A DNA stretch of 64,000 nt from positions 296 through 64,295 of the forward strand of contig NZ_JAJGWT010000007.1 of assembly GCF_021390715.1 (NCBI RefSeq). Direction: 5' to 3'. Shown here in pieces: positions 1 through 64,000 of the stretch (position 1 is the stretch's first letter; the number at the start of each line of letters is the position of its first letter). The position numbers and the translations under genes were made by a program. The notes below the pieces were generated by a model, which had not been told where the DNA came from, did no database searches, and was given only the letters and a program-made list of their open reading frames with translations. The stretch comes from Tenacibaculum piscium. GTDB taxonomy: Bacteria > Bacteroidota > Bacteroidia > Flavobacteriales > Flavobacteriaceae.

Positions 1-273
1 CCATGGTAAGCCGTTACCTTACCATCTAGCTAATAGGACGCATAGTCATCTTGTACCCATAAATGTTTAATAGTGGTTCGATGCCGAATCACTATATTAT
101 GGAGTGTTAATCTTCATTTCTAAAGGCTATCCTCCTGTACAAGGCAGATTCTATACGCGTTACGCACCCGTTCGCCGGTCGTCAGCATAGCAAGCTACCT
201 GTTACCCCTCGACTTGCATGTGTTAAGCCTGCCGCTAGCGTTCATCCTGAGCCAGGATCAAACTCTTCATTGT
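1..273 (-). rRNA. 16S ribosomal RNA gene, 5' part only
   Basis: The reverse strand reads AGAGTTTGATCCTGGCTCAG, the universal 16S 5' primer site, then GATGAACGCTAGCGGCAGGC and the V1 and V2 regions. The mature 5' end lies near 270-275 and cannot be fixed to the base. The gene runs leftward out of the window, so only about 270 of roughly 1,500 nt are present. The V1 stem with a short GGTAGCTTGCTATG loop is of Flavobacteriaceae type. The rest of the operon (tRNAs, 23S, 5S) would lie to the left. Confidence 0.97.
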
Positions 274-650
274 ATATTTTAAATAATATGAATGAATAAG
301 TTTCAAAAGAATTTGTTCTAATTTAATAGAACGTGGTTATTCTACTCTTATTTACGCTGTCAATTTCAATGTTTTCAATGAACGTGTCGAGTCGACATAC
401 ACAAGTATTTTACTACTCGTTTTTCTTCTCAAACTTCTTTTGTAGAAACGTTAGAATCGAACTAACTGACTTTTTACAGCCATTCCAAATTTCTTTATCG
501 TTTTACGCTTTAGTGTATTTCTGAAAGCGGTTGCAAAACTACAAACTATTTTTAAACTGACAAAATTTAATTTAATTAAATTTAAAAAGTTTTTTTTAGT
601 TTGTTAATGAACTTCAAAACAAGGAACTAATATAGATACATTGTCGACTG

Positions 651-658
651 CAAACATA
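651..658 (-). promoter_or_regulatory. Candidate rrn promoter -7 box
   Basis: On the minus strand this reads TATGTTTG, matching the Bacteroidota -7 consensus TAnnTTTG. It sits about 375 nt upstream of the 16S 5' end, a plausible rRNA leader length. No clear -33 TTG is seen at the usual distance, so this is tentative. Confidence 0.35.
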
Positions 659-857
659 CAACTCTTTTTTATGTTTTTAAGCTTTTTTAGCTTTTTATTT
701 TCAAACATCTATCAATTAATTGATAATCAATAACTTATTTATTATTATTCTTGACTATAAAGTATATAAGATAGACAAAATTTAGTAAGAATTATCAAAT
801 GAACGAATATATAGGTTCGCCTTCTACAGGATTTAGATGTTTAGCAGAAATTATATT

Positions 858-884
858 GTCACGAGCAAGATGCTCGCGATAGCG
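858..884 (-). repeat. Solo copy of the GCGAGCATCTTGCTCG hairpin repeat
   Basis: The minus strand reads CGCTATCGCGAGCATCTTG and on to CTCGTGAC, the same hairpin found at 9873-9900 and in the array at 38 kb. The stem is CGAGCA/TGCTCG with a TCT loop. Here it stands alone in the rRNA spacer. Confidence 0.8.
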
Positions 885-986
885 TATAAAACATATTAGC
901 TTCACTTTTTAGACTTTTTCAAATGAATTTAAACAAGCTAATTATCAAAATAAATAAAAACGAAACTAAATAGTTAAAAACAAACA

Positions 987-1084
987 CAATAAATAGACTT
1001 AGCCCCGATTGAAGCATTTGTTTGAGCTCTTTTTTTGATTTTTCTTCAAAAAAAAGCGAGTGCGGAAAGCGGGAAATAGCTCCA
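987..1084 (-). repeat. Copy 1 of a ~100-bp dispersed element
   Basis: Read on the minus strand it begins GGAGCTATTTCCCGCTTTCC and ends with GGGGCTAAGTCTATTTATTG. The copy at 35511-35612 (+) is nearly identical, with a few substitutions and one-base length changes in T runs. In the middle is a hairpin-forming stretch, CTTTTTTTGA facing TCAAAAAAAG. Both copies follow directly after a gene's terminator T-tract in the same relative orientation. Function unknown: conserved non-coding RNA or REP-like element are both possible. Confidence 0.8.
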
Positions 1085-1092
1085 AAAAAAAA

Positions 1093-1123
1093 TATCGAGA
1101 ATTATTATCTAAAATTCTCGATA
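1093..1123 (-). terminator. Rho-independent terminator of the symporter gene
   Basis: TATCGAGAAT (1093-1102) pairs perfectly with ATTCTCGATA (1114-1123). On the minus strand the stem is followed by a run of nine or more T (A run at 1084-1092). It lies 34 nt after the stop of the minus-strand symporter gene. Confidence 0.8.
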
Positions 1124-1156
1124 CATTTAATATAAACACTTCTTAAAACTATTTTT

Positions 1157-2482
1157 CTACTTTACATCATTATAATTATCATCCCAGTTTTTAGGTTTTG
1201 GATCGCCTAATTTACCTACCGATTTCGCAACTAAAGTTGCTACAGTAGCATCTCCCGTTACATTTATAACAGTTCTACACATATCTAAAGGGCGATCAAC
1301 AGCAAAAATTAACGCCAAACCAATTGCTAACTTATCCGCAGGAAAACCTACCGATTCCAAAACAATAACCAACATAACCATTCCTGCTCCCGGAACCGCA
1401 GCTGAACCAATTGACGCCAATAAAGCCGTTAAAATAATCGTTAATTGATCGCCAAAAGACAAATCAAAACTCAAGGCTTGCGCTATAAAAACAGCCGCAA
1501 CAGCTTGATATAAACTCGTTCCATCCATATTTATAGTCGCACCAACCGGTAAAACAAAACTTGAAACCTCCTTATCAACTCCTACATGCTCCTCAATTCG
1601 TTCCATCGTTACAGGCAACGTTGCAGCACTTGAACTCGTTGAAAATGCCAATAATTGTGCAGGACTTATCTGTTTTAAAAACCATATCGGGTTTTTCTTG
1701 GTAAATACACTTATTAAAGTCATATAAAAAACAACCATAATTAACAAACCGCCAATTACCGTAAACGCATATTTTAGTAAAGCAAGTAACAAATCAGGAT
1801 CTTTTGAAGACACTACAACACTCGCCAACAAAGCAAAAACTGCAAAAGGTGCCGATAACATAATTAAATCAACCATCTTTAAAACAGCTTCATTTAAAGA
1901 ATCAAAAAAACTTTTTAAAGGCTTTGCCCGATCCTCTCCTATTAATAACATCGAAATCCCTAAGAAAATAGTAAAGAAAATTACTTGTAACATTGACTTG
2001 TTACTTCCCATTGCTTTAATAGCATTGTCAGGAACCATATCAATTAAAAATTGTAAAGGACCACTTGATTGTTGCTTATTTGCTTCCGCAATTTTAGCCT
2101 GTACACCACCACTATTTGCATACGTTTCCGTTAAACGTGTAATGGTTTCTTCGGATATTCCTTCACCCGGTTTTACAATATTCACCAATGCCAAACCGAT
2201 GCTAATTGCAATGACTGTTGTACCTATATATATTGTCATGGTACGAATACCAATATTTTTAAATTTAGAGATATCTTTTAAATCTGATATTCCTTTTATT
2301 AAAGATGCAATAATTAAAGGTACTGCGATTAATTTTAATAATTTCACAAAAATAGTACCTATCGGTTTTATCCAACTTCCAACAAAAGAAGCGCCTCCAT
2401 CTGTAAAAATCATTCCTATTCCAAATAAAATACCCAGAATCATTCCTATTAAAATCTGCCAGTGCAATGCTAGTTTTTTCAT
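1157..2482 (-). CDS. Dicarboxylate/amino acid:cation symporter (DAACS family)
   Basis: This 441-residue polytopic membrane protein of the GltP/DctA/SLC1 type couples uptake of glutamate, aspartate or C4-dicarboxylates to Na+ or H+. Family landmarks are visible: the serine-rich re-entrant loop AFSTSSSAATLPVTMER (around residue 280), the NMDGTSLY motif of TM7 (around 320), and the second hairpin followed by the AVDRPLDMCRTVINVTGDA TM8 segment that holds substrate-binding Asp, Arg, Thr and Asn residues. Length is normal for the family. It is a single gene, with its own terminator about 35 nt downstream. Substrate choice between glutamate and dicarboxylate cannot be settled from the sequence. Confidence 0.93.
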   Translation of the reverse strand: MKKLALHWQILIGMILGILFGIGMIFTDGGASFVGSWIKPIGTIFVKLLKLIAVPLIIASLIKGISDLKDISKFKNIGIRTMTIYIGTTVIAISIGLALVNIVKPGEGISEETITRLTETYANSGGVQAKIAEANKQQSSGPLQFLIDMVPDNAIKAMGSNKSMLQVIFFTIFLGISMLLIGEDRAKPLKSFFDSLNEAVLKMVDLIMLSAPFAVFALLASVVVSSKDPDLLLALLKYAFTVIGGLLIMVVFYMTLISVFTKKNPIWFLKQISPAQLLAFSTSSSAATLPVTMERIEEHVGVDKEVSSFVLPVGATINMDGTSLYQAVAAVFIAQALSFDLSFGDQLTIILTALLASIGSAAVPGAGMVMLVIVLESVGFPADKLAIGLALIFAVDRPLDMCRTVINVTGDATVATLVAKSVGKLGDPKPKNWDDNYNDVK

Positions 2483-2618
2483 GTAATCGTTTTAGTTTTT
2501 TTATTTTTTAGTGAGGGCGATAAGGTAAAATAAAAAAATTAAAAAATTGTGACCTTTAATTCGTAACTTGTGTCAAAGAATTAGAACATATTACGAACCT
2601 TAACTTAAAAACAAAAAA

Positions 2619-3257
2619 ATGGCAGGAATTTTAGACTTATTAAACAGCGACTTAGGAAAATCAATTATATCTGGAGTAGCAGGATCAACAGGACAAGACA
2701 CCAACAAAACAAGTAACGTTTTAACAATGGCATTGCCTGTTTTGATGAAAGCAATGCAACGTAATGCTTCAACACCTGAAGGTGCTGAAGGATTAATGGG
2801 AGCTTTGAACAAACATGATGGTGGTATTTTAGAGAATCTAGGAGAGTTATTTAATGGAGGAGCAAATGCCGATGTTTTACAAGATGGTGGTAATATTTTA
2901 AACCATGTATTAGGTAGCAAACAACAAGGAGTTGAACAAGTTATAGGACAAAAAGCAGGTATGGATAGCAGTGCTGTTGCAAATATTTTAAAAACAGCAG
3001 CTCCTATTTTAATGGGTGTTTTAGGACAACAATCTCGTCAAAATAACATTGGTAACTCTAGTGATTTAAGTGGATTATTAGGCGGATTACTTGGAGGAAA
3101 TTCAGCAGATAAAGAACAAAACTTCTTAGAACAAATTTTAGACGCAGACGGTGATGGTAGCATTGTTGATGATGTTGCTGGTATGGTTTTAGGAAATAGT
3201 GATCAAAAATCAGGAGGTGTACTAGGAAATATATTAGGAGGACTTTTTGGAAAATAA
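2619..3257 (+). CDS. DUF937 domain protein
   Basis: This 212-residue protein is rich in Gly, Leu and Asn, with the pattern of DUF937 (YidB-like) proteins: MAGILDLLNSDLGKSIISGVAG at the start (given in part: helix with GI-DLL), a TNVL-x-MALPVLMKAM helix near residue 35, and a second related block AAPILMGVLGQQ near residue 128, so the domain appears internally duplicated. A Gly-rich tail contains DADGDGSIVDD, an EF-hand-like Asp loop (about residues 177-187), and ends GNILGGLFGK. There is no signal peptide or membrane segment. The function of the family is not established. It stands alone with a strong terminator after it. Confidence 0.8.
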   Translation: MAGILDLLNSDLGKSIISGVAGSTGQDTNKTSNVLTMALPVLMKAMQRNASTPEGAEGLMGALNKHDGGILENLGELFNGGANADVLQDGGNILNHVLGSKQQGVEQVIGQKAGMDSSAVANILKTAAPILMGVLGQQSRQNNIGNSSDLSGLLGGLLGGNSADKEQNFLEQILDADGDGSIVDDVAGMVLGNSDQKSGGVLGNILGGLFGK

Positions 3258-3295
3258 CAATTTATAATTCTTGATTTTTTTTAAAACAAGAAATT

Positions 3296-3327
3296 AAAAA
3301 AGAGTAAACACTTGTTTACTCTTTTTC
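3296..3327 (+). terminator. Terminator after the DUF937 gene
   Basis: AAAAAGAGTAAAC pairs with GTTTACTCTTTTT around a short ACTT loop, followed by a T-rich tract. It ends about 70 nt after the stop codon. Confidence 0.85.
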
Positions 3328-3379
3328 TTTTAAGTTTTTGTTGTTTTTGTTTTAACTATTTTTAACTATTTTTGCATCC

Positions 3380-3685
3380 ATGGAAAAATTAAAACAACGT
3401 TGGGGCTTAAAAACTAACTGGGATGTAATTGCTGTAATAATTGTATTTTCGATAAATGGTTCGTTTGCCTCTTGGGTTGCCAAACCGATTACCGCTTTTT
3501 TAGGAATCTCTTCAGAGACAACTTCTCCTTGGATTTATTGGCCTTTACGTATTTTACTTATTTTCCCTATTTATCAAACAACATTGCCTTTAGTAGGTTG
3601 GTTGTTTGGTCAATTTAAATTCTTTTGGGCTTTTGAAAAGAAATTTTTAAGCCGTTTAGGATTCGGATTTCTGTTTAAAAAATAA
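3380..3685 (+). CDS. Small membrane protein, DUF6787-like
   Basis: This 101-residue protein has a basic, Trp-containing N-terminus (MEKLKQRWGLKTNWDV) and about three hydrophobic segments: residues 17-32, 51-65 and 66-85. It ends with a basic FLSRLGFGFLFKK tail. The sequence pattern matches small flavobacterial proteins listed as DUF6787, whose role is unknown; the family name is given from memory and is uncertain. The start is supported by the ATG close after the previous terminator. It converges on mscS with only 29 bp between the two stops. Confidence 0.7.
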   Translation: MEKLKQRWGLKTNWDVIAVIIVFSINGSFASWVAKPITAFLGISSETTSPWIYWPLRILLIFPIYQTTLPLVGWLFGQFKFFWAFEKKFLSRLGFGFLFKK

Positions 3686-3714
3686 TATTCAAGTAAAAAA
3701 TAATTAATTTTATA

Positions 3715-4569
3715 TTATCCTTGTATAATTTTATACATCGGGATTGGCAACGCAACTCCTTCAGATAAAAATCGTTTATGAACAGCTTCTTTTAGCGCAC
3801 ATTTTGTTTTAAACTCCTGAAAGGGTTCATTTAACCAAACATAAGCACGCATATGAATATGGTCTGTATGTACATCAATTACTCGAACATCTACTTGTTC
3901 AACGTCCGTCATCACTTGTTCTGATGTTCTAAAATCAATAACCGTTGGTAATTTAATAGCTTCTTCTTGAATTATCTTTCGAGCTAAATCGATATCTGCT
4001 TTTATCCCTAATTTAAAATTATTAAAACTAAGCACATGCGAATCTTCAATTGTATGATTCAAGACAGAATCCGTGCTAATTACCGAATTAGGAATAATTA
4101 ATCGTTTATTTTCAAAATTATTAATAACCGTATGTCGGAGTGTAATATCTTCTACAATTCCTACACGAGTTTCATCTAATTTGATATAATCTCCCACTCG
4201 AAACGGACGAAAAATAACAATAAACGCTCCAGCAATTAAATTCGATAATGCTGCTTGTGCCGCAAAACCAATAATAGCGGCTAAAATACCTGCCCCAGAA
4301 AAAATCAAAGTAGCTTTACTACGAAAAGCAGGTACAGTCGTGATGATATAAACAATACCGAAAAGCCCTAAAAAAAACTTTACCGAATTTCGAAAAAATA
4401 AAATACTAGTTCCTCCATAACGGTCTGTTTTTCTGCGTTTCATGATTTGAACAATCGCATATCGGATAACTCTAGAGAGAATCCATGTAATAAACACAAC
4501 CAACAAAACATATCCAAGAATGCCTACAAAGGAATCTAAATTAAAATGATATTTGAATATTTTATCCAT
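3715..4569 (-). CDS. Small-conductance mechanosensitive channel (MscS family)
   Basis: This 284-residue inner-membrane protein likely opens under membrane tension to release solutes. An N-terminal TM (about 15-38) is followed by a basic loop, a second TM (about 60-85) and the pore helix region with ATLIFSGAGILAAIIGFAAQ (part of the Gly/Ala-rich TM3). The following beta domain has the typical PFRVGDYIKL and VGIVEDITLRHTVI motifs. The protein is at the short end for MscS. It lies 13 bp after parC on the same strand, so it is probably cotranscribed as the last gene of a parE-parC-mscS operon. Confidence 0.9.
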   Translation of the reverse strand: MDKIFKYHFNLDSFVGILGYVLLVVFITWILSRVIRYAIVQIMKRRKTDRYGGTSILFFRNSVKFFLGLFGIVYIITTVPAFRSKATLIFSGAGILAAIIGFAAQAALSNLIAGAFIVIFRPFRVGDYIKLDETRVGIVEDITLRHTVINNFENKRLIIPNSVISTDSVLNHTIEDSHVLSFNNFKLGIKADIDLARKIIQEEAIKLPTVIDFRTSEQVMTDVEQVDVRVIDVHTDHIHMRAYVWLNEPFQEFKTKCALKEAVHKRFLSEGVALPIPMYKIIQG

Positions 4570-4582
4570 TTAAAAGTCTATT

Positions 4583-7417
4583 TTAAAATAATGCTGTTTG
4601 ACTTTCATTATCTTTTGTGTTTTTATTCTTTTTTTGAAGCGCTCGTTCTAAGGCTTTTTTTGCCTTATCTTCTTTTGAACTTAAAAATTCTTTTGTTGGC
4701 TCAGTTTGTTCAATTCGTTGAATTGGTTCAATAGCTAAAGGCAACACGTCTTTTTTATTTTTATCTTCTTGATTATTTCCTGTAGTATTCTCTAGATTAT
4801 TTTCTGAATTATTCTCCAGATTACTCTCCTCTAAAGATGGTTCATACGGTAATGATTCTAGTAAATTAACGGTACGAATTTTATCAATTGTTAATTGATT
4901 TCCTTGTGCTTTTATTCCTTTTATGGCGATAAAATCTTCAAAATTAACAGTAATATTCTCTAAGCTACGTTTTGAAAAAACAACCTCAGCCATTGGACGA
5001 TACTCCGTAGAAATAATTTCTAATTTTGATTTTTCAGCTTCAGAAATAAAGATTTCTTCTTTATCTACCGTTTCAATTAAGAAGCGTTTTACATAATAGC
5101 GTTCTTTTTCGGCATCAAAATAAATGGCCGAAATCGGTTTTTGAGGTTGCCATTTTTCTAGGATAATCATATCGTTATCAAAACGAGTGGATAAACTTGG
5201 TGAAATAGCTTTTATTTTTCCTGATTGTGTAGCGATTAAAATTTTATCTTCGGCACTAAATTCGCCTAGTAATTCTCCTCGATCATCAACATTTAAACGT
5301 TGAACAGTATCATCAAACCAAATTTTACGAGGTTTTAAAGTAGATACTCCTGCGGATTTAAATTCTACTTTTCGAATACCTAATTTTGTTATTTGATTCC
5401 CACGAATTGCACGTCCTTTGATTGCTAATTCAGCAAAATCGACATCCCATTTAAGTTTTGTAATTCCAGCAACGGGTCTTAAATTAATGGTAACAGTTTC
5501 AGCTTCTCCATTCGGATTGACACTAAAATACCATAATTTTGAACCTTTAACTCCTGTGGTTAAATCATATTCTTTATCACGTGTTACGCTTAACACATTG
5601 AAGCGTTTCATATAACTAGCACCTCTTGTTCCATCGCGATATATCATATTATAAACGGTTCGTTTATCTTTCTTTTTAAAGATAGCAATATGAATAATAT
5701 CTTTACCGACAAAGGTTTTTGGAGCGACTTTGGTAACCATCATTGTCCCGTTTCCTTTAAAGATAATAATATCATCAATATCGGCACAATCATCAACGTA
5801 TTCATCTTTTTTAAGTGATGTTCCTACGAAACCTTCGGTTCTATTTACGTATAATTTGGTATTTCGCATAACGACTTTTGTCGCTACAATATCATCAAAA
5901 ATTCTAATTTCAGTTTTGCGTTCTTTTCCTTTACCGTACTTGGTTTTTAAGCCTTTAAAATAGTTAATTGCAAAGGTGATTAAATTTTCTAGATGATGCG
6001 TAACTTCGGCTATTTTAGCTTCTAATCCTTCGATATATTGTTTTGCTTTATCGATATCAAACTTCGAAATTTTCTTAATTCTGATTTCGGTTAATCGGGC
6101 AATATCTTCGGATGTTATGTCTCTTTTTAGATGCTGAATATGTGGTTTTAATCCTGTATCGATTGCTTTAATGACCCCTTGCCAAGTTTCTTGTTCTTCA
6201 ATATCTCGATAAATTCTATTTTCAATAAAAATTCTTTCTAAGGATGCGAAATGCCATTGTTCTTCAAGTTCGTGTAATTGAATTTCGAGTTCACTTTTAA
6301 GTAATTTCACGGTTAAATCCGTAGAATGTTTTAGCATTTCAGAAACGCCTACAAATACGGGTTTATTATCTTGGATTGTACATGCTAAAGGTGATATCGC
6401 ATTTTCACAATTGGTAAAAGCATACAGCGCATCTATGGTTTTATCTGGAGATATTCCTACGGGTAAATGCACTAATATTTCGACATCTGCGGCGGTATTA
6501 TCTTCAATTTTACGGATTTTTATTTTTCCTTTTTCATTGGCTTTTAAAATGCTATCAATTAACGAAGTTGTGGTTGTTCCGAATGGAATTTCGGTAATTA
6601 CGAGTGTTTTTTTATCGAGTTGTGAAATTTTTGCACGCACACGAATTTTCCCACCTCTTTTACCGTCATTATAATTAGTAAAATCGGCAATTCCGCCTGT
6701 TAAAAAATCAGGATAAATGGTAAAACTTCTACCTCTTAAATATTTGATAGAAGCGGCAATTAATTCGTTAAAATTATGCGGGACTATTTTGGTTGATAAT
6801 CCTACGGCAATTCCTTCTGCTCCTTGCGCTAATAATAGCGGAAATTTCACAGGTAAATCGATTGGTTCTTTTCGTCTACCGTCATAGGATTGTTTCCATT
6901 GCGTAGTTTTCGGATTAAAAACAACATCGAGGGCAAATTTTGATAAACGTGCTTCAATATATCTTGATGCTGCCGCTCTATCGCCTGTTAGGATATTCCC
7001 CCAGTTTCCTTGCATATCAATCAGCAATTCTTTCTGACCGATTTGCACCATAGCATCGGCAATAGAAGCATCTCCATGTGGATGATATTGCATCGTATGT
7101 CCGACAATATTGGCTACTTTGTTATAGCGTCCATCGTCCAGATCTTTCATAGAATGCATGATTCTACGTTGTACAGGTTTGAGCCCATCTTCTAGCGATG
7201 GCACGGCTCTTTCTAGAATTACATACGATGCGTAATCGAGAAACCATTCTTTATACATTCCTGTTACTTTGGTAATGGTTTCTGTATTTTCTTGATTTTC
7301 TTGAGAATCTATAGAATTATTTAATTCTTGCTCGTTTAATTCGTTTACTGATTCGTTTACAGATTCGTTTATTGGTTTATTTTCTTGTTGATTCGTTTCT
7401 TCTATTTCTTCACTCAT
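4583..7417 (-). CDS. parC: DNA topoisomerase IV subunit A
   Basis: This is the DNA-cleaving subunit that decatenates daughter chromosomes together with ParE. The family core starts at about residue 52 with YKEWFLDYASYVILERAVP. The catalytic tyrosine is Y153 in AAASRYIEARLS, and the QRRIMHSM and YHPHGDASI segments (residues 83-118) match the quinolone-region winged helix. Pairing with the short ParE next door favours topoisomerase IV over gyrase. Unusual parts are an acidic Asn/Glu-rich N-terminal extension with NESVNESVNE repeats (residues 17-30) and a low-complexity Asn/Glu tail before a Lys-rich end. At 944 residues it is somewhat long. It follows parE after 97 bp. Confidence 0.92.
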   Translation of the reverse strand: MSEEIEETNQQENKPINESVNESVNELNEQELNNSIDSQENQENTETITKVTGMYKEWFLDYASYVILERAVPSLEDGLKPVQRRIMHSMKDLDDGRYNKVANIVGHTMQYHPHGDASIADAMVQIGQKELLIDMQGNWGNILTGDRAAASRYIEARLSKFALDVVFNPKTTQWKQSYDGRRKEPIDLPVKFPLLLAQGAEGIAVGLSTKIVPHNFNELIAASIKYLRGRSFTIYPDFLTGGIADFTNYNDGKRGGKIRVRAKISQLDKKTLVITEIPFGTTTTSLIDSILKANEKGKIKIRKIEDNTAADVEILVHLPVGISPDKTIDALYAFTNCENAISPLACTIQDNKPVFVGVSEMLKHSTDLTVKLLKSELEIQLHELEEQWHFASLERIFIENRIYRDIEEQETWQGVIKAIDTGLKPHIQHLKRDITSEDIARLTEIRIKKISKFDIDKAKQYIEGLEAKIAEVTHHLENLITFAINYFKGLKTKYGKGKERKTEIRIFDDIVATKVVMRNTKLYVNRTEGFVGTSLKKDEYVDDCADIDDIIIFKGNGTMMVTKVAPKTFVGKDIIHIAIFKKKDKRTVYNMIYRDGTRGASYMKRFNVLSVTRDKEYDLTTGVKGSKLWYFSVNPNGEAETVTINLRPVAGITKLKWDVDFAELAIKGRAIRGNQITKLGIRKVEFKSAGVSTLKPRKIWFDDTVQRLNVDDRGELLGEFSAEDKILIATQSGKIKAISPSLSTRFDNDMIILEKWQPQKPISAIYFDAEKERYYVKRFLIETVDKEEIFISEAEKSKLEIISTEYRPMAEVVFSKRSLENITVNFEDFIAIKGIKAQGNQLTIDKIRTVNLLESLPYEPSLEESNLENNSENNLENTTGNNQEDKNKKDVLPLAIEPIQRIEQTEPTKEFLSSKEDKAKKALERALQKKNKNTKDNESQTALF

Positions 7418-7514
7418 GGCTCGTACTGCTTGAATTAACTAAAATTGACTAAAGATTATTTTTGATTTTCGCTTCACTTACTTATAAATTTTCACTTATA
7501 AAATATGAGTGATT

Positions 7515-9368
7515 TTATTCTTCAAGTGTATCTACTTCAATTTTTAAATTTTGGATGATAAATTTTTGTCGATCGGGTGTATTTTTGCCCATATAAAACT
7601 CCAACATTTTTTCGATAGGCATTTCTTTATCTAACATAATCGGATCTAATCGAATATCATCGCCAATAAAATGTACAAATTCATCTGGAGAAATTTCTCC
7701 TAACCCTTTAAATCGGGTAATTTCTGGTTTTCCTGTTAATTTTTTAATGGCGTCTTTTTTTTCTTCTTCGGAATAACAGTAATAGGTATCTTTTTTATTT
7801 CGAACTCTAAACAGTGGTGTTTCTAAAATATACAGATGTCCTTCCTTGATTACTTCTGGAAAAAATTGCAAGAAAAATGTTATTAGCAATAAGCGAATAT
7901 GCATTCCATCGACATCGGCATCGGTTGCAATTACGATATTATTATAACGTAAATCTTCTAAACCATCTTCAATATTTAGTGCTGCTTGTAATAAATTAAA
8001 TTCTTCATTTTCATAGACGATTTTCTTACTTAATCCGTAGGAATTTAGAGGTTTTCCTTTGAGGCTAAAAACGGCTTGTGTATTTACGTTTCTAGATTTT
8101 GTAATAGAACCAGATGCCGAATCTCCTTCGGTAATAAATAGCGTCGATTCTAAATAGGCTTCCTTTTGTGTATCGCCTAAATGGACTCTACAATCTCGCA
8201 ATTTTTTATTATGAATACTTGCTTTTTTGGCTCTATCTTTGGCTAATTTCCGAATTCCAGAAAGTTCTTTACGTTCTTTTTCTGCTTGTATTATTTTACG
8301 TTGTAATTTATCGGCTATTTCGGTATTTTTATGTAAAAAATTATCGAGTTGTGTTTTGATAAAATCATTGATATAGGTTCTAACGGTTGGTAAATCATCG
8401 CCCATTTCGGTAGATCCTAATTTTGTTTTGGTTTGACTCTCAAAAACAGGTTCCATTACTTTTATGGCAATTGCCGATATTATTGATTTTCGAATATCGG
8501 AAGCTTCAAAAGATTTCCCATAAAACTCTCGAATGGTTTTTACAATTGCTTCTCTAAAAGCCGCTTGATGCGTTCCACCTTGTGTGGTATGTTGTCCGTT
8601 TACAAACGAATGATATTCTTCAGAATATTGGGTTTTACTATGTGTAATTGCGACTTCAATATCATTGCCTTTTAAATGAATTATTGGATATAACATATCC
8701 TCTTTGCTGTTATTATTTTCCAATAAATCTTTCAGTCCATTTTTAGATAGATATTTTTCACCATTAAAAACAATTGTTAATCCAACATTTAGATAGACAT
8801 AATTTTTAAGCATTTTAGAAACATATTCGTTTCTATATTTATATTTTTTAAAGATTATTTCATCGGGGATAAAGGAAACTTTTGTACCTTTTCTTCGAGA
8901 TGTTTGTTCTAAAAATTCTTGGTTAATTAAAACTCCTTGTTCAAATTCGGCTGCTGCGGATTTCCCATCTCTTGATGATTCGACTCTAAAAAAAGAAGAA
9001 AGTGCGTTTACCGCTTTTGTACCTACTCCATTTAGCCCTACGGATTTTTTAAATGCTTTGGAGTCGTATTTTCCTCCTGTGTTCATTTTAGAAACGACAT
9101 CGACAACTTTTCCTAGCGGGATTCCACGACCATAATCGCGCACGATTACTTTATTTCCTTGTATCGAAATTTCGATAGTTCTCCCAGCTCCCATTACATA
9201 TTCATCAATAGAATTATCTAATACTTCTTTGACTAAAATATAAATTCCATCATCTGCTGATGAGCCGTCACCTAGTTTACCGATATACATTCCTGGACGC
9301 ATTCGGATATGTTCTTTCCAATCAAGCGAGCGTATATTATCTTCGGTATATTTTGTTTCTTGAGTCAT
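7515..9368 (-). CDS. parE: DNA topoisomerase IV subunit B
   Basis: This is the ATPase subunit of topoisomerase IV. The GHKL fold is visible as [10 protein letters not shown], with the Mg-binding Asn near residue 51, then DYGRGIPLG and [13 protein letters not shown]. The toprim domain has [11 protein letters not shown] and the acidic [10 protein letters not shown] metal site. At 617 residues it lacks the long insertion found in many gyrase B proteins, which supports ParE. It is the first gene of the parE-parC-mscS group. No perfect -7 box was found upstream; a TAATTTAG at about 9393-9400 on the minus strand is the nearest match. Confidence 0.93.
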
Positions 9369-9574
9369 AAAATTTAGGCTATTTATATCTTTGCTAAATT
9401 ACTACATCCGTTGTCAAAATAAAAAAGTCTATTGCTTTAATTATCAACATTTGACTATTTATTTTTTTGATGTCCCCCTTTATTTTCTCTTTATTTTAAA
9501 CGAACTATCACTAATTTCACACTAATTATTTAGTGATTATTTCAGCTATAAATATCATAAAAAATAACGTATAA

Positions 9575-9900
9575 GAGCCTGTTTAAATTTCATCTGAAAA
9601 AAATTATCACAGAAAAATAAGAAATCGAATCTGTCAAAGGAATTTTATTTCAGGTTCGCATCCTAATTTGCTGTATTTTTTAGCTTTTTTTGATAATTCT
9701 TGATGATTATTGTCAATTCGAGTGATTTTAATGACGAGAAGAAATTAAAATTGTATCGATAATTTGAATTATTTTATCTTGATGAATTTTAATTGACTTT
9801 ATTACGATTAAATAAGTTCTCGATACTCTCGATACCTTTTTTTGAAAGAAAAGAATCAAATTCTAGGCTATCGGCTATCGCGAGCATCTTGCTCGTGACC
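9575..9900. repeat. Broken GAGCCTG element plus hairpin repeat
   Basis: The left end GAGCCTGTTTAAA starts at 9575, next to TAA (9572-9574), as in the other copies of this element. No matching right terminal repeat is found, so the element is truncated or fused. Positions about 9610-9790 are an inverted, diverged relative of 39017-39190 (shared TCAATTCGAGTGATTTTAAT and TTATCTTGATGAATTTTAA). A hairpin repeat GCGAGCATCTTGCTCG follows at 9873-9900. There is no coding potential; 9369-9574 shows nothing else. Confidence 0.7.
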
Positions 9901-9930
9901 ACGTAAAAACAACGTAGAAAAATCACAAAA

Positions 9931-9957
9931 AAACCGCTGTTAAATTAACAGCGGTTT
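9931..9957 (-). terminator. guaB terminator
   Basis: AAACCGCTGTTA and TAACAGCGGTTT form a 12-bp perfect stem around AAT. On the minus strand a T run follows. It lies 27 nt beyond the guaB stop codon. Confidence 0.9.
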
Positions 9958-9983
9958 TTCAAAAAATATATTGTAGGCTAAAA

Positions 9984-11495
<1,512 letters not shown>

Positions 11496-11498
11496 GTG

Positions 11499-11506
11499 CA
11501 AATATA
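11499..11506 (-). promoter_or_regulatory. guaB promoter -7 box
   Basis: The minus strand reads TATATTTG, a perfect TAnnTTTG. It lies 34 bp upstream of the guaB start. A TTTG upstream could be the -33 element, but its spacing of about 12 bp is short. Confidence 0.5.
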
Positions 11507-11607
11507 CTATTTATAATACAAATTAACCCTTATTTTAAGGTTAATATATAGAGAAGTTTCAATAATTATCAAAAAAAATAGCTAGTTTAAAATTAATCTT
11601 AATAAGT

Positions 11608-11638
11608 TTTGGTAAATTCAAAAACTCGATTACATTTG
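11608..11638 (+). promoter_or_regulatory. Promoter of the imelysin/di-heme operon
   Basis: A TTG at 11609-11611 (-33) and TACATTTG at 11631-11638 (-7) are separated by 19 bp, the standard Bacteroidota arrangement. The imelysin ATG is 50 bp downstream. The DUF4856 promoter at 26003-26035 has the same TACATTTGCA box and spacing. Confidence 0.6.
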
Positions 11639-11687
11639 CATTATTATACTTAATCAATCTAAATAAAAGAATTAAAAATAAATTAAA

Positions 11688-12911
11688 ATGAAAAAAGTAC
11701 TAGGATTATCATTATTACTTGCAACCTCTTTTGTGTTCAAATCATGTTCTGATGACACACCAACTCCAGATAGTAACAAAGTTTCCCAAAAAGAAGTTAT
11801 TGAAAATTATGCCACTATCGTGCATCAAAATTACTTAGATAGCTATACCGCAGCTCTAAAATTACAAACAACTATTGCTTCTTTTACAGATAATCCGACA
11901 GAAGAAGGTTTTAAAGCAGCAAAAAAAGACTGGTTAGCTGCAAGAGATATTTACGGACAAACAGAAGCATATAGAGGTTCAAATGGTCCTATCGATTCTG
12001 AAAAAAAAGAAGCCTGGGTTATCAATAATGAAGGACAAATGAATGCTTGGCCTTTAGATGAAGCATATATCGATTATGTTACTGTTGCCTCAAGCGCTTA
12101 CTCAGGCGGTGAAGCTTATAAAAGTGGAATTATCGCAGGTAAAGACGCTATTACAGAAGATTTATTAATCGGTAAAAATGAAGGCGTAAACGATAAATCA
12201 ATTTCTACAGGTTGGCACGCTATTGAGTTTTTATTATGGGGACAAGATGAAACGAATCCTAAAGAATTAAAAGCTGGACAACGTTCTGTAACTGATTACA
12301 CAACTTTAGAAAATAACGATCGAAGAAAACAATATCTAAATGTTGTTACGGCTATTTTAGTGAAAGATCTAAAAGCATTAGTAGATACTTGGGCTAAAGG
12401 TGGCGCATATCATAAAGTTTTTATGGGATTATCAGAAGAACAAGCTTTGATTAATATTATTTCTGGTCCTTTCTTTTTAGCCAATGAAGAATTATCAGAA
12501 GAAAGAATGTTAAAACCTGTTGATTTAACTGATGGAATAGATGAATGTGGTCAAGAAGATGAGCATTCTTGTTTTTCTGACAACACACACAGAGATGTTT
12601 TAATGAATGCACAAGGAATTGTAAATGTGTTATTTGGAAAATATAGCACTATTTCTGGAGCTTCTGTATATGATTTAGCAAAACAAAAAGATCCGAAATT
12701 AGCCATTGCTTTTAAAACTGTTGCCGACGCAATGATGACTAAAATAAAAGCTATCGATACCAAAGCAAAGAATAAAAAACCTTTTGACCTTTTATTATTA
12801 GAGGAATCAATTGCAAAACCTGGAACTATTGTAGCTGGAGGTACCGCTTTGAAAAATTTTGGAGGAAAAATTAGTGAAATCGCTACCAAAATTGGAGCGC
12901 CTGTTCAATAA
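11688..12911 (+). CDS. Imelysin-family lipoprotein (peptidase M75-like), first paralogue
   Basis: This 407-residue lipoprotein has a signal peptide ending in the lipobox FKSC (Cys20). Imelysin-like proteins (IrpA/EfeO-M75 relatives) are implicated in iron uptake; proteolysis is doubtful. The family signature GxHxxE is intact here as TGWHAIEFLLWGQDE (about residue 178-192). The N-terminal helical repeat YLDSYTAALKLQTTIASF and the WLAARDIYGQTEAYRGSNGPID block are typical. Near residue 285 a Cys-containing DECGQEDEHSCFSDNTHRD loop may bind metal or form a disulfide. It is the first gene of a + strand group with the di-heme oxidoreductase and a second imelysin. A hairpin after the stop suggests a partial terminator. 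Confidence 0.9.
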   Translation: MKKVLGLSLLLATSFVFKSCSDDTPTPDSNKVSQKEVIENYATIVHQNYLDSYTAALKLQTTIASFTDNPTEEGFKAAKKDWLAARDIYGQTEAYRGSNGPIDSEKKEAWVINNEGQMNAWPLDEAYIDYVTVASSAYSGGEAYKSGIIAGKDAITEDLLIGKNEGVNDKSISTGWHAIEFLLWGQDETNPKELKAGQRSVTDYTTLENNDRRKQYLNVVTAILVKDLKALVDTWAKGGAYHKVFMGLSEEQALINIISGPFFLANEELSEERMLKPVDLTDGIDECGQEDEHSCFSDNTHRDVLMNAQGIVNVLFGKYSTISGASVYDLAKQKDPKLAIAFKTVADAMMTKIKAIDTKAKNKKPFDLLLLEESIAKPGTIVAGGTALKNFGGKISEIATKIGAPVQ

Positions 12912-12943
12912 TTTCAATAATTTATTGAAAACTATCTAAAAAA

Positions 12944-12976
12944 GGAACTGAATACGATACTAGTATTTAGTTCCTT
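12944..12976 (+). terminator. Hairpin after the first imelysin gene
   Basis: GGAACTGAATAC (12944-12955) pairs with GTATTTAGTTCC (12963-12974), with one G-T pair, followed by TTTTA. Because more genes follow on the same strand, it may cause partial termination so that imelysin 1 is made in excess. Confidence 0.65.
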
Positions 12977-13024
12977 TTATTCTTATTAATACTCTTATTA
13001 ATTTAGACTTAATAAAATCATAAC

Positions 13025-13032
13025 TACTTTTG
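13025..13032 (+). promoter_or_regulatory. Candidate promoter before the di-heme oxidoreductase
   Basis: TACTTTTG matches TAnnTTTG. It lies just 16 bp before the ATG, so the predicted leader is about 10 nt. No good -33 TTG is seen. Confidence 0.35.
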
Positions 13033-13048
13033 TGAAAAAATTTGTACA

Positions 13049-14485
13049 ATGAAAATACTTTACCAAACTAGCCAAAAAAGTATCCGTATATTAATAACAG
13101 CGGCTGTAATACTACTATTTAGTAATTGCTCGAAAGATACCGTGATAACTGACCAATATAAAGTTATCAATAAATATCAAGAAGGAGAAGAAAATTTAAG
13201 CGATGATTTAAGTGTTTTAACCACCAATAATAATTCGTTTGGAAAAGAAATTCCTGGATTAAGCAGAATCGATAAAATTAGATTTGCCTCTGGAAATTCA
13301 TTATTTAATCAATCGTGGGTTTCTGCCCCTGCTTCAACAACGAGTTTAGACGGATTAGGCCCTACTTTTAACGCCAGAGCTTGTGCTAGTTGTCATTTTA
13401 AAGATGGACGTGGAAAACCTTTTGAACCTTCAAATATTGGTTCTGTTGGTTTTTTAATTCGATTAAGTATTGCTGGTAAAAATGCACACGGTGGCCCGAT
13501 GCCTGTTCCTAATTATGGATTACAATTACAAAATCATGCGAATTTAAACATTCCTAAAGAAGCCGATATTCAAGTTAATTTCACCTTAATCAAAGGAACA
13601 TATCCTGATGGAACTCCGTATGAATTACAAAAACCAACGTATTCTTTTATTAATGAAAATTTTGGTTCATTAAGTGGTGTTTTAATATCGCCTCGTGTAG
13701 GACAACAAACTATCGGACTTGGGTTTATAGATGCTTTATCAGAAAGTGAAATCCTAAAAAATGCAGACGAATTTGATACAGATAAAGATGGAATTTCAGG
13801 AAAACCAAATTACGTTTGGGATGCAATTCATAACAATACCGCTCTTGGAAAATTTGGTTGGAAAGCCAATGAACCTACCTTAAAACAACAAATTGCAGGT
13901 GCTTTTTCTGGTGATTTAGGCTTATCTACAAGTATTTTCACACAAAAAAACTGTCCTTCGCCACAACAAGATTGTAATAAAGCACCTAATGGAGGTTCAC
14001 CAGAGGTAACAGACAAACAATTAGATAGAATTGTTTTATACCAAACTTCTTTGGCTGTTCCTAAAAGAAGAGATTTTAAAAACCAAACCGTTTTAAATGG
14101 TAAAGTATTATTTACCAAATTAAAATGTATTGTATGTCATGCAACCAATCTTAAAACAAGTAAGTATCCTTTTAATTCATTGGTGGAAAATAAAGAAATT
14201 AGTCCTTATTCTGATTTTTTATTACACGATATGGGAGCTGATTTAGCCGATGACAGACCCGATTTTTTAGCTTCAGGTAAGGAATGGCGCACCCAACCTT
14301 TATGGGGAATCGGATTGATACAAACCGTAAATAAACACAGTTTTTTATTGCATGACGGAAGAGCTCGTAGCATTGAAGAAGCTATTTTATGGCACGGTGG
14401 AGAAGCTGAAAAACCAAAAAATGATTTTAAAAATTTATCTAGTAAAAAACGTAAAGAATTGTTAGCCTTTATCGAATCTTTATAA
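13049..14485 (+). CDS. Di-heme oxidoreductase (DUF1111 / DHOR family) lipoprotein
   Basis: This 478-residue exported c-type cytochrome has a lipobox FSNC (Cys27) and two haem-binding motifs, CASCH (112-116) and CIVCH (360-364). Between them is RVGQQTIGLGFIDALSE, a stretch typical of the family formerly called 'putative thiol oxidoreductase', and the C-terminal part has the LLHDGRARSIEEAILWHGGEA block of MauG/CCP-like peroxidases. This family is repeatedly encoded next to imelysin genes, as it is here on both sides. A role in iron reduction or oxidation outside the cytoplasm is an inference. The next gene starts 48 bp downstream. Confidence 0.9.
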   Translation: MKILYQTSQKSIRILITAAVILLFSNCSKDTVITDQYKVINKYQEGEENLSDDLSVLTTNNNSFGKEIPGLSRIDKIRFASGNSLFNQSWVSAPASTTSLDGLGPTFNARACASCHFKDGRGKPFEPSNIGSVGFLIRLSIAGKNAHGGPMPVPNYGLQLQNHANLNIPKEADIQVNFTLIKGTYPDGTPYELQKPTYSFINENFGSLSGVLISPRVGQQTIGLGFIDALSESEILKNADEFDTDKDGISGKPNYVWDAIHNNTALGKFGWKANEPTLKQQIAGAFSGDLGLSTSIFTQKNCPSPQQDCNKAPNGGSPEVTDKQLDRIVLYQTSLAVPKRRDFKNQTVLNGKVLFTKLKCIVCHATNLKTSKYPFNSLVENKEISPYSDFLLHDMGADLADDRPDFLASGKEWRTQPLWGIGLIQTVNKHSFLLHDGRARSIEEAILWHGGEAEKPKNDFKNLSSKKRKELLAFIESL

Positions 14486-14533
14486 AGTTTATCATGATAA
14501 AATTGAAAATAATAACCTTGAAAAATAATAAAA

Positions 14534-15628
14534 ATGATGAAAAAAAATAAATTTATAGTACTGCTATTAATTAGCATTTTTATTGCCTCTTGCTCAAAAG
14601 AAGAAACAACATCCGTGGCTTATGAAACAGAGATTGCCAATACTATTAGCACCGAAATTATTAGCCCAAAAATACGTGATCTTGTTAAAAAAACAGCAGT
14701 ACTTAAAACTTCTTTAACTAATTTTTCTACTAAAACAAATGAAGAAAATTTAAAAATAGCACAACAGAAATTAACAGAAATTACAAAATTATACGCACAA
14801 TTATACACCTTTAATATCGGAGAAGTAAAAAATAATTTCATAAACAGACAACTTAATTTCTGGCCTGTTTATAATATTTCTATTGAAAAAAATATCAAAA
14901 ATGATTCTTTTAAAATAGAAAATATCGAAAATTTAGGAAGTGCCACTAAAAATTTACCTGGATTAAATTATCTATTATTTAAATTCGAAAATCCTGCGGA
15001 TATTATTGCAGAATATCAAAAAAACCCGAATAGAATCAAATTTTTATTAGGCGTTTTTGACCAATTCAATCAATTAGTTCAGCAATTAAATGATATCTGG
15101 TTTTCATCAAAAAACGCATCAAAAAATACTTTTGAAAATCAATTTAGAAACAATACCGACAAAGGTTTAGATAGCTCTTTTAATCAATTATTCAACGGTT
15201 TATATAATGTTATTGACAACTGTAAAGTTACTAAAGTTGGAAAACCTGCTGGTTTAGAAAGTTCATCACACGTACATCCTGAAATTGTTGAAAATTATTA
15301 TACAGGAAATTCTTTAGACTTAATTTATGAAAATATCCTTTCTGTAGAAGAATTATTTTTCAGTAAAAAAATTACTTCTATTGCCGATTATATAAAATCA
15401 GTAACTAAAAATGATACGCTTAATAATACTATTTCAGCAAAAATTCAAGAGATAAAAAGCATCCTGAAAAATGATATCAAACAGCCTTTAAAAGAAGCGG
15501 TAACTACGGATAAAAAAAATGTAAAAAGACTACACACCGCCTTAAAAGAATTACTTGTTTTGCTACATAATGACGTGCGAAGTTCATTATCGATTATCAT
15601 TACAGGTACCGATAATGATGGTGATTAA
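14534..15628 (+). CDS. Imelysin-like lipoprotein, second paralogue with a degenerate signature
   Basis: This 364-residue lipoprotein has its lipobox at FIASC (Cys20). The start could be the first or second of two consecutive Met codons. The helical imelysin pattern is preserved, but the signature is lost. Where paralogue 1 has GWHAIEFLLWGQ, this one has NLPGLNYLLFKF, so the conserved Gly, His and Glu are Asn, Pro and Asn. The C-terminus RSSLSIIITGTDNDGD matches the ending of paralogue 3 (ALSIKNTSTDADND). Last gene of the + group. It may have a different ligand, or act structurally. Confidence 0.8.
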   Translation: MMKKNKFIVLLLISIFIASCSKEETTSVAYETEIANTISTEIISPKIRDLVKKTAVLKTSLTNFSTKTNEENLKIAQQKLTEITKLYAQLYTFNIGEVKNNFINRQLNFWPVYNISIEKNIKNDSFKIENIENLGSATKNLPGLNYLLFKFENPADIIAEYQKNPNRIKFLLGVFDQFNQLVQQLNDIWFSSKNASKNTFENQFRNNTDKGLDSSFNQLFNGLYNVIDNCKVTKVGKPAGLESSSHVHPEIVENYYTGNSLDLIYENILSVEELFFSKKITSIADYIKSVTKNDTLNNTISAKIQEIKSILKNDIKQPLKEAVTTDKKNVKRLHTALKELLVLLHNDVRSSLSIIITGTDNDGD

Positions 15629-15680
15629 TCTTCTTTATTTTATGTATTTTAAAAGATTTTGTAATATCAAAATAGAAAAG

Positions 15681-15700
15681 CAAGGGATTAAAACCCCTTG
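15681..15700. terminator. Shared bidirectional terminator palindrome
   Basis: CAAGGGATTAAAACCCCTTG is a near-perfect palindrome in the 103-bp gap between two convergent genes (second imelysin + and fbpC -). T runs follow on the + strand. It belongs to a family of ACAAGGGGTT palindromes seen also at 18452, 26146, 26245 and 43861. Confidence 0.65.
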
Positions 15701-15731
15701 TTTTTATTTAAAATAAAATTTTAAATAACCT

Positions 15732-16463
15732 TTACACACTTTCAAATAATAATTTCACATAACCTTCTTTAGGATTTTCAGATACTTCTTTCGTGTTTCC
15801 TTGTTGTAAAATAACACCATTTTGCAAAACTAACATTTCATCAGAAATAGCGATGGCATCTTTTATATCATGCGTTACAAAAATTGCGGTTGTATTGGTT
15901 TCTTTCAATATTTTTAAAATGTCTTTACGCAACTGATTTCTTAAAATAACATCTAAATTACTAAAAGGTTCATCTAAAATTAGAAGTTCTGGTTTTGGAG
16001 CTAAGGCTCTTGCCAAAGCAACTCGTTGTTGCTGTCCTCCCGATAATTCATGCGGATAACTATTTTCTTTTTCTGATAAACCGACTAATTTTAAAACTTC
16101 TTTAATTCTCTCTTTTTTAACTTGAGCCGATAATTTAGAAAGTCCATAGGCGATATTATCAGCCACTGAAAAATGAGGAAATAACGCATAATCTTGAAAC
16201 ACCATTCCTACATTTCTACGCTGTGGCACTACAAATTCCGATATTGATGAAACTACTTTTTCTTTTAATAAAATCGTTCCTTCGGATACCGTTTCTAAAC
16301 CTGTTATCAAACGAATTAACGTTGTTTTTCCGCTACCACTTTCTCCTACAATCGCAACTATTTTTCCTTTTTTCAATGAAAAAGAAACATTTTTTAACGC
16401 AATAACTTTTCCATTATCGAAGATTTTCCCAACCTTTTTTACGGATAACAATTCTGTATTCAT
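15732..16463 (-). CDS. fbpC: Iron(III) ABC transporter, ATP-binding protein
   Basis: This 243-residue ABC ATPase has Walker A GESGSGKTT (about 38-46), Q-loop FQDYALFPH, signature LSGGQQQRVALARAL, Walker B LLILDEPFSNLD and the H-loop VTHDIKDA. It would energise import of ferric iron through the permease encoded 5 bp upstream. FbpC proteins are often about 350 residues with a C-terminal regulatory domain; this one stops after the core, so that sensing domain is missing. Iron specificity rests on the neighbouring FbpA/FbpB-like genes and imelysins. Confidence 0.88.
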   Translation of the reverse strand: MNTELLSVKKVGKIFDNGKVIALKNVSFSLKKGKIVAIVGESGSGKTTLIRLITGLETVSEGTILLKEKVVSSISEFVVPQRRNVGMVFQDYALFPHFSVADNIAYGLSKLSAQVKKERIKEVLKLVGLSEKENSYPHELSGGQQQRVALARALAPKPELLILDEPFSNLDVILRNQLRKDILKILKETNTTAIFVTHDIKDAIAISDEMLVLQNGVILQQGNTKEVSENPKEGYVKLLFESV

Positions 16464-16468
16464 GCTAT

Positions 16469-18085
16469 TTAATTTTCTTTGGAGATTAAGCTATTTAAAA
16501 ATAAAATAGGAATAATTCCTGTTAAAATAATACATAATGACGGCAAAGATGCCTCTGCAATTAACTCATCACTAGCATATTCGTAGGCTTTTACCGCCAA
16601 GGTATTTATATGATACGGTTTTAAAATTAAGGTTAATGGCAATTCTTTCATTACATCGACAAAAACTAAGATAAAAGCACTTAAAATCGCTGATTTTAAC
16701 AATGGAAATTCCACTTTTAAAAAGGTACGAATATTCCCACTTCCCAAAAGTTTTGAAGCTTCGGATAAGGATTTCCCAAACTTTAAACTACTCGATTCTA
16801 TCGGATTATATGCTACGGCTAAAAAGCGAACTAAATACGCATATACCAAAACTGTAACCGTTCCATTAATGATAAAACCTATTTTGATATCGAACGTATT
16901 TTTCATAAAAGTAACCAACCATTTATCCAATGATAACGTTGGGATTAAAACACCTACAGCAATGACTGCTCCTGGGATTGCATATCCTAAAACACCAATT
17001 TTAGCAATTGGTTTTATAAAAGATAATCGATTCCATTTTGATAAAAATATCAATAATAAAGCAAAGAATACGGTAGTAAATGCTGAAATCGTAGCAATTC
17101 CAAAACTCTGAAGCGATATACTGATAAAACTTGGCGTAAACACGTCTTTATACGTTAAAAAAGCCCAATATAATAACTGAAGTAACGGTATTAAAAAACC
17201 AAATAAAACAGGTATAAATGCGATGCTAAAAAAAGTTATTTTCAAGCGTTTCGAAACTTGTATTCTTTTTATTTTCTGATGATTTTTAGTGGCATTAAAA
17301 TAGCCAATTCGTCTTCGTTCCCATTTTTCGATACTTATCAACAAAAAGATAATCGCCACCAAAATTGCGGATAAATAAATGGCTGTTTCAGGTTCTTCCA
17401 AAGAAAACCAAGCTCTGAAAATCCCCGTAGTAAAGGTATTGATTCCGTAATATTTAGCCGCTCCATAATCGTTTAAAACCTCCATTAATACTAAAACCAA
17501 TCCGCCAATAAATGCAGGACGTGCTAAAGGTAACAGCAACTTGAAAAAAGTTTTTCGCTCACTCGCTCCTAATAATTTTGAAGCTTCCACAATATTACTC
17601 GATTGATTCAAAAAAAAGGCTCTCGAGGCAACATACACATACGGATATAACGAAATACTAAGCACAAAAATTAATCCTGAATGATTCATAATATCGATTT
17701 TAACCCCTAGTATTTTATCAATAAAACCGCCGTAATCAAAAATACCAGCATAGGCATACGCTGTGATATAAGACGGAATCGCCAATGGAAGAATTAATAA
17801 CCATTCCAATTGTTTTCGAAACGGAATATGATAACGAGCCACAATCCAAGCCGATGAAATACCAAAAAATAACGTTAAAATTCCAGTTCCTACAATCAAT
17901 AGTAATGAATTTTTAATATAATCGGGTAATAAATGAACCATTAAATGATGCCAAGTTTCGCCAGGTCCGTAAAATAAATTTACAAATACGGTTAGTATCG
18001 GAATGGCAACTAACAAAACAATGGTCAATAAAAATATTGACCATTTACTTGTATCTCGCTGTATGTTTTTAATATAACTCTTCAT
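16469..18085 (-). CDS. fbpB: Iron(III) ABC transporter permease (fused double-domain)
   Basis: This 538-residue permease has about twelve TM segments made of two homologous halves. Each half has an EAA loop: EASKLLGASERKTFFKLLLP (around 170) and EASKLLGSGNIRTFLK (around 440). That double-domain arrangement is typical of FbpB/SfuB. It forms the inner-membrane channel working with FbpC and the binding protein at 18541. The 84-residue gene upstream and fbpC downstream are close on the same strand, so they are probably one operon. Confidence 0.9.
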   Translation of the reverse strand: MKSYIKNIQRDTSKWSIFLLTIVLLVAIPILTVFVNLFYGPGETWHHLMVHLLPDYIKNSLLLIVGTGILTLFFGISSAWIVARYHIPFRKQLEWLLILPLAIPSYITAYAYAGIFDYGGFIDKILGVKIDIMNHSGLIFVLSISLYPYVYVASRAFFLNQSSNIVEASKLLGASERKTFFKLLLPLARPAFIGGLVLVLMEVLNDYGAAKYYGINTFTTGIFRAWFSLEEPETAIYLSAILVAIIFLLISIEKWERRRIGYFNATKNHQKIKRIQVSKRLKITFFSIAFIPVLFGFLIPLLQLLYWAFLTYKDVFTPSFISISLQSFGIATISAFTTVFFALLLIFLSKWNRLSFIKPIAKIGVLGYAIPGAVIAVGVLIPTLSLDKWLVTFMKNTFDIKIGFIINGTVTVLVYAYLVRFLAVAYNPIESSSLKFGKSLSEASKLLGSGNIRTFLKVEFPLLKSAILSAFILVFVDVMKELPLTLILKPYHINTLAVKAYEYASDELIAEASLPSLCIILTGIIPILFLNSLISKEN

Positions 18086-18117
18086 AAAAGTATATTATCT
18101 ATTGTACTATCTTAGGA

Positions 18118-18372
18118 TTATTTATCTTTTATTTCTTTGAGTTGTTCTTTGGATTCTTCTTTAGGTTTTTTCCATAAAAGTAAACAGACTCCCATCCAAA
18201 GTAAAATAATTATAAGCATTCCTATAAAGAATATATTTTCTCCACTATGTATTGAATAACCTTGTATTCCAAATATATAATATGCAAAAAGAGCTATAAA
18301 TATGACCTGCCCAATAAAATAAATAATAATTCCTTTTTTTGTTAAATATTTTAATAATAGTACTTCTAACAT
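18118..18372 (-). CDS. Hypothetical two-TM membrane protein
   Basis: This 84-residue protein has two hydrophobic segments (about 13-33 and 46-67) and a charged C-terminus KKPKEESKEQLKEIKDK. No family is recognised. It lies 32 bp before fbpB on the same strand and after a short mobile element that separates it from fbpA. It could be an accessory subunit of the transporter, but nothing in the sequence proves this. Confidence 0.6.
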   Translation of the reverse strand: MLEVLLLKYLTKKGIIIYFIGQVIFIALFAYYIFGIQGYSIHSGENIFFIGMLIIILLWMGVCLLLWKKPKEESKEQLKEIKDK

Positions 18373-18396
18373 GCTTTTTTATATTTTAGACTCTAA

Positions 18397-18522
18397 GAGC
18401 ATCCTGATTTACCACATTTTTTAGCTTTTTTGTGATTTTCAGCTCCTTTTAACAAGGGGTTTTTAACCCCTGCCGTCATTTTTTGACATTATATTTTTTT
18501 CAGATGAAATTTAAACAGGCTC
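18397..18522. mobile_element. Non-autonomous GAGCCTG element between fbpA and the permease genes
   Basis: The right end reads TTTAAACAGGCTC (18510-18522). At the left only GAGC remains, joined to an internal part (ATCCTGATTT), so most of the left terminal repeat is deleted. Both sides are flanked by TAA (18394-18396 and 18523-18525), the same 3-bp duplication as for the copy at 38320. It contains an ACAAGGGGT palindrome at about 18452-18471. No coding capacity. Confidence 0.75.
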
Positions 18523-18540
18523 TAAGTATAAGAAACTATA

Positions 18541-19587
18541 TTATTTCCAACTTGCTTTATCAAAAATCAGGACTGCTTTTTTATTATTTTCACCTAATTT
18601 GGTTAAGGATAGGGTATCTTCTTTGAAAGTTCCCCAAGATTTTAACAAATCAGAAACCTCCACTTTTTTATTTACAGGATATTCATAATTCGAATTTGCA
18701 AATTTTTCTTGTGATTTTTCACGTACTAAAAACGCTATAAATTTGATTGCATTTTCTTTATTCGGTGCATATTTTGCGACTCCTGCTCCACTTACATTTA
18801 TGTGTGTTCCGTTAGTGGTTTGATTTGGAAAAAACACTTTAATTCCTTTTCCTGCTTTTATTTCTTCAGGATTTTTTGAATGTACTAATTTCCCGATATA
18901 ATAGGTGTTTACAATTGCTAAATCTCCTTCACCAGCAACGACTACTTTTATTTGGTCACGGTCATTTCCTTTTGGGGAACGTGCCATGTTTTTAACGATA
19001 CCATTTGCCCATTTTTCGGCTTTTTCCTCGCCATTATTTGCAATTATTGATGCCAATAATGATTGATTATAAATATTACTTGAAGAACGAACTAACAATT
19101 TATTTTTCCATTTATTTTCGATTAATGCTTCATACGTTGATAATTCTTCAGCACTTACTTTTGCTGGATTATACACAATTACTCTAGCTCTTTTTGTGAG
19201 TGCAAACCAATGATTATCGACATCTTTTAAATGTGCTGGAATTGTTTTTTCTAAAATTTCTGAATTTACAGACTGCAACAATCCTTTATTTTTAGCTCTT
19301 ACTAATCGCCCAGCATCTACGGTTATTAAAACATCGGCAGGCGATTGTGCTCCTTCAATGGTCATTTTTTGCATTAATTCATCTGCCTTTGCATTTACAA
19401 CATTTACTTTGATGCCTGTTTCTTTTTCAAAATCAGCAAATAATTCTTGATCAGCTTTATAATGACGATGTGTATAAACGGTTACTTCTTCTTGTTTTTT
19501 GAGTTGATTATCTTCTTTTTTTTGTGCTTCTTTTTTACAAGAAGCAAAAAGTATCGTGATTACTAAAATGGTTAGTATATTTTTCAT
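18541..19587 (-). CDS. fbpA: Iron(III) ABC transporter substrate-binding lipoprotein
   Basis: This 348-residue protein has a lipobox LFASC (Cys17) and the FutA/FbpA fold: VYTHRHYKADQELFADFEKE at residue 38, then DVLITVDAGRLVRAK, and the paired tyrosines in VNTYYIGKLV (about 238) that coordinate ferric iron in the family. Being lipidated fits a Gram-negative lineage that anchors this component in a membrane. It is transcribed first, then a short mobile element, then the small membrane protein, permease and ATPase genes. Confidence 0.9.
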   Translation of the reverse strand: MKNILTILVITILFASCKKEAQKKEDNQLKKQEEVTVYTHRHYKADQELFADFEKETGIKVNVVNAKADELMQKMTIEGAQSPADVLITVDAGRLVRAKNKGLLQSVNSEILEKTIPAHLKDVDNHWFALTKRARVIVYNPAKVSAEELSTYEALIENKWKNKLLVRSSSNIYNQSLLASIIANNGEEKAEKWANGIVKNMARSPKGNDRDQIKVVVAGEGDLAIVNTYYIGKLVHSKNPEEIKAGKGIKVFFPNQTTNGTHINVSGAGVAKYAPNKENAIKFIAFLVREKSQEKFANSNYEYPVNKKVEVSDLLKSWGTFKEDTLSLTKLGENNKKAVLIFDKASWK

Positions 19588-19621
19588 TCCGAATGTTATT
19601 TATTGATTAATTAAAAGTAAA

Positions 19622-19629
19622 CAAATATA
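19622..19629 (-). promoter_or_regulatory. fbpA promoter -7 box
   Basis: The minus strand reads TATATTTG, a perfect TAnnTTTG, 35 bp upstream of the fbpA start, in the only gap between fbpA and the TonB receptor gene. No clear -33 TTG was found. Confidence 0.45.
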
Positions 19630-19668
19630 CTTATTTAGATTCATTCTAGCATAATGAGAATCGAAATT

Positions 19669-22149
19669 TTAGAATTTAAATTCTAATGTTACATAATAAC
19701 TTCTTGGTGATGATGGCAAAATACCAGGTCCAGGATATCCTGTAGCTCTTCTGGTAAAATAATTTTTGTTTAATAGATTATTAACTCCAGTTTCTAGTTT
19801 CCAATTTTTATGTGCATATGAAAAAGAAGCATCAACAATACTATAACTAGGAATTGGTCCTACTGTTCCTTCTCTTTTACTTCCTTTTTCATCGATATTA
19901 GCATTGGTTGCATCGGTAAATTGTTCTGATAAATGTGTAAATTGCAGGCTTGATAAAAAGTTTTTATATCCAAATTTAGCACCTGCTTTCAGGTTTACAA
20001 AAGGAATAAATTCTACTTCATTTCCTGCTACATTTTTAAAAATAGATTCAATATATTCTGATTTTGTAAACGCCAAATTATTAAAAACACTCAATGAATA
20101 TTCTTTATTAAAGTGTAGCATATTTGCCATATTTAGCTCGACTAAACTCTCGAATCCGTAGATAAAAGCATCTCCAATATTAGTACGTAATCGGTCTCCT
20201 TTATTTTTACCTTTATCGGCAACGACCAATCCTATTCGATTGTTATAATAAAGTCCGTATCCGCTAATATCGTACGATATACTATTATTCCAACGTCCTC
20301 GAATACCGATATCGGTAGTAGCTCCTTTTTCATCGTCAATAAATTCATCAACAACAAAAGAAGGACTTACAGTACGAATATCATTAAATGTTACTGAACG
20401 ATAATTTTGAGAAATATTTCCATACATTTCAAAAGATGTTGAAGGTTTATAACTTGCTCCGATTCCTAATAAAAGAAAATTTCGTTCCTTTATTTTGGCA
20501 TCTATTCCATTTAGCACACCGCCAACAAGTGGATTTCCTGCGCCATCTCTATCAATACTTTTATATGTTCCGTTGCTTTCTGTTTTGATGTATTCAAAAC
20601 GAACTCCAGGAGTAATGGCTATTTTATCTGTAATATTAAAAATATGTTCTCCAAAAACGGCAATATTTTTATTAGGGAATACAAAATCTGAATTATGATA
20701 TCCTTCAGATTTCACTAAATTAAAATCAGCATCGCTTCCTCTTGTTCCTTGTCCTTGTTTTTCTGAATTTCTTGCTTGATAATATTTAATTCCTAAGAGG
20801 TAAATATTTTTTTGATTTCCAAATTTATATTTTGATAAGAATCGCGTTTCAACGCCCCAGTTTTTAAATTCCCCAATCACTAAATCTCGCACATCGTAGT
20901 TATTATCGGCTAATAATTCATCGGAAACGGCTATTGGATTTAAGGTTTGAAATTTATATTGTCCTCTATAACCGACGGCTTTTCGGGAAGCATCTAATCC
21001 AAAAAAGTTGACATTTAACACTGAATTTTCATTAAATTGATGGTCTAATTTCACTGCCCACAAGTTCCAATTTACTCGAAACCAGTTTCTTGTACGATTA
21101 CTTTGTGTTGGATTTTCATCAAACATGGTATCGGTTAATCCTCCTGATTGTTTTGCTAAATAATTCAGATAAGTTGCTTCAACGGTTAGTGTTGTTTTTT
21201 CTGATAATTTATGGTCTATATGCGCATAAATATTGATTGAATTAAATTTTGAATTGGGTCTAAATCCGTCGCCTGTTTTATAGTTTGCGTATGCGTAATA
21301 TCCTGTTTTTCCAACAGTACCGCTTACGCTATTAAACGAATTTATCAATCCGTAAGAACCTGCAGATTGTCGTGTAACGAGTTCAAATTCTTTTGTTTTG
21401 TGGGGTTGTTTGAGTTTAAAGTTTAGCAAACCACCAAATTGAGTTCCGTATTGCAACGAGGCAGCACCTCGAACTACTTGTATTTCTTGCAATGCTTCGG
21501 CAGGAGGCGTGTAATAACTCTCAGGATATCCTAAAACATCGGCACTAATATCATAGCCATTTTGACGGGTATTAAAATTTGAAGTTCTGTTAGGATCTAA
21601 GCCTCTTCCTCCGATATTTAATTGCAAACCAGCATCATCATTTTCATAAATATTTAATCCGACTACTTGGCTATAAATTTGACGTGCATTATTGGCAGCC
21701 TTATTTCCTACGGTTTCATTAAGTAAAACTACTTCGGATTTTTTCCCTGCATAAATTGCCGTTCCTTCTACGGCTTTTAATCTTTTCAAAGCAAAAACCT
21801 TTCTTTTTCGTTGATTTATCACCACTTCGGATAATTCTTCTCCGATATAATCTAGGCTAATATTTAGGGTTTTATTATTGATAAGTTTAATTTCTTTTTC
21901 TACAATTTTATAATTATAGGAAAAGAAAATTAGTTTTAAAGTTCCTTTTGATACATCATTAATTTGATAAATTCCTTGTGTATTTGTTTTGGTTATCACG
22001 CCATTATTTGCGTTATAAACCTCAACATTTTCGACGGGTATTCCTTTATTATTTACTACTTTTCCTGATATTTGATATTGTGCAAACGTAGTTGAAAAAG
22101 CAAATATTGCTATAATAAGAATGCTATAATCCTTTAATTTTAATTTCAT
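19669..22149 (-). CDS. TonB-dependent outer-membrane receptor (FecA-like)
   Basis: This 826-residue receptor has a signal peptide ending FSTTFAQ (residue 24), a CarboxypepD_reg-like domain (about 25-110, QISGKVVNNKGIPVENVEV), a plug with the EIQVVRGAASLQYGTQFGGLLNFKL segment (given as landmark near 225-250, shortened in meaning to the RGAASLQYG motif), and a 22-strand barrel ending in the aromatic strand YYVTLEFKF. Sequence and setting suggest ferric-citrate-like or other iron-chelate uptake, but the ligand is not proven. The gene starts inside the end of the HTTM gene (26-bp overlap), so the two are probably translationally coupled. Confidence 0.9.
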   Translation of the reverse strand: MKLKLKDYSILIIAIFAFSTTFAQYQISGKVVNNKGIPVENVEVYNANNGVITKTNTQGIYQINDVSKGTLKLIFFSYNYKIVEKEIKLINNKTLNISLDYIGEELSEVVINQRKRKVFALKRLKAVEGTAIYAGKKSEVVLLNETVGNKAANNARQIYSQVVGLNIYENDDAGLQLNIGGRGLDPNRTSNFNTRQNGYDISADVLGYPESYYTPPAEALQEIQVVRGAASLQYGTQFGGLLNFKLKQPHKTKEFELVTRQSAGSYGLINSFNSVSGTVGKTGYYAYANYKTGDGFRPNSKFNSINIYAHIDHKLSEKTTLTVEATYLNYLAKQSGGLTDTMFDENPTQSNRTRNWFRVNWNLWAVKLDHQFNENSVLNVNFFGLDASRKAVGYRGQYKFQTLNPIAVSDELLADNNYDVRDLVIGEFKNWGVETRFLSKYKFGNQKNIYLLGIKYYQARNSEKQGQGTRGSDADFNLVKSEGYHNSDFVFPNKNIAVFGEHIFNITDKIAITPGVRFEYIKTESNGTYKSIDRDGAGNPLVGGVLNGIDAKIKERNFLLLGIGASYKPSTSFEMYGNISQNYRSVTFNDIRTVSPSFVVDEFIDDEKGATTDIGIRGRWNNSISYDISGYGLYYNNRIGLVVADKGKNKGDRLRTNIGDAFIYGFESLVELNMANMLHFNKEYSLSVFNNLAFTKSEYIESIFKNVAGNEVEFIPFVNLKAGAKFGYKNFLSSLQFTHLSEQFTDATNANIDEKGSKREGTVGPIPSYSIVDASFSYAHKNWKLETGVNNLLNKNYFTRRATGYPGPGILPSSPRSYYVTLEFKF

Positions 22150-23512
22150 GATTAAATGGTATAATCCAATTTTTGTGCTTAAAACTTTCTTTTTGTTGAT
22201 ATAAATCTACTTTTGAATTGACAAACGGCATGCTTAATCTTCCGTTTAGAGTTACGTAGCTATCAACAAAAACTTGTGGGTTTTTGATGCCCTTTTTTTT
22301 ATAAGTATCTCCTAAAAAATGTGCAAATTCTAATATAAAATCTGGCTGAAAACTCATTTGTTTTTCTTGTGTGGTTGATAAATATTCTTTGTTATCAACA
22401 TAAAAATACTTGTTAGTATCTTTATCGACTATTTTAAATTCTGCATATCCTGCTTTTTCGATAAGCATTACTCGCCACGAAAATCGATAACCTTCTTCTG
22501 TCCAAAATAATTCTCCTGGATATAATAAATATCGAAAAGGAAAGAGCAGTTGAAGGACAAAGAAAACAGTCATTATTTTTAGTATTACTGCTTGCTTTTT
22601 TATCTTGATTAATGTGTTATTTTCATTATTTTGATGATTATTTTCATCAAAAAATGCTTTTGAAATTTTAAATATTCGAGCTATTACAGCCAGTATTTTA
22701 TGATGAACTTTGGCATCAAAAAAGATAATTGTAGCTACAATCATGATAAACGGAAACATGCCAATAGGAAACAATATTCTGGTAAAAACATGAAATATAA
22801 CCACGGCTATAAAGGCGAATATTCGGGTTCTTTTATAGTATAATAAAAATGGAATTGTTAAATCATAAATAGCTCCAGACCAACTCATCGCATAATGAAA
22901 CCATGTTTTAGACATCAAACTTCCTATAATGGGCAAATCATTTTGTATGGGAAGCCAAATATTTAATGGCGATGCTCTAAATAACCAATCAGAATTTAAT
23001 TTTGCCAAACCTGCGTAAAAATAAACGATCGCTAACATAAACTTTAAACAATCAATAGTCCAAAGGGGTATTTTCTGATATGCTAATTTTTTATTCAATC
23101 TTGCATCGACTGAAAAACAGGCATTTGCGGGTAAAAAAAACAGGATAAAAGCCATTAAACTCACAAAATAATAATGATTTAAATAATATGTTTTATCCAT
23201 CAATTCGATGTATGAAAAACTCAAAAAGAAAACAAAAACGGCATATTTATATTTGTAACCAATCGTTATGAAAATTGCGGCAATAGCACAGATTAAAAAT
23301 ATAAAATACGTGTATTCTCCTATGGGTTGCACCCATTGAAATCCGTAAAAAGAAAAGAAATTTTTAGGGTTGATATATAATTGTTCAATCCAACCATTGT
23401 ATGTAAAACGTACCAGACTTGAGAGCATCATAAAACCAAAAAAAATACGGAAAACTGCTAATGGAGCAGCTTCCGTATTTTTTTGTAAATATAGTTTGAT
23501 GTTTTTAATCAT
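22124..23512 (-). CDS. HTTM-domain membrane protein (gamma-carboxylase-like)
   Basis: This 462-residue polytopic protein begins AAPLAVFRIFFGFMML and has repeated helices with NHYYFVSLMAFILFFLPAN and the LDxRL-like SVDARLNKKL, the pattern of HTTM (vitamin K-dependent gamma-carboxylase-related) proteins. The C-terminal third after about residue 330 is soluble, with FPFRYLLYPGELFWTEEGYRFSWR. Bacterial members have no known reaction. Overlaps of 26 bp with the TonB receptor and 8 bp with imelysin 3 place it inside one operon, so a role in iron or chelate handling is inferred. Confidence 0.85.
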   Translation of the reverse strand: MIKNIKLYLQKNTEAAPLAVFRIFFGFMMLSSLVRFTYNGWIEQLYINPKNFFSFYGFQWVQPIGEYTYFIFLICAIAAIFITIGYKYKYAVFVFFLSFSYIELMDKTYYLNHYYFVSLMAFILFFLPANACFSVDARLNKKLAYQKIPLWTIDCLKFMLAIVYFYAGLAKLNSDWLFRASPLNIWLPIQNDLPIIGSLMSKTWFHYAMSWSGAIYDLTIPFLLYYKRTRIFAFIAVVIFHVFTRILFPIGMFPFIMIVATIIFFDAKVHHKILAVIARIFKISKAFFDENNHQNNENNTLIKIKKQAVILKIMTVFFVLQLLFPFRYLLYPGELFWTEEGYRFSWRVMLIEKAGYAEFKIVDKDTNKYFYVDNKEYLSTTQEKQMSFQPDFILEFAHFLGDTYKKKGIKNPQVFVDSYVTLNGRLSMPFVNSKVDLYQQKESFKHKNWIIPFNHEIKIKGL

Positions 23513-24623
23513 TATCGGCGTCTGTAGAGGTATTTTTAATACTTAAAGCACTCATCATATCTGGTTTAAAACTTTTCAATAATGATTGCATTTTGTCATA
23601 TGTATTTAAAAAAGGTGTTTTATCTGTTTTTATTTGACTTGCAAAATCAGTATTTAAAGCCTTTGTGCTATTTTGAATCGCTGTAAATTTAGCATCTATT
23701 AAGGTTGCTAAATCCTTACGATTTAAAAATTCTAAATATTGATGTAAACTTTTCCCACTTGTTTTATCATATCCAATTCCTTTGTAAAAGTTTTTGGTTG
23801 CTGTTAAAGCGGTTGTAAAAAGTTCTTTTGATAATTCTTTTTGATAATAATATGCTTCTACTTTTTCAACGGCGATTGTTCCTGATCTAGCTCCTGAAGG
23901 CGTTGCTATTTTATTATCTCTTAATTCTTTTTCATAAAAAGGGATTACATAAAAATTCACTAATTTATCAACGCTACTAACATCGGTGTATCCATCTTTT
24001 GCGATAAAAAGTTCTTTGTAACCTCCGTTCCAATCGTCGATAACGGTTTTGGTTAAATCGGCAATTTTTTTGGTGATATCATTTAAGTAATTTTTAAAAT
24101 AAACGGCATTTTTAGCGGTTGTATAAAAGGTAATTGTTTCGATATCTGTCCCTTGTCCGTTTAGCAAATAATCTAAGGCAGGAAAACCTTGTACGGCGTA
24201 TAAATTAGGAGATTCTAAATTATATTGCACCTTATTTTCTTTATTGGGAGTTGCATATTTTTTTAGATTCTCAACATTAGTAGGAACGGTATTCATACGA
24301 TTAACCATATTTAATTCCTGTGCTTTTCCTACTTGAAAGATGGCAACTTTTTGCCAAGAAATATAGGCGTTTTTCCAGGCATCTCTAGCGGTATTTAAGG
24401 TTGCTACTGTTGGTTTTTCTGAAAACGCATCAACGGATTCTTTTAAAGTTACTGTTTTGGTATTAAAATCGGAATATGCAGGAACAATGATATGATTTGC
24501 CCAAAAAGTCAGCATTTCTTTTCGTTTAAAATCATCTGGATTTGTTGGATTGTTTCCGCCTCCATTTTCTCCACCACAAGCCGATAAAAGAAAAATAAAA
24601 CTGATGTATATTAATTTTTTCAT
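23505..24623 (-). CDS. Imelysin-family lipoprotein (IrpA-like), third paralogue
   Basis: This 372-residue lipoprotein has its lipobox at LLSAC (Cys16) followed by a flexible Gly/Asn-rich linker. Imelysin landmarks are WANHIIVPAYSDFNTKTVTLKESVDAF at the start of the domain (landmark residues WxNxIIPxY) and WKNAYISWQKVAIFQVG. The signature is altered: GFPALDYLLNGQG replaces GxHxxE, so His is Pro and Glu is Asp. First gene of the imelysin-HTTM-TonB receptor operon. The likely role is iron or haem capture at the outer membrane or periplasm. Confidence 0.88.
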   Translation of the reverse strand: MKKLIYISFIFLLSACGGENGGGNNPTNPDDFKRKEMLTFWANHIIVPAYSDFNTKTVTLKESVDAFSEKPTVATLNTARDAWKNAYISWQKVAIFQVGKAQELNMVNRMNTVPTNVENLKKYATPNKENKVQYNLESPNLYAVQGFPALDYLLNGQGTDIETITFYTTAKNAVYFKNYLNDITKKIADLTKTVIDDWNGGYKELFIAKDGYTDVSSVDKLVNFYVIPFYEKELRDNKIATPSGARSGTIAVEKVEAYYYQKELSKELFTTALTATKNFYKGIGYDKTSGKSLHQYLEFLNRKDLATLIDAKFTAIQNSTKALNTDFASQIKTDKTPFLNTYDKMQSLLKSFKPDMMSALSIKNTSTDADND

Positions 24624-24681
24624 TGTAATTAGTAAATTAAGTATTGATTATTTAATTTTTTATTAGTCTAAATAACAACTG

Positions 24682-24689
24682 CAAAAGTA
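24682..24689 (-). promoter_or_regulatory. Promoter of the imelysin-HTTM-TonB operon
   Basis: The minus strand reads TACTTTTG (TAnnTTTG), 59 bp upstream of the imelysin 3 start. The -33 position would fall in the terminator hairpin just upstream, so the terminator and promoter overlap. Confidence 0.4.
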
Positions 24690-24691
24690 AA

Positions 24692-24722
24692 AAAAAATAG
24701 CTATTTTAAATAGCTATTTTTT
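24692..24722 (-). terminator. Terminator after the DUF4856 gene
   Basis: AAAAAATAGCTATTT and AAATAGCTATTTTTT are a perfect 15-bp inverted repeat around one T. It is AT-rich but followed by T runs on both strands. It separates the DUF4856 gene from the imelysin operon downstream. Confidence 0.65.
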
Positions 24723-24775
24723 ATATAAATTATTTCACTAATTAATTTTTGTTTATTTGCATTTATTTACAAATA

Positions 24776-25945
24776 TTACAATGCTTCTGCTACTGTAAAA
24801 CCGTAATAACTTGCTAATTTTTTTGATAAAACATCTAATGTTTCATCTTTTACAGACCATAAACCATCTTTTTCTAAGGCTTCAATCGTGCTGTTCATCA
24901 TTGTACCGACTTGTTGTATCCCTGTTGGTCCGTTAGCGTGTGCAAACATCATTGCGTGTGCAAAACCATAAGCTTCCGACAATGCGTGTAATGTACTTGC
25001 ATTTTTAGCACCTTTTCCTTTCACTAAATAATGTACCGTTCTAATAGCGATTACTTTAGACAATTCCATTCTTAAAATTGCTGCTTGTTCGTGCATTACC
25101 TCGTAATTTTTAACAACAATTGCTTGTCGTCCTTTTTTAAAGGCATTGTTTACGTTATCGAAAATTCCTTTAAAATCTTCATCAGCTTCTACTGATTTTA
25201 AATATGAATTTAAAAATCCTTTTCTAGCATCGGTACTATTTACAGGTTTTTTATAATCATCTTCTAAACCAAAAACATAACCATATGCTTCATCCCAACC
25301 ATGTTGTAATTTAGTATATTTAGCGCCTTCTTTATATGGTTTATCTGCATCATTATCAGCAGTTGCACCTGCTAAATATTCTTTTGATACATATTTATTT
25401 ACAATTTGGTCTAACATAATAGCACCAATCATTGTTTTAGCAACCGCTTGATTTACCTCAATACCTTTTGCATTTACGTATCTTTTATTCTCTAAATTAC
25501 CCGCAATACCTTTAGATGCATCGTTTGTTTTTGCTGGTACAACATTTTGTGCAAAATCTTTAATCCAGCCGTCTATTTTTGTACGTAATGCATCACTTTG
25601 AACGCTTGTTAAAGTAGAACTACTTCCTGATGCAATCGTTTCTCTTAATATTTTACCTTTTAATGTTGCATCAGCAAAACCAGTTCCCTTAGCAAACATA
25701 TTGGTTAATTTTGTTAAAGCAACTTCAGCAGAAACGTCTTCTTTAATAGCAAAACCATCTTTTCCTAAGGCGTTTTTAAATTCACCTGCCATTTTTAAAC
25801 GAGTAACTTGTCCTGAAAAACTTACGTTTTCAAAATTATACGTTGCTGGAGCTTCAACATTTACAACTGGGTCGGACTTGTCTTCTGAACAAGAAGCAAA
25901 AAGTAACGTTGAAAGCACTAATGTTGATAGAAATATTCTTTTCAT
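24776..25945 (-). CDS. DUF4856 lipoprotein
   Basis: The start chosen is the internal ATG at 25945 because it gives a compact signal peptide MKRIFLSTLVLSTLLFASC with the lipobox Cys19. An upstream ATG at 25984 would add 13 residues. The 389-residue product resembles DUF4856 proteins: NFENVSFSGQVTRLKMAGEF after the lipid anchor, LQHGWDEAYGYVFG around residue 225, and a helical C-terminal half with MMFAHANGPTGIQQVG. Function is unknown. The location next to imelysin, HTTM and TonB receptor genes and the mostly helical pattern suggest an iron-related surface role; this is inference. Confidence 0.78.
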   Translation of the reverse strand: MKRIFLSTLVLSTLLFASCSEDKSDPVVNVEAPATYNFENVSFSGQVTRLKMAGEFKNALGKDGFAIKEDVSAEVALTKLTNMFAKGTGFADATLKGKILRETIASGSSSTLTSVQSDALRTKIDGWIKDFAQNVVPAKTNDASKGIAGNLENKRYVNAKGIEVNQAVAKTMIGAIMLDQIVNKYVSKEYLAGATADNDADKPYKEGAKYTKLQHGWDEAYGYVFGLEDDYKKPVNSTDARKGFLNSYLKSVEADEDFKGIFDNVNNAFKKGRQAIVVKNYEVMHEQAAILRMELSKVIAIRTVHYLVKGKGAKNASTLHALSEAYGFAHAMMFAHANGPTGIQQVGTMMNSTIEALEKDGLWSVKDETLDVLSKKLASYYGFTVAEAL

Positions 25946-26002
25946 TTTTTTATTTTTTAACTTATTAAGATTAAATTTAAACAATTATTTGTTTTACGAG
26001 TG

Positions 26003-26035
26003 CAAATGTAAAATAGATAATCATTTAAACAAAAC
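26003..26035 (-). promoter_or_regulatory. DUF4856 gene promoter
   Basis: The minus strand has TTTTG (26035-26031 region) and TACATTTG (26010-26003) with 19-20 bp between them. This is the best promoter match in the window. It lies 58 bp upstream of the chosen start and resembles the promoter at 11608-11638 of the first imelysin operon. Confidence 0.65.
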
Positions 26036-26099
26036 TTATTAAGACTTATTTTAAATAAAAAAACAAACTTTTAGTTCTAATGATTTTTTTCTTTCAAAA

Positions 26100-26270
26100 A
26101 CCTATTTCAATTTGATCTGAAAAAATATAGTGGCAAAAAATGACGACAAGGGGTTAAAACCCCTTGTTAGAAGGAGCTAAAAATTGTGGCAAATCAGGAT
26201 GAGAAACTAAAATAAATTCCCTTTAACGCATTTTTATTTTTAAAACAAGGGGTTTTAACCCCTTGTCTTG
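26100..26270. repeat. Degenerate GAGCCTG-family element with two palindromes
   Basis: Positions 26104-26210 match the reverse complement of the element at 18397-18522 (shared ATCTGAAAAAATATA, AAAAAATGACG, GGAGCTAAAAA, GGCAAATCAGGATG). The terminal repeats have decayed (CCTATTTCAATTT in place of CCTGTTTAAATTT). It holds one ACAAGGGGTT palindrome (26146-26167); a second lies just beyond at 26245-26266. No gene occurs in 26036-26316. The second palindrome may terminate the 5'-nucleotidase gene. Confidence 0.65.
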
Positions 26271-26316
26271 AGCTTACTCTCTTACCTTCAAATTACCTTC
26301 AAACTCTAGAATGTAG

Positions 26317-27882
26317 TTATTGTTTTTTAAGATATTGAATAACCGCTTTTCTAATATCGTAACTTACTTCTGATGATTTTGGAGTATGTATAGAAAGTAC
26401 GTCTGGATTTTTTTCGGATAACATTGGAATATCATATCCTTTTAATAAATAATCTGAAAAAGCAACCGTATATATTTTATTATTATTTATTTGCTGATTT
26501 TTTATCTTCCAGATATCGCCTATTTTTGTTGCGTTATAACGCTGTAAATAAGCGCCAGTTCCTGCCGAATTTTCGCCAAATTCTAATACTTCTTTTAGTA
26601 ATTTTCCTTTTATTTTCACTTTCAGAATTTGTCCTCCATAAGGCAATACTCTAAAAATATCAATAACGCTTATTTTTCCTACTAAAGCATCATCAATACG
26701 AACAGAACCACCATTTACCAAAGCACAATCAACCGTATTATTGTAGGCAAAACTCATTGATTTTGCGATAATTTCACCCATATTTGTTTGTGTACTTCTA
26801 ATAGGTGTTTCTCTAGCATCTAAAGGAATTTTTGTTTTATAAATCACTTCGTACGGATTCGATACAATATCTTGAATTTTATTTTTTAGAATCGTTTGCC
26901 ATTTATCAACAATAACGCCTATTTTTTGATCGGTAGGAATTTTGTGATTAATTTCTTTTAATTCTGATTTTAGTTTAATTTTTTTAGTGGTTGGATCGTA
27001 TTCAAATCGATGAATATAGACTGTTTTAGCATTGGCATCTGCTTTGGCTATAACAACATTTCCGATTTCATCATAACTATTCGTATGCTCATGTCCGCCC
27101 ATTATTAACGGAAGATTTGGTAATAATTCGGCAACTTTTTTATCTTGTTCTAAGTTCAAATGTGTTAGTCCAATAACGACATCTACCTTGTTTTTTATTT
27201 CATTGTAAGCTCTTTTTATCTCCTGATATACATCGCCATAATACACATAACTTTTTGGGTTTGATGCAATACAAGCACTTATAAAACCAACTTTTAAGGT
27301 CGAACCGTCAGGATTTAAAAATTCTCTGATATATGAATCTTCTAAGCTTTCTTTTTTTCCGTTGATTACTTTATGAAAATAATGATGTTTTCCATTTTTA
27401 TGATGCAATACATTTGATGAAATCCAATCAAAATGACTTTCATTTAATCGTTCTTGTAAGTTGGTGTAACTTAGGTCTAGTTCATGATTACCAAAGGCGA
27501 CCAAATCAAAATTCATCGCATTCATTACCTCCACCATTTGCTGACCTCTCACACGAGCTCCATCAACTTTCATAGCTCCTATTAATGATGGATTTAAGAA
27601 ATCACCTGCCAAAACGAGCATGGTATTTTTATTTTCATTTTTTAAGTTTTGATGCACCGTTTCTACTCTTGCCATTCCGCCAAACTTACCACTTTGAATC
27701 GGAGCGATTTCGTACACATCGTTTAATTGTAGAATATTAAAGTATGTTTTTGTGGAATCTTTTTTAAATTGATAAACAGTTTTCGAATTATTTTTCGAGT
27801 TGTTTTGTGTATTTTTTTGAGAACCACAGCTACTAACAAGGACTGTTAGTAGGACGATTATTAGTAGTTTAAATTGTTTCAT
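26317..27882 (-). CDS. Bifunctional metallophosphatase/5'-nucleotidase lipoprotein
   Basis: This 521-residue lipoprotein has a lipobox VSSC (Cys19). The metallophosphatase domain has LNDVYEIAP (about residue 55), AGDFLNPS, FGNHELD, LTHLNLEQDKK and GGHEHTNSYDE, which are the five metal-binding blocks. The C-terminal 5'-nucleotidase domain (from about 340) has ALVNGGSVRIDD and FRVLPYGGQILK. In the first block the usual D-x-H becomes D-x-Y (NDVYE), an intrinsic feature of some members. It likely removes phosphate from nucleotides outside the cytoplasm to scavenge phosphate and nucleosides. Confidence 0.88.
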   Translation of the reverse strand: MKQFKLLIIVLLTVLVSSCGSQKNTQNNSKNNSKTVYQFKKDSTKTYFNILQLNDVYEIAPIQSGKFGGMARVETVHQNLKNENKNTMLVLAGDFLNPSLIGAMKVDGARVRGQQMVEVMNAMNFDLVAFGNHELDLSYTNLQERLNESHFDWISSNVLHHKNGKHHYFHKVINGKKESLEDSYIREFLNPDGSTLKVGFISACIASNPKSYVYYGDVYQEIKRAYNEIKNKVDVVIGLTHLNLEQDKKVAELLPNLPLIMGGHEHTNSYDEIGNVVIAKADANAKTVYIHRFEYDPTTKKIKLKSELKEINHKIPTDQKIGVIVDKWQTILKNKIQDIVSNPYEVIYKTKIPLDARETPIRSTQTNMGEIIAKSMSFAYNNTVDCALVNGGSVRIDDALVGKISVIDIFRVLPYGGQILKVKIKGKLLKEVLEFGENSAGTGAYLQRYNATKIGDIWKIKNQQINNNKIYTVAFSDYLLKGYDIPMLSEKNPDVLSIHTPKSSEVSYDIRKAVIQYLKKQ

Positions 27883-27921
27883 TTATATTTTTAATCTATT
27901 TTTTTGATAATTTACAAATCT

Positions 27922-28740
27922 TTAATGAAGATATTTACGGGTATTTTGTCTGATTGTTTTACGATATTCTACTAATTCTGGAAATTGGTAAAAAAAATTT
28001 CTTTTTTTATGAGCGATTGTTCTTGGTTTTTTAATTTTTGGTCTTAAAACGAATGCAGTCCAACTCTCTACGATATCTTCTTCAGGACTTTCTGCGGCGT
28101 AATCTGTTAAAAATTCTGTAGAATTATTTTGATATAAATCGTATAATTTTTCCACACAATTTGCTTCAGTATAGCAATAATCTCGTTGAATTTTATCCCA
28201 TCGAGTCAATAGATTTCCTTTCCAGAATAGGTTTACAAATCGGTTGATATAACTTTTTCGATACGCCTCTCCTTCATGTGTTAAATAAAGTTCACCTTCT
28301 CCTTGTTCTATTTTTGTAGTTGGTCTTATTTGTGTTTTATTGAGTGTTAATAAGTGTCCAAATTCATGCACCATCGTATAAATAGATTCGTGTAATCTTT
28401 TTTTATTTCTAGTTTTAAGATTTACATCTTTTACATCTATTTCGAGTTGCCATTTATCATTTCTAGCATTTAAAGACACTAATGCACCGACTTTATTATC
28501 TACGCCATCGGTCATTAAAACGATTCGTTTAACATATTTTGTAGTTAATTCTTTTGGGAAAATACGGTAAAATTCTTTCCAATAATCGTTCGCTAAATCA
28601 TTTTTATTCGAATTATTGATAATTAAAATACCGTCTTTAATTTGCCACACTCCTATTCGCTCATCAGTTATAGATTGGCAAAAAACCGTTTGACAAAAAA
28701 CAATTAGAAAGAAGAAAAGTATGTTAATTTTAAATTTCAT
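27922..28740 (-). CDS. Secreted zinc-metallopeptidase-like protein, family not recognised
   Basis: This 272-residue protein has a signal peptide (MKFKINILFFFLIVFCQTVFC, cut near residue 22). It contains a zincin motif MVHEFGHLLTLN with HEFGH at 125-129. Downstream acidic candidates for the third zinc ligand lie in ESPEEDIVESWTAF (about residue 215). No named family is recognised. Its start lies 5 bp after the stop of the HMG-CoA lyase gene on the same strand, so the two are probably cotranscribed although no functional link is obvious. Confidence 0.75.
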   Translation of the reverse strand: MKFKINILFFFLIVFCQTVFCQSITDERIGVWQIKDGILIINNSNKNDLANDYWKEFYRIFPKELTTKYVKRIVLMTDGVDNKVGALVSLNARNDKWQLEIDVKDVNLKTRNKKRLHESIYTMVHEFGHLLTLNKTQIRPTTKIEQGEGELYLTHEGEAYRKSYINRFVNLFWKGNLLTRWDKIQRDYCYTEANCVEKLYDLYQNNSTEFLTDYAAESPEEDIVESWTAFVLRPKIKKPRTIAHKKRNFFYQFPELVEYRKTIRQNTRKYLH

Positions 28741-28745
28741 AAGCT

Positions 28746-29603
28746 TTAAAAAACTTCAAGAGCTTTATTATAAGCACTCTCAAAACTCATTGGTTTTATA
28801 TTTGTTGCTATTTTTTTTGCAGTAAAATATGACAATAATTTTTCTGTTGGCATATTCCCTGTTAATTCATCTTTTGCCATCGGGCAACCTCCGTATCCCA
28901 TAATTGCGCCATCAAAACGTTTGCATCCTGCCTTAAAAGCACTGTCTACTTTTTCGTGCCATTTTGCGGGAGTCGTATGTAAATGAGCTCCAAATTCTAT
29001 TTCAGGATAACTCGGTATTAAGTTGGAGAATAGATAATTGATATCTTCAGGGGTTGAACTACCAACGGTATCTGATAAAGATAAAATTTTAACGCCTAGT
29101 TTGGATAATTTTTCCGTCCATTCTCCTACTATTTCTACATTCCACGGATCTCCATACGGATTTCCAAAACCCATTGACATATATGCCACAACTTCTTTAT
29201 TACTTCTATTGGCGATTGATAAAACTTCTTTTAAAGTATCCACCGATTGTTCAATTGTTTTATGCGTATTTCGCATTTGAAAATTTTCAGATATTGAAAA
29301 AGGATATCCTAAATAATCTATTTCTTCAAATTGAGCGGCATCATTTGCGCCTCTCACATTTGCTACAATTGCTAATAATTTACTACGTGTTTTTGACAAA
29401 TCTAACTTCGATAAAACAGCGGCAGTATCTCTCATTTGAGGAATTGCTTTGGGCGACACAAAGCTTCCAAAATCAATCGTATCAAAGCCTACATTTAATA
29501 GTGAATTAATGTATTTTACCTTAGCTTCTGTAGAAATAAAACGATTTTTTATTCCTTGCATTGCGTCCCTCGGACATTCTATAATTTTTATAGTCTCAAC
29601 CAT
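28746..29603 (-). CDS. Hydroxymethylglutaryl-CoA lyase
   Basis: It cleaves HMG-CoA to acetyl-CoA and acetoacetate, the last step of leucine breakdown. The TIM-barrel protein of 285 residues has the N-terminal metal site KIIECPRDAMQGI, the strand-loop GAHLHTTPAKW with the metal-binding His pair (about 209-211), and the signature GGCPMAKDELTGNMPTE with the catalytic Cys. The N-terminus ECPRDAMQ differs from the common EVGPRDGLQ but keeps the Arg-Asp pair. The ATG stands only 5 bp after a -7 box, so the mRNA may be leaderless. Confidence 0.9.
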   Translation of the reverse strand: MVETIKIIECPRDAMQGIKNRFISTEAKVKYINSLLNVGFDTIDFGSFVSPKAIPQMRDTAAVLSKLDLSKTRSKLLAIVANVRGANDAAQFEEIDYLGYPFSISENFQMRNTHKTIEQSVDTLKEVLSIANRSNKEVVAYMSMGFGNPYGDPWNVEIVGEWTEKLSKLGVKILSLSDTVGSSTPEDINYLFSNLIPSYPEIEFGAHLHTTPAKWHEKVDSAFKAGCKRFDGAIMGYGGCPMAKDELTGNMPTEKLLSYFTAKKIATNIKPMSFESAYNKALEVF

Positions 29604-29608
29604 TGTGC

Positions 29609-29616
29609 CAAATATA
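29609..29616 (-). promoter_or_regulatory. -7 box directly upstream of HMG-CoA lyase
   Basis: The minus strand reads TATATTTG, a perfect TAnnTTTG, ending 5 bp before the ATG at 29603. Transcription would start at or next to the start codon. Confidence 0.45.
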
Positions 29617-29787
29617 CATATTTTGATTTAGTTTATAAATCTTCTTTTCTTTAGATACTATTAATTAACATTTCTTTTATTAAATAAAAATGAACTCTTT
29701 TTATCATTATTCAAAAAGAAAAAAAACAATTAACTATTTCATAAAATCAATAAAAAAATAATTAACATTTAGATAAAAGCGGTTTTT

Positions 29788-29795
29788 TAATTTTG
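29788..29795 (+). promoter_or_regulatory. Candidate PAP2 gene promoter
   Basis: TAATTTTG fits TAnnTTTG, 24 bp upstream of the PAP2 start at 29820. The -33 element is not clear. The rest of the 216-bp gap is AT-rich without other structure. Confidence 0.35.
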
Positions 29796-29819
29796 GAACT
29801 CAACCTTAAATAAACTGTA

Positions 29820-30494
29820 ATGTTAAATTATAAAGACGCTATTTATATTTCGAAAAAAGAAGAATATGATAACTATCTTAGTTTTTTAAGTTCTTTTATT
29901 AAAAAAAACCTCATCCTTTTTTTATCAATAGTTATTATTCTTTCTACTTTATTTTTCTCTAGCACAAGTATGCCTAAAGGAGATTTTTTAATTACTTTTA
30001 ATAAATATCACAATTCGTTTTTAGACTTTTTTTTTAAATACATTACCTATTTAGGAGATGCTCTATTATACTTGCCTTTAGCTATTTTATGTTTTTTTAT
30101 AAAAAAGAAAAACATAAAATATTTAATTTACTTACTACTGATACAAACAGGTTTTTCTTGGTTTTTAAAAAAATTAATATTCAAAGGTGCACCGCGACCA
30201 AAAGCATACTTTAGTAATGATTTATTTAGCTCTTTACATAAAGTACCCGAAGTAACTATTCATAGTTATAATAGTTTTCCCTCAGGGCATACGCTAACTG
30301 TATTTTCTTTATTTTTCTTTACGCTATTTTTTTTTAAGATAAATAAAAACTGGCAATTTACGTTACTTCTTTTAACTTGTTTAGCAGGTTTATCTAGAGT
30401 TTATTTATTACAACATTTTCTAATAGATGTAGCGTTTGGTGCTTTTTTAGGATTTATTTCAACATTTATTGTTTTAGTCATCAAAAAAACTTAG
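29820..30494 (+). CDS. PAP2-family phosphatase
   Basis: This 224-residue membrane phosphatase has about six TM helices. The acid-phosphatase motifs are present: KKLIFKGAPRPKAYF (K-x6-RP, about 119-128), PSGHT (around 158) and SRVYLLQHFLIDVAFG (around 194). Likely substrates are undecaprenyl pyrophosphate or other lipid phosphates at the periplasmic face. Its TAG stop shares bases with the TAA stop of the convergent glycosyltransferase gene. Confidence 0.9.
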   Translation: MLNYKDAIYISKKEEYDNYLSFLSSFIKKNLILFLSIVIILSTLFFSSTSMPKGDFLITFNKYHNSFLDFFFKYITYLGDALLYLPLAILCFFIKKKNIKYLIYLLLIQTGFSWFLKKLIFKGAPRPKAYFSNDLFSSLHKVPEVTIHSYNSFPSGHTLTVFSLFFFTLFFFKINKNWQFTLLLLTCLAGLSRVYLLQHFLIDVAFGAFLGFISTFIVLVIKKT

Positions 30495-32029
30495 AACTTT
30501 AAAATTAATGTTGTAGGATTTTCAAACAAATCTCTTTCTCTTGCAACTTCTATTAAACCTAAAGATTCAAATAATACTTCATTCTTTTTATGAGCCCGAG
30601 TAATAACCATTCCTCCTTTGGGATGATTATCTATATGTGTTTTTAAGTCATCAATATTTTTAAAAATAGGAATTTCTTTTTTCATTTTAAAAATAAATGC
30701 TGAATTTATAACTCCATAACCTACTACATTTTGATTTTCTTCAAATAATGAAATTGTTTTCTCTACAGGATTTTCTTTATCAATAATAGGAAAAACTCCA
30801 TAAAAAAATACCAAAGCCATCAAAAGCCAACTAGCACTTAAAGCATGAATCCATTTGTACGTTGTGTTTCGTAATTTGTAAGCAATCAATGCTCCTATAG
30901 TAATTATAAAGAAAGATGTTCCCAAAAGATAAAGATTATAAATAACTTTATCTTGCTGTATTCCTATAATTATTCCGATAGGCAAAATAATTGACACTAC
31001 TAATATTGCGATTAAAAAAGGTTTTTTATTTTGAACCTTCATCAATATTGCTGAGAGCAACATAAAAATCCACGGATAAGCAGGAACGGTGTAATTTGGT
31101 AATTTTGTTCCTGAAATCATAAAAAAAGCAACAATACTTACCGAAACACAAAAACTGAATAAAAGAAAACTGTTTTCTTTTATAATTATCTTAATTAATT
31201 TATATTTTAATAAAAAGAAAAACCAAGGAATTAAACCTAAAATCACAAAAAGTATGGTTAATAAAAAAACACCTCCATGCCCTTCCATTTCGCTGGTAAA
31301 ACGCTCAAAATTATGTTTAAAGAAAAAATTATTTGTAAACTCACCTTTTGTAGCCTTATGAACAGCATAAAACCACGGAAAAGCAATACTTAAAGACAAT
31401 GGAATCCCTAAAAAAGGATTAATTTTTTTGATTGTTTTCCATTTAAAATCTTTCATTATAATTAAAAATAAAAAAACCGCTAAACTTAATAAAACAATAC
31501 CTACCGGACCTTTGGTTAAAAATGATAAGCCTAATGATATATAAAATATAAACCACCATTTTCTTTTCCCTGTATTATAAAATTCATAAAAACTAAGCCC
31601 TGAAAGTGTCATTAAAAAAATAAAATAAGGATCAGGAACACTCCAGTGCATTTGTATATTAAAATGTAAAGAACTAACTAAAAGTAAACTTGCATAAAAA
31701 GCGGTTTTAGTTCCTACATATTTTTTTGAAAACAAATACAAACAAACAACCGTTAACACCCCCATTATTGCAGAAAAAAATCTGGCAGCAAAAGGATTTA
31801 CGCCCCAAATTTTATATGACAAAATCATAAAGTAATAATGTAAAGGAGGTTTATCTGATCTTAAAACACCATTATACGTTGGTATGATATAGTTATTATT
31901 TTGCATCATTTCTCTGGCACAAATAGCATTTTTAGCTTCATCTAAAAAATAGATATCAATACTACCAATACCTGCTGTAAAAACTATTAGCGAAATAATT
32001 AAAAGTATATAAACGTTTTTATGTTTCAT
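30491..32029 (-). CDS. ArnT/GT39-type lipid-linked sugar transferase
   Basis: This 512-residue polytopic protein belongs to the ArnT / PMT superfamily. The acidic first-loop motif is DEAKNAICAREMMQNNNY (DE at about 30-31), followed by RSDKPPLHYYFMILSYKIWG, characteristic of ArnT-like enzymes. It would move a sugar from a polyprenyl-phosphate donor to a lipid or glycan on the periplasmic side. The C-terminal soluble part is short. The neighbouring PAP2 gene could recycle the released lipid carrier, which is a guess from convergent placement. Confidence 0.88.
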   Translation of the reverse strand: MKHKNVYILLIISLIVFTAGIGSIDIYFLDEAKNAICAREMMQNNNYIIPTYNGVLRSDKPPLHYYFMILSYKIWGVNPFAARFFSAIMGVLTVVCLYLFSKKYVGTKTAFYASLLLVSSLHFNIQMHWSVPDPYFIFLMTLSGLSFYEFYNTGKRKWWFIFYISLGLSFLTKGPVGIVLLSLAVFLFLIIMKDFKWKTIKKINPFLGIPLSLSIAFPWFYAVHKATKGEFTNNFFFKHNFERFTSEMEGHGGVFLLTILFVILGLIPWFFFLLKYKLIKIIIKENSFLLFSFCVSVSIVAFFMISGTKLPNYTVPAYPWIFMLLSAILMKVQNKKPFLIAILVVSIILPIGIIIGIQQDKVIYNLYLLGTSFFIITIGALIAYKLRNTTYKWIHALSASWLLMALVFFYGVFPIIDKENPVEKTISLFEENQNVVGYGVINSAFIFKMKKEIPIFKNIDDLKTHIDNHPKGGMVITRAHKKNEVLFESLGLIEVARERDLFENPTTLILKF

Positions 32030-32180
32030 AAATACAACTTGTTTTTAATACAAAAACAAATGTATCTATTCTACTTTTAAGGAATTATTAAATATATAAA
32101 GCCATTTATTAACATTATCAACTAGAAAGATTCTTATTAAGATAATAAATAAAATGATATTCATATAATTATAAAATACA

Positions 32181-32215
32181 AAAAACCCGATAATTTTTTA
32201 CAATCATCGGATTTA
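32181..32215 (-). terminator. valS terminator
   Basis: On the minus strand AATCCGATGAT faces an ATTATCGGGTT arm and is followed by TTTTTT. It lies 20-50 nt after the valS stop. Confidence 0.65.
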
Positions 32216-32234
32216 TCTTTTTATGAGAAAAAAA

Positions 32235-34871
32235 TTATTTTAAAGAAGCTAAACTACTTTTAATCGTTTCAATCTTCGCTAACGTATCTGATTCTTTTTT
32301 ACGTTCAATAACAATTACCTGATCTGGTGCATTGCTTACAAAACGCTCATTTGATAATTTCTTTTGAATTCCGAATAAGAAACCTTCTGCTCTTTTTAAT
32401 TCAGCATTTAACTTAATAGTTTCAGCTTCTACATCAATTTCTTCTTCCGCTACAGGAATAAAATATTCGTTCGATTTTACTCTAAACGAAGCTCCATCAA
32501 CTTTTTCTGAAACATACTTAATTTTTGATGCGTTGGTTAATTTTTCAATTAAAACATCAAATTTATTGGTGAAATTTTCATTATTTACTACTGATAATTC
32601 AACAGCATCTTTAAATGAAATATTTTTATTTTTTCTGATAGTTCTAATTCCTGATACAACATCCGTAGCAAATTCGAACTGACCAAGTATTGTTGTATCT
32701 ACTTTTTTAAGTTCAGGATATTTTGCAATAATTAACGCTTCTTCTGGCGTTCTATCCGTAATATGTTGCCAAATTTCTTCGGATAAGAAAGGCATAAATG
32801 GATGTAATATTTTTAAATTATCTTCAAAAACAGCAATTACGGCATCAAATGTTTTTTTGTCAATTGGTTGTTGATACGCTGGTTTTACGGCTTCTAATAA
32901 CCATGATGAAAAATCATCCATAATTAGCTTATAGATAGCCATTAAAGCATCTGATAAACGATATTTAGAAAAATGATCTTCAATTTCAGCTAACACCGTT
33001 TGAAATTTAACAGCATACCATTCTAAACCTATTTTTGCTGATTCAGGCTGTTCGATAGTTTCGTCAATTTCCCAACCTGTAACTAAACGGAAAGCATTCC
33101 AAATTTTGTTTGAAAATCCTTTTCCTTGCTTACATAAGTCTTCATCGAACATTAAATCGTTACCTGCGGCAGCACTTAATAATAATCCGACACGAACACC
33201 ATCGGCACTATAATCTTCAATTAATTTTAAAGCATCAGGTGAATTCCCTAACGATTTCGACATTTTTCTACGTTGTTTATCACGTACTAAACCTGTTAAA
33301 TAAACGTTTTCAAAAGGACGTTCATCTTTATATTCGTATCCTGCAACAATCATTCTTGCTACCCAGAAAAATAAAATATCTGGTCCTGTAACTAAATCGT
33401 TTGTTGGATAATAATATTTGATTTCTTCATTTTCAGGATTATTAATTCCATCAAAAACAGACATTGGCCATAACCAAGAAGAAAACCACGTATCTAACGC
33501 ATCTTCATCTTGTCTTAAGTCGGACGCCGACAGCGAAGTATTCTTTGTCTTATCTTTTGCTAAAACTACCGCTTCTTCAATACTTTCAGCAACTACAAAA
33601 TCTTCTTTTCCATCGCCATAGAAATACGCAGGAATTTGTTGTCCCCACCATAATTGACGCGAAATATTCCAATCACGGATGTTTTCCATCCAATGACGGT
33701 ACGTATTTTCAAATTTCTTCGGATATAATTTAATTTCGCTATCTTCTCCTAAAACAGCATCAATAGCAGGTTTTGCTAACTCTTCCATCTTTAAAAACCA
33801 TTGATCTGACAATCTTGGTTCGATAACAGCATTAGTTCTTTCTGATGTTCCTACTTTATTAATATGAACTTCTGTTTTTACTAAAATTCCTTTTTCTTCT
33901 AATTCTTTAACGACTAATTTACGAGCTACAAAACGATCTTTTCCTTGATACTGTAATCCAAAAGAGTTTAAAGAAGCATCATCATTAAAAATATCGATTA
34001 CTTCTAATTTGTGCTTATCTCCTAAAACTTTATCATTTTCATCGTGTGCTGGAGTAACTTTTAAACATCCAGTTCCGAATTCAACGTCTACATATTCATC
34101 TTCAATAATAGGAATTACACGATTACATAAAGGAACAATTGCTTTTTTACCTTTTAAATGTGTAAAACGTTCATCATTTGGGTTGATACAAATTGCAGTA
34201 TCTCCGAAAATAGTTTCAGGACGTGTGGTTGCGATGGTTAATTTTTCGTCAGAACCTTCAATTTTATATTCTAAATAATAAAGATTTCCTTGTTTTTCAA
34301 CATGAATAACTTCTTCATCAGAAAGGGTTGTTTTTGCTTCAGGATCCCAATTTACCATTCTATAACCACGGTAGATTAATCCTTTATTATATAAATCAAC
34401 AAAAACTTTAATTACAGATGCTGATAACGCAGGATCCATTGTAAAGGCAGTACGTTCCCAATCGCAAGAAGCACCTAATTTTTTCAATTGCTCTAAAATA
34501 ATTCCTCCGTATTCATTTTTCCATTCCCAAGCGTGCGCTAAGAATTCTTCACGAGTTAAATCATTTTTATCGATTCCTTGTTCTTTTAGTTTTGCGACTA
34601 CCTTTGCTTCGGTTGCTATTGATGCGTGATCGGTTCCAGGCACCCAACACGCATTTTTACCTTGTAAACGAGCACGACGGATTAACACATCTTGAATCGT
34701 GTTGTTTAACATGTGTCCCATATGCAATACTCCCGTTACGTTAGGTGGCGGTATTACAATGGTGTAAGGTTCTCGCTCATCTACTTCTGAATGAAAATAG
34801 TTATGTTTCATCCAGTAATCGTACCATTTTCCTTCTACTTCTTTAGAATCGTATTTTGATGGAATATTCAT
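32235..34871 (-). CDS. valS: Valyl-tRNA synthetase
   Basis: This class I synthetase charges tRNA-Val. The HIGH motif is HMGH at residues 50-53 within [15 protein letters not shown], and the KMSKS motif is at 536-540. The editing domain is visible as [17 protein letters not shown] (around 215). The C-terminal coiled coil (about 810-878) has [22 protein letters not shown] and ends with a helix [18 protein letters not shown] (landmarks only). At 878 residues it is normal for Bacteroidota. Single gene with its own terminator. Confidence 0.97.
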
Positions 34872-35015
34872 ATGTTTTATGTATATTTATGCCATAAGTT
34901 TTTTCAAATTACTTATGCTTTGGCATTGTTTTTGAAATTAAAAAAACAAAAATACAATTATCTATAGTGGTATAAAAAATTAGATGTTGGTTTTTTTTAA
35001 CTAAAAAAATAATAT

Positions 35016-35023
35016 TAAATTTG
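35016..35023 (+). promoter_or_regulatory. DUF1573 gene promoter -7 box
   Basis: TAAATTTG matches TAnnTTTG, 35 bp before the DUF1573 ATG. A TTGG at 34987 is the only -33 candidate and the spacing is long. Confidence 0.4.
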
Positions 35024-35057
35024 TAACGGATTAATTTCCTTAAATAACGTATCAATT

Positions 35058-35438
35058 ATGAAAACCATTTTATCATTTGTAGCTGTTCTTTTTATAACAT
35101 TAACAGTTAGCGCACAAGAATTTAAATTTGAAACAGAAACTATCGACTATGGTAAAATAGCGGTTGGTTCTGAAGGAAAACGCACGTTTGAATTTACGAA
35201 TATCGGTGATGAGCCTATTATTATTAAAGATATTATTTCTGCTTGTGGTTGTACGGTTCCTAAAAAGCCTGAAGCGCCAATTATGCCAGGTCAGAAAGGG
35301 AGTATCGATGTTTCTTACGACACCAAAAGAGTTGGAGGATTCTCTAAGGCGTTAACGATTGTTTCGAATGCAAAGAACACCAGAAAGCGTGTTAAAATCA
35401 AAGGATTTATTTCGAAAGATGTAGCTTCTGTAAAATAA
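35058..35438 (+). CDS. DUF1573 exported protein
   Basis: This 126-residue protein has a signal peptide MKTILSFVAVLFITLTVSAQ and one DUF1573 Ig-like domain: FKFETETIDYGKIAVGSEG, FEFTNIGDEPIIIKDI, ACGCTVPKKP (Cys pair around 65-67) and SIDVSYDTKRVGGFSKALTI (partial landmarks). Such proteins are common in Bacteroidota and related to HYDIN/ASPM domains; function unknown. It is monocistronic, with a strong terminator and then a dispersed repeat. Confidence 0.88.
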   Translation: MKTILSFVAVLFITLTVSAQEFKFETETIDYGKIAVGSEGKRTFEFTNIGDEPIIIKDIISACGCTVPKKPEAPIMPGQKGSIDVSYDTKRVGGFSKALTIVSNAKNTRKRVKIKGFISKDVASVK

Positions 35439-35476
35439 TTAAGACTAAATAATAGTTCTTTTTAAAGTCTTTTTAA

Positions 35477-35513
35477 AGTGTCAATATTGCATAAATATTG
35501 ACACTTTTTTTTT
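35477..35513 (+). terminator. Strong terminator after the DUF1573 gene
   Basis: AAAGTGTCAATATT (35477-35490) and AATATTGACACTTT (35496-35509) form a perfect 14-bp stem with a GCATA loop, followed by a long T tract that runs directly into the dispersed element. Confidence 0.92.
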
Positions 35514-35612
35514 GGAGCTATTTCCCGCTTTCCGCACTCGCTCTTTTTTTGAAGAAAAATCAAAAAAAGGAGCTCAAACAGATGCTTCAATCGGGGCTAA
35601 GTCTATTTATTG
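35511..35612 (+). repeat. Copy 2 of the ~100-bp dispersed element
   Basis: Starts GGAGCTATTTCCCGCTTTCC and ends GGGGCTAAGTCTATTTATTG, nearly identical to the minus-strand copy at 987-1084. It begins in the T tract of the DUF1573 terminator. A 67-codon open frame over 35498-35701 runs through it and is not accepted as a gene. From 35613 to 35712 only AT-rich leader DNA for the aminotransferase is seen. Confidence 0.8.
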
Positions 35613-35712
35613 AGTTTCGGCATTATCTAAAGTTCTTTTTATTTATATATAAGCTCTATTTTTCGAAATATATTTTGCAAATTTGCATTAAACAACCATA
35701 AAATTATATCCT

Positions 35713-36906
35713 ATGCCTACTATTTCTTTAAAAGGGAATTCTATGCCTCAATCACCAATTCGTAAATTGGTTCCCTTTGCAGAGGCTGCTAAAAAAAACG
35801 GCACAAAAGTGTATCATTTAAATATTGGTCAACCTGATATTAAAACGCCTAAAGTAGCGTTAGATGCAGTTAAAAACAATACTATTGAAGTATTATCATA
35901 CGCTCGTTCGGAGGGTTCTGAACAATACCGAACGAAGCTTGCAAATTACTACGCTAAAAACGACATTCATGTAACGGCAAATAATATTATTGCCACTACG
36001 GGAGGTTCTGAAGCGTTATTATTTACTATCGGAAGTATTACCGATCCAGGTGATGAAATTATTATTCCTGAGCCTTTTTATGCGAATTACAATGGTTTTT
36101 CTACGGCTTCAGGAGTAAAAGTAGTTCCTGTAATTTCTAAAATAGAGGATAATTTTGCCTTACCTGCTATTGAAGATTTTGAAAAATTAATTACACCGAA
36201 AACAAAAGCAATTTTAATTTGTAATCCAGGAAATCCGACTGGATATTTATACAGTGCTGCTGAAATTGAAAAATTAAAGCAAATTGTTTTAAAGCACGAT
36301 TTATTTTTAATTGCTGATGAAGTATATCGTGAATTTACCTATGATGGTGCAAAGCATCATTCAATAATGACTTTAGACGGTTTATCAGAAAACGCAATTA
36401 TGATTGATTCTGTTTCAAAACGTTACAGTATGTGTGGTGCAAGAATCGGTTGCATTGTTTCTCGAAATGAGGAATTTATGAACACTGCAATTAAATTTGC
36501 ACAAGCACGTTTAAGCCCACCAACCTATGCTTTATTAGCTAGTGAAGCGGCTTTAGACACCCCTCAAAGTTATTTTGATGAAGTAATTGAAGAATATCAA
36601 GAACGTAGAAATACCTTAATTTCTGAATTACAAAAAATTGACGGCGTAAAAGTTGCGAATCCAAAAGGAGCTTTTTACTGTGTCGTAGAATTACCTGTTG
36701 CCGATGCTGATAAATTTTCACAATGGCTTTTAGAAGAATTTAATGATCATAACGAAACAGTTATGGTAGCTCCTGCAAGCGGATTTTATTCGACAGAAGG
36801 AGAGGGAAAAAATCAAGTTCGTATCGCTTATGTATTAAATAAAGTTGATTTAATTCGTTCGGTTGAAATCTTAAAAATTGCTTTGACAAAATATCCTAAT
36901 AAATAA
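35713..36906 (+). CDS. Class I pyridoxal-phosphate aminotransferase
   Basis: This 397-residue fold-type I aminotransferase has the landmarks YARSEGSEQYRTKLANYY, TTGGSEALLFTIG, ICNPGNPTGYLY, IADEVYREFTYDG and SVSKRYSMCGARIG, where K236 forms the Schiff base with PLP; the following R binds the substrate carboxylate. It is close to aspartate/aromatic aminotransferases of the AAT family; substrate is not decided by sequence. murB follows 36 bp downstream on the same strand without a terminator. Confidence 0.9.
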   Translation: MPTISLKGNSMPQSPIRKLVPFAEAAKKNGTKVYHLNIGQPDIKTPKVALDAVKNNTIEVLSYARSEGSEQYRTKLANYYAKNDIHVTANNIIATTGGSEALLFTIGSITDPGDEIIIPEPFYANYNGFSTASGVKVVPVISKIEDNFALPAIEDFEKLITPKTKAILICNPGNPTGYLYSAAEIEKLKQIVLKHDLFLIADEVYREFTYDGAKHHSIMTLDGLSENAIMIDSVSKRYSMCGARIGCIVSRNEEFMNTAIKFAQARLSPPTYALLASEAALDTPQSYFDEVIEEYQERRNTLISELQKIDGVKVANPKGAFYCVVELPVADADKFSQWLLEEFNDHNETVMVAPASGFYSTEGEGKNQVRIAYVLNKVDLIRSVEILKIALTKYPNK

Positions 36907-36942
36907 AAGCATCAATAAATTCATCAAAAAAATTGAAATTCA

Positions 36943-37959
36943 TTGAAAATTTTGAAAATTCAAGAAAATATATCTTTAAAAAACTACAATACGTTTGGCA
37001 TTTCTGTGAATGCCAAACGCTTTGTTAGTATTGATTCCCTTTATAATTTACAGCAACTTTTAAAATCAGAAAAAGAGTTATTTTTAATTTCTGGTGGAAG
37101 CAATATGCTATTAACAAAAGATATTGAAAAATTAGTGGTTCATCTTAATATCAAAGGGATTTCTATTGATAGTGAAACTGAAGACAACATTTTTATCACC
37201 GTAAATGCGGGTGAAAATTGGCACGAATTTGTGCTTTGGTGCGTTTCTCAAGATTATGGAGGACTTGAAAATTTATCGTTAATTCCTGGAAATGTAGGAA
37301 CTTGCCCGATTCAAAATATCGGAGCATATGGCGTGGAAGTAAAAGATACGATTACGCGTGTGGAAGCCGTAGCGATTGAAACCCAAAAATTAGTATCCTT
37401 TTCAAATGAAGATTGTAATTTTGGCTATCGAAATTCTATTTTCAAAAATGCTTCGAAAGGCAAATATATTATTACTTCTGTTTGTTTTAAATTGAGTAAA
37501 AAAGAACATCAATTACATACTTCTTACGGTGCTATCGAAGCCGAAATAAACTCTAAAAACATTGTAAATCCAACGATAAAAAATATTTCTGATGCCGTAA
37601 TTGCTATCCGAAAAGAAAAACTTCCCGACCCTAAAAAAATCGGTAACAGCGGAAGTTTTTTTAAAAATCCTATTATTTCAAAAGAACTTTTTGAAACGCT
37701 TATCAATCAATTTCCGTTAATGCCGAATTATGAAATTTCAAAAAATCAGGTTAAAATTCCAGCAGGTTGGTTAATTGAACAAATCGGATTTAAAGGTAAA
37801 AGATTTGACAGTTGTGGCGTTCATGAAAAACAAGCCCTCGTTTTAGTAAATTACGGAAATGCTACTGGAAATGAAATTCTAAAACTAGCACAAAAAATTC
37901 AAAAAATTATTCTTGATAAGTTTGATATTTCTTTAGAAATTGAAGTCAATATTATATAA
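36943..37959 (+). CDS. murB: UDP-N-acetylmuramate dehydrogenase (MurB)
   Basis: It reduces UDP-GlcNAc-enolpyruvate to UDP-MurNAc, an early step in peptidoglycan synthesis. The FAD-binding core shows NYNTFGI, LISGGSNML, IPGNVGTCPIQNIGAYGVEV, then YRNSIFK (substrate Tyr/Arg), and KIGNSGSFFKNP with the proton-donor Ser. The protein is 338 residues, type I. No ATG occurs near the conserved N-terminus: the start is TTG at 36943, or a second TTG at 36952. It ends where the repeat block begins. Confidence 0.95.
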   Translation: MKILKIQENISLKNYNTFGISVNAKRFVSIDSLYNLQQLLKSEKELFLISGGSNMLLTKDIEKLVVHLNIKGISIDSETEDNIFITVNAGENWHEFVLWCVSQDYGGLENLSLIPGNVGTCPIQNIGAYGVEVKDTITRVEAVAIETQKLVSFSNEDCNFGYRNSIFKNASKGKYIITSVCFKLSKKEHQLHTSYGAIEAEINSKNIVNPTIKNISDAVIAIRKEKLPDPKKIGNSGSFFKNPIISKELFETLINQFPLMPNYEISKNQVKIPAGWLIEQIGFKGKRFDSCGVHEKQALVLVNYGNATGNEILKLAQKIQKIILDKFDISLEIEVNII

Positions 37960-38900
37960 AAGTCTATTTAAACTTCCGTGAACAAAGTAAAAACAAGATT
38001 TAGCACAAGCAAGATGCTTGCGCTAGCCAAGGATATTCTGATAAAAAACTATTTAAATTTCCTGTAAAAATTAGATATCGCTATCGCGAGCATCTTGCTC
38101 GTGAACAAAGTTAAAAACACAAGAAATAAAAACTGTTTTAGCACAAGCAAGATGCTTGCGCTAGCCAAGGATATTCTAAAAAAAATCTATTTAAATTTCC
38201 TGTAAAAATTAGATATCGCTATCGTGAGCATCTTGCTCGTGAACAAAATAAAAAACACAAGAAATAAAAAAACAGTTTTAGCACAAGCAAGATACTTTCG
38301 CTAGCAAAGGATATTCTAAGAGCCTGTTTAAATTTTATTTAAAAACATTTTATAGTTGAAAAATCGAATCCGTCAAACTGAATTTATTTCAGTTTCGCAT
38401 CCTGATTTGCCGTAGTTCTTCTCTTTATGCGATTCTGAAATAAATTCAGAATGACGAGAATTTGGTTTTTTATTTAATTTTTAAACAGGCTCTAATAAAA
38501 AACTATTTAAATTTCCTATAAAAATTAGATATCGCTATCGTGAGCATCTTGCTCGTGAACAAAATTAAAAACAAATAAAAAAACAGTTTTAGCACAAGCA
38601 AGATACTTTCGCTAGCAAAGGATATTCTAATAAAAGTCTATTTAAATTTCCTGTAAAAATTAGATATCGCTATCGCGAGCATCTTGCTCGTGAACAAAGT
38701 AAAACACAAGAAATAAAAAAACTATTTTAGCACAAGCAAGATGCTTGCGCTAGCCAAGGATATTCTAATAAAAGTCTATTTAAATTTCCTGTAAAAATTA
38801 TATATCGCTATCGCGAGCATCTTGCTCGTGAACAAAGTAAAACACAAGAAATAAAAACTGTTTTAGCACAAGCAAGATACTTTCGCTAGCCAAGGATTCT
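37958..38900 (+). repeat. Six-unit tandem array of paired hairpins
   Basis: A unit of about 130-140 bp is repeated near 37958 (short), 38041, 38177, 38496, 38631 and 38767. Consensus order: CTATTTAAATTTCCTGTAAA, a first hairpin GCGAGCATCTTGCTCG, an A-rich spacer with AACACAAGAAATAAAA, and a second hairpin GCAAGATGCTTGC, then GCTAGCCAAGGATATTCTAA. The two hairpins are inverted, diverged copies of each other. Some units have ACTTTCGC in place of GCTTGCGC. A mobile element interrupts the array at 38320-38492. No open frame of note. Confidence 0.85.
38320..38492. mobile_element. Complete 173-bp MITE-like element with TAA target duplication
   Basis: The ends are GAGCCTGTTTAAA and TTTAAACAGGCTC, perfect 13-bp inverted repeats. 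It is flanked by TAA (38317-38319 and 38493-38495). The uninterrupted junction in neighbouring array units reads GGATATTCTAATAAAA, exactly the flanks with one TAA. Inside, CTGAATTTATTTCAG and CTGAAATAAATTCAG are mutually complementary. No transposase. A 3-bp TNA duplication is used by some IS5-family groups; assignment to that family is inference. Confidence 0.85.
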
Positions 38901-38941
38901 TTGTTTTAAACGAATTTCTATAAAAAATAAGAAAATTATAA

Positions 38942-39198
38942 GAGCCTGTTTAAAAATTAAAGAAACTGTCAGTTCGAGTGATTTTTTTCCTTCAAAAAAA
39001 TTGTATCGAGAACTTTTTTAGCATCAAAATTCATCAAGATAAAATAATTCAAATTCTCGATACAATTTTAATTCCTTTTAGTCATTAAAATCACTCGAAT
39101 TGACAAGAATCATCAAAAAAAAAAGGAAAGAACTACGGCAAATCAGGATGCGAAACTGAAATAAATTCAGTTTGACGGATTCGATTTTCTGTTTTCAT
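38942..39198. repeat. GAGCCTG-family element, left end only, with a long inverted repeat
   Basis: GAGCCTGTTTAAA starts at 38942 next to TAA. Inside, TTGTATCGAGAAC (39000s) faces TTCTCGATACAA (39055-39068), forming a large hairpin. The segment 39125-39190 (GGCAAATCAGGATGCGAAAC onward) is the reverse complement of the inside of the 38320 element. The right terminal repeat is absent; the element ends at the stop codon of the following minus-strand gene. Confidence 0.7.
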
Positions 39199-39199
39199 G

Positions 39200-40519
39200 C
39201 TATAAAACTTTTTTTTGATAAAATTCAAACAAGTTCTTAAATTGAGAACTAAATATCATACCAATAGAAATCAGCAAAAAACAACTGACAATAACTAAAA
39301 ATTCAAAATAATAGTTACATATATCAAATTGTAACCAACCGATAATTCCTTTATAAAAAATTACAATTTCAGTTAAAAAAAAACCAATTAAATAAAACAA
39401 AATGCTTTTTTTAGTGAGTTTTATCAACTTAAATTGATGTAAAAAAAGAATGATCGAAAGGCTGATAATCCCCAGAAAAATAAAATGCAAATAACCAATT
39501 ATAAAATCAATATTTGAAAAAATAATGATTGAAAAATAAGGAATTGTAGCAATGAGTTGAAATACTAATTTTAACATCAAAAAAACAACCACTATTTTTA
39601 ATAGTTGAAAAGTTACTACCGAAAATCTCGAAAAAATACTTTTGATTTGCTGTTGATAAACCATTAAGTTTTTAATCAAAAAAGAAAAAGAAATCAATTG
39701 TAACAACGCACCAAAACCACTGATTAAATAAACAAAAATACTAGGTTTCATCCATAAAAGTGAAATTCCAAAAGTTAAAAAAACACCGCTGTTAAACATC
39801 CAAAAAAATACTTGAAATTGCTTTTTTGATAATGTAATTTTAGCTTTTTTATTTTGCTGATTATCTTGTTTATAATCGTTATTTTGTTCTAAAATATAGA
39901 AGAAAATACCAAAAATTGCTAAAATAAACCAACCATTATATTGAAAATGAAGGTAAAAATAAATAGCATTTTTATATAAACTACTGCCAATTCCTTCCGT
40001 TTTTATAATGATTCCTAACGCCCAAGGTCCTAAACTTGAAAGCATCATATACCATAATGAAATCCGAATACATTTGTATGAATTTGTTTGTTTTTGAAGG
40101 GGTGAAGTATGCTTGAAAATAAAATATCCGAAGAAATAAGAGGCAATTAAAAATAAGGTAGAAAATAAAATCGAAAAAAAGGCGTAGCCCATAAAAGGAA
40201 AACAGATAAGCATACCAATAATGCTTATCTGTGTGGCGAAAAATATTTTTTGATACTTTTTTTTAGAACGAATATCAAGCTCATTTTTCTTGAAATACAT
40301 CGCGTAAATAAGCGTCGTAAATGCCGTGTAAACCCAACCCAGTAAAGCCGTGTGAGAATGTGCGTGTACCATAAAACGATAATTTATAGGCACATCAATT
40401 ACAGCAAATAAGCGAAGTAAAACACCTAAAAAAGCAATGATTAAAAAATATGCTAAAGCAATTTTACCATGTTTCTGTAAGAAATTAGACGAATTTTCGG
40501 CATTAAAATCGAAAATCAT
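39200..40519 (-). CDS. Polytopic membrane protein with HAHSH motif, family not certain
   Basis: This 439-residue protein has about twelve hydrophobic segments. Conserved-looking histidines lie at the membrane edge: HAHSH at 52-56, HFQYNGW near 200 and GYLHF near 350. The spacing recalls haem-copper oxidase subunit I or NnrS proteins, in which helices carry His ligands, but no full set of ligands could be identified, so a haem role is only a possibility. It overlaps coaD by 4 bp (ATGA), so the two are coupled. It forms the end of a ddl-coaD-orphan run on the minus strand. Confidence 0.75.
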   Translation of the reverse strand: MIFDFNAENSSNFLQKHGKIALAYFLIIAFLGVLLRLFAVIDVPINYRFMVHAHSHTALLGWVYTAFTTLIYAMYFKKNELDIRSKKKYQKIFFATQISIIGMLICFPFMGYAFFSILFSTLFLIASYFFGYFIFKHTSPLQKQTNSYKCIRISLWYMMLSSLGPWALGIIIKTEGIGSSLYKNAIYFYLHFQYNGWFILAIFGIFFYILEQNNDYKQDNQQNKKAKITLSKKQFQVFFWMFNSGVFLTFGISLLWMKPSIFVYLISGFGALLQLISFSFLIKNLMVYQQQIKSIFSRFSVVTFQLLKIVVVFLMLKLVFQLIATIPYFSIIIFSNIDFIIGYLHFIFLGIISLSIILFLHQFKLIKLTKKSILFYLIGFFLTEIVIFYKGIIGWLQFDICNYYFEFLVIVSCFLLISIGMIFSSQFKNLFEFYQKKVL

Positions 40520-40968
40520 ACGCGAACCGCACCAGGAACTAAACCTGTATAATCACCATTATTTCGGATAACATCACGAACAATAGACGATGAAATATAA
40601 CTTTTTCCAGACGATGTCAATAAAAAAACAGTTTCTATTTCTGATAATTTTCGATTCGTGTGCGCAATGGCTTTTTCAAATTCAAAATCCGCAGGATTTC
40701 GCAAACCTCGTAATATAAATTGAGCCTTTTCTTCCTGACAAAATTTTACGGTTAATCCGCTGTAAATAACAACCTTAATTTTTGGCTGATTCTTAAATGT
40801 TTCTTCAATAAAACGCTTGCGTTCTTCCAATGAAAACATATATTTTTTATCGGCATTTACCCCGATAGCAATCACTAATTCGTCAAATAAGGTAACGCCA
40901 CGCTCAATAATATCAACGTGTCCTAAGGTAATCGGGTCGAAAGACCCAGGGAAAACTGCTTTTTTCAT
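40516..40968 (-). CDS. coaD: Pantetheine-phosphate adenylyltransferase
   Basis: It joins ATP and 4'-phosphopantetheine to form dephospho-CoA. The 150-residue nucleotidyltransferase has GSFDPITLGHVDI (HxGH-like TLGH motif, residues 8-20), RGLRNPADFEFE (around 92) and the ISSSIVRD motif near 127. Length is normal (about 160). It starts 25 bp after ddl and overlaps the next gene by 4 bp. Confidence 0.96.
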   Translation of the reverse strand: MKKAVFPGSFDPITLGHVDIIERGVTLFDELVIAIGVNADKKYMFSLEERKRFIEETFKNQPKIKVVIYSGLTVKFCQEEKAQFILRGLRNPADFEFEKAIAHTNRKLSEIETVFLLTSSGKSYISSSIVRDVIRNNGDYTGLVPGAVRV

Positions 40969-40993
40969 ATTTTTAATTAATTAACGTCATTTT

Positions 40994-41971
40994 TTAATGT
41001 GTTAAAGCAGTTTCAATGGCATCACCAAATAATTCAGTTAATGAAATACCAGCATGTCTTGCTTGTTGCGGTAAAATACTCGCTTCGGTTAATCCAGGAA
41101 CCGTATTCATTTCTAAAAAATGAGGCTCATCATTTACAAAAATATATTCCGAACGAGAAAAACCACGCATATTTAATACGTCATATACTCGTTTTGAAAT
41201 TTCGATAACACGATTTTCTTGACTTTTACTGATGCGTGCAGGTGTTATTTCTTGCGATTTTCCTTCGTATTTTGCCTGATAATCAAAAAAATCGTTTTCA
41301 GAAACAATTTCCGTAATCGGCAAAACCCTCGTAATACCTTTGTGCTGAATTACACCAACCGAAACCTCGGTACCATCTAAAAAACTTTCAATCAATAGTT
41401 CCGAATCTTCTTGATACGCCATTTCTAAAGCAGGCATAAATTCAGCTTTTGTATGTACTTTTGAAATCCCAAAACTAGAACCCGCATTATTAGGTTTTAC
41501 AAAACATGGTAAGCCAACTTTTTTAATGATTTCATCAACATTAATTTGATCACCTTGGTTTAAATATACCGAAATGGCTGTTGAAATTCCGTAATTTTTT
41601 ACAACACTTAACGTATCTCGTTTGTTAAAGGTTAATGCCATTTGATAAAAAGGAGCAGACGTATGTTTAATTCCGATTAAATCAAAATAAGCCAAAATAG
41701 TACCGTTTTCACCTGGATTTCCGTGAATTGCATTGAAAACAGCATCAAAAATGACTTTTTTACCTTTTATATCCGCAGAAAAATCATCCTTATTAATAGG
41801 GAATTCTAGGTTTTTTTTATCAACTAAAACCCATTTGTCTTTTAAAATATGTACTTTATATACATTATATTTTTCTTTGTCGAGATGCTCGTAAACAACC
41901 GCACCACTTTGTAAGGATATTGCTACTTCAGAAGAATATCCACCCATAATAATAGCTATATTTTTTTTCAC
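40994..41971 (-). CDS. ddl: D-alanine--D-alanine ligase
   Basis: It makes the D-Ala-D-Ala end of peptidoglycan precursors. The ATP-grasp protein of 325 residues has GGYSSEVAISLQSG at the N-terminus, FNAIHGNPGENGTILAYFDL (around 87), KPNNAGSSFGISKV (around 180) and EMNTVPGLTEASILPQQA at the end of the active site. First gene of a minus-strand run with coaD and the membrane protein. Confidence 0.96.
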   Translation of the reverse strand: MKKNIAIIMGGYSSEVAISLQSGAVVYEHLDKEKYNVYKVHILKDKWVLVDKKNLEFPINKDDFSADIKGKKVIFDAVFNAIHGNPGENGTILAYFDLIGIKHTSAPFYQMALTFNKRDTLSVVKNYGISTAISVYLNQGDQINVDEIIKKVGLPCFVKPNNAGSSFGISKVHTKAEFMPALEMAYQEDSELLIESFLDGTEVSVGVIQHKGITRVLPITEIVSENDFFDYQAKYEGKSQEITPARISKSQENRVIEISKRVYDVLNMRGFSRSEYIFVNDEPHFLEMNTVPGLTEASILPQQARHAGISLTELFGDAIETALTH

Positions 41972-42084
41972 TTTTACTGTGTTTGAATTTTTTATATTGT
42001 AAGAAATTGAACATCTAAAGATGCAAACTTACCAAAAAAACTAGTTTAAGTCTTTATGAATTAAAAATACTAATATTTTTACTG

Positions 42085-42100
42085 TAAATTTGCAAACGTA
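42085..42100. promoter_or_regulatory. Back-to-back -7 boxes between ddl and the PASTA gene
   Basis: TAAATTTG (42085-42092, +) and TACGTTTG (42100-42093, minus) both fit TAnnTTTG and are directly adjacent, pointing away toward the PASTA gene and ddl. Simultaneous use by polymerase would be impossible, so the two transcription units may compete. Confidence 0.4.
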
Positions 42101-42172
42101 TCAAAAAAAAATACAAAAAATTATCTCCAAGAAATAGATCAAAATATATCAAAAAAAATATCAAAAAATAAT

Positions 42173-42754
42173 ATGAGTAATTTTTCAGAAAAACTTAAAA
42201 ATTTATTGCAATTCCTAAAAAGTAAAACCTTTTTTATACAAATAGGAATCGCTATTGTTTCATTACTGATACTTGTCTTTGTATTGCAATGGTGGTTAGG
42301 TGTGACAACAAATCACGACCAAAAAATACAAGTTCCTAATTTGCATAAAATGTCGTTATCGGCAGTTGAAAAAAAATTAGACGAACTTAATTTAGATTTT
42401 ATCATTATTGATAGCGCAACCTATAATCCTGATTATCCAAAGAAATCAGTCATAGAACAAAATCCAGAAGTAGGTGATTTTGTCAAAGAAAAAAGAAAAC
42501 TATACTTAACATTAAATCCGTCTAAATATAGAGATATTGAAGTGCCAAACCTAAACGGACGTACCAAAAGACAAGCAACAACACACTTACAATCGCAAGG
42601 TTTTATTGTCGGAAAAGAAGTTACACTGGTAAACGATATCGGAAAAGATGTTGTTAGAGGATTGAAATATAAGGGCGAAAAAATTACGCCAGGAACAAAA
42701 TTACCTAAAAAAACAACCATCACTCTAATTTTAGGAGATGGAAATGGTAACTAA
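42173..42754 (+). CDS. Single-TM protein with PASTA domains
   Basis: This 193-residue protein has a short cytoplasmic part, a TM (about 22-41, IGIAIVSLLILVFVLQWWLG) and two PASTA-like domains outside (about 48-112 and 115-190): QVPNLHKMSLSAVEKKLDEL and EVPNLNGRTKRQATTHLQSQ. PASTA domains usually bind peptidoglycan or beta-lactams. No kinase or penicillin-binding domain is attached. It precedes rluD by 27 bp; the pairing with ddl across the promoter fits a cell-wall role. Confidence 0.88.
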   Translation: MSNFSEKLKNLLQFLKSKTFFIQIGIAIVSLLILVFVLQWWLGVTTNHDQKIQVPNLHKMSLSAVEKKLDELNLDFIIIDSATYNPDYPKKSVIEQNPEVGDFVKEKRKLYLTLNPSKYRDIEVPNLNGRTKRQATTHLQSQGFIVGKEVTLVNDIGKDVVRGLKYKGEKITPGTKLPKKTTITLILGDGNGN

Positions 42755-42781
42755 TTGATATAAAATATATATAAGAGATTC

Positions 42782-43828
42782 ATGCAGGAAGACACAAATT
42801 TAGAAATAGAAAATGACGATTTATACGAACATCACAAGTTTGTAGCAACCGCTGGGCAAGAGCCTTTAAGAGTTGATAAATTTTTAATGAACTTCATTGA
42901 AAATTCAACACGAAGTAAAATTCAACAAGCCGCTAAGGCAGGAAATGTATTGGTAAATGAAGTGGCTGTAAAAGCGAATCATAAAGTAAAACCAACCGAT
43001 ATCGTTCGTGTAGTTTTGGCATATCCGCCTGCGGAAAATTTATTGGTAGCTGAGGATTTACCAATCGACATTGTCTATGAAGATGATGATGTAATTGTGG
43101 TTAATAAAGTCGCAGGAATGGTCGTGCATCCAGGACATGGAAATTATTCAGGAACCTTGGTGAATGGATTAATTCATCATGTTGAAAATTTACCAAAAAA
43201 CTCTAACGAACGCCCTGGTTTGGTGCATCGTATCGATAAAGATACTAGCGGATTATTAGTTGTCGCTAAAAATGAATACGCAATGTCGCATTTATCAAAA
43301 CAATTTTTTGATAGAACAACCGAACGCTTATATTATGCCATCGTTTGGGGAGATGTAAAAGAAGATACAGGAACTATTGAAGGAAATATCGGACGTAGTT
43401 TTAGAAATCGCTTGCAAATGGACGTGTTTCCAGAAGGCGATTACGGAAAACATGCCGTAACACATTATAAAGTTTTAGAGCGTTTAACCTATGTTACCTT
43501 GGTGCAATGTAAGTTGGAAACAGGAAGAACACATCAAATTAGAGCGCATTTTAAACATATCGGACATACCTTATTTAATGATGAGCGTTATGGTGGTAAC
43601 GATATTTTAAAAGGAACAACCTTTACAAAATATAAGCAATTTGTAAACAATTGTTTTAAAGTATTGCCAAGACAAGCATTACATGCCAAAACATTAGGAT
43701 TTACGCATCCGAAAACAGGAGAATTTATGCAGTTTAATACTGAAATTCCTGCAGATATAGAAGCCTGTTTAGCAAAATGGCGTACCTATTCTGAAAATTC
43801 TAAATTACAAGAATTAGACGAAGAATAA
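42782..43828 (+). CDS. rluD: RluD-type 23S rRNA pseudouridine synthase
   Basis: This 348-residue enzyme has an S4 RNA-binding domain (about 28-80, LRVDKFLMNFIENSTRSKIQ) and the RluA-family catalytic domain with HRIDKDTSGLLVVAK, the catalytic Asp being D152. Further landmarks are KTGRTHQIRAHF-like ETGRTHQIRAHFKHIGH and the DERYGG loop. It probably modifies helix 69 of 23S rRNA like RluD, but RluC/RluA substrates cannot be excluded. Downstream palindrome and convergent cmk. Confidence 0.92.
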   Translation: MQEDTNLEIENDDLYEHHKFVATAGQEPLRVDKFLMNFIENSTRSKIQQAAKAGNVLVNEVAVKANHKVKPTDIVRVVLAYPPAENLLVAEDLPIDIVYEDDDVIVVNKVAGMVVHPGHGNYSGTLVNGLIHHVENLPKNSNERPGLVHRIDKDTSGLLVVAKNEYAMSHLSKQFFDRTTERLYYAIVWGDVKEDTGTIEGNIGRSFRNRLQMDVFPEGDYGKHAVTHYKVLERLTYVTLVQCKLETGRTHQIRAHFKHIGHTLFNDERYGGNDILKGTTFTKYKQFVNNCFKVLPRQALHAKTLGFTHPKTGEFMQFNTEIPADIEACLAKWRTYSENSKLQELDEE

Positions 43829-43860
43829 TTTCTTATTTTAAATGAAATTATATAAAAAAT

Positions 43861-43882
43861 ACAAGGGGTTGAAACCCCTTGT
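43861..43882. terminator. Bidirectional terminator palindrome between rluD and cmk
   Basis: ACAAGGGGTT faces AACCCCTTGT across GA, a perfect 10-bp stem with runs of A before and T-rich DNA after. It sits in the 99-bp gap between convergent genes, like the palindrome at 15681. Confidence 0.7.
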
Positions 43883-43927
43883 TACTTCATGAAAACGTTA
43901 TAAATACTTTATCAATTAAAATAAATT

Positions 43928-44617
43928 TTAGTGTAATCTCATTTCAACTAGTGTCATAATTCGTTCAAATTGGTCTTTTAATCCCATGTTTGAGTTGTCA
44001 AATTCAATCGCATCATCGGTAAGAATCAGCGGAGAATCAGCTCTAGTTTCATCAATTCGATCACGCTCTTGAACATTGTGTAATATCTCTTGATAAGTTA
44101 CTGTATCACCGCGATCTAATAATTCTTTATAACGGCGTGTCGCTCGTTTATCCGCAGAAGCCGTCATAAATAACTTTAACTCGGCATCAGGAAAAACAAC
44201 CGAACCGATATCACGACCATCCATTACGATTCCTTTATTTTTTCCCATTTCCTGTTGTTCGCTCACCAGCTTTTTTCGAACTTCCGAAATCGTAGCAACT
44301 TTACTAACCAAACGAGAAACTTCAATACTTCTTATCGCTTTTTCAACATTCAGACCATTTAAAAACATTTCTGCAAAACCTAAGGCATCGTTATAAACAA
44401 AAGAAACCGAAATATTTTGTAAATCAGCAATTAAATCATTAGGGTTGAAATGCGTATCTGAAATATAATTTTTTTGCATTGCATACAGCGTAACAGCTCG
44501 GTACATAGCTCCTGTATCAACATAAATATAGCCTAGTTTTTTGGCCAATTGTTTGGCGATAGTACTCTTACCTGTTGATGAAAAGCCATCAATAGCTATG
44601 GTGATTTTTTGTGTCAT
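43928..44617 (-). CDS. cmk: Cytidylate kinase
   Basis: It phosphorylates CMP and dCMP. The start chosen is the ATG at 44617 because the family begins MTQKITIAIDGFSSTGKST, with Walker A GFSSTGKST. An open frame continues 36 codons further upstream with Phe/Tyr/Asn-rich, non-conserved sequence that is rejected. The 229-residue protein has VDTGAMYRAVTLYA, the VMDGRDIGSVVFPDAELK lid-side motif and RDRIDETRADSPL (around 180-192). No close partner on the same strand. Confidence 0.93.
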   Translation of the reverse strand: MTQKITIAIDGFSSTGKSTIAKQLAKKLGYIYVDTGAMYRAVTLYAMQKNYISDTHFNPNDLIADLQNISVSFVYNDALGFAEMFLNGLNVEKAIRSIEVSRLVSKVATISEVRKKLVSEQQEMGKNKGIVMDGRDIGSVVFPDAELKLFMTASADKRATRRYKELLDRGDTVTYQEILHNVQERDRIDETRADSPLILTDDAIEFDNSNMGLKDQFERIMTLVEMRLH

Positions 44618-44843
44618 ATTAAAAAAATATATAAATAAAAAAATATAAATATAGTTACGAATATACAATAGATTTTTATTTTTTAAGAAAGGTTTTTTAA
44701 AATAATAATGTTCATTTTTATTCAAGATTTAACATAAGTTTAAGTTTTTTTAAGAGAAGCTAAGTGCTTATTTTTTATGGTTTTATTTGCTTTTTTGAGT
44801 TGTTTTTTGTATGTTCGAGATAGATTTTAAATATCATTATAAT

Positions 44844-44868
44844 TTGTTATATTAAAAGTTTATATTTG
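44844..44868 (+). promoter_or_regulatory. Promoter of the gliding operon
   Basis: TATATTTG (44861-44868) fits TAnnTTTG, with a TTG at 44844-44846; the spacing of 14 bp is short. The first gene of the operon starts 46 bp downstream. The gap 44618-44914 has no gene, only an AT-rich leader with a GTTTTTTAAG-like run. Confidence 0.45.
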
Positions 44869-44914
44869 CTTTCCCTTTCCCCTTAAGTACAATATTTTTT
44901 AAGTATAATTTAAA

Positions 44915-47125
44915 ATGAAAAGAATAATTAAAAGCATACATATACTTTTAGGGATATTCCTCTTTTTTGCCAGTACGATACTATTTTCTCAAGAGCTGTT
45001 AAAGCCAGAAATACAGTTCGTGTCAGCTTGTGATACAGAGATTCCTACAGATTATAAAGTTGTTTTTAAATATTCAACGACGGTATTTGCTTCGGATAAT
45101 GAATTCACAATAGAATTATCTGACGGTAATGGAACTTGGGGTGCTCCCGTAAATTTAGCGACAGTAGCCACAGAAAATGAAACATTTACCTTTTCAAGAA
45201 GTTTTCAATTACCTGATAATTCGTACGGTAAAAATTATAAAATTAGATTAGTTGCTACTTCACCAGCGATGATTAGTCCCGAATCGGATTCTTTTGAAGC
45301 TTATAAAATGATTTCAGGAACATTTATTTTAAATGATTTTAAAAATGTGTTTCTGTGTGATGGTGATACCTCTGAATTAACATTAAACACGAATCAGGAA
45401 GGAGATTATAAATGGTTTAAAGATGGCGGTATCGTTGCTACAACAACTCAGCCTGTATTGGAAGTTTCGACACCAGGGAAATATCAAGTTAAAATTGATT
45501 ACGGTGCGTGTGGTTTTAAAGAATCAACATTAATAGATGTTTTTGTTGTTACCGAATCAGAAAAAAAAATAAAAGGACCAGATGTCGTTGAAATTTGTGG
45601 CGATCAAGCACATACGTTCGAAGCAAATGTTGAAAATCCATCGTATATCTATAATTGGTACTTTAATACCAACTTAGTGCAATCCTCATCATCAGCAACA
45701 TATACAACACCAACAGTAGGGCAATTGGGAAATTATTATTTAGAAATTGATACAGGAACTTCTTGTATTACCGCTTCAAATGAAGTAGAATTAACATCAA
45801 AAGTTACAGCGACAGTAACTGTTTCTAATGAAACACCTTTAGTATCAGTACTGTTGTTAGGAGAAAAAGTTGATTTGTCGATTACTGTAAACGGAACAGC
45901 CGATTATACTATTGAATGGTATAAAGATACCAAACGATTATTTGGTATTGGAGGAACTTCTATCGAAGTTAGTGTTCCTGGAGAATATATCGCAAATATT
46001 GTAGAAACAAGTACTGGAGGATGTACCGTATCTACGGCTTCAAAAATAATGAGCGTATTAGGTGTGAAATCTTTTTTGCCTGTTATTATTGCTGATGAAA
46101 ATTATGAAGAATGTAATGCGTCAGGGGTCGATTTGAGTCTGAAACAAGTAAATGTTGTTGCCTCGGATGATGAAATATATGTTTTAACACCCGAACAATT
46201 AGCATTATTATCATACCAATGGACGTTTAATAAAGTTGATATTCCATCGGCAACCAATAAAGAATTAACACGTAGTTCACATACACAATCGGGTGTGTAC
46301 ACGATACAAGTTAGTCACGGTGGTTTGGATAAAATGCCCTCCAATGAATTGGATATTAAAATGATCGCTAAAATCCCTACGACAACAGCAAGTTCAGCAT
46401 CAAATTCATTATGTTCAGGAGGTAAAATTATTTATACGATTGATGAATTAGTAACAGGATATACCTATGAATGGTTTCAATCAGTAGCAGATTCAACAGA
46501 AAAAACACTAATCGCTACCAATATTACTGATTTAGAAGTTACCGAAATCGGAACTTATAGCTTGAAAATGAGCGGTTTTGGTTGTTCAAAAATAATTGAA
46601 GAAAAAATAGTAGTTTTGTTTGATGATTCTGCGATAACGGTAACGCCTTCAGAAAAAATAGTCCTTCCTGAAGGAGAAGAAGTTGTTGTAACCGCTAGCG
46701 GAGCAGAATCGTATAAGTGGTATAAAGGTACAGGTGAAAATCAAAATAATGCTAATTTACTAGGAACAACTGAAAATTTATCCGTAAATACGCTAGGTTT
46801 TTATACCGTAATTGCGACAGTAGGTTCTTGTTCTGTACAAAAAACAATTGAAGCAATTGAACAGGATAATCAGCAAGTTGTACCAAACGTAATAACTCCT
46901 AATGGAGATGGTAAAAATGATTCTTGGAAAATATCCAATAGATATGCTTTTCAAGAAGAAATAACTGTAGAATTGTATGATTCAACAGGTAAATTAATAG
47001 TAAAAACAACCGATTATAAAAATGATTGGCCGCTAGAAGATTTAGGAAATCAAGTAATTTTTTATTATAAAATTATTCGTGATAATCAAATTATAAAAGC
47101 AGGAACAATATCCGTGTTATATTAA
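44915..47125 (+). CDS. Exported Ig-like protein with T9SS type B sorting domain (SprC-like)
   Basis: This 736-residue secreted protein has a signal peptide (cleavage near FSQ, residue 26), several Ig-like or PKD-like domains (each with a YxWFK/W core: GDYKWFKDGG, YIYNWYFN, YTIEWYKDT, YEWFQS, YKWYKGT) and the C-terminal domain VITPNGDGKNDSWKI followed by a TGKLIVKTTDYKNDW-type strand. The NGDGKND motif and ending VLY mark the gliding-associated type B signal recognised by the type IX secretion system. It is in the place of sprC in sprC-sprD-sprB operons; the name is by position only. Its stop (TAATG) overlaps the next start by one base. Confidence 0.85.
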   Translation: MKRIIKSIHILLGIFLFFASTILFSQELLKPEIQFVSACDTEIPTDYKVVFKYSTTVFASDNEFTIELSDGNGTWGAPVNLATVATENETFTFSRSFQLPDNSYGKNYKIRLVATSPAMISPESDSFEAYKMISGTFILNDFKNVFLCDGDTSELTLNTNQEGDYKWFKDGGIVATTTQPVLEVSTPGKYQVKIDYGACGFKESTLIDVFVVTESEKKIKGPDVVEICGDQAHTFEANVENPSYIYNWYFNTNLVQSSSSATYTTPTVGQLGNYYLEIDTGTSCITASNEVELTSKVTATVTVSNETPLVSVLLLGEKVDLSITVNGTADYTIEWYKDTKRLFGIGGTSIEVSVPGEYIANIVETSTGGCTVSTASKIMSVLGVKSFLPVIIADENYEECNASGVDLSLKQVNVVASDDEIYVLTPEQLALLSYQWTFNKVDIPSATNKELTRSSHTQSGVYTIQVSHGGLDKMPSNELDIKMIAKIPTTTASSASNSLCSGGKIIYTIDELVTGYTYEWFQSVADSTEKTLIATNITDLEVTEIGTYSLKMSGFGCSKIIEEKIVVLFDDSAITVTPSEKIVLPEGEEVVVTASGAESYKWYKGTGENQNNANLLGTTENLSVNTLGFYTVIATVGSCSVQKTIEAIEQDNQQVVPNVITPNGDGKNDSWKISNRYAFQEEITVELYDSTGKLIVKTTDYKNDWPLEDLGNQVIFYYKIIRDNQIIKAGTISVLY

Positions 47126-48996
47126 TGAAAATGATAGTCAACATATTAAAAAAAATTAGTGTACTTTTTATTTTTCTAATTAGCGTAACATCAGTAGGGC
47201 AAATATTAGGGAATAATGGACAGAACTATAATTCTTTTAGTGCTCGAAACTTTATGAAATTTAACCGTTTTTTAACGGTGCCTACTTTTTCCGCTTTGCG
47301 AGAAAATAAAACGGCTTTAACAGGAATTGTGCGCAATAGTAATATCGATTTTGAAGATAATCCAAGATTGCATTTACTTTCCTATTCAGGGAAAATGCGT
47401 GAAAGCGTAGGAGCTGGTTTTGTAGTGTATCAACAAGAAGTTGGAGCAATGAAAGATTTTGGAGCAATCGCAAATTATGCACAAAAAATCCAATTAAATC
47501 AAAATATGGATTTAACTTTTGGATTTAATTTCTTATATAGTAGAAGTAGTATTGATTGGGCGAGAGTTCTTGTAAATGATCAGGATGATTTGTTTTTATC
47601 AAACTTTCAAGATATTCCTATGGTGATGTTACAACCTGCAGTAACACTATCTTTTGGTAGTTTTGATGTTGGTCTGTTCTTTGAAAATTTAGTCGATTTT
47701 AATTTGAAAAAAAGTGAAGTAGCGACCGATTTTGGTCAAAAAACCTTTTCGGCACACGCTATGTATTCTTATGAATTTAGCTATGCCGCAGGTATTTTTG
47801 AACGTGCCGATTTAAGAGCTTTAGTAGTCGCATCAAAAGCAGGTAAACAAGGATTTAATGGTTCAGGAAGTCTTATTTTAGACCTACCAAAAGCAGGTTG
47901 GATAAAAGCAGGATACGATAAAACATATGGAATATCCGCAGGTTTAGGTGTTAATATTTCTGATGAATTATCCATCGGTTTTAGTTACGAAAAAAATGAA
48001 TTTGCAGCAACCAATGAAGTTGGATTAACCTATAATTTTGGACAAAAAAATTATATCAGAAATAGACCAAAAAGAAGAACAGGTAACGTAAATGTAACAT
48101 TGCCAAAAAGAACACCTAAAAAAACGAAAAAGAAAACCGATTATAAAGATGAAGAACATCATGATTTATCAGATGAACTTCAACAGGCTCAAGATTCTAT
48201 TAATGTATTAAATGAAAAAGTAGATGAGGTGCTTCGAATTTTGAAAAATCAACCACCATTAATCAAACAAAAAATAGAAGAACCAAAAACATTTATACCC
48301 AAAGAAATCAAAGGAGATGAAAAAGATACTTCCTTAAAAAGAAGAAATAAAGCACCTTGGCGTGAAAGTACAATTACACATTCTGGAGGTGGAGGTACGA
48401 TGTATTACGTGGTTTCCGATAGATACAGAAATAAAGAAAATGTCGATGCTTTAATAGAAAAATGGAGTAGATTAGGCGCAGAAGCTAAATATATCTTCGA
48501 TCCTACCGATAAATGGTATTATGTGTATATTGACAGATATGCTAAAAAAGTAGATGCTATCGAAAAAGTAGACGATTTTAACGATAAAACACGTTTATTT
48601 GAAAGTAATGATAAAAATGATCAATCATCAATAAAATTAAATAGCGGAAAAGATCCGGTATATGTGGTTAAATTAACCATCGGTGAAGCAGGTGATTCGT
48701 ATAAAGAACCTAAAAAACAACCACCCGCTAGAGTAAGAACCATGTCGAACTCACAAGGAATTGAGCCAGGATATTATTTACAAGTATATGTAAATTCAAA
48801 AAAATCATTAGCCGATAGAAATGTTGATGAACTAAGAAATGATGATATCAAAGCAGGATATTTTATAAATCCGACCACAGGATATATGCATGTATATATC
48901 GCTAAAGTAGATAGCAAAGAAGAAGCTATTCGTTTGTATAACAATAATTTAAACGGCGCGTTTTACGATCGTAAAACCATAGTACGTATAAAATAA
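47125..48996 (+). CDS. PorP/SprF-family outer-membrane protein with SPOR-like C-terminus (SprD-like)
   Basis: This 623-residue protein has a signal peptide (to about SVGQ, residue 26) and a PorP/SprF barrel domain (about 30-305) opening NYNSFSARNFMKFNRFLTVPTFS (landmark) with repeated amphipathic strands and an ending AATNEVGLTYNFGQ. A Lys-rich linker and a coiled coil (DELQQAQDSINVLNEKVDEVLRIL, about 350-375) follow. The last 200 residues have two SPOR-like units, GTMYYVVSDRYRNKENVDAL and GYYLQVYVNSKKSLADRNVD. Barrel proteins of this family help export or hold T9SS adhesins; SPOR domains usually bind peptidoglycan. It lies 33 bp before sprB. Confidence 0.85.
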   Translation: MKMIVNILKKISVLFIFLISVTSVGQILGNNGQNYNSFSARNFMKFNRFLTVPTFSALRENKTALTGIVRNSNIDFEDNPRLHLLSYSGKMRESVGAGFVVYQQEVGAMKDFGAIANYAQKIQLNQNMDLTFGFNFLYSRSSIDWARVLVNDQDDLFLSNFQDIPMVMLQPAVTLSFGSFDVGLFFENLVDFNLKKSEVATDFGQKTFSAHAMYSYEFSYAAGIFERADLRALVVASKAGKQGFNGSGSLILDLPKAGWIKAGYDKTYGISAGLGVNISDELSIGFSYEKNEFAATNEVGLTYNFGQKNYIRNRPKRRTGNVNVTLPKRTPKKTKKKTDYKDEEHHDLSDELQQAQDSINVLNEKVDEVLRILKNQPPLIKQKIEEPKTFIPKEIKGDEKDTSLKRRNKAPWRESTITHSGGGGTMYYVVSDRYRNKENVDALIEKWSRLGAEAKYIFDPTDKWYYVYIDRYAKKVDAIEKVDDFNDKTRLFESNDKNDQSSIKLNSGKDPVYVVKLTIGEAGDSYKEPKKQPPARVRTMSNSQGIEPGYYLQVYVNSKKSLADRNVDELRNDDIKAGYFINPTTGYMHVYIAKVDSKEEAIRLYNNNLNGAFYDRKTIVRIK

Positions 48997-49029
48997 TTTT
49001 AGATTACCCCAACAATAAATTTTCATAAT

Positions 49030-52000
49030 ATGATAAAAAAAATACTTTTATTAGCTAGTTTATTCTTTACACTAATTTCATTCTCGCAAAAAATAGATGC
49101 TTCATTAGAGCATTTAAGAGAAGGTGAGAGTGTAATGATGGAAAGAACAATGCCTTTGCCATTAGGGCAGAGACCTTCAGGTTTTACGCAAAGTGATATT
49201 GATAAAAGCTCAGCAGGTATGGATTTAACTTTGCGAGGTAATATGACTTTTATAGGGAATAATAACCTTAGTGTTGATGTTAAAAAAACTAGAGATTTTA
49301 GAGAGTTAAATAAAGCATTTGATTTATATCGCTATCCTTATATTTTGAATAATGGTAGTGTTTATACAGGAAATGAGACGCCAAATGACTCATATGATTT
49401 AGATTTGTATATATATCAAAATGGTAATATAAGACAAGATTTAGGTAATGGTTCTGCTTACATGGATTATGTTGATGTTGATGGTTCTGTTGATGAGAAT
49501 GGAGATGGAAAAGATGATACTTTTTCATCAAGCACATCTACTTTAAGTTTACCTAATTGTTCACGTGTAGCTTATGCAGGGTTGTATTGGGCAGGTGTAT
49601 ATCCAAGAGAACATTGGCTTACAACAACGAATCCCTTAAGGTCGGATGATTATGATAAGATAAAATTCAAATATCCTTCATCAACTACGTATAAAAATAT
49701 AACAGCTGATGAAACTATTTACAATAACAATGAGCCTTATATCTGTTTTAAAGATATAACGACTGAAGTACAAGCAGAAGTAAACCCTAACGGAGTCTAT
49801 ACAGCAGCAAATATTAGAGCTACTAGAGGAGTCGATCATTATAGAGGTTTAGGAGGTGCTTCTGGTTGGGTAATGATTGTAGTTTATGAAAATGATAATG
49901 AGTCAAGTAAGAAGTTTTCAGTTTTTGATGGATTTGCAGATATACATGGAGAAACAAAAGATGCTAGTGGTAATGTAATAACTCCAGCAAATGAAGCGGA
50001 AATAACTTTTTTGAATTTTAAAACCATACCAAAAGGACCTGTTAATGTAGAGTTAATAATGGCTGCCTTAGAAGGGGATAAAGCAATTCCAGGGGATAAT
50101 TATCAAATTAAAAATGCAGCAAACAATTATGTAAATGTATTTAACACTATTAGTCCTCAAGATAATTTTTTTAATGGGTCTATTAGTGTTTTTGATACTT
50201 ATTTAGCTGGCAGAAACCCAGCGAGTACCAATACCCTTGGTTTTGATATAGATCATATTAAAATAAATAACCCAAATAATAGTATTATAGGTAATAATGA
50301 AACATCTTTAGATGTTAAGTTTACTACAGGAGGAGATGTTTATTGGCCATTTTTAAATGCGATGTCTGTTGAGGTTGTAGAGCCTGAAATTAAATTAGTG
50401 AAAACAGCCGTAGATGCTACAAATACACCTATTACATCAGAAGTAGCCTTAGGAGGTGAGGTGTATTATAATATTACCTTTCAAAATATTGGTACTGATA
50501 ATGCGAAAAATACCGTAATCGTTGATGAGTTAAAAACAACAGTAGATTTTAAAGATATTCCTGGCAATATTGAAGTTTCTGATTCTCGTATAAGTTATAC
50601 CTACGAAGCATCAACAACTTTAAATGGAGGCGGTGGAAAATTAACCTTTACCGTACCCGATGATTTAGTTAAAATAAATGGTGCAGAATATACTATCAAA
50701 ATAAAAGTAAATGCAACTTCTGATTGTAGTAAATTAAGAGATGCTTGTTCGAATAAAGTAAAAAATCAGGCATTTGCTACTTATGAAAGAGATGAATCAA
50801 AGTTAAGTACTTCGAACCCTGGTTATGTTGATGGTTACAATGAATTAACAACAGCAAGTTATGCCGGTTTAGAACCTACGTGTAATTTAGGAGTTCAAGG
50901 AACAACAAATTTTGTAATAGATACAAGTAACTGTAAAGGTTCTATACAATTACTTTGTGGTGGCGATGTTGAACTAAGTGCAGGAGCAGGTTTTGACTCG
51001 TATGAGTGGATAAATATTGCAAAACCAGCAATAGTATTAGCTACAACTCAAAATTATAAAGCAATAGAAGCAGGAACTTATCAGGTAACGGCAATAGCAC
51101 CAAGTGGTTGTACCGATAGAATAGAAACTATAGAGGTAATAGGTGATAATTTAGCGACAAATCCTTTAGAACCTTTTGCTGATCAAATTTTAACAAGCTG
51201 TACAAGTAATACAGAAGAACTTGCTGAAATTTATTTATGTGGAACAGCTGATTTTAGAGAGATAATTTTACCTTTTGGGGCAAGTTTAGCAACGACCGTA
51301 AAATGGTTTAAATTAGATGAAAAAAAACCATGTGATCCAACCAAACCAACAGAATTACCAACAACAACAAGTAATTGTGCGAATATTGCAACAGGCTGTT
51401 CTTGGGATGAAATACGTACTAAAACAGGTAGAGAATTATCAAAGAAATTCGATAAAAAAGGACAATATAAATTAGAAGTTTTATACGATGGGCAATGTCC
51501 AAAAACGTATTATTTTAATGTGTTTTCTGGAGCTTTAAAACCTAAGTTTGATAAAAAAAATATTGTTTGTGGAGCTAATGGAAGTATTGTCGTAAATGGT
51601 GTGCCAGATCGTTATGAATATCAATTAACGTATCCTAGTGGAACTACTACGATTGGTTTTCAAGATAGTAATGAATTTAAGAATTTATCTGAAGTTGGTA
51701 ATTATGATATAACAATTAAATTAAAAGGATCAACACTTGCATCTTGTAGTTTTGATTATATAGTAAAAATAGATGAACAAGCACTAGGTTTAACAGTTGC
51801 CCCTGAATTTAATGCTGGCTGTGATGGAAAAGCAATAATAACAGCACAAGTAAACGGTACCTTACCAGGTAATTATATTTATACATTATTAAATAGTGTT
51901 GGTGGAGTTATTGAAACAAAGGCAGCAACTCCTGACAGAAGTGTGACTTTTGAGGTAACAAATGCAGGATTGTATAGTGTAAAGGTAGCAACTACTACGA

Positions 52001-55000
52001 CTACTTGTACAGAGACAGTAACAACCAGAGTTATTAAACCAACTCCGCTTACATTAACCGCAGTAGCAACTAAAAATATTACCTGTACTGCAGGTTCATC
52101 TGATGGAATAATAACTTTAGCAGGAGCTAATGGTGTACCAAATGCTACAGGCGACAAATATTCATACGCATTATTATCAATAAATGGAACAGCCGTTAGC
52201 CCAAAAACCTATTTTACAGATACAACATATAATGTGGTAAATGGTAAAGAAGGAATTTATGTTTTTGAAGTTATTGATAGTAATAATTGTACAGCAACTT
52301 CAACCGCTAAAATTAGTGTAGAAGCACCTTTACAATTTACACATAAAGAAACTCAAGTAAATTGTAATAAGAAAGGAACTATAACAGTTGATGTTACTAA
52401 AAATACGGGTTATAAATTAAAATATAGTATTGATAATAAAGTTACTTGGCAAAGTTCAAGTTTTTTCGATGGTTTAGATGTTACAACAGCAGCAACATTA
52501 TATACCGTTTATATTAGAGCAACTAAAGGAACATATCAATGTAATTATCAAATATCAGATATTGAAATTACAGAAGCAACAGGTTTAACTAATGGTTCAG
52601 CAGTTGCAACAGGTTTATCTTGTGGTACTCAAAATAATCCAGAAGGAAAAATTAAATTTACTGCACCAACAGGTGGAACAGCACCTTATACTTATTTTTA
52701 TAAACATTCTTTGGATACTAATTTTACATCAACAGGAAATACAAGTGTTAATGTATCTAAAACGGGAAAATATGAAGCAAAAGTAGAAGATGCAAATGGT
52801 TGTTCTTTAGATTTAATAATTAAAGATGAAATAACAGCGTTACCAACACCGCTAACTATAGAGCATGAAATATTAATTTGTGGTAATACAGCAACAGTTA
52901 TTATAACACCAAAAGATCCTTCTTATACCTATAGTATTGATGGTACAAATTTTCAAGCTAGTAATGTATTTAAAAATGTAGCTCAAAATTGGTATAAATT
53001 TAGCATAAAATATGGTAAATCGTGTACTGTAGAAAGTCAGTATGTATCTCTTTATGGGCAACCATTTACTGGGCGTTTTATCAGTAAAACAGACAGTGAT
53101 TGTTCTGGTTCTGATAATGGAACAATAACTATTAATGCGAGTAATATTCAAGGAGGAAGTTATGAATATTCTACTGATGGTGGAACTACTTGGGAAGAAA
53201 CAGGAGATAATCCGTATAGAATCGTAGGATTAGAGGCAAAAGAACATCATTTAAAGATTAGAGAAGTAATAGGAACAGCACCTAATGTGATTAGTTGTGA
53301 AAAAGATTTAGGAAAATATACCATAGGCGAGCCTGATAAATTAGAGTTAATAGAACCTAAAATTACAACAGATGCAACTTGTACAACAGGAGCAACAATT
53401 ACTGTAGAAGCAAAAGGAGGAAATCCACCTTATAAATTTAGTATTGATGGTGGTGCTTCTTGGGAACCTGAAAATGGAATATATGCAAGTGATAAATATA
53501 AATTTACTAATGTAAAAGCTGGTGATTACCAAGTAATGTTATTGGATAGCAAAAAATGTGATGAATGTGGTTGTACCGATAATCCTTTTGAAAATGGAAG
53601 TTTTGAAAATCATTATTATGCAAATTCATCATCAGCGGGTTATTTAACAACTCGTGAAGAAAATATTCCAGGTTGGGATACGACAGAACCTAAAAGGAAT
53701 GAAATAGAAATTTGGTATAATGGTTTTCAAGGTGTAAAAGCTTTTGATGGCGATGATTTTGCGGAATTAAATGCCAATGAAGTAGGTTCTTTATATCAAG
53801 AATTTTGTACAAAACCAGGGGATAAAATTACTTGGTCGGTAGCTCATAGAGGTAGAAGTGGTACTGATGTTGCTACGGTAAAAATAGGAAAAAGTCTTGC
53901 TACTGCCGATATTAAAAAAACAATGTCTGATGGTAATACTGCTTGGGGAGAATATTCAGGAACTTATACGGTACCAGTAGGACAAACAACAACGGTAATT
54001 GCTTTTGAAGCTGTATCTTCAGTAGGAGGTGCAAGTTATGGTAACTTTATTGATGGCGTAAAAATAGAAATTAACAGGAAAACTTGTGTTCTTAAAGATA
54101 TTGAGGTAAAAGCACCAGCAGGTGTAACACATAGTGCAGAAGTTACAAATAGTTGTTATGATAATTCAAAAAATCCAGAAATAAAAATTACAGCATTAAC
54201 AGGAATTGCACCGTATCAATTTAGTATTGATGGTGGAACGACTTGGGAAACTCCAACAGATGTAAATGATACAGAATTTATATTTAACAATACAAACGGA
54301 TTAATTTTACCAACAACTACCGCTAAAGATTATACCATACAAATAAAAGATGGTGGCGGTTGTGAATCGCCAGTTAGTAAAGTTACTATTAATCCGAAGG
54401 TGAAAATAACAACAGCAAAAACACCTAAAAACTGTAAAGATGATGCAACAATTACAATAACAGCATCAGGCGGAGTTGGGAATTATGTATATGAAATAAA
54501 CCCAAGTGCAGGAACAACAATTGCAGGAAATAAAATAACAGTTACAAATGCCGATATTTCTTACACCGTAAAAGTTAAAGATAATAACGGAAATACCGAA
54601 TTTTGTACAGCAGAAGAAATTGTAAAAATTACTGAAATTAAAAAACCTGTAATAACAAATATAACTGCAACAGAATTAGATTGTACAGTAAATACAAAAG
54701 CGAGTATTTCTTTTGAAGTATCCGAAGGAAAAGCACCGTTTAAATATACCGTAAATGGTGGAACATCAAAACCAATAACAGGAAATACACATACAATTTC
54801 TGGTTTAGATGCAGGAACTTATAAAATTATTGTAACCGATGCGAATGGTTGTAAATCTTTAGAGAAAATTCAAAAAATTAAAAAATTAGTTGCTTTAACT
54901 GGTGGTTCGGCAGTGGGGACGGATTTAGGTTGTAGTGGAGATATTGATGCTATAAAAAATTATGATGGAACTGGTTTTATTTGGAGTTTACCAGGTATTT

Positions 55001-58000
55001 GGAGTTCAGGAGCAATCACTTTTACTGAACCAACAACAGGTACAGCACCTTATACCTATTATTATAAAAAAGATGGAGATACTGATTTTACACTAGTACA
55101 AGGAGATTCAGTTTCTGGTTTGCCTTTAGGTTATAACCCAAAAGATACTACCTATAACACCAAAGTAGTAGATGCAAAAGGTTGTAGTATTCCTTTAGAT
55201 GATGTTACTATAAAAGTGCCTGAAGATACAGGAAATAACAATCATACATATACACATAATTGTGATGGAAGTGTTGATGTAGTCCTTCAACCTTATGACC
55301 CTACTTATATTTATATAGTTGACGGAAAACCTGCTCAATCAGGGAATAATGTTTTTGAAAAAATACGAAGTAATAATCTTTATTATATGATATTTTCACA
55401 AGAAGGTTGTTTACTTTATATGAGTCTAACTTGGGATGGCGTTTTTTTTGAAAATAAACTTCTCCAAGCAAAAATAGTTGAACAGAATAATGTACCTGTA
55501 CCTGTATGTGCAGGAGGAAAAGGAAGCGTAAAAGTAGAAGCTTTTACTAAAAATGGTTCTACAGAAGTTCCATACCAACCAAATTTTGAATACTCATTAG
55601 ATGACGGAGCAACTTGGGCGGAATCTGTTGGAAATCCTTATACAATTACAGGTCTTAGTATAGGAGATAATACAATAAAAATAAGAAAAAGAAAAGAAGA
55701 TTTAGCCGTAGGAGAAGAACATTGTAATAATATAGAATTAAAGAAAACCGTAGTTGAAATACCTGTTATAGAAATAGAAGCAACAGCTACACCAATTGGT
55801 TGTTTAACATTAACAAGTACTATTACGCCAAAAGTGAAAAATAGTAGTTATTTTAAATATTTAGATTATGAATTATTAGATAGTTTAGGAAATTCATTTA
55901 CACCTAAAAAAATAGCAGAGCATAGGGATAGTACTAAGCCTAATTTTACAAATATACCCGTAGGGAAATATAAAATGGTAGCTAAGTGGTTAGGAAATAG
56001 TTATGAAAGTTTCCTTTTAGGTTGTAAGTCAGCACCAATAGATGTAGAAGTTGAAGCACCAAAAGACATTAAATTTACCGCAACACCATCAGTTTGTCAT
56101 AAAGGAAGTGATGCAACAATTACCGTAGATGTTACAGAAGGAAATGGGAATTATAGGTATGTTCAATATAATAAGAATGGTATAAAACCTCCAACACAAC
56201 AGCAAACCTCCAATGTGTTTACAGGATTATCAGCAGGAACACATACTATTACTGTTTTTGATGGTAAGGGTTGTTCAAAAACAATAGAAGATATTGTAAT
56301 TAACCCACAATTAAAAGTATCAGCAACAACAACACAAGCAAGTTGTAAAGATGGAACTTTAACAATTACAGCATCAGGCGGAAAAGATACAAATTATGTA
56401 TATGCCGTTGTAGCAAAAGATGCAACAGCTCCAACAGTTTTTAGCGCAACAAAACCAACCGAAATTAAAGAAGGAACTTGGGATATTTATGTAAGAGATA
56501 ATGGAGGAACAGGAACTTTAGGAACGGATTATTGTCAAGCAAAATTGACTACGAATGAAGTAACTAAAATACCAAACCCGACAATAGATACTGTAACGGC
56601 TATACAACCTAAATGTTTTGGTGAAAAAGGAACAATAAATGTAACAGTTTCAGGAGGAACAACAGATTATACAGTAACTTTAACAGGTTTATTGGGAACA
56701 ACATCAGTGCAACCACAAACAGGAAATTCATTAAACTATGAATTTAAAGATTTAGTTGCAGATACTTATACAATTAAAGTTGTAGATGCCAATACTTGTG
56801 AATCCGCAGAAAAAACACAAGAAATTAAAGTTCCATCAGCATTAAAAGATGGTAAAGCTATAGCTACTGATTTAGCTTGTGGCGTATCAGGAGGAAGTAT
56901 TACGTTTACAAATCCTACGGGAGGAACACCAGACCCAACAACAGGAAATTATACTTTTTATTATAAAGAAAACATTGCTTCTGTTACAAATTATACACCA
57001 GTTTTAGGAAATAATACAAATACGGTTACAGTAACAAATTTATCGGCAGGAGATTATTTAACGAAAGTAGTCGATTATGAAGGTTGTTCTTTAGATTTAA
57101 ACACAGTTACAAATCCAATTACAATAAAACCATTACCAACTGTACCAATTTTTGACCCTACAACAATTACCTATAACTGTGATGGAACAGCAACTATTCA
57201 AGTAACACCAACACCAGCATATAATTATATGCTAGATAAAGATAAAACAACGACTAATAATACAGGAGTATTTACAGCTGTAACACCAGGTTCTCACACG
57301 GTTTCTGTAGATTATGGAAGTAATTGTTCTACGGATATTATTGTTGAGGTTAAAGCAAATCAGGGATTTACGGCAATCATAACAGGGGAAACAAATCCTG
57401 TGTGTAAAGGTGCCGCAAACGGTAAAATTGAAGTAACGGCTTCTTTTCCATCAGTAACACCAACATCTTTTGAATATTCTACGGATGGAACAACTTGGAT
57501 TACTGTAAATTCAAATAAAGTTACAATTGATGGATTTAATGCAGGAACTCCTGATATTACTCACACGATAAATGTTCGTCCAACAGGAAAAACATCGCCA
57601 TCAGCTTGTGATGTTACTTTAACTAAAATATTAACAAACCCAACGGAAGTAAAAGTTACAAAAGCACCGCATACAAAAATTACGTGTACTTCAACAACAA
57701 GTACGATAACACCAACAGCAAGTGGCGGAAATGGTGGAACTTATACTTATACTGTTGAATCTTTGGATAATTTAGGAAATTCATTAAGTCCTAAAGTTAT
57801 AAGCTCAACTCTTACAGGTTTATCCGCAGGAAAATATAATGTTGTAGCAAAAGATAAATTAGGATGTCCATCAGAAGCTCTTGAAGTTGTTATTGCTGAT
57901 AAAGAAGATGTTGAATTTACAGCAACAGCATCAGCTTGTCATACAGGAAGTGATGCGTCAATTAAAGTTACAAATATTACAGGAAATGACACGAATTTTA

Positions 58001-61000
58001 CTTTTAGTATAAATGATGGAGTAACAACAAAAACACAATCATCAAATGAATTTAAAAATTTATCCGCAGGAGATTATAAAATAACAGTTTTTGATGGTTT
58101 TGGTTGTAAATTAGAAAAAGATGTTACAATTAAAGAAAAAATTACAGCAACAGTAACTCAAATAGATGAAACTTGTACTAAAGGAAGTTTAACAATATCA
58201 AATGCAAAAGGCGGAAGCGGTTCGGGTTATGTTTATGCCGTTGTAAAAGATGGAAATACACTTGGTGCTTTCACTCTAATAACAAATCCAATAACAAAAA
58301 TTGAAAATTTAGATGCAGGAAAATATCATATTTATGTAAGAGATAATAACGGAACAGGAACTTTAGGAACTGATTATTGTGAATATCCAGAAACAAAAGA
58401 AATAACTAAAATTGCAGAATTAAAAGCAACAGCAAAAACGCCAATACAACCAAAATGTAATGGTAAAACTGGTAGTGTTGTTTTTGAAATATCAGGAGGA
58501 AAAACGCCTACTTATGTTTTAAAGAAAGGAACAACTGTAATAAATTTAGTATCACCAATATCAGTAAATATAACAGGAAATACACATACAATTTCTGGTT
58601 TAGCTGATGGAAATTATACAATTACTGTAAAAGATGAAAATAATTGTTCTAAAACTATAACTCAAATAATTGAAGCTCCAGATAAATTAACTGGCGGTTC
58701 AGCAACACCGATAGATTTTACTTGTAAAACACTAAAAGGAGGAATTGATTTTGTGAATCCTAACGGAGGAACAGGCGTTTATACTTTTTCTTATAAATTA
58801 GACACAGCACCTGTTACAGATTTTCAACCAGTTGTAGGAAATCAGCAGTTAGGTCTAGATGCAGGAACTTATAATATTAAAGTAAAAGATGCTAATAATT
58901 GTGAAATATCTTTAAACGATGTTACAATTAATCCAGAACCAATAGCACCAACATTAACAAAATCGGTAGCTTATAATTGTGATGGAAAAGGAACGATTAC
59001 AGTAACAGCAACGCCATCGGCAGTATTGCCAATAATATATACGTATAGTTTAGACGGAGCAACGCCACAAACAGGAGCTAATCCAAATGTTTTTGCTGAT
59101 TTAGATGCAGGTTCTTATACGGTATCTGTAGGTTATGGAAGTGATTGTTTTACAGATATTGATGTAATTGTAGCGGTAAATCAAGAATTTACGGCAAGCA
59201 TAACAGGGCAAACAAATCCTGTGTGTAAAGATAAAACGAACGGTAAAATTGAAGTAACGGCTTCTTTTCCATCAGTAACACCAACATCTTTTGAATATTC
59301 TACGGATAATGGAACAAATTGGAATACAGCAACTATAAACCCATTTATAATTGATGGATTTAATGGAGGAACTCACACAATAAAAGTTCGCCCAACAGGA
59401 GAAACATCAACAGCTTGTGATGTTACTTTAACTAAAACATTATCAAACCCAACAGCGGTAGTTGTAAGTCTATTAACAAAAGTAACTAAAGAAATTACTT
59501 GTGATCCAGCAACAGGTGCTACCATAACATTATTCGCGGGTGGTGGAAACGGAACTCCTTATACTTTTGAATTGTTTGATGGAGCTACTTTAAAAGAAAC
59601 GACATTAGCAGGTGTAAATACATTTACTGATGTTGCAGTCGGAAATTATACGATTAAAGCAAAAGATTCAGCAGGTTGTAAATCAGATGCTTTCCCGATA
59701 GAAGTTAAAGCTAAAAAAGACATCGAATTTACATTAAAACCACAATATTGTTATGATGCAACTATCGGAAACGGAACTATCATTGTTGAAATAACTAATG
59801 GAAATGGCAATTATCAAATTAAAACAAATACAGGTACTTGGCAAAATTTAACGCCAACATCAACTACGCCTTTACAATACACACTTACAGGTTTATCGCC
59901 AAAAGAACATACAATTACAGTAAGAGATAAATCGAATTGTGAAGTAGAAAAAAAGGTAACTATTTATCCTGAATTATCGGCTAAGGCAACACCAACAAAT
60001 ATTAGTTGTAACGATGGTAAAATTACAATTACAGCAAAAGGCGGTGATGGAAATTATCAATATACGGTAACATCAGCAACAACGACAGATATTGTAAGTA
60101 ATACTAATGAAATAACAATAACAAAGCCAGAAACTTATACGGTTACTGTAAAAGATAAAAATGGCGGTACAAATGCGTGTTCAGTTTTTTTATCAATACC
60201 TATAAAAAATATAACGCCTGTTGCAATTACAACAACAGCAAATCAACCACAATGTAACGGAAATAAAGGAAGTATTGATGGTAAAATTACTGCAAATACT
60301 GGGCAAGCTCCTTTTACAATTACATTAAAAGATAATTTAAATGCTGTAATAGAAACTTTAACCAATCACACGTTACCAGAATTTAGTTTTAATAATATTC
60401 CTGCGGGAACAGGTTACAAAGTAGAAATTACAGATAATCTTACTTGTACAGATATTAAAACATTTGATTTAATAGAATTACCATCAATAGTTCTTAATAT
60501 TGAACCTGTCTTACCAGATAATTGTACTACAGATATAGCAAATACAGGTTTTGACTTTAATTTTGGAAGTTTAACTTTAGCTGATTACGCTCCTTATACT
60601 TTACAATACACTTTAGATGGAGATAACGGTACAGGTTGGACAAATATGAATACGCTTACGTCTTCATTAAGTGTAGCACCACATCCAACACCTGGAGATA
60701 ATTTATATAGTATAAGAAATTTAGCCCCAGGTTCACAACATACACCAGCAATTAGAATTTTAAATGCAGATGCTACTGTACGTTGTGAATTAAAAAACGG
60801 TGTTTTTGTGATGCCTTATAGTGTAAATGGTGTAAAAATAGATATTCAAGTGGTTGCGGGTGATTGTACAACAGGATATACTATAACAGTTGAAGCAATT
60901 GATGGAGTTGGTCCTTTTGAGTTCTCTTTAACGCCAGACCCTATTTATCCATCAACACTTCCAGGTGATTTAACTTGGTATGATGCTGAAGACACTACTT

Positions 61001-64000
61001 TATCACCAACTAATACAAATGCCCCTGGTTCTAATTATAGAAGAAAAATATTTACAAATATAATTCCAGAAGTCGAGTATGATTTTTATGTAAGAGATAA
61101 AAGTACTAGTTGTATTGCTGAAGCAAAAGATCAGGCAATGACTCCTGCATCAGATTTTGATGTTGCTATAACACCAATAGTTACAAGTCAATCATGTCCT
61201 GGAATTACTAATAACGGTGAATTATCATTTAAAATAGAAGATACTGATGGCGTTTTAAATGGTAAAGAATTAAATTGGCAATTATATGATGGTCTTAATG
61301 ATATTCCTTTAACAGGAATAAATGGTACAATATCAAATACACAAGGATATCCTTTTACATTAAATACAGTATTAGCACCAGAGCCTTTATTACAAGGGTT
61401 GTCATCTGGTTTATATTTTATTGTTATTGAAGATGCAAATAACGGTACAGCTCCTAATGTTTGTAAGTGGGGAAGTAAAGATGTCCAAATATTTAAAGGA
61501 ACTCCTTTTGTTGGTAACTTAAATAAACTAAAAGATATTACCTGTGCTTCACCTGGTCAAATCAGAATTGATGGCGTAACAGGAGGTTTTGGAGATTATA
61601 CTTATACCGTTACAGGAATTACAAATTCAACACAAGTAACGCCAATAACAATTCCAACAGGAAAAAGTACTTTTGATGTTACTTATGCCGATGTAACAGA
61701 TAAATCTTTAGATGTTGAAGTTACTATTTTAGTTACTGATAAAAATCAATGTTCTTTTGAATTACCTAAAGTAACCTTAAAAGTAAGCGAAAACCCAACA
61801 ATTAATTCTGTAACGGTAAATAGTTGTGGAGCTGTAAATTCTATTGATATTAATACAACAGGCGGATTAGCTCCTTATCAATATTCATTAGATGGAATTA
61901 ATTTTCAAGCACCAGTAAGCACAGCAGACCATACAATGAATGTTGTTGATGGAAATCAAACATTAACAGTAAAAGACGCAAACGGTTGTATTGCTACTGC
62001 TACATTTAATGTTCATCCTGATATTACTTTTGATATTGATAACATAACAGTACCAGATTGTAATACTATCAATAATTCAGCGGATAATGCAACAGCAACG
62101 ATAACCGTAAATACAGGTTCAGGAGATTATCAATATAGTTTAGATGGTGTTTTACCGGCTGTAGATATTACAGGAACTACGGTTACTTTTCCTACAACTT
62201 TAACACCAGGGAATCATACTATTAAAATTATTGATAAACTGAATATTGCTTGTACATTAGAGAAAACATTTACAGTATCAGAACCGATAAAACCTAGTTT
62301 TAAAGCGAATATCACAAAAAATAACAGTTGTAATGGAGCTAATGGCGGGGAAATAACGGTAACAAGTACTGAAGCTTTAACATATACTATAAATCCAGCA
62401 GTAGTAGGAAGTTTTGATAATATAACAAATATATTCTCAGCTTTACCACCAAATACCTACACTGTAACAGGAACAGGAACTAACGGTTGTACAACTGAAA
62501 TTAAAGATATAATAATAACAGAATTTAAAGCAATAAAAGTACCTACACCAACAGTAGCAAATGGAGGTATAACAGAGTTTGCGTGTACAACAGGAAACAC
62601 AAGAAACAGTGCAATTGTAAAAGTTGATAAAACAGCCATAACAGAAGGAAGTGGAACTTATACAAAAGCAGAATTTGTATTTACGCCAAACGGTGGAGGA
62701 GCAGTAGTAACACCACCCGCTTCATCAAACTTTGAATTTACTACGGATAATGTTTTAGGTGGAACAGTTGATATTACTGTTTATGATGACCAAGGGTGTA
62801 AAGGAAAAACATCAGCAACAATAGCTGCTTTTACACCGATTGCAGATTTATTAGCAATACCAAAAACAGCAATCACTTGTTCAACAAATGAAAGTATTGA
62901 AGTAACATTTACAGGAATTGCAACGGAAATTAAAGTCGTAGATGCTAATGGAATTAATTATGATTCAACGCCAGCAACAGCAACAGCAACAGCATCAGTA
63001 TTTACAAATTTACCAGTAGGAAAATACACGATAACTATTAAAAATGATAAAGGTTGTGAATTAACTACTTATCATACAGTAACGGCAATTCCTGCTTATA
63101 CTATTCTTCTTTCAGATAAAATAGATACATCTTGTATAAATTCAAGTACAGGAAGTATTAAGTTTGATGTTAAAGATTATGTAGGGAATTATGATTATAC
63201 AATAACAGGAGCTACATTAGGAACTGCAATTACAGGAACAGGAACAGGGACAATACCAGCAGGAACACCAAAAGAAATTACAGGTTTAAAAGCTGGAGAT
63301 TATACTGTTAATATAACAACAGGAACTATAAACTGTACAGTTACTCCAATAGATTTTAAAATTGAAGATGCTCCAGCAGTTTTAAGTGTAGAAGCAGAAG
63401 AAACATCAGCAGTACAATGTAAAGATGATGCAAATGCAACAATTACTGTAACCGAAACAAAAGGCGGTTGGGGTCGTTATGAATATCAATTAGAAGATGC
63501 TTCGGGAATAGTTTTAGGTTATGATTTCACAACAAATACAACGAATAAAATATTTACAGGTTTATCTCATGGAACTTATAAAGTTAGCGTAAGAGATGCT
63601 TTAGGTTGTATTGTTCCTTCTAATGATATAATAATTACAAACCCAACAGAAGTTAAGTTTACAGTAACCAAAGATGATACGGTTTGTGATGTAAATATCG
63701 CAGGAAGTATTACTGTTGATTTAAAAGATGCAGTATCAGGATTAGCAGGCGGAAAAGCTCCTTATACTTATACTTTAACAGATGATGCCTCAACGCCAAA
63801 TGTAAAAACAGTAACTATAACCGATACAGAATACACATTTACAGGTTTATCAAAAGCAAATTATACGGTAAGCGTAAAAGATGCGAATTTATGTAAAGGA
63901 ACAGGTGCGGATATAAAAATCTTTGATGATATTGTATTTACATTAGAAGAAACAAAGAAAATTGATTGTTCAGTATCGACTGACGCAGTTTACAATATAA
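49030..64000 (+). CDS. sprB: Giant gliding adhesin, SprB-like, 3' end beyond the window
   Basis: The reading frame is open for at least 4,990 codons from ATG at 49030; sampled rows across the gene remain in one frame. Expected total for this family is over 6,000 residues, so roughly a quarter is missing. Order: signal peptide MIKKILLLASLFFTLISFSQ; a unique N-terminal domain (about 25-450); a DUF11-like repeat (about 450-590, IKLVKTAVDATNTPITSEVA); an Ig-like segment with CGGDVELSAGAGFDSYEW; then Cys-containing SprB repeats of about 87 residues from residue 918. It is very rich in Thr, Asn, Gly and Lys. It should be secreted by T9SS, move along the cell surface and drive gliding. Gene name by family resemblance and synteny. 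Confidence 0.9.
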   Translation, partial: MIKKILLLASLFFTLISFSQKIDASLEHLREGESVMMERTMPLPLGQRPSGFTQSDIDKSSAGMDLTLRGNMTFIGNNNLSVDVKKTRDFRELNKAFDLYRYPYILNNGSVYTGNETPNDSYDLDLYIYQNGNIRQDLGNGSAYMDYVDVDGSVDENGDGKDDTFSSSTSTLSLPNCSRVAYAGLYWAGVYPREHWLTTTNPLRSDDYDKIKFKYPSSTTYKNITADETIYNNNEPYICFKDITTEVQAEVNPNGVYTAANIRATRGVDHYRGLGGASGWVMIVVYENDNESSKKFSVFDGFADIHGETKDASGNVITPANEAEITFLNFKTIPKGPVNVELIMAALEGDKAIPGDNYQIKNAANNYVNVFNTISPQDNFFNGSISVFDTYLAGRNPASTNTLGFDIDHIKINNPNNSIIGNNETSLDVKFTTGGDVYWPFLNAMSVEVVEPEIKLVKTAVDATNTPITSEVALGGEVYYNITFQNIGTDNAKNTVIVDELKTTVDFKDIPGNIEVSDSRISYTYEASTTLNGGGGKLTFTVPDDLVKINGAEYTIKIKVNATSDCSKLRDACSNKVKNQAFATYERDESKLSTSNPGYVDGYNELTTASYAGLEPTCNLGVQGTTNFVIDTSNCKGSIQLLCGGDVELSAGAGFDSYEWINIAKPAIVLATTQNYKAIEAGTYQVTAIAPSGCTDRIETIEVIGDNLATNPLEPFADQILTSCTSNTEELAEIYLCGTADFREIILPFGASLATTVKWFKLDEKKPCDPTKPTELPTTTSNCANIATGCSWDEIRTKTGRELSKKFDKKGQYKLEVLYDGQCPKTYYFNVFSGALKPKFDKKNIVCGANGSIVVNGVPDRYEYQLTYPSGTTTIGFQDSNEFKNLSEVGNYDITIKLKGSTLASCSFDYIVKIDEQALGLTVAPEFNAGCDGKAIITAQVNGTLPGNYIYTLLNSVGGVIETKAATPDRSVTFEVTNAGLYSVKVATTTTTCTETVTTRVIKPTPLTLTAVATKNITCTAGSSDGIITLAGANGVPNATGDKYSYALLSINGTAVSPKTYFTDTTYNVVNGKEGIYVFEVIDSNNCTATSTAKISVEAPLQFTHKETQVNCNKKGTITVDVTKNTGYKLKYSIDNKVTWQSSSFFDGLDVTTAATLYTVYIRATKGTYQCNYQISDIEITEATGLTNGSAVATGLSCGTQNNPEGKIKFTAPTGGTAPYTYFYKHSLDTNFTSTGNTSVNVSKTGKYEAKVEDANGCSLDLIIKDEITALPTPLTIEHEILICGNTATVIITPKDPSYTYSIDGTNFQASNVFKNVAQNWYKFSIKYGKSCTVESQYVSLYGQPFTGRFISKTDSDCSGSDNGTITINASNIQGGSYEYSTDGGTTWEETGDNPYRIVGLEAKEHHLKIREVIGTAPNVISCEKDLGKYTIGEPDKLELIEPKITTDATCTTGATITVEAKGGNPPYKFSIDGGASWEPENGIYASDKYKFTNVKAGDYQVMLLDSKKCDECGCTDNPFENGSFENHYYANSSSAGYLTTREENIPGWDTTEPKRNEIEIWYNGFQGVKAFDGDDFAELNANEVGSLYQEFCTKPGDKITWSVAHRGRSGTDVATVKIGKSLATADIKKTMSDGNTAWGEYSGTYTVPVGQTTTVIAFEAVSSVGGASYGNFIDGVKIEINRKTCVLKDIEVKAPAGVTHSAEVTNSCYDNSKNPEIKITALTGIAPYQFSIDGGTTWETPTDVNDTEFIFNNTNGLILPTTTAKDYTIQIKDGGGCESPVSKVTINPKVKITTAKTPKNCKDDATITITASGGVGNYVYEINPSAGTTIAGNKITVTNADISYTVKVKDNNGNTEFCTAEEIVKITEIKKPVITNITATELDCTVNTKASISFEVSEGKAPFKYTVNGGTSKPITGNTHTISGLDAGTYKIIVTDANGCKSLEKIQKIKKLVALTGGSAVGTDLGCSGDIDAIKNYDGTGFIWSLPGIWSSGAITFTEPTTGTAPYTYYYKKDGDTDFTLVQGDSVSGLPLGYNPKDTTYNTKVVDAKGCSIPLDDVTIKVPEDTGNNNHTYTHNCDGSVDVVLQPYDPTYIYIVDGKPAQSGNNVFEKIRSNNLYYMIFSQEGCLLYMSLTWDGVFFENKLLQAKIVEQNNVPVPVCAGGKGSVKVEAFTKNGSTEVPYQPNFEYSLDDGATWAESVGNPYTITGLSIGDNTIKIRKRKEDLAVGEEHCNNIELKKTVVEIPVIEIEATATPIGCLTLTSTITPKVKNSSYFKYLDYELLDSLGNSFTPKKIAEHRDSTKPNFTNIPVGKYKMVAKWLGNSYESFLLGCKSAPIDVEVEAPKDIKFTATPSVCHKGSDATITVDVTEGNGNYRYVQYNKNGIKPPTQQQTSNVFTGLSAGTHTITVFDGKGCSKTIEDIVINPQLKVSATTTQASCKDGTLTITASGGKDTNYVYAVVAKDATAPTVFSATKPTEIKEGTWDIYVRDNGGTGTLGTDYCQAKLTTNEVTKIPNPTIDTVTAIQPKCFGEKGTINVTVSGGTTDYTVTLTGLLGTTSVQPQTGNSLNYEFKDLVADTYTIKVVDANTCESAEKTQEIKVPSALKDGKAIATDLACGVSGGSITFTNPTGGTPDPTTGNYTFYYKENIASVTNYTPVLGNNTNTVTVTNLSAGDYLTKVVDYEGCSLDLNTVTNPITIKPLPTVPIFDPTTITYNCDGTATIQVTPTPAYNYMLDKDKTTTNNTGVFTAVTPGSHTVSVDYGSNCSTDIIVEVKANQGFTAIITGETNPVCKGAANGKIEVTASFPSVTPTSFEYSTDGTTWITVNSNKVTIDGFNAGTPDITHTINVRPTGKTSPSACDVTLTKILTNPTEVKVTKAPHTKITCTSTTSTITPTASGGNGGTYTYTVESLDNLGNSLSPKVISSTLTGLSAGKYNVVAKDKLGCPSEALEVVIADKEDVEFTATASACHTGSDASIKVTNITGNDTNFTFSINDGVTTKTQSSNEFKNLSAGDYKITVFDGFGCKLEKDVTIKEKITATVTQIDETCTKGSLTISNAKGGSGSGYVYAVVKDGNTLGAFTLITNPITKIENLDAGKYHIYVRDNNGTGTLGTDYCEYPETKEITKIAELKATAKTPIQPKCNGKTGSVVFEISGGKTPTYVLKKGTTVINLVSPISVNITGNTHTISGLADGNYTITVKDENNCSKTITQIIEAPDKLTGGSATPIDFTCKTLKGGIDFVNPNGGTGVYTFSYKLDTAPVTDFQPVVGNQQLGLDAGTYNIKVKDANNCEISLNDVTINPEPIAPTLTKSVAYNCDGKGTITVTATPSAVLPIIYTYSLDGATPQTGANPNVFADLDAGSYTVSVGYGSDCFTDIDVIVAVNQEFTASITGQTNPVCKDKTNGKIEVTASFPSVTPTSFEYSTDNGTNWNTATINPFIIDGFNGGTHTIKVRPTGETSTACDVTLTKTLSNPTAVVVSLLTKVTKEITCDPATGATITLFAGGGNGTPYTFELFDGATLKETTLAGVNTFTDVAVGNYTIKAKDSAGCKSDAFPIEVKAKKDIEFTLKPQYCYDATIGNGTIIVEITNGNGNYQIKTNTGTWQNLTPTSTTPLQYTLTGLSPKEHTITVRDKSNCEVEKKVTIYPELSAKATPTNISCNDGKITITAKGGDGNYQYTVTSATTTDIVSNTNEITITKPETYTVTVKDKNGGTNACSVFLSIPIKNITPVAITTTANQPQCNGNKGSIDGKITANTGQAPFTITLKDNLNAVIETLTNHTLPEFSFNNIPAGTGYKVEITDNLTCTDIKTFDLIELPSIVLNIEPVLPDNCTTDIANTGFDFNFGSLTLADYAPYTLQYTLDGDNGTGWTNMNTLTSSLSVAPHPTPGDNLYSIRNLAPGSQHTPAIRILNADATVRCELKNGVFVMPYSVNGVKIDIQVVAGDCTTGYTITVEAIDGVGPFEFSLTPDPIYPSTLPGDLTWYDAEDTTLSPTNTNAPGSNYRRKIFTNIIPEVEYDFYVRDKSTSCIAEAKDQAMTPASDFDVAITPIVTSQSCPGITNNGELSFKIEDTDGVLNGKELNWQLYDGLNDIPLTGINGTISNTQGYPFTLNTVLAPEPLLQGLSSGLYFIVIEDANNGTAPNVCKWGSKDVQIFKGTPFVGNLNKLKDITCASPGQIRIDGVTGGFGDYTYTVTGITNSTQVTPITIPTGKSTFDVTYADVTDKSLDVEVTILVTDKNQCSFELPKVTLKVSENPTINSVTVNSCGAVNSIDINTTGGLAPYQYSLDGINFQAPVSTADHTMNVVDGNQTLTVKDANGCIATATFNVHPDITFDIDNITVPDCNTINNSADNATATITVNTGSGDYQYSLDGVLPAVDITGTTVTFPTTLTPGNHTIKIIDKLNIACTLEKTFTVSEPIKPSFKANITKNNSCNGANGGEITVTSTEALTYTINPAVVGSFDNITNIFSALPPNTYTVTGTGTNGCTTEIKDIIITEFKAIKVPTPTVANGGITEFACTTGNTRNSAIVKVDKTAITEGSGTYTKAEFVFTPNGGGAVVTPPASSNFEFTTDNVLGGTVDITVYDDQGCKGKTSATIAAFTPIADLLAIPKTAITCSTNESIEVTFTGIATEIKVVDANGINYDSTPATATATASVFTNLPVGKYTITIKNDKGCELTTYHTVTAIPAYTILLSDKIDTSCINSSTGSIKFDVKDYVGNYDYTITGATLGTAITGTGTGTIPAGTPKEITGLKAGDYTVNITTGTINCTVTPIDFKIEDAPAVLSVEAEETSAVQCKDDANATITVTETKGGWGRYEYQLEDASGIVLGYDFTTNTTNKIFTGLSHGTYKVSVRDALGCIVPSNDIIITNPTEVKFTVTKDDTVCDVNIAGSITVDLKDAVSGLAGGKAPYTYTLTDDASTPNVKTVTITDTEYTFTGLSKANYTVSVKDANLCKGTGADIKIFDDIVFTLEETKKIDCSVSTDAVYNI
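51781..53580 (+). repeat. sprB super-repeat 1 (seven modules)
   Basis: Residues 918-1517. Module anchors in order: NAGCDG, NITCTAG, QVNCNK, GLSCGTQ, LICGNT, DSDCSG, DATCTTG. Each module starts with one Cys and ends with another before an acidic strand (for example SNNCTA, ANGCSL). This super-repeat is followed directly by the inserted domain. Confidence 0.75.
53581..54120 (+). other. Jelly-roll-like domain inserted between sprB super-repeats 1 and 2
   Basis: Residues 1518-1697 do not follow the SprB module pattern. They read NPFENGSFEN, then NIPGWDTTEPKRNEIEIW, GVKAFDGDDFAELNANE, LYQEFCTKPGDKITWSVAHR and NFIDGVKIEI, the pattern of beta-sandwich carbohydrate-binding-like domains found in other flavobacterial surface proteins. 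Probably a ligand-binding head within the fibre; ligand unknown. Confidence 0.7.
54121..56064 (+). repeat. sprB super-repeat 2
   Basis: Residues 1698-2345. Anchors: TNSCYD, KNCKDD, ELDCTV, DLGCSG, THNCDG, VPVCAG, PIGCLT. It is 1,944 bp long, longer than the others because of extra residues in the GLGCSG/IWSLPGIWSSG module and in the last module. Confidence 0.75.
56065..57906 (+). repeat. sprB super-repeat 3
   Basis: Residues 2346-2959, 1,842 bp. Anchors: PSVCHK, QASCKD, QPKCFG, DLACGV, TYNCDG, NPVCKG, KITCTS. It shares 69 identical nucleotides with super-repeat 4 in module 6. Confidence 0.8.
57907..59718 (+). repeat. sprB super-repeat 4
   Basis: Residues 2960-3563, 1,812 bp. Anchors: ASACHT, DETCTK, QPKCNG, DFTCKT, AYNCDG, NPVCKD, EITCDP. 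Very close to super-repeat 3 in modules 1, 2, 3, 5 and 6. Confidence 0.8.
59719..60480 (+). repeat. sprB super-repeat 5, first three modules only
   Basis: Residues 3564 onward. Modules 1-3 continue the order (PQYCYD, NISCND, QPQCNG), then the pattern stops at IELPSIVLNIEPVLPDNC. After 60481 single diverged SprB modules continue to the window end, without the seven-module order being recognisable. Confidence 0.7.

Follow-up and report, generated by a model that had tools for sequence, protein, structure and literature searches.

The gliding adhesin SprB of Flavobacterium johnsoniae is described in two reports as a filament of about 150 nm formed from a protein of about 6500 aa (PMC13104615, PMC4094633). 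Higher-order repeats of protein modules are described in two further reports for nebulin and the titin D-zone, where seven modules make up the repeat, and for the titin C-zone, where the number is eleven (PMC7109182, PMC7427331). A third system, the grappling-hook protein GhpA of Aureispira, is reported to form a heptamer in which the chain spans the filament (PMC13319060). In the titles and abstract openings of the literature that we searched, we found no description of two arrays or of matched array lengths.

We analyzed a window of 64,000 nucleotides from Tenacibaculum piscium (window coordinates below are on the forward strand), in which a SprB-like adhesin gene starts at position 49030 and stays open to the window end (49030–63999), continuing in the same contig to position C7:72043 and encoding 7572 aa in total. 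The protein carries PF13573 SprB repeats (E-values of 3.6e-48 and 2.8e-52 for its two parts), and every one of the 19 PF13573 matches in the genome, 10 of which are above the cut-off, falls inside this reading frame. Its C-terminus bears a T9SS type B signal (TIGR04131, 90.1 bits against a cut-off of 35), and CHU_C also matched there. Directly 5' of the adhesin lies a gene for a membrane protein of the PorP/SprF family that carries a SPOR domain at its C-terminus (47125–48996), and profile matches identify the gene at 44915–47125 as encoding an Ig_7/CHU_C protein that also bears a type B signal for T9SS. A second SprF-like gene is located just 3' of the adhesin, outside the window (L018:7922-8881); the upstream and downstream PorP/SprF neighbours score 122.8 and 170.7 bits (cut-off 90.55). 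The same genome encodes GldJ (818.4 bits, cut-off 458.2) and SprA (2415.6 bits, cut-off 200). The PF13573 repeats, the type B signal, the adjacent PorP/SprF genes, and GldJ and SprA in the genome are all shared with SprB of F. johnsoniae, and we predict from these sequence features that the window protein is a giant SprB-type adhesin that drives gliding. Two homologues, from T. piscium and T. dicentrarchi, bear the name ‘Putative adhesin precursor SprB’; no protein named for F. johnsoniae occurred among the matches listed (120 per database search), many rows of which are nameless.

Using pairs of cysteines as delimiters, we recognized 69 modules in the repeat region, mostly of 75–115 aa. They follow an N-terminal head that comprises the protein start and non-repeat domains (49030–51534, by module boundaries), relatives of which were found in 63 of 166 genus-group genomes and 252 of 397 family genomes. 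The first-pass annotation had proposed that seven module types recur in fixed order as a block, and module comparison confirmed this: for modules 1–31, the mean module-to-module score was 97.8 at a lag of seven, compared with 23.5–35.8 at the other lags as far as 20, multiples of seven excluded, and for modules 4–31 the lag-7 score was 108.0, whereas the highest value among 20000 permutations of module order was 72.1. The best partner stood at a multiple of seven for 27 of the 28 modules of this array, which we call array A. The proposed count of four super-repeats plus three modules of a fifth held for the four blocks and failed for the extra three. These opening modules, modules 1–3 (51784–52581), scored 21, 37 and 22 against the modules seven positions later, where the all-pair median is 28. 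They are therefore not copies of types a, b and c, and array A consists of exactly four blocks (52582–60486) in the frame d-e-f-g-a-b-c, preceded by four modules, 0–3 (51535–52581). The blocks occupy 52582–54891, 54892–56838, 56839–58686 and 58687–60486. Copies seven modules apart share a mean identity of 41%; that is, the copies in array A are old. A blastp comparison of the adhesin with itself returned no repeat alignments, probably because the full self-match masks the rest.

The first block also carries an inserted domain of about 175 aa after its type g module (53575–54099). No Pfam match was found for it, and a weak choice_anch_C match remained under the cut-off. The AlphaFold2 model (pLDDT 69, pTM 0.70) is a carbohydrate-binding-like beta-sandwich, for which the best Foldseek matches listed were a porphyran-binding CBM, CBM4 and CBM16, so that the domain is predicted to bind sugar.

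Array A is followed by a middle segment of six modules, M1–M6 (60487–62292), of which M1–M3 have 110–116 aa, and then by a second array, array B, which begins at about 62293 and runs on past the window end at 63999. Array B likewise has a period of seven, since each of 26 modules tested matches best with one that lies seven positions, or a multiple of seven, away, and its types (H, I, J, K, L, M, N) are seven others than those of array A. Given that the types of the two arrays are not in phase, array B is no simple copy of array A. The long-range period of about 600 residues that had been noted is thus present, and it is present in two arrays. In a tree of 55 modules, most forks of which are poorly resolved, 18 changes suffice to account for the 14 position classes, where 13 would be the minimum and shuffled labels need 44 on average and never fewer than 39. 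The expected grouping of modules by position was borne out by this count and by 8 of the 14 classes, each of which forms one side of a branch; the other six are scattered.

We counted the modules of relatives between landmark profiles, where both the landmarks and the module calls are independent of the repeats. These replaced an automatic period finder, which had often run the two arrays together and had found none in many proteins with old copies. Array A comprised 4, 7, 10, 14, 17, 21, 28 or 35 modules, and array B had exactly two modules fewer (B = A – 2) in 264 of 268 distinct proteins, pooled from the genome sets and the database matches listed, with repeats between sets removed. The rule held in 76 of 79 informative proteins in the first genome set (83 counted), in 17 of 17 with landmarks in a further genome set of 19, in 91 of 91 complete proteins with all landmarks among the best 120 listed in the first database set, and in 98 of 100 in the second, among its 102 matches listed. 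It also held in 94 of 95 listed proteins that lie outside the genome-derived genes and were not used for profile building, and at steps other than seven, namely (4,2), (10,8) and (17,15). The middle comprised six modules in 83 of 83 genome-derived proteins and in 100 of 100 database proteins among the matches listed. The tail after array B varies in length, mostly in threes, without change in array A. The proteins counted in the genome sets represent about 40 genus groups by genus codes, and many strains of the first database set come from a single species.

Several proteins were left out of these counts: G034, which is cut by a contig end, before the first array comparison; the aberrant G180 before the 83-protein count; and G155, G116, G079 and G237, which stop before the tail, from the 79, while G559, whose fetched stretch ends in the tail, was kept. 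The further genome set was counted without G094b and G457b, which have no landmarks. In the first database set, 29 of 120 proteins were put aside as incomplete or weak; 11 of these departed from B = A – 2, and among them only P0057 (28,33), in which the C-terminus is absent, had a good tail landmark. In the second set, where completeness was no requirement, two of 102 were put aside for weak tails. Fourteen proteins of the first database set and five of the second are genes of the genome sets. Unequal arms were found in G566/P0194 (14,5), G543 (21,10) and P0221 (14,19).

In a tree of 94 heads (G027 and G091, with broken heads, were left out of the trees), we counted 33 changes in A, 33 in B and three in A – B. 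When B was simulated as independent at a like rate, it matched A in 24–27 tips on average and in 44 at most, compared with 91 of 94 observed, and the changes in A – B never fell below 42. The close pairs G021/G101 and G016/G088 are one block apart in both arms. The adhesins possess two arrays around a constant middle, the module counts of A and B move in lockstep, and the comparison shows a constraint that couples the arrays to each other. We set aside the first-pass suggestion that the period could space ligands or motor contacts.

The array lengths of relatives lie mostly in sevens, and near-identical seven-module tracts occur in both arms of G088 (in A, 1764 nt with 99.83% identity; in B, 1894 nt with 100%), which supports the earlier proposal that block duplication is the main growth step; in its close relative G016, no such tract was found in either arm. 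Block duplication is not the sole step, since steps of three modules are seen between arms as well (4, 7, 10; 14, 17).

From the matched lengths of the arrays across the family we infer a hairpin, and we lean slightly towards the reading that the chain folds back at its six-module middle and lays arrays A and B side by side as two arms. On this reading the middle would be the apex of the folded-back shape, and the lockstep would arise because unequal arms are selected against. Unequal recombination inside one array would add blocks, the longer arm would be left unpaired, and the gene would survive mainly once the other array had gained or lost an equal number of modules. The seven-module period would then represent the repeat of a lateral pairing pattern between the arms, and the tail after array B would be a stalk without a partner, linking the hairpin to the cell surface via the C-terminal signal and an SprF protein. 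The fuller proposal, that the adhesins of this family are self-paired hairpins with a swappable apex, arms zipped antiparallel with a seven-module pairing period, and lengthening only by equal gain in both arms, has in our estimation an even chance of being correct.

The copy-age profiles of the arms, mirrored about M2–M3, were positively correlated in all 13 proteins with a copy more than 90% identical. Co-variation of module similarity showed an anti-diagonal peak at M2 to M2.5, and not at the chain middle, in the n=1, n=2 and n=3 sets (the n=2 set was limited to 70 proteins and near-identical chains were excluded). The best partner fell no more than one module from the mirror in 10 of 19 cases for n=2, where permutation gave 2.3 on average and 9 at most, and in 9 of 26 for n=3, where it gave 2.5 on average and again 9 at most. 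The signal was weak for n=1, at 0.14 compared with 0.09 out of register, with 3 of 12 partners near the mirror. Among the 54 proteins of the n=4 set, many of one species, no mirror about M2 was found (0.05 against 0.04; 4 of 33 partners), and weak best centres lay between M0 and M2. The co-variation is broad and not module-to-module, and our best estimate of the mirror point is M2 to M3. An antiparallel model fitted better than a one-parameter parallel model in only 7 of 13 cases, with a mean r of 0.57 compared with 0.44; an offset-free version favoured it in 15 of 22 (p 0.019, uncorrected for kinship), the one-parameter version being the fairer. AlphaFold2 on abc+M1–M6+HIJK gave good modules and a pTM of 0.39, and thus the model does not give their arrangement. 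Antiparallel pairing of the arms is only hinted at. As for the apex, M1–M4 were strongly diverged in 4 of 14 hand-picked close pairs, and the middle was not exchanged in the other 10. In the clearest case, G016/G088, M1–M4 share 34–43% identity, compared with 96–100% in the pre-A modules and the tail. The apex modules of the four pairs appear to have been swapped, as would be expected of an exposed tip.

Besides the unequal arms of a few proteins, the pairs with an unexchanged middle and the limits of the mirror signals and of the AlphaFold2 model, two observations count against the hairpin. The predicted sugar-binding domain is close to the N-terminal end of array A, where a hairpin would put it near the base and a simple rod near the tip; and GhpA, structurally the nearest large fibre, is reported to be a heptamer. 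It is conceivable, albeit unlikely, that several chains, as described for GhpA, each run once from the surface to the tip of an oligomeric rod, with the period of seven reflecting the winding of the bundle and A and B being two stretches of it. A winding repeat would account for the same period in both arrays, and GhpA ranked first among the Foldseek matches listed for the array model (E 3.7e-22). However, the TM-scores to the best GhpA match were low (0.16 and 0.20, reaching 0.40 only for a short fragment when normalized by target length), and a rod gives no reason for equal changes of module number in A and B, steps other than seven included.

Somewhat less probable still is that the arms are matched without pairing, because the middle has to keep its relative place along the fibre, for example if the head docks on the tail and closes a loop. 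The counts fit this equally well, and co-variation near the base is present in the n=4 set too (0.61 between the last pre-A module and B26). Nevertheless, slight inequalities should be acceptable in a flexible loop, whereas nearly all proteins keep the difference to the exact module. We also considered the possibility that recombination amplifies both arrays together, with no selection on shape. The block copies of the two arrays have similar ages (mean copy identity, rho 0.90 over 59 proteins) and are fresh in the same genes, but G543 has a fresh copy in one arm only. Moreover, under the accepted mechanics of recombination, a single unequal crossover alters one array, a double crossover between shifted sister copies yields A+1 with B–1, and we know of no single event giving A+1 with B+1 in the order A–middle–B; we regard this coupling as very improbable. 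An artefact of module counting or assembly is hardly credible: several draft genomes yield only short frames of the gene and a run of unknown bases inside array A of G026 makes that count unreliable, but the repeat-independent landmarks and module calls, the many genomes that are single contigs, the fit of proteins outside the genome sets and the lockstep itself contradict it.

What began as a curiosity of one sequence has become a quantitative rule, valid for 4 to 35 modules per arm. If the hairpin is true, it provides a structural model of a SprB-type gliding adhesin, locates its variable tip and explains how giant fibres change in length. Should it prove wrong, some other cause must couple two separate arrays of one gene, which would be equally interesting.

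Among known systems, the decoded Flavobacterium relatives include two with short arms and a long tail (arms 7,5 in both; tail 34 in P0121 of F. alkalisoli and 49 in P0122 of F. beibuense); F. johnsoniae SprB itself was not decoded here. For this reason, and given the long tails of these relatives, we set aside the SprB filament length as support for a hairpin of half length. GhpA, which is a T9SS substrate, resembles the window protein as a giant bacterial fibre protein of beta-sandwich modules and is its best fold match, although no sequence match between them was found. As in titin and nebulin, several module types in a fixed order are repeated as a block in the window protein, which, unlike them, is bacterial and predicted to be secreted. 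The repeats of titin and nebulin, however, follow an external filament, and titin has been proposed to act as a ruler, whereas in the adhesin two arrays of one chain are matched to each other.

The adhesin ORF, which starts at position 49030, contains SprB repeats and runs without a stop to the end of the window; in the continuation of the contig it reaches a stop after 7572 residues in total, and its C-terminal end is a T9SS type B signal. An Ig_7/CHU_C protein and then a PorP/SprF-SPOR protein are encoded upstream, and a further PorP/SprF protein downstream. The SPOR domain of the upstream protein (47125-48996) is an extra C-terminal domain on a PorP/SprF-family protein, and the gene that flanks the adhesin downstream is a plain SprF-like one. 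GldJ and SprA are encoded in the genome. Among the matches listed, the nearest named relatives are proteins of T. dicentrarchi, T. piscium and T. finnmarkense, and two relatives bear the name 'Putative adhesin precursor SprB'. We class this gene as an SprB-type adhesin. In the genome paper of T. maritimum, SprB is MARIT_1321, and the text around that description makes no mention of its repeat structure (PMC5561996). Elsewhere in the window, a 138-bp unit forms two intergenic arrays of 2.4 and 3.0 copies (37989-38897), with pieces that by eye resemble inverted repeats.

When cut at paired cysteines, the repeat region yields 69 modules. The first-pass annotation had proposed a recurring set of seven module types, and this was confirmed for modules 4-31 (array A, 52582-60486), which form four complete blocks in the order d-e-f-g-a-b-c: the module score at lag 7 was far higher than at other lags and exceeded those of all 20000 permuted module orders, and for 27 of the 28 modules the best partner lay seven modules away or a multiple of that. 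The frame had to be corrected, as modules 1-3 are not members of array A. A second array (array B, modules 38-63) is built of seven other types, with about its first block only lying inside the window, and a six-module middle segment (modules 32-37, here M1-M6) separates the two; module 37 is akin to type N of array B. A 36-bp stretch at locus L007 on contig C14 resembles array B DNA at 86% identity, probably by chance.

Of 166 genomes in the genus group, which takes in Polaribacter (G012 matched to P0082), 63 yielded the adhesin head. We took the gene from 36 of the group's genomes besides our own, and decoded 35 of them and our own with 14 module profiles. Four chains were cut or aberrant (G155, G079, G116 and G180); two of these, G155 and G079, have an array A of five blocks and then end early within array B. 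The other 32 share a common plan of head, a few modules, array A, middle, array B and tail, with one to five blocks per array and equal numbers in both arrays in 31; the odd chain, G026, has a run of unknown bases inside array A. A second protein class shares the head at 38-40% identity (G094:C1:1721475, G088:C1:535778 and others), and the module profiles found no modules in its member G094b (5003 aa).

The main result is that the two arrays change length in lockstep. To avoid circularity, we counted modules regardless of repeat type between three landmark profiles, built on the four modules preceding A, on the middle and on the tail start; the positions of these landmarks set a constant difference of two. 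The middle comprised six modules in all 83 proteins counted, drawn from the genus group and from further genera in the family. Four of these chains stop before the tail, which leaves 79 informative proteins, and B equalled A - 2 in 76, with the (A, B) pairs (7,5), (14,12), (17,15), (21,19), (28,26) and (35,33). The exceptions were G026 (14,20; assembly gap), G566 (14,5) and G543 (21,10), in the last of which two B modules are missing and array A carries a fresh, identical block. The pair (4,2) occurred in 12 of 12 proteins of about 2740 aa, and five further proteins also fit. The relation held in all 91 complete proteins with all landmarks among 120 database proteins, which added the pair (10,8), and in 98 of the 100 with all landmarks among 102 further proteins, the exceptions being P0194 (the same gene as G566) and P0221 (14,19). 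With each gene counted once, 264 of 268 fit, as did 94 of the 95 later-set proteins whose genes lie outside the genome sets. The tail grows in threes, apart from the arms (the two arrays), and its length does not track theirs. Tails in the genome set, without G559, numbered 7, 10, 13 or 16 modules. In the later set, 95 of 100 proteins had 7 modules plus some multiple of three; of the five other tails, four belong to proteins without the C-terminal end and the fifth (P0189, 32 modules) has it. Nearly all chains reaching the C-terminus had 7, 10, 13, 16, 19, 22, 28, 34 or 49 tail modules.

Shared descent does not account for this lockstep. A FastTree tree built from 94 heads required 33 changes of array A, 33 of array B and only three of A - B. 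When B was simulated independently, at rates chosen to give a similar number of changes, it matched A in a mean of 24-27 of the 94 tips and in 44 at the most, compared with 91 observed. In an IQ-TREE analysis of 41 heads, the genus group accounted for 12 changes of A and 10 of B, with three unknown B left out. Because exchange of gene parts may disturb the head tree, close pairs matter. In G088, with three blocks in each array, the new copies span 1764 nt in A (99.83% identical) and 1894 nt in B (100%), and no such near-identical tracts were found in its sister G016 (2,2 blocks). Likewise, G021 (3,3) has near-identical tracts of 1481 nt in A (99.73%) and 476 nt in B (99.58%), and none was found in its sister G101 (2,2). 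Together with the relatives of one to five blocks, the new tracts of G088 support the earlier proposal of growth by seven-module blocks. Mean copy identity in A and B correlated over 59 proteins (rho 0.90), related proteins not being independent.

From what is established about recombination, simple unequal crossing over would change one array per event, and a double crossover between misaligned sister copies would pair A+1 with B-1. The change seen in the data is A+1 together with B+1, most simply explained by selection for equal arms. A chain that turned back in its middle, with its arms side by side, would be the simplest geometry demanding equal arms, and it would predict mirror symmetry between them. 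We lean towards such a hairpin. In 13 proteins with at least three blocks and one copy more than 90% identical, the copy-age profiles of the arms, mirrored about M2-M3, correlated positively in all 13; G559 is telling because the fresh copies of both arms sit far from the middle. A parallel model with one shift was nearly as good overall and was better in 6 of the 13. Between-protein module similarity also co-varied across a mirror at M2 to M2.5, a point that differs from the chain middle, in the one-, two- and three-block sets (31, 70 and 21 proteins). Best partners lay within one module of the mirror for 10 of 19 modules with two blocks and 9 of 26 with three (permuted means 2.3 and 2.5), and for 3 of 12 with one block; the four-block set, with many members of one species, gave no signal (4 of 33). 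The unequal arms of L153 (G566; 14,5), L185 (G543; 21,10) and P0221 (14,19) are natural test cases for the proposed hairpin.

The middle, the proposed apex, was exchanged in 4 of 14 hand-picked close pairs and not in the other 10. M1-M4 identity was 31-44% between our protein and G017, 37-56% in G342/G249, 25-38% in G308/G296 and 34-43% in G016/G088, the last pair being 96-100% identical in the modules that precede A and in those of the tail. An exchanged middle suits an exposed tip, although array modules diverge too in some pairs. Counting somewhat against the hairpin, and favouring a distal N-terminus, is a 175-aa insert that follows module g of block 1, close to the N-terminus of array A, and that in its predicted fold looks like a carbohydrate-binding module; its top fold matches include CBM4, CBM16, CBM61 and a porphyran-binding module. 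The modules are predicted Fn3/Ig-like sandwiches, and no fixed arrangement of them emerged from AlphaFold2 (pTM 0.39).

With each Ig or Fn domain taken as about 4 nm long, a figure from a passage of PMC7427331, our chain of about 71 modules would reach some 280 nm if it formed a rod and roughly half as much if it formed a hairpin, by arithmetic and not measurement. The SprB literature searched, mostly titles and the beginnings of abstracts, describes neither super-repeats nor matched arrays. Seven-module super-repeats as such are already known from nebulin and titin, according to PMC7109182 and PMC7427331, and it is the twin-arm plan that we file as new for SprB-type adhesins.
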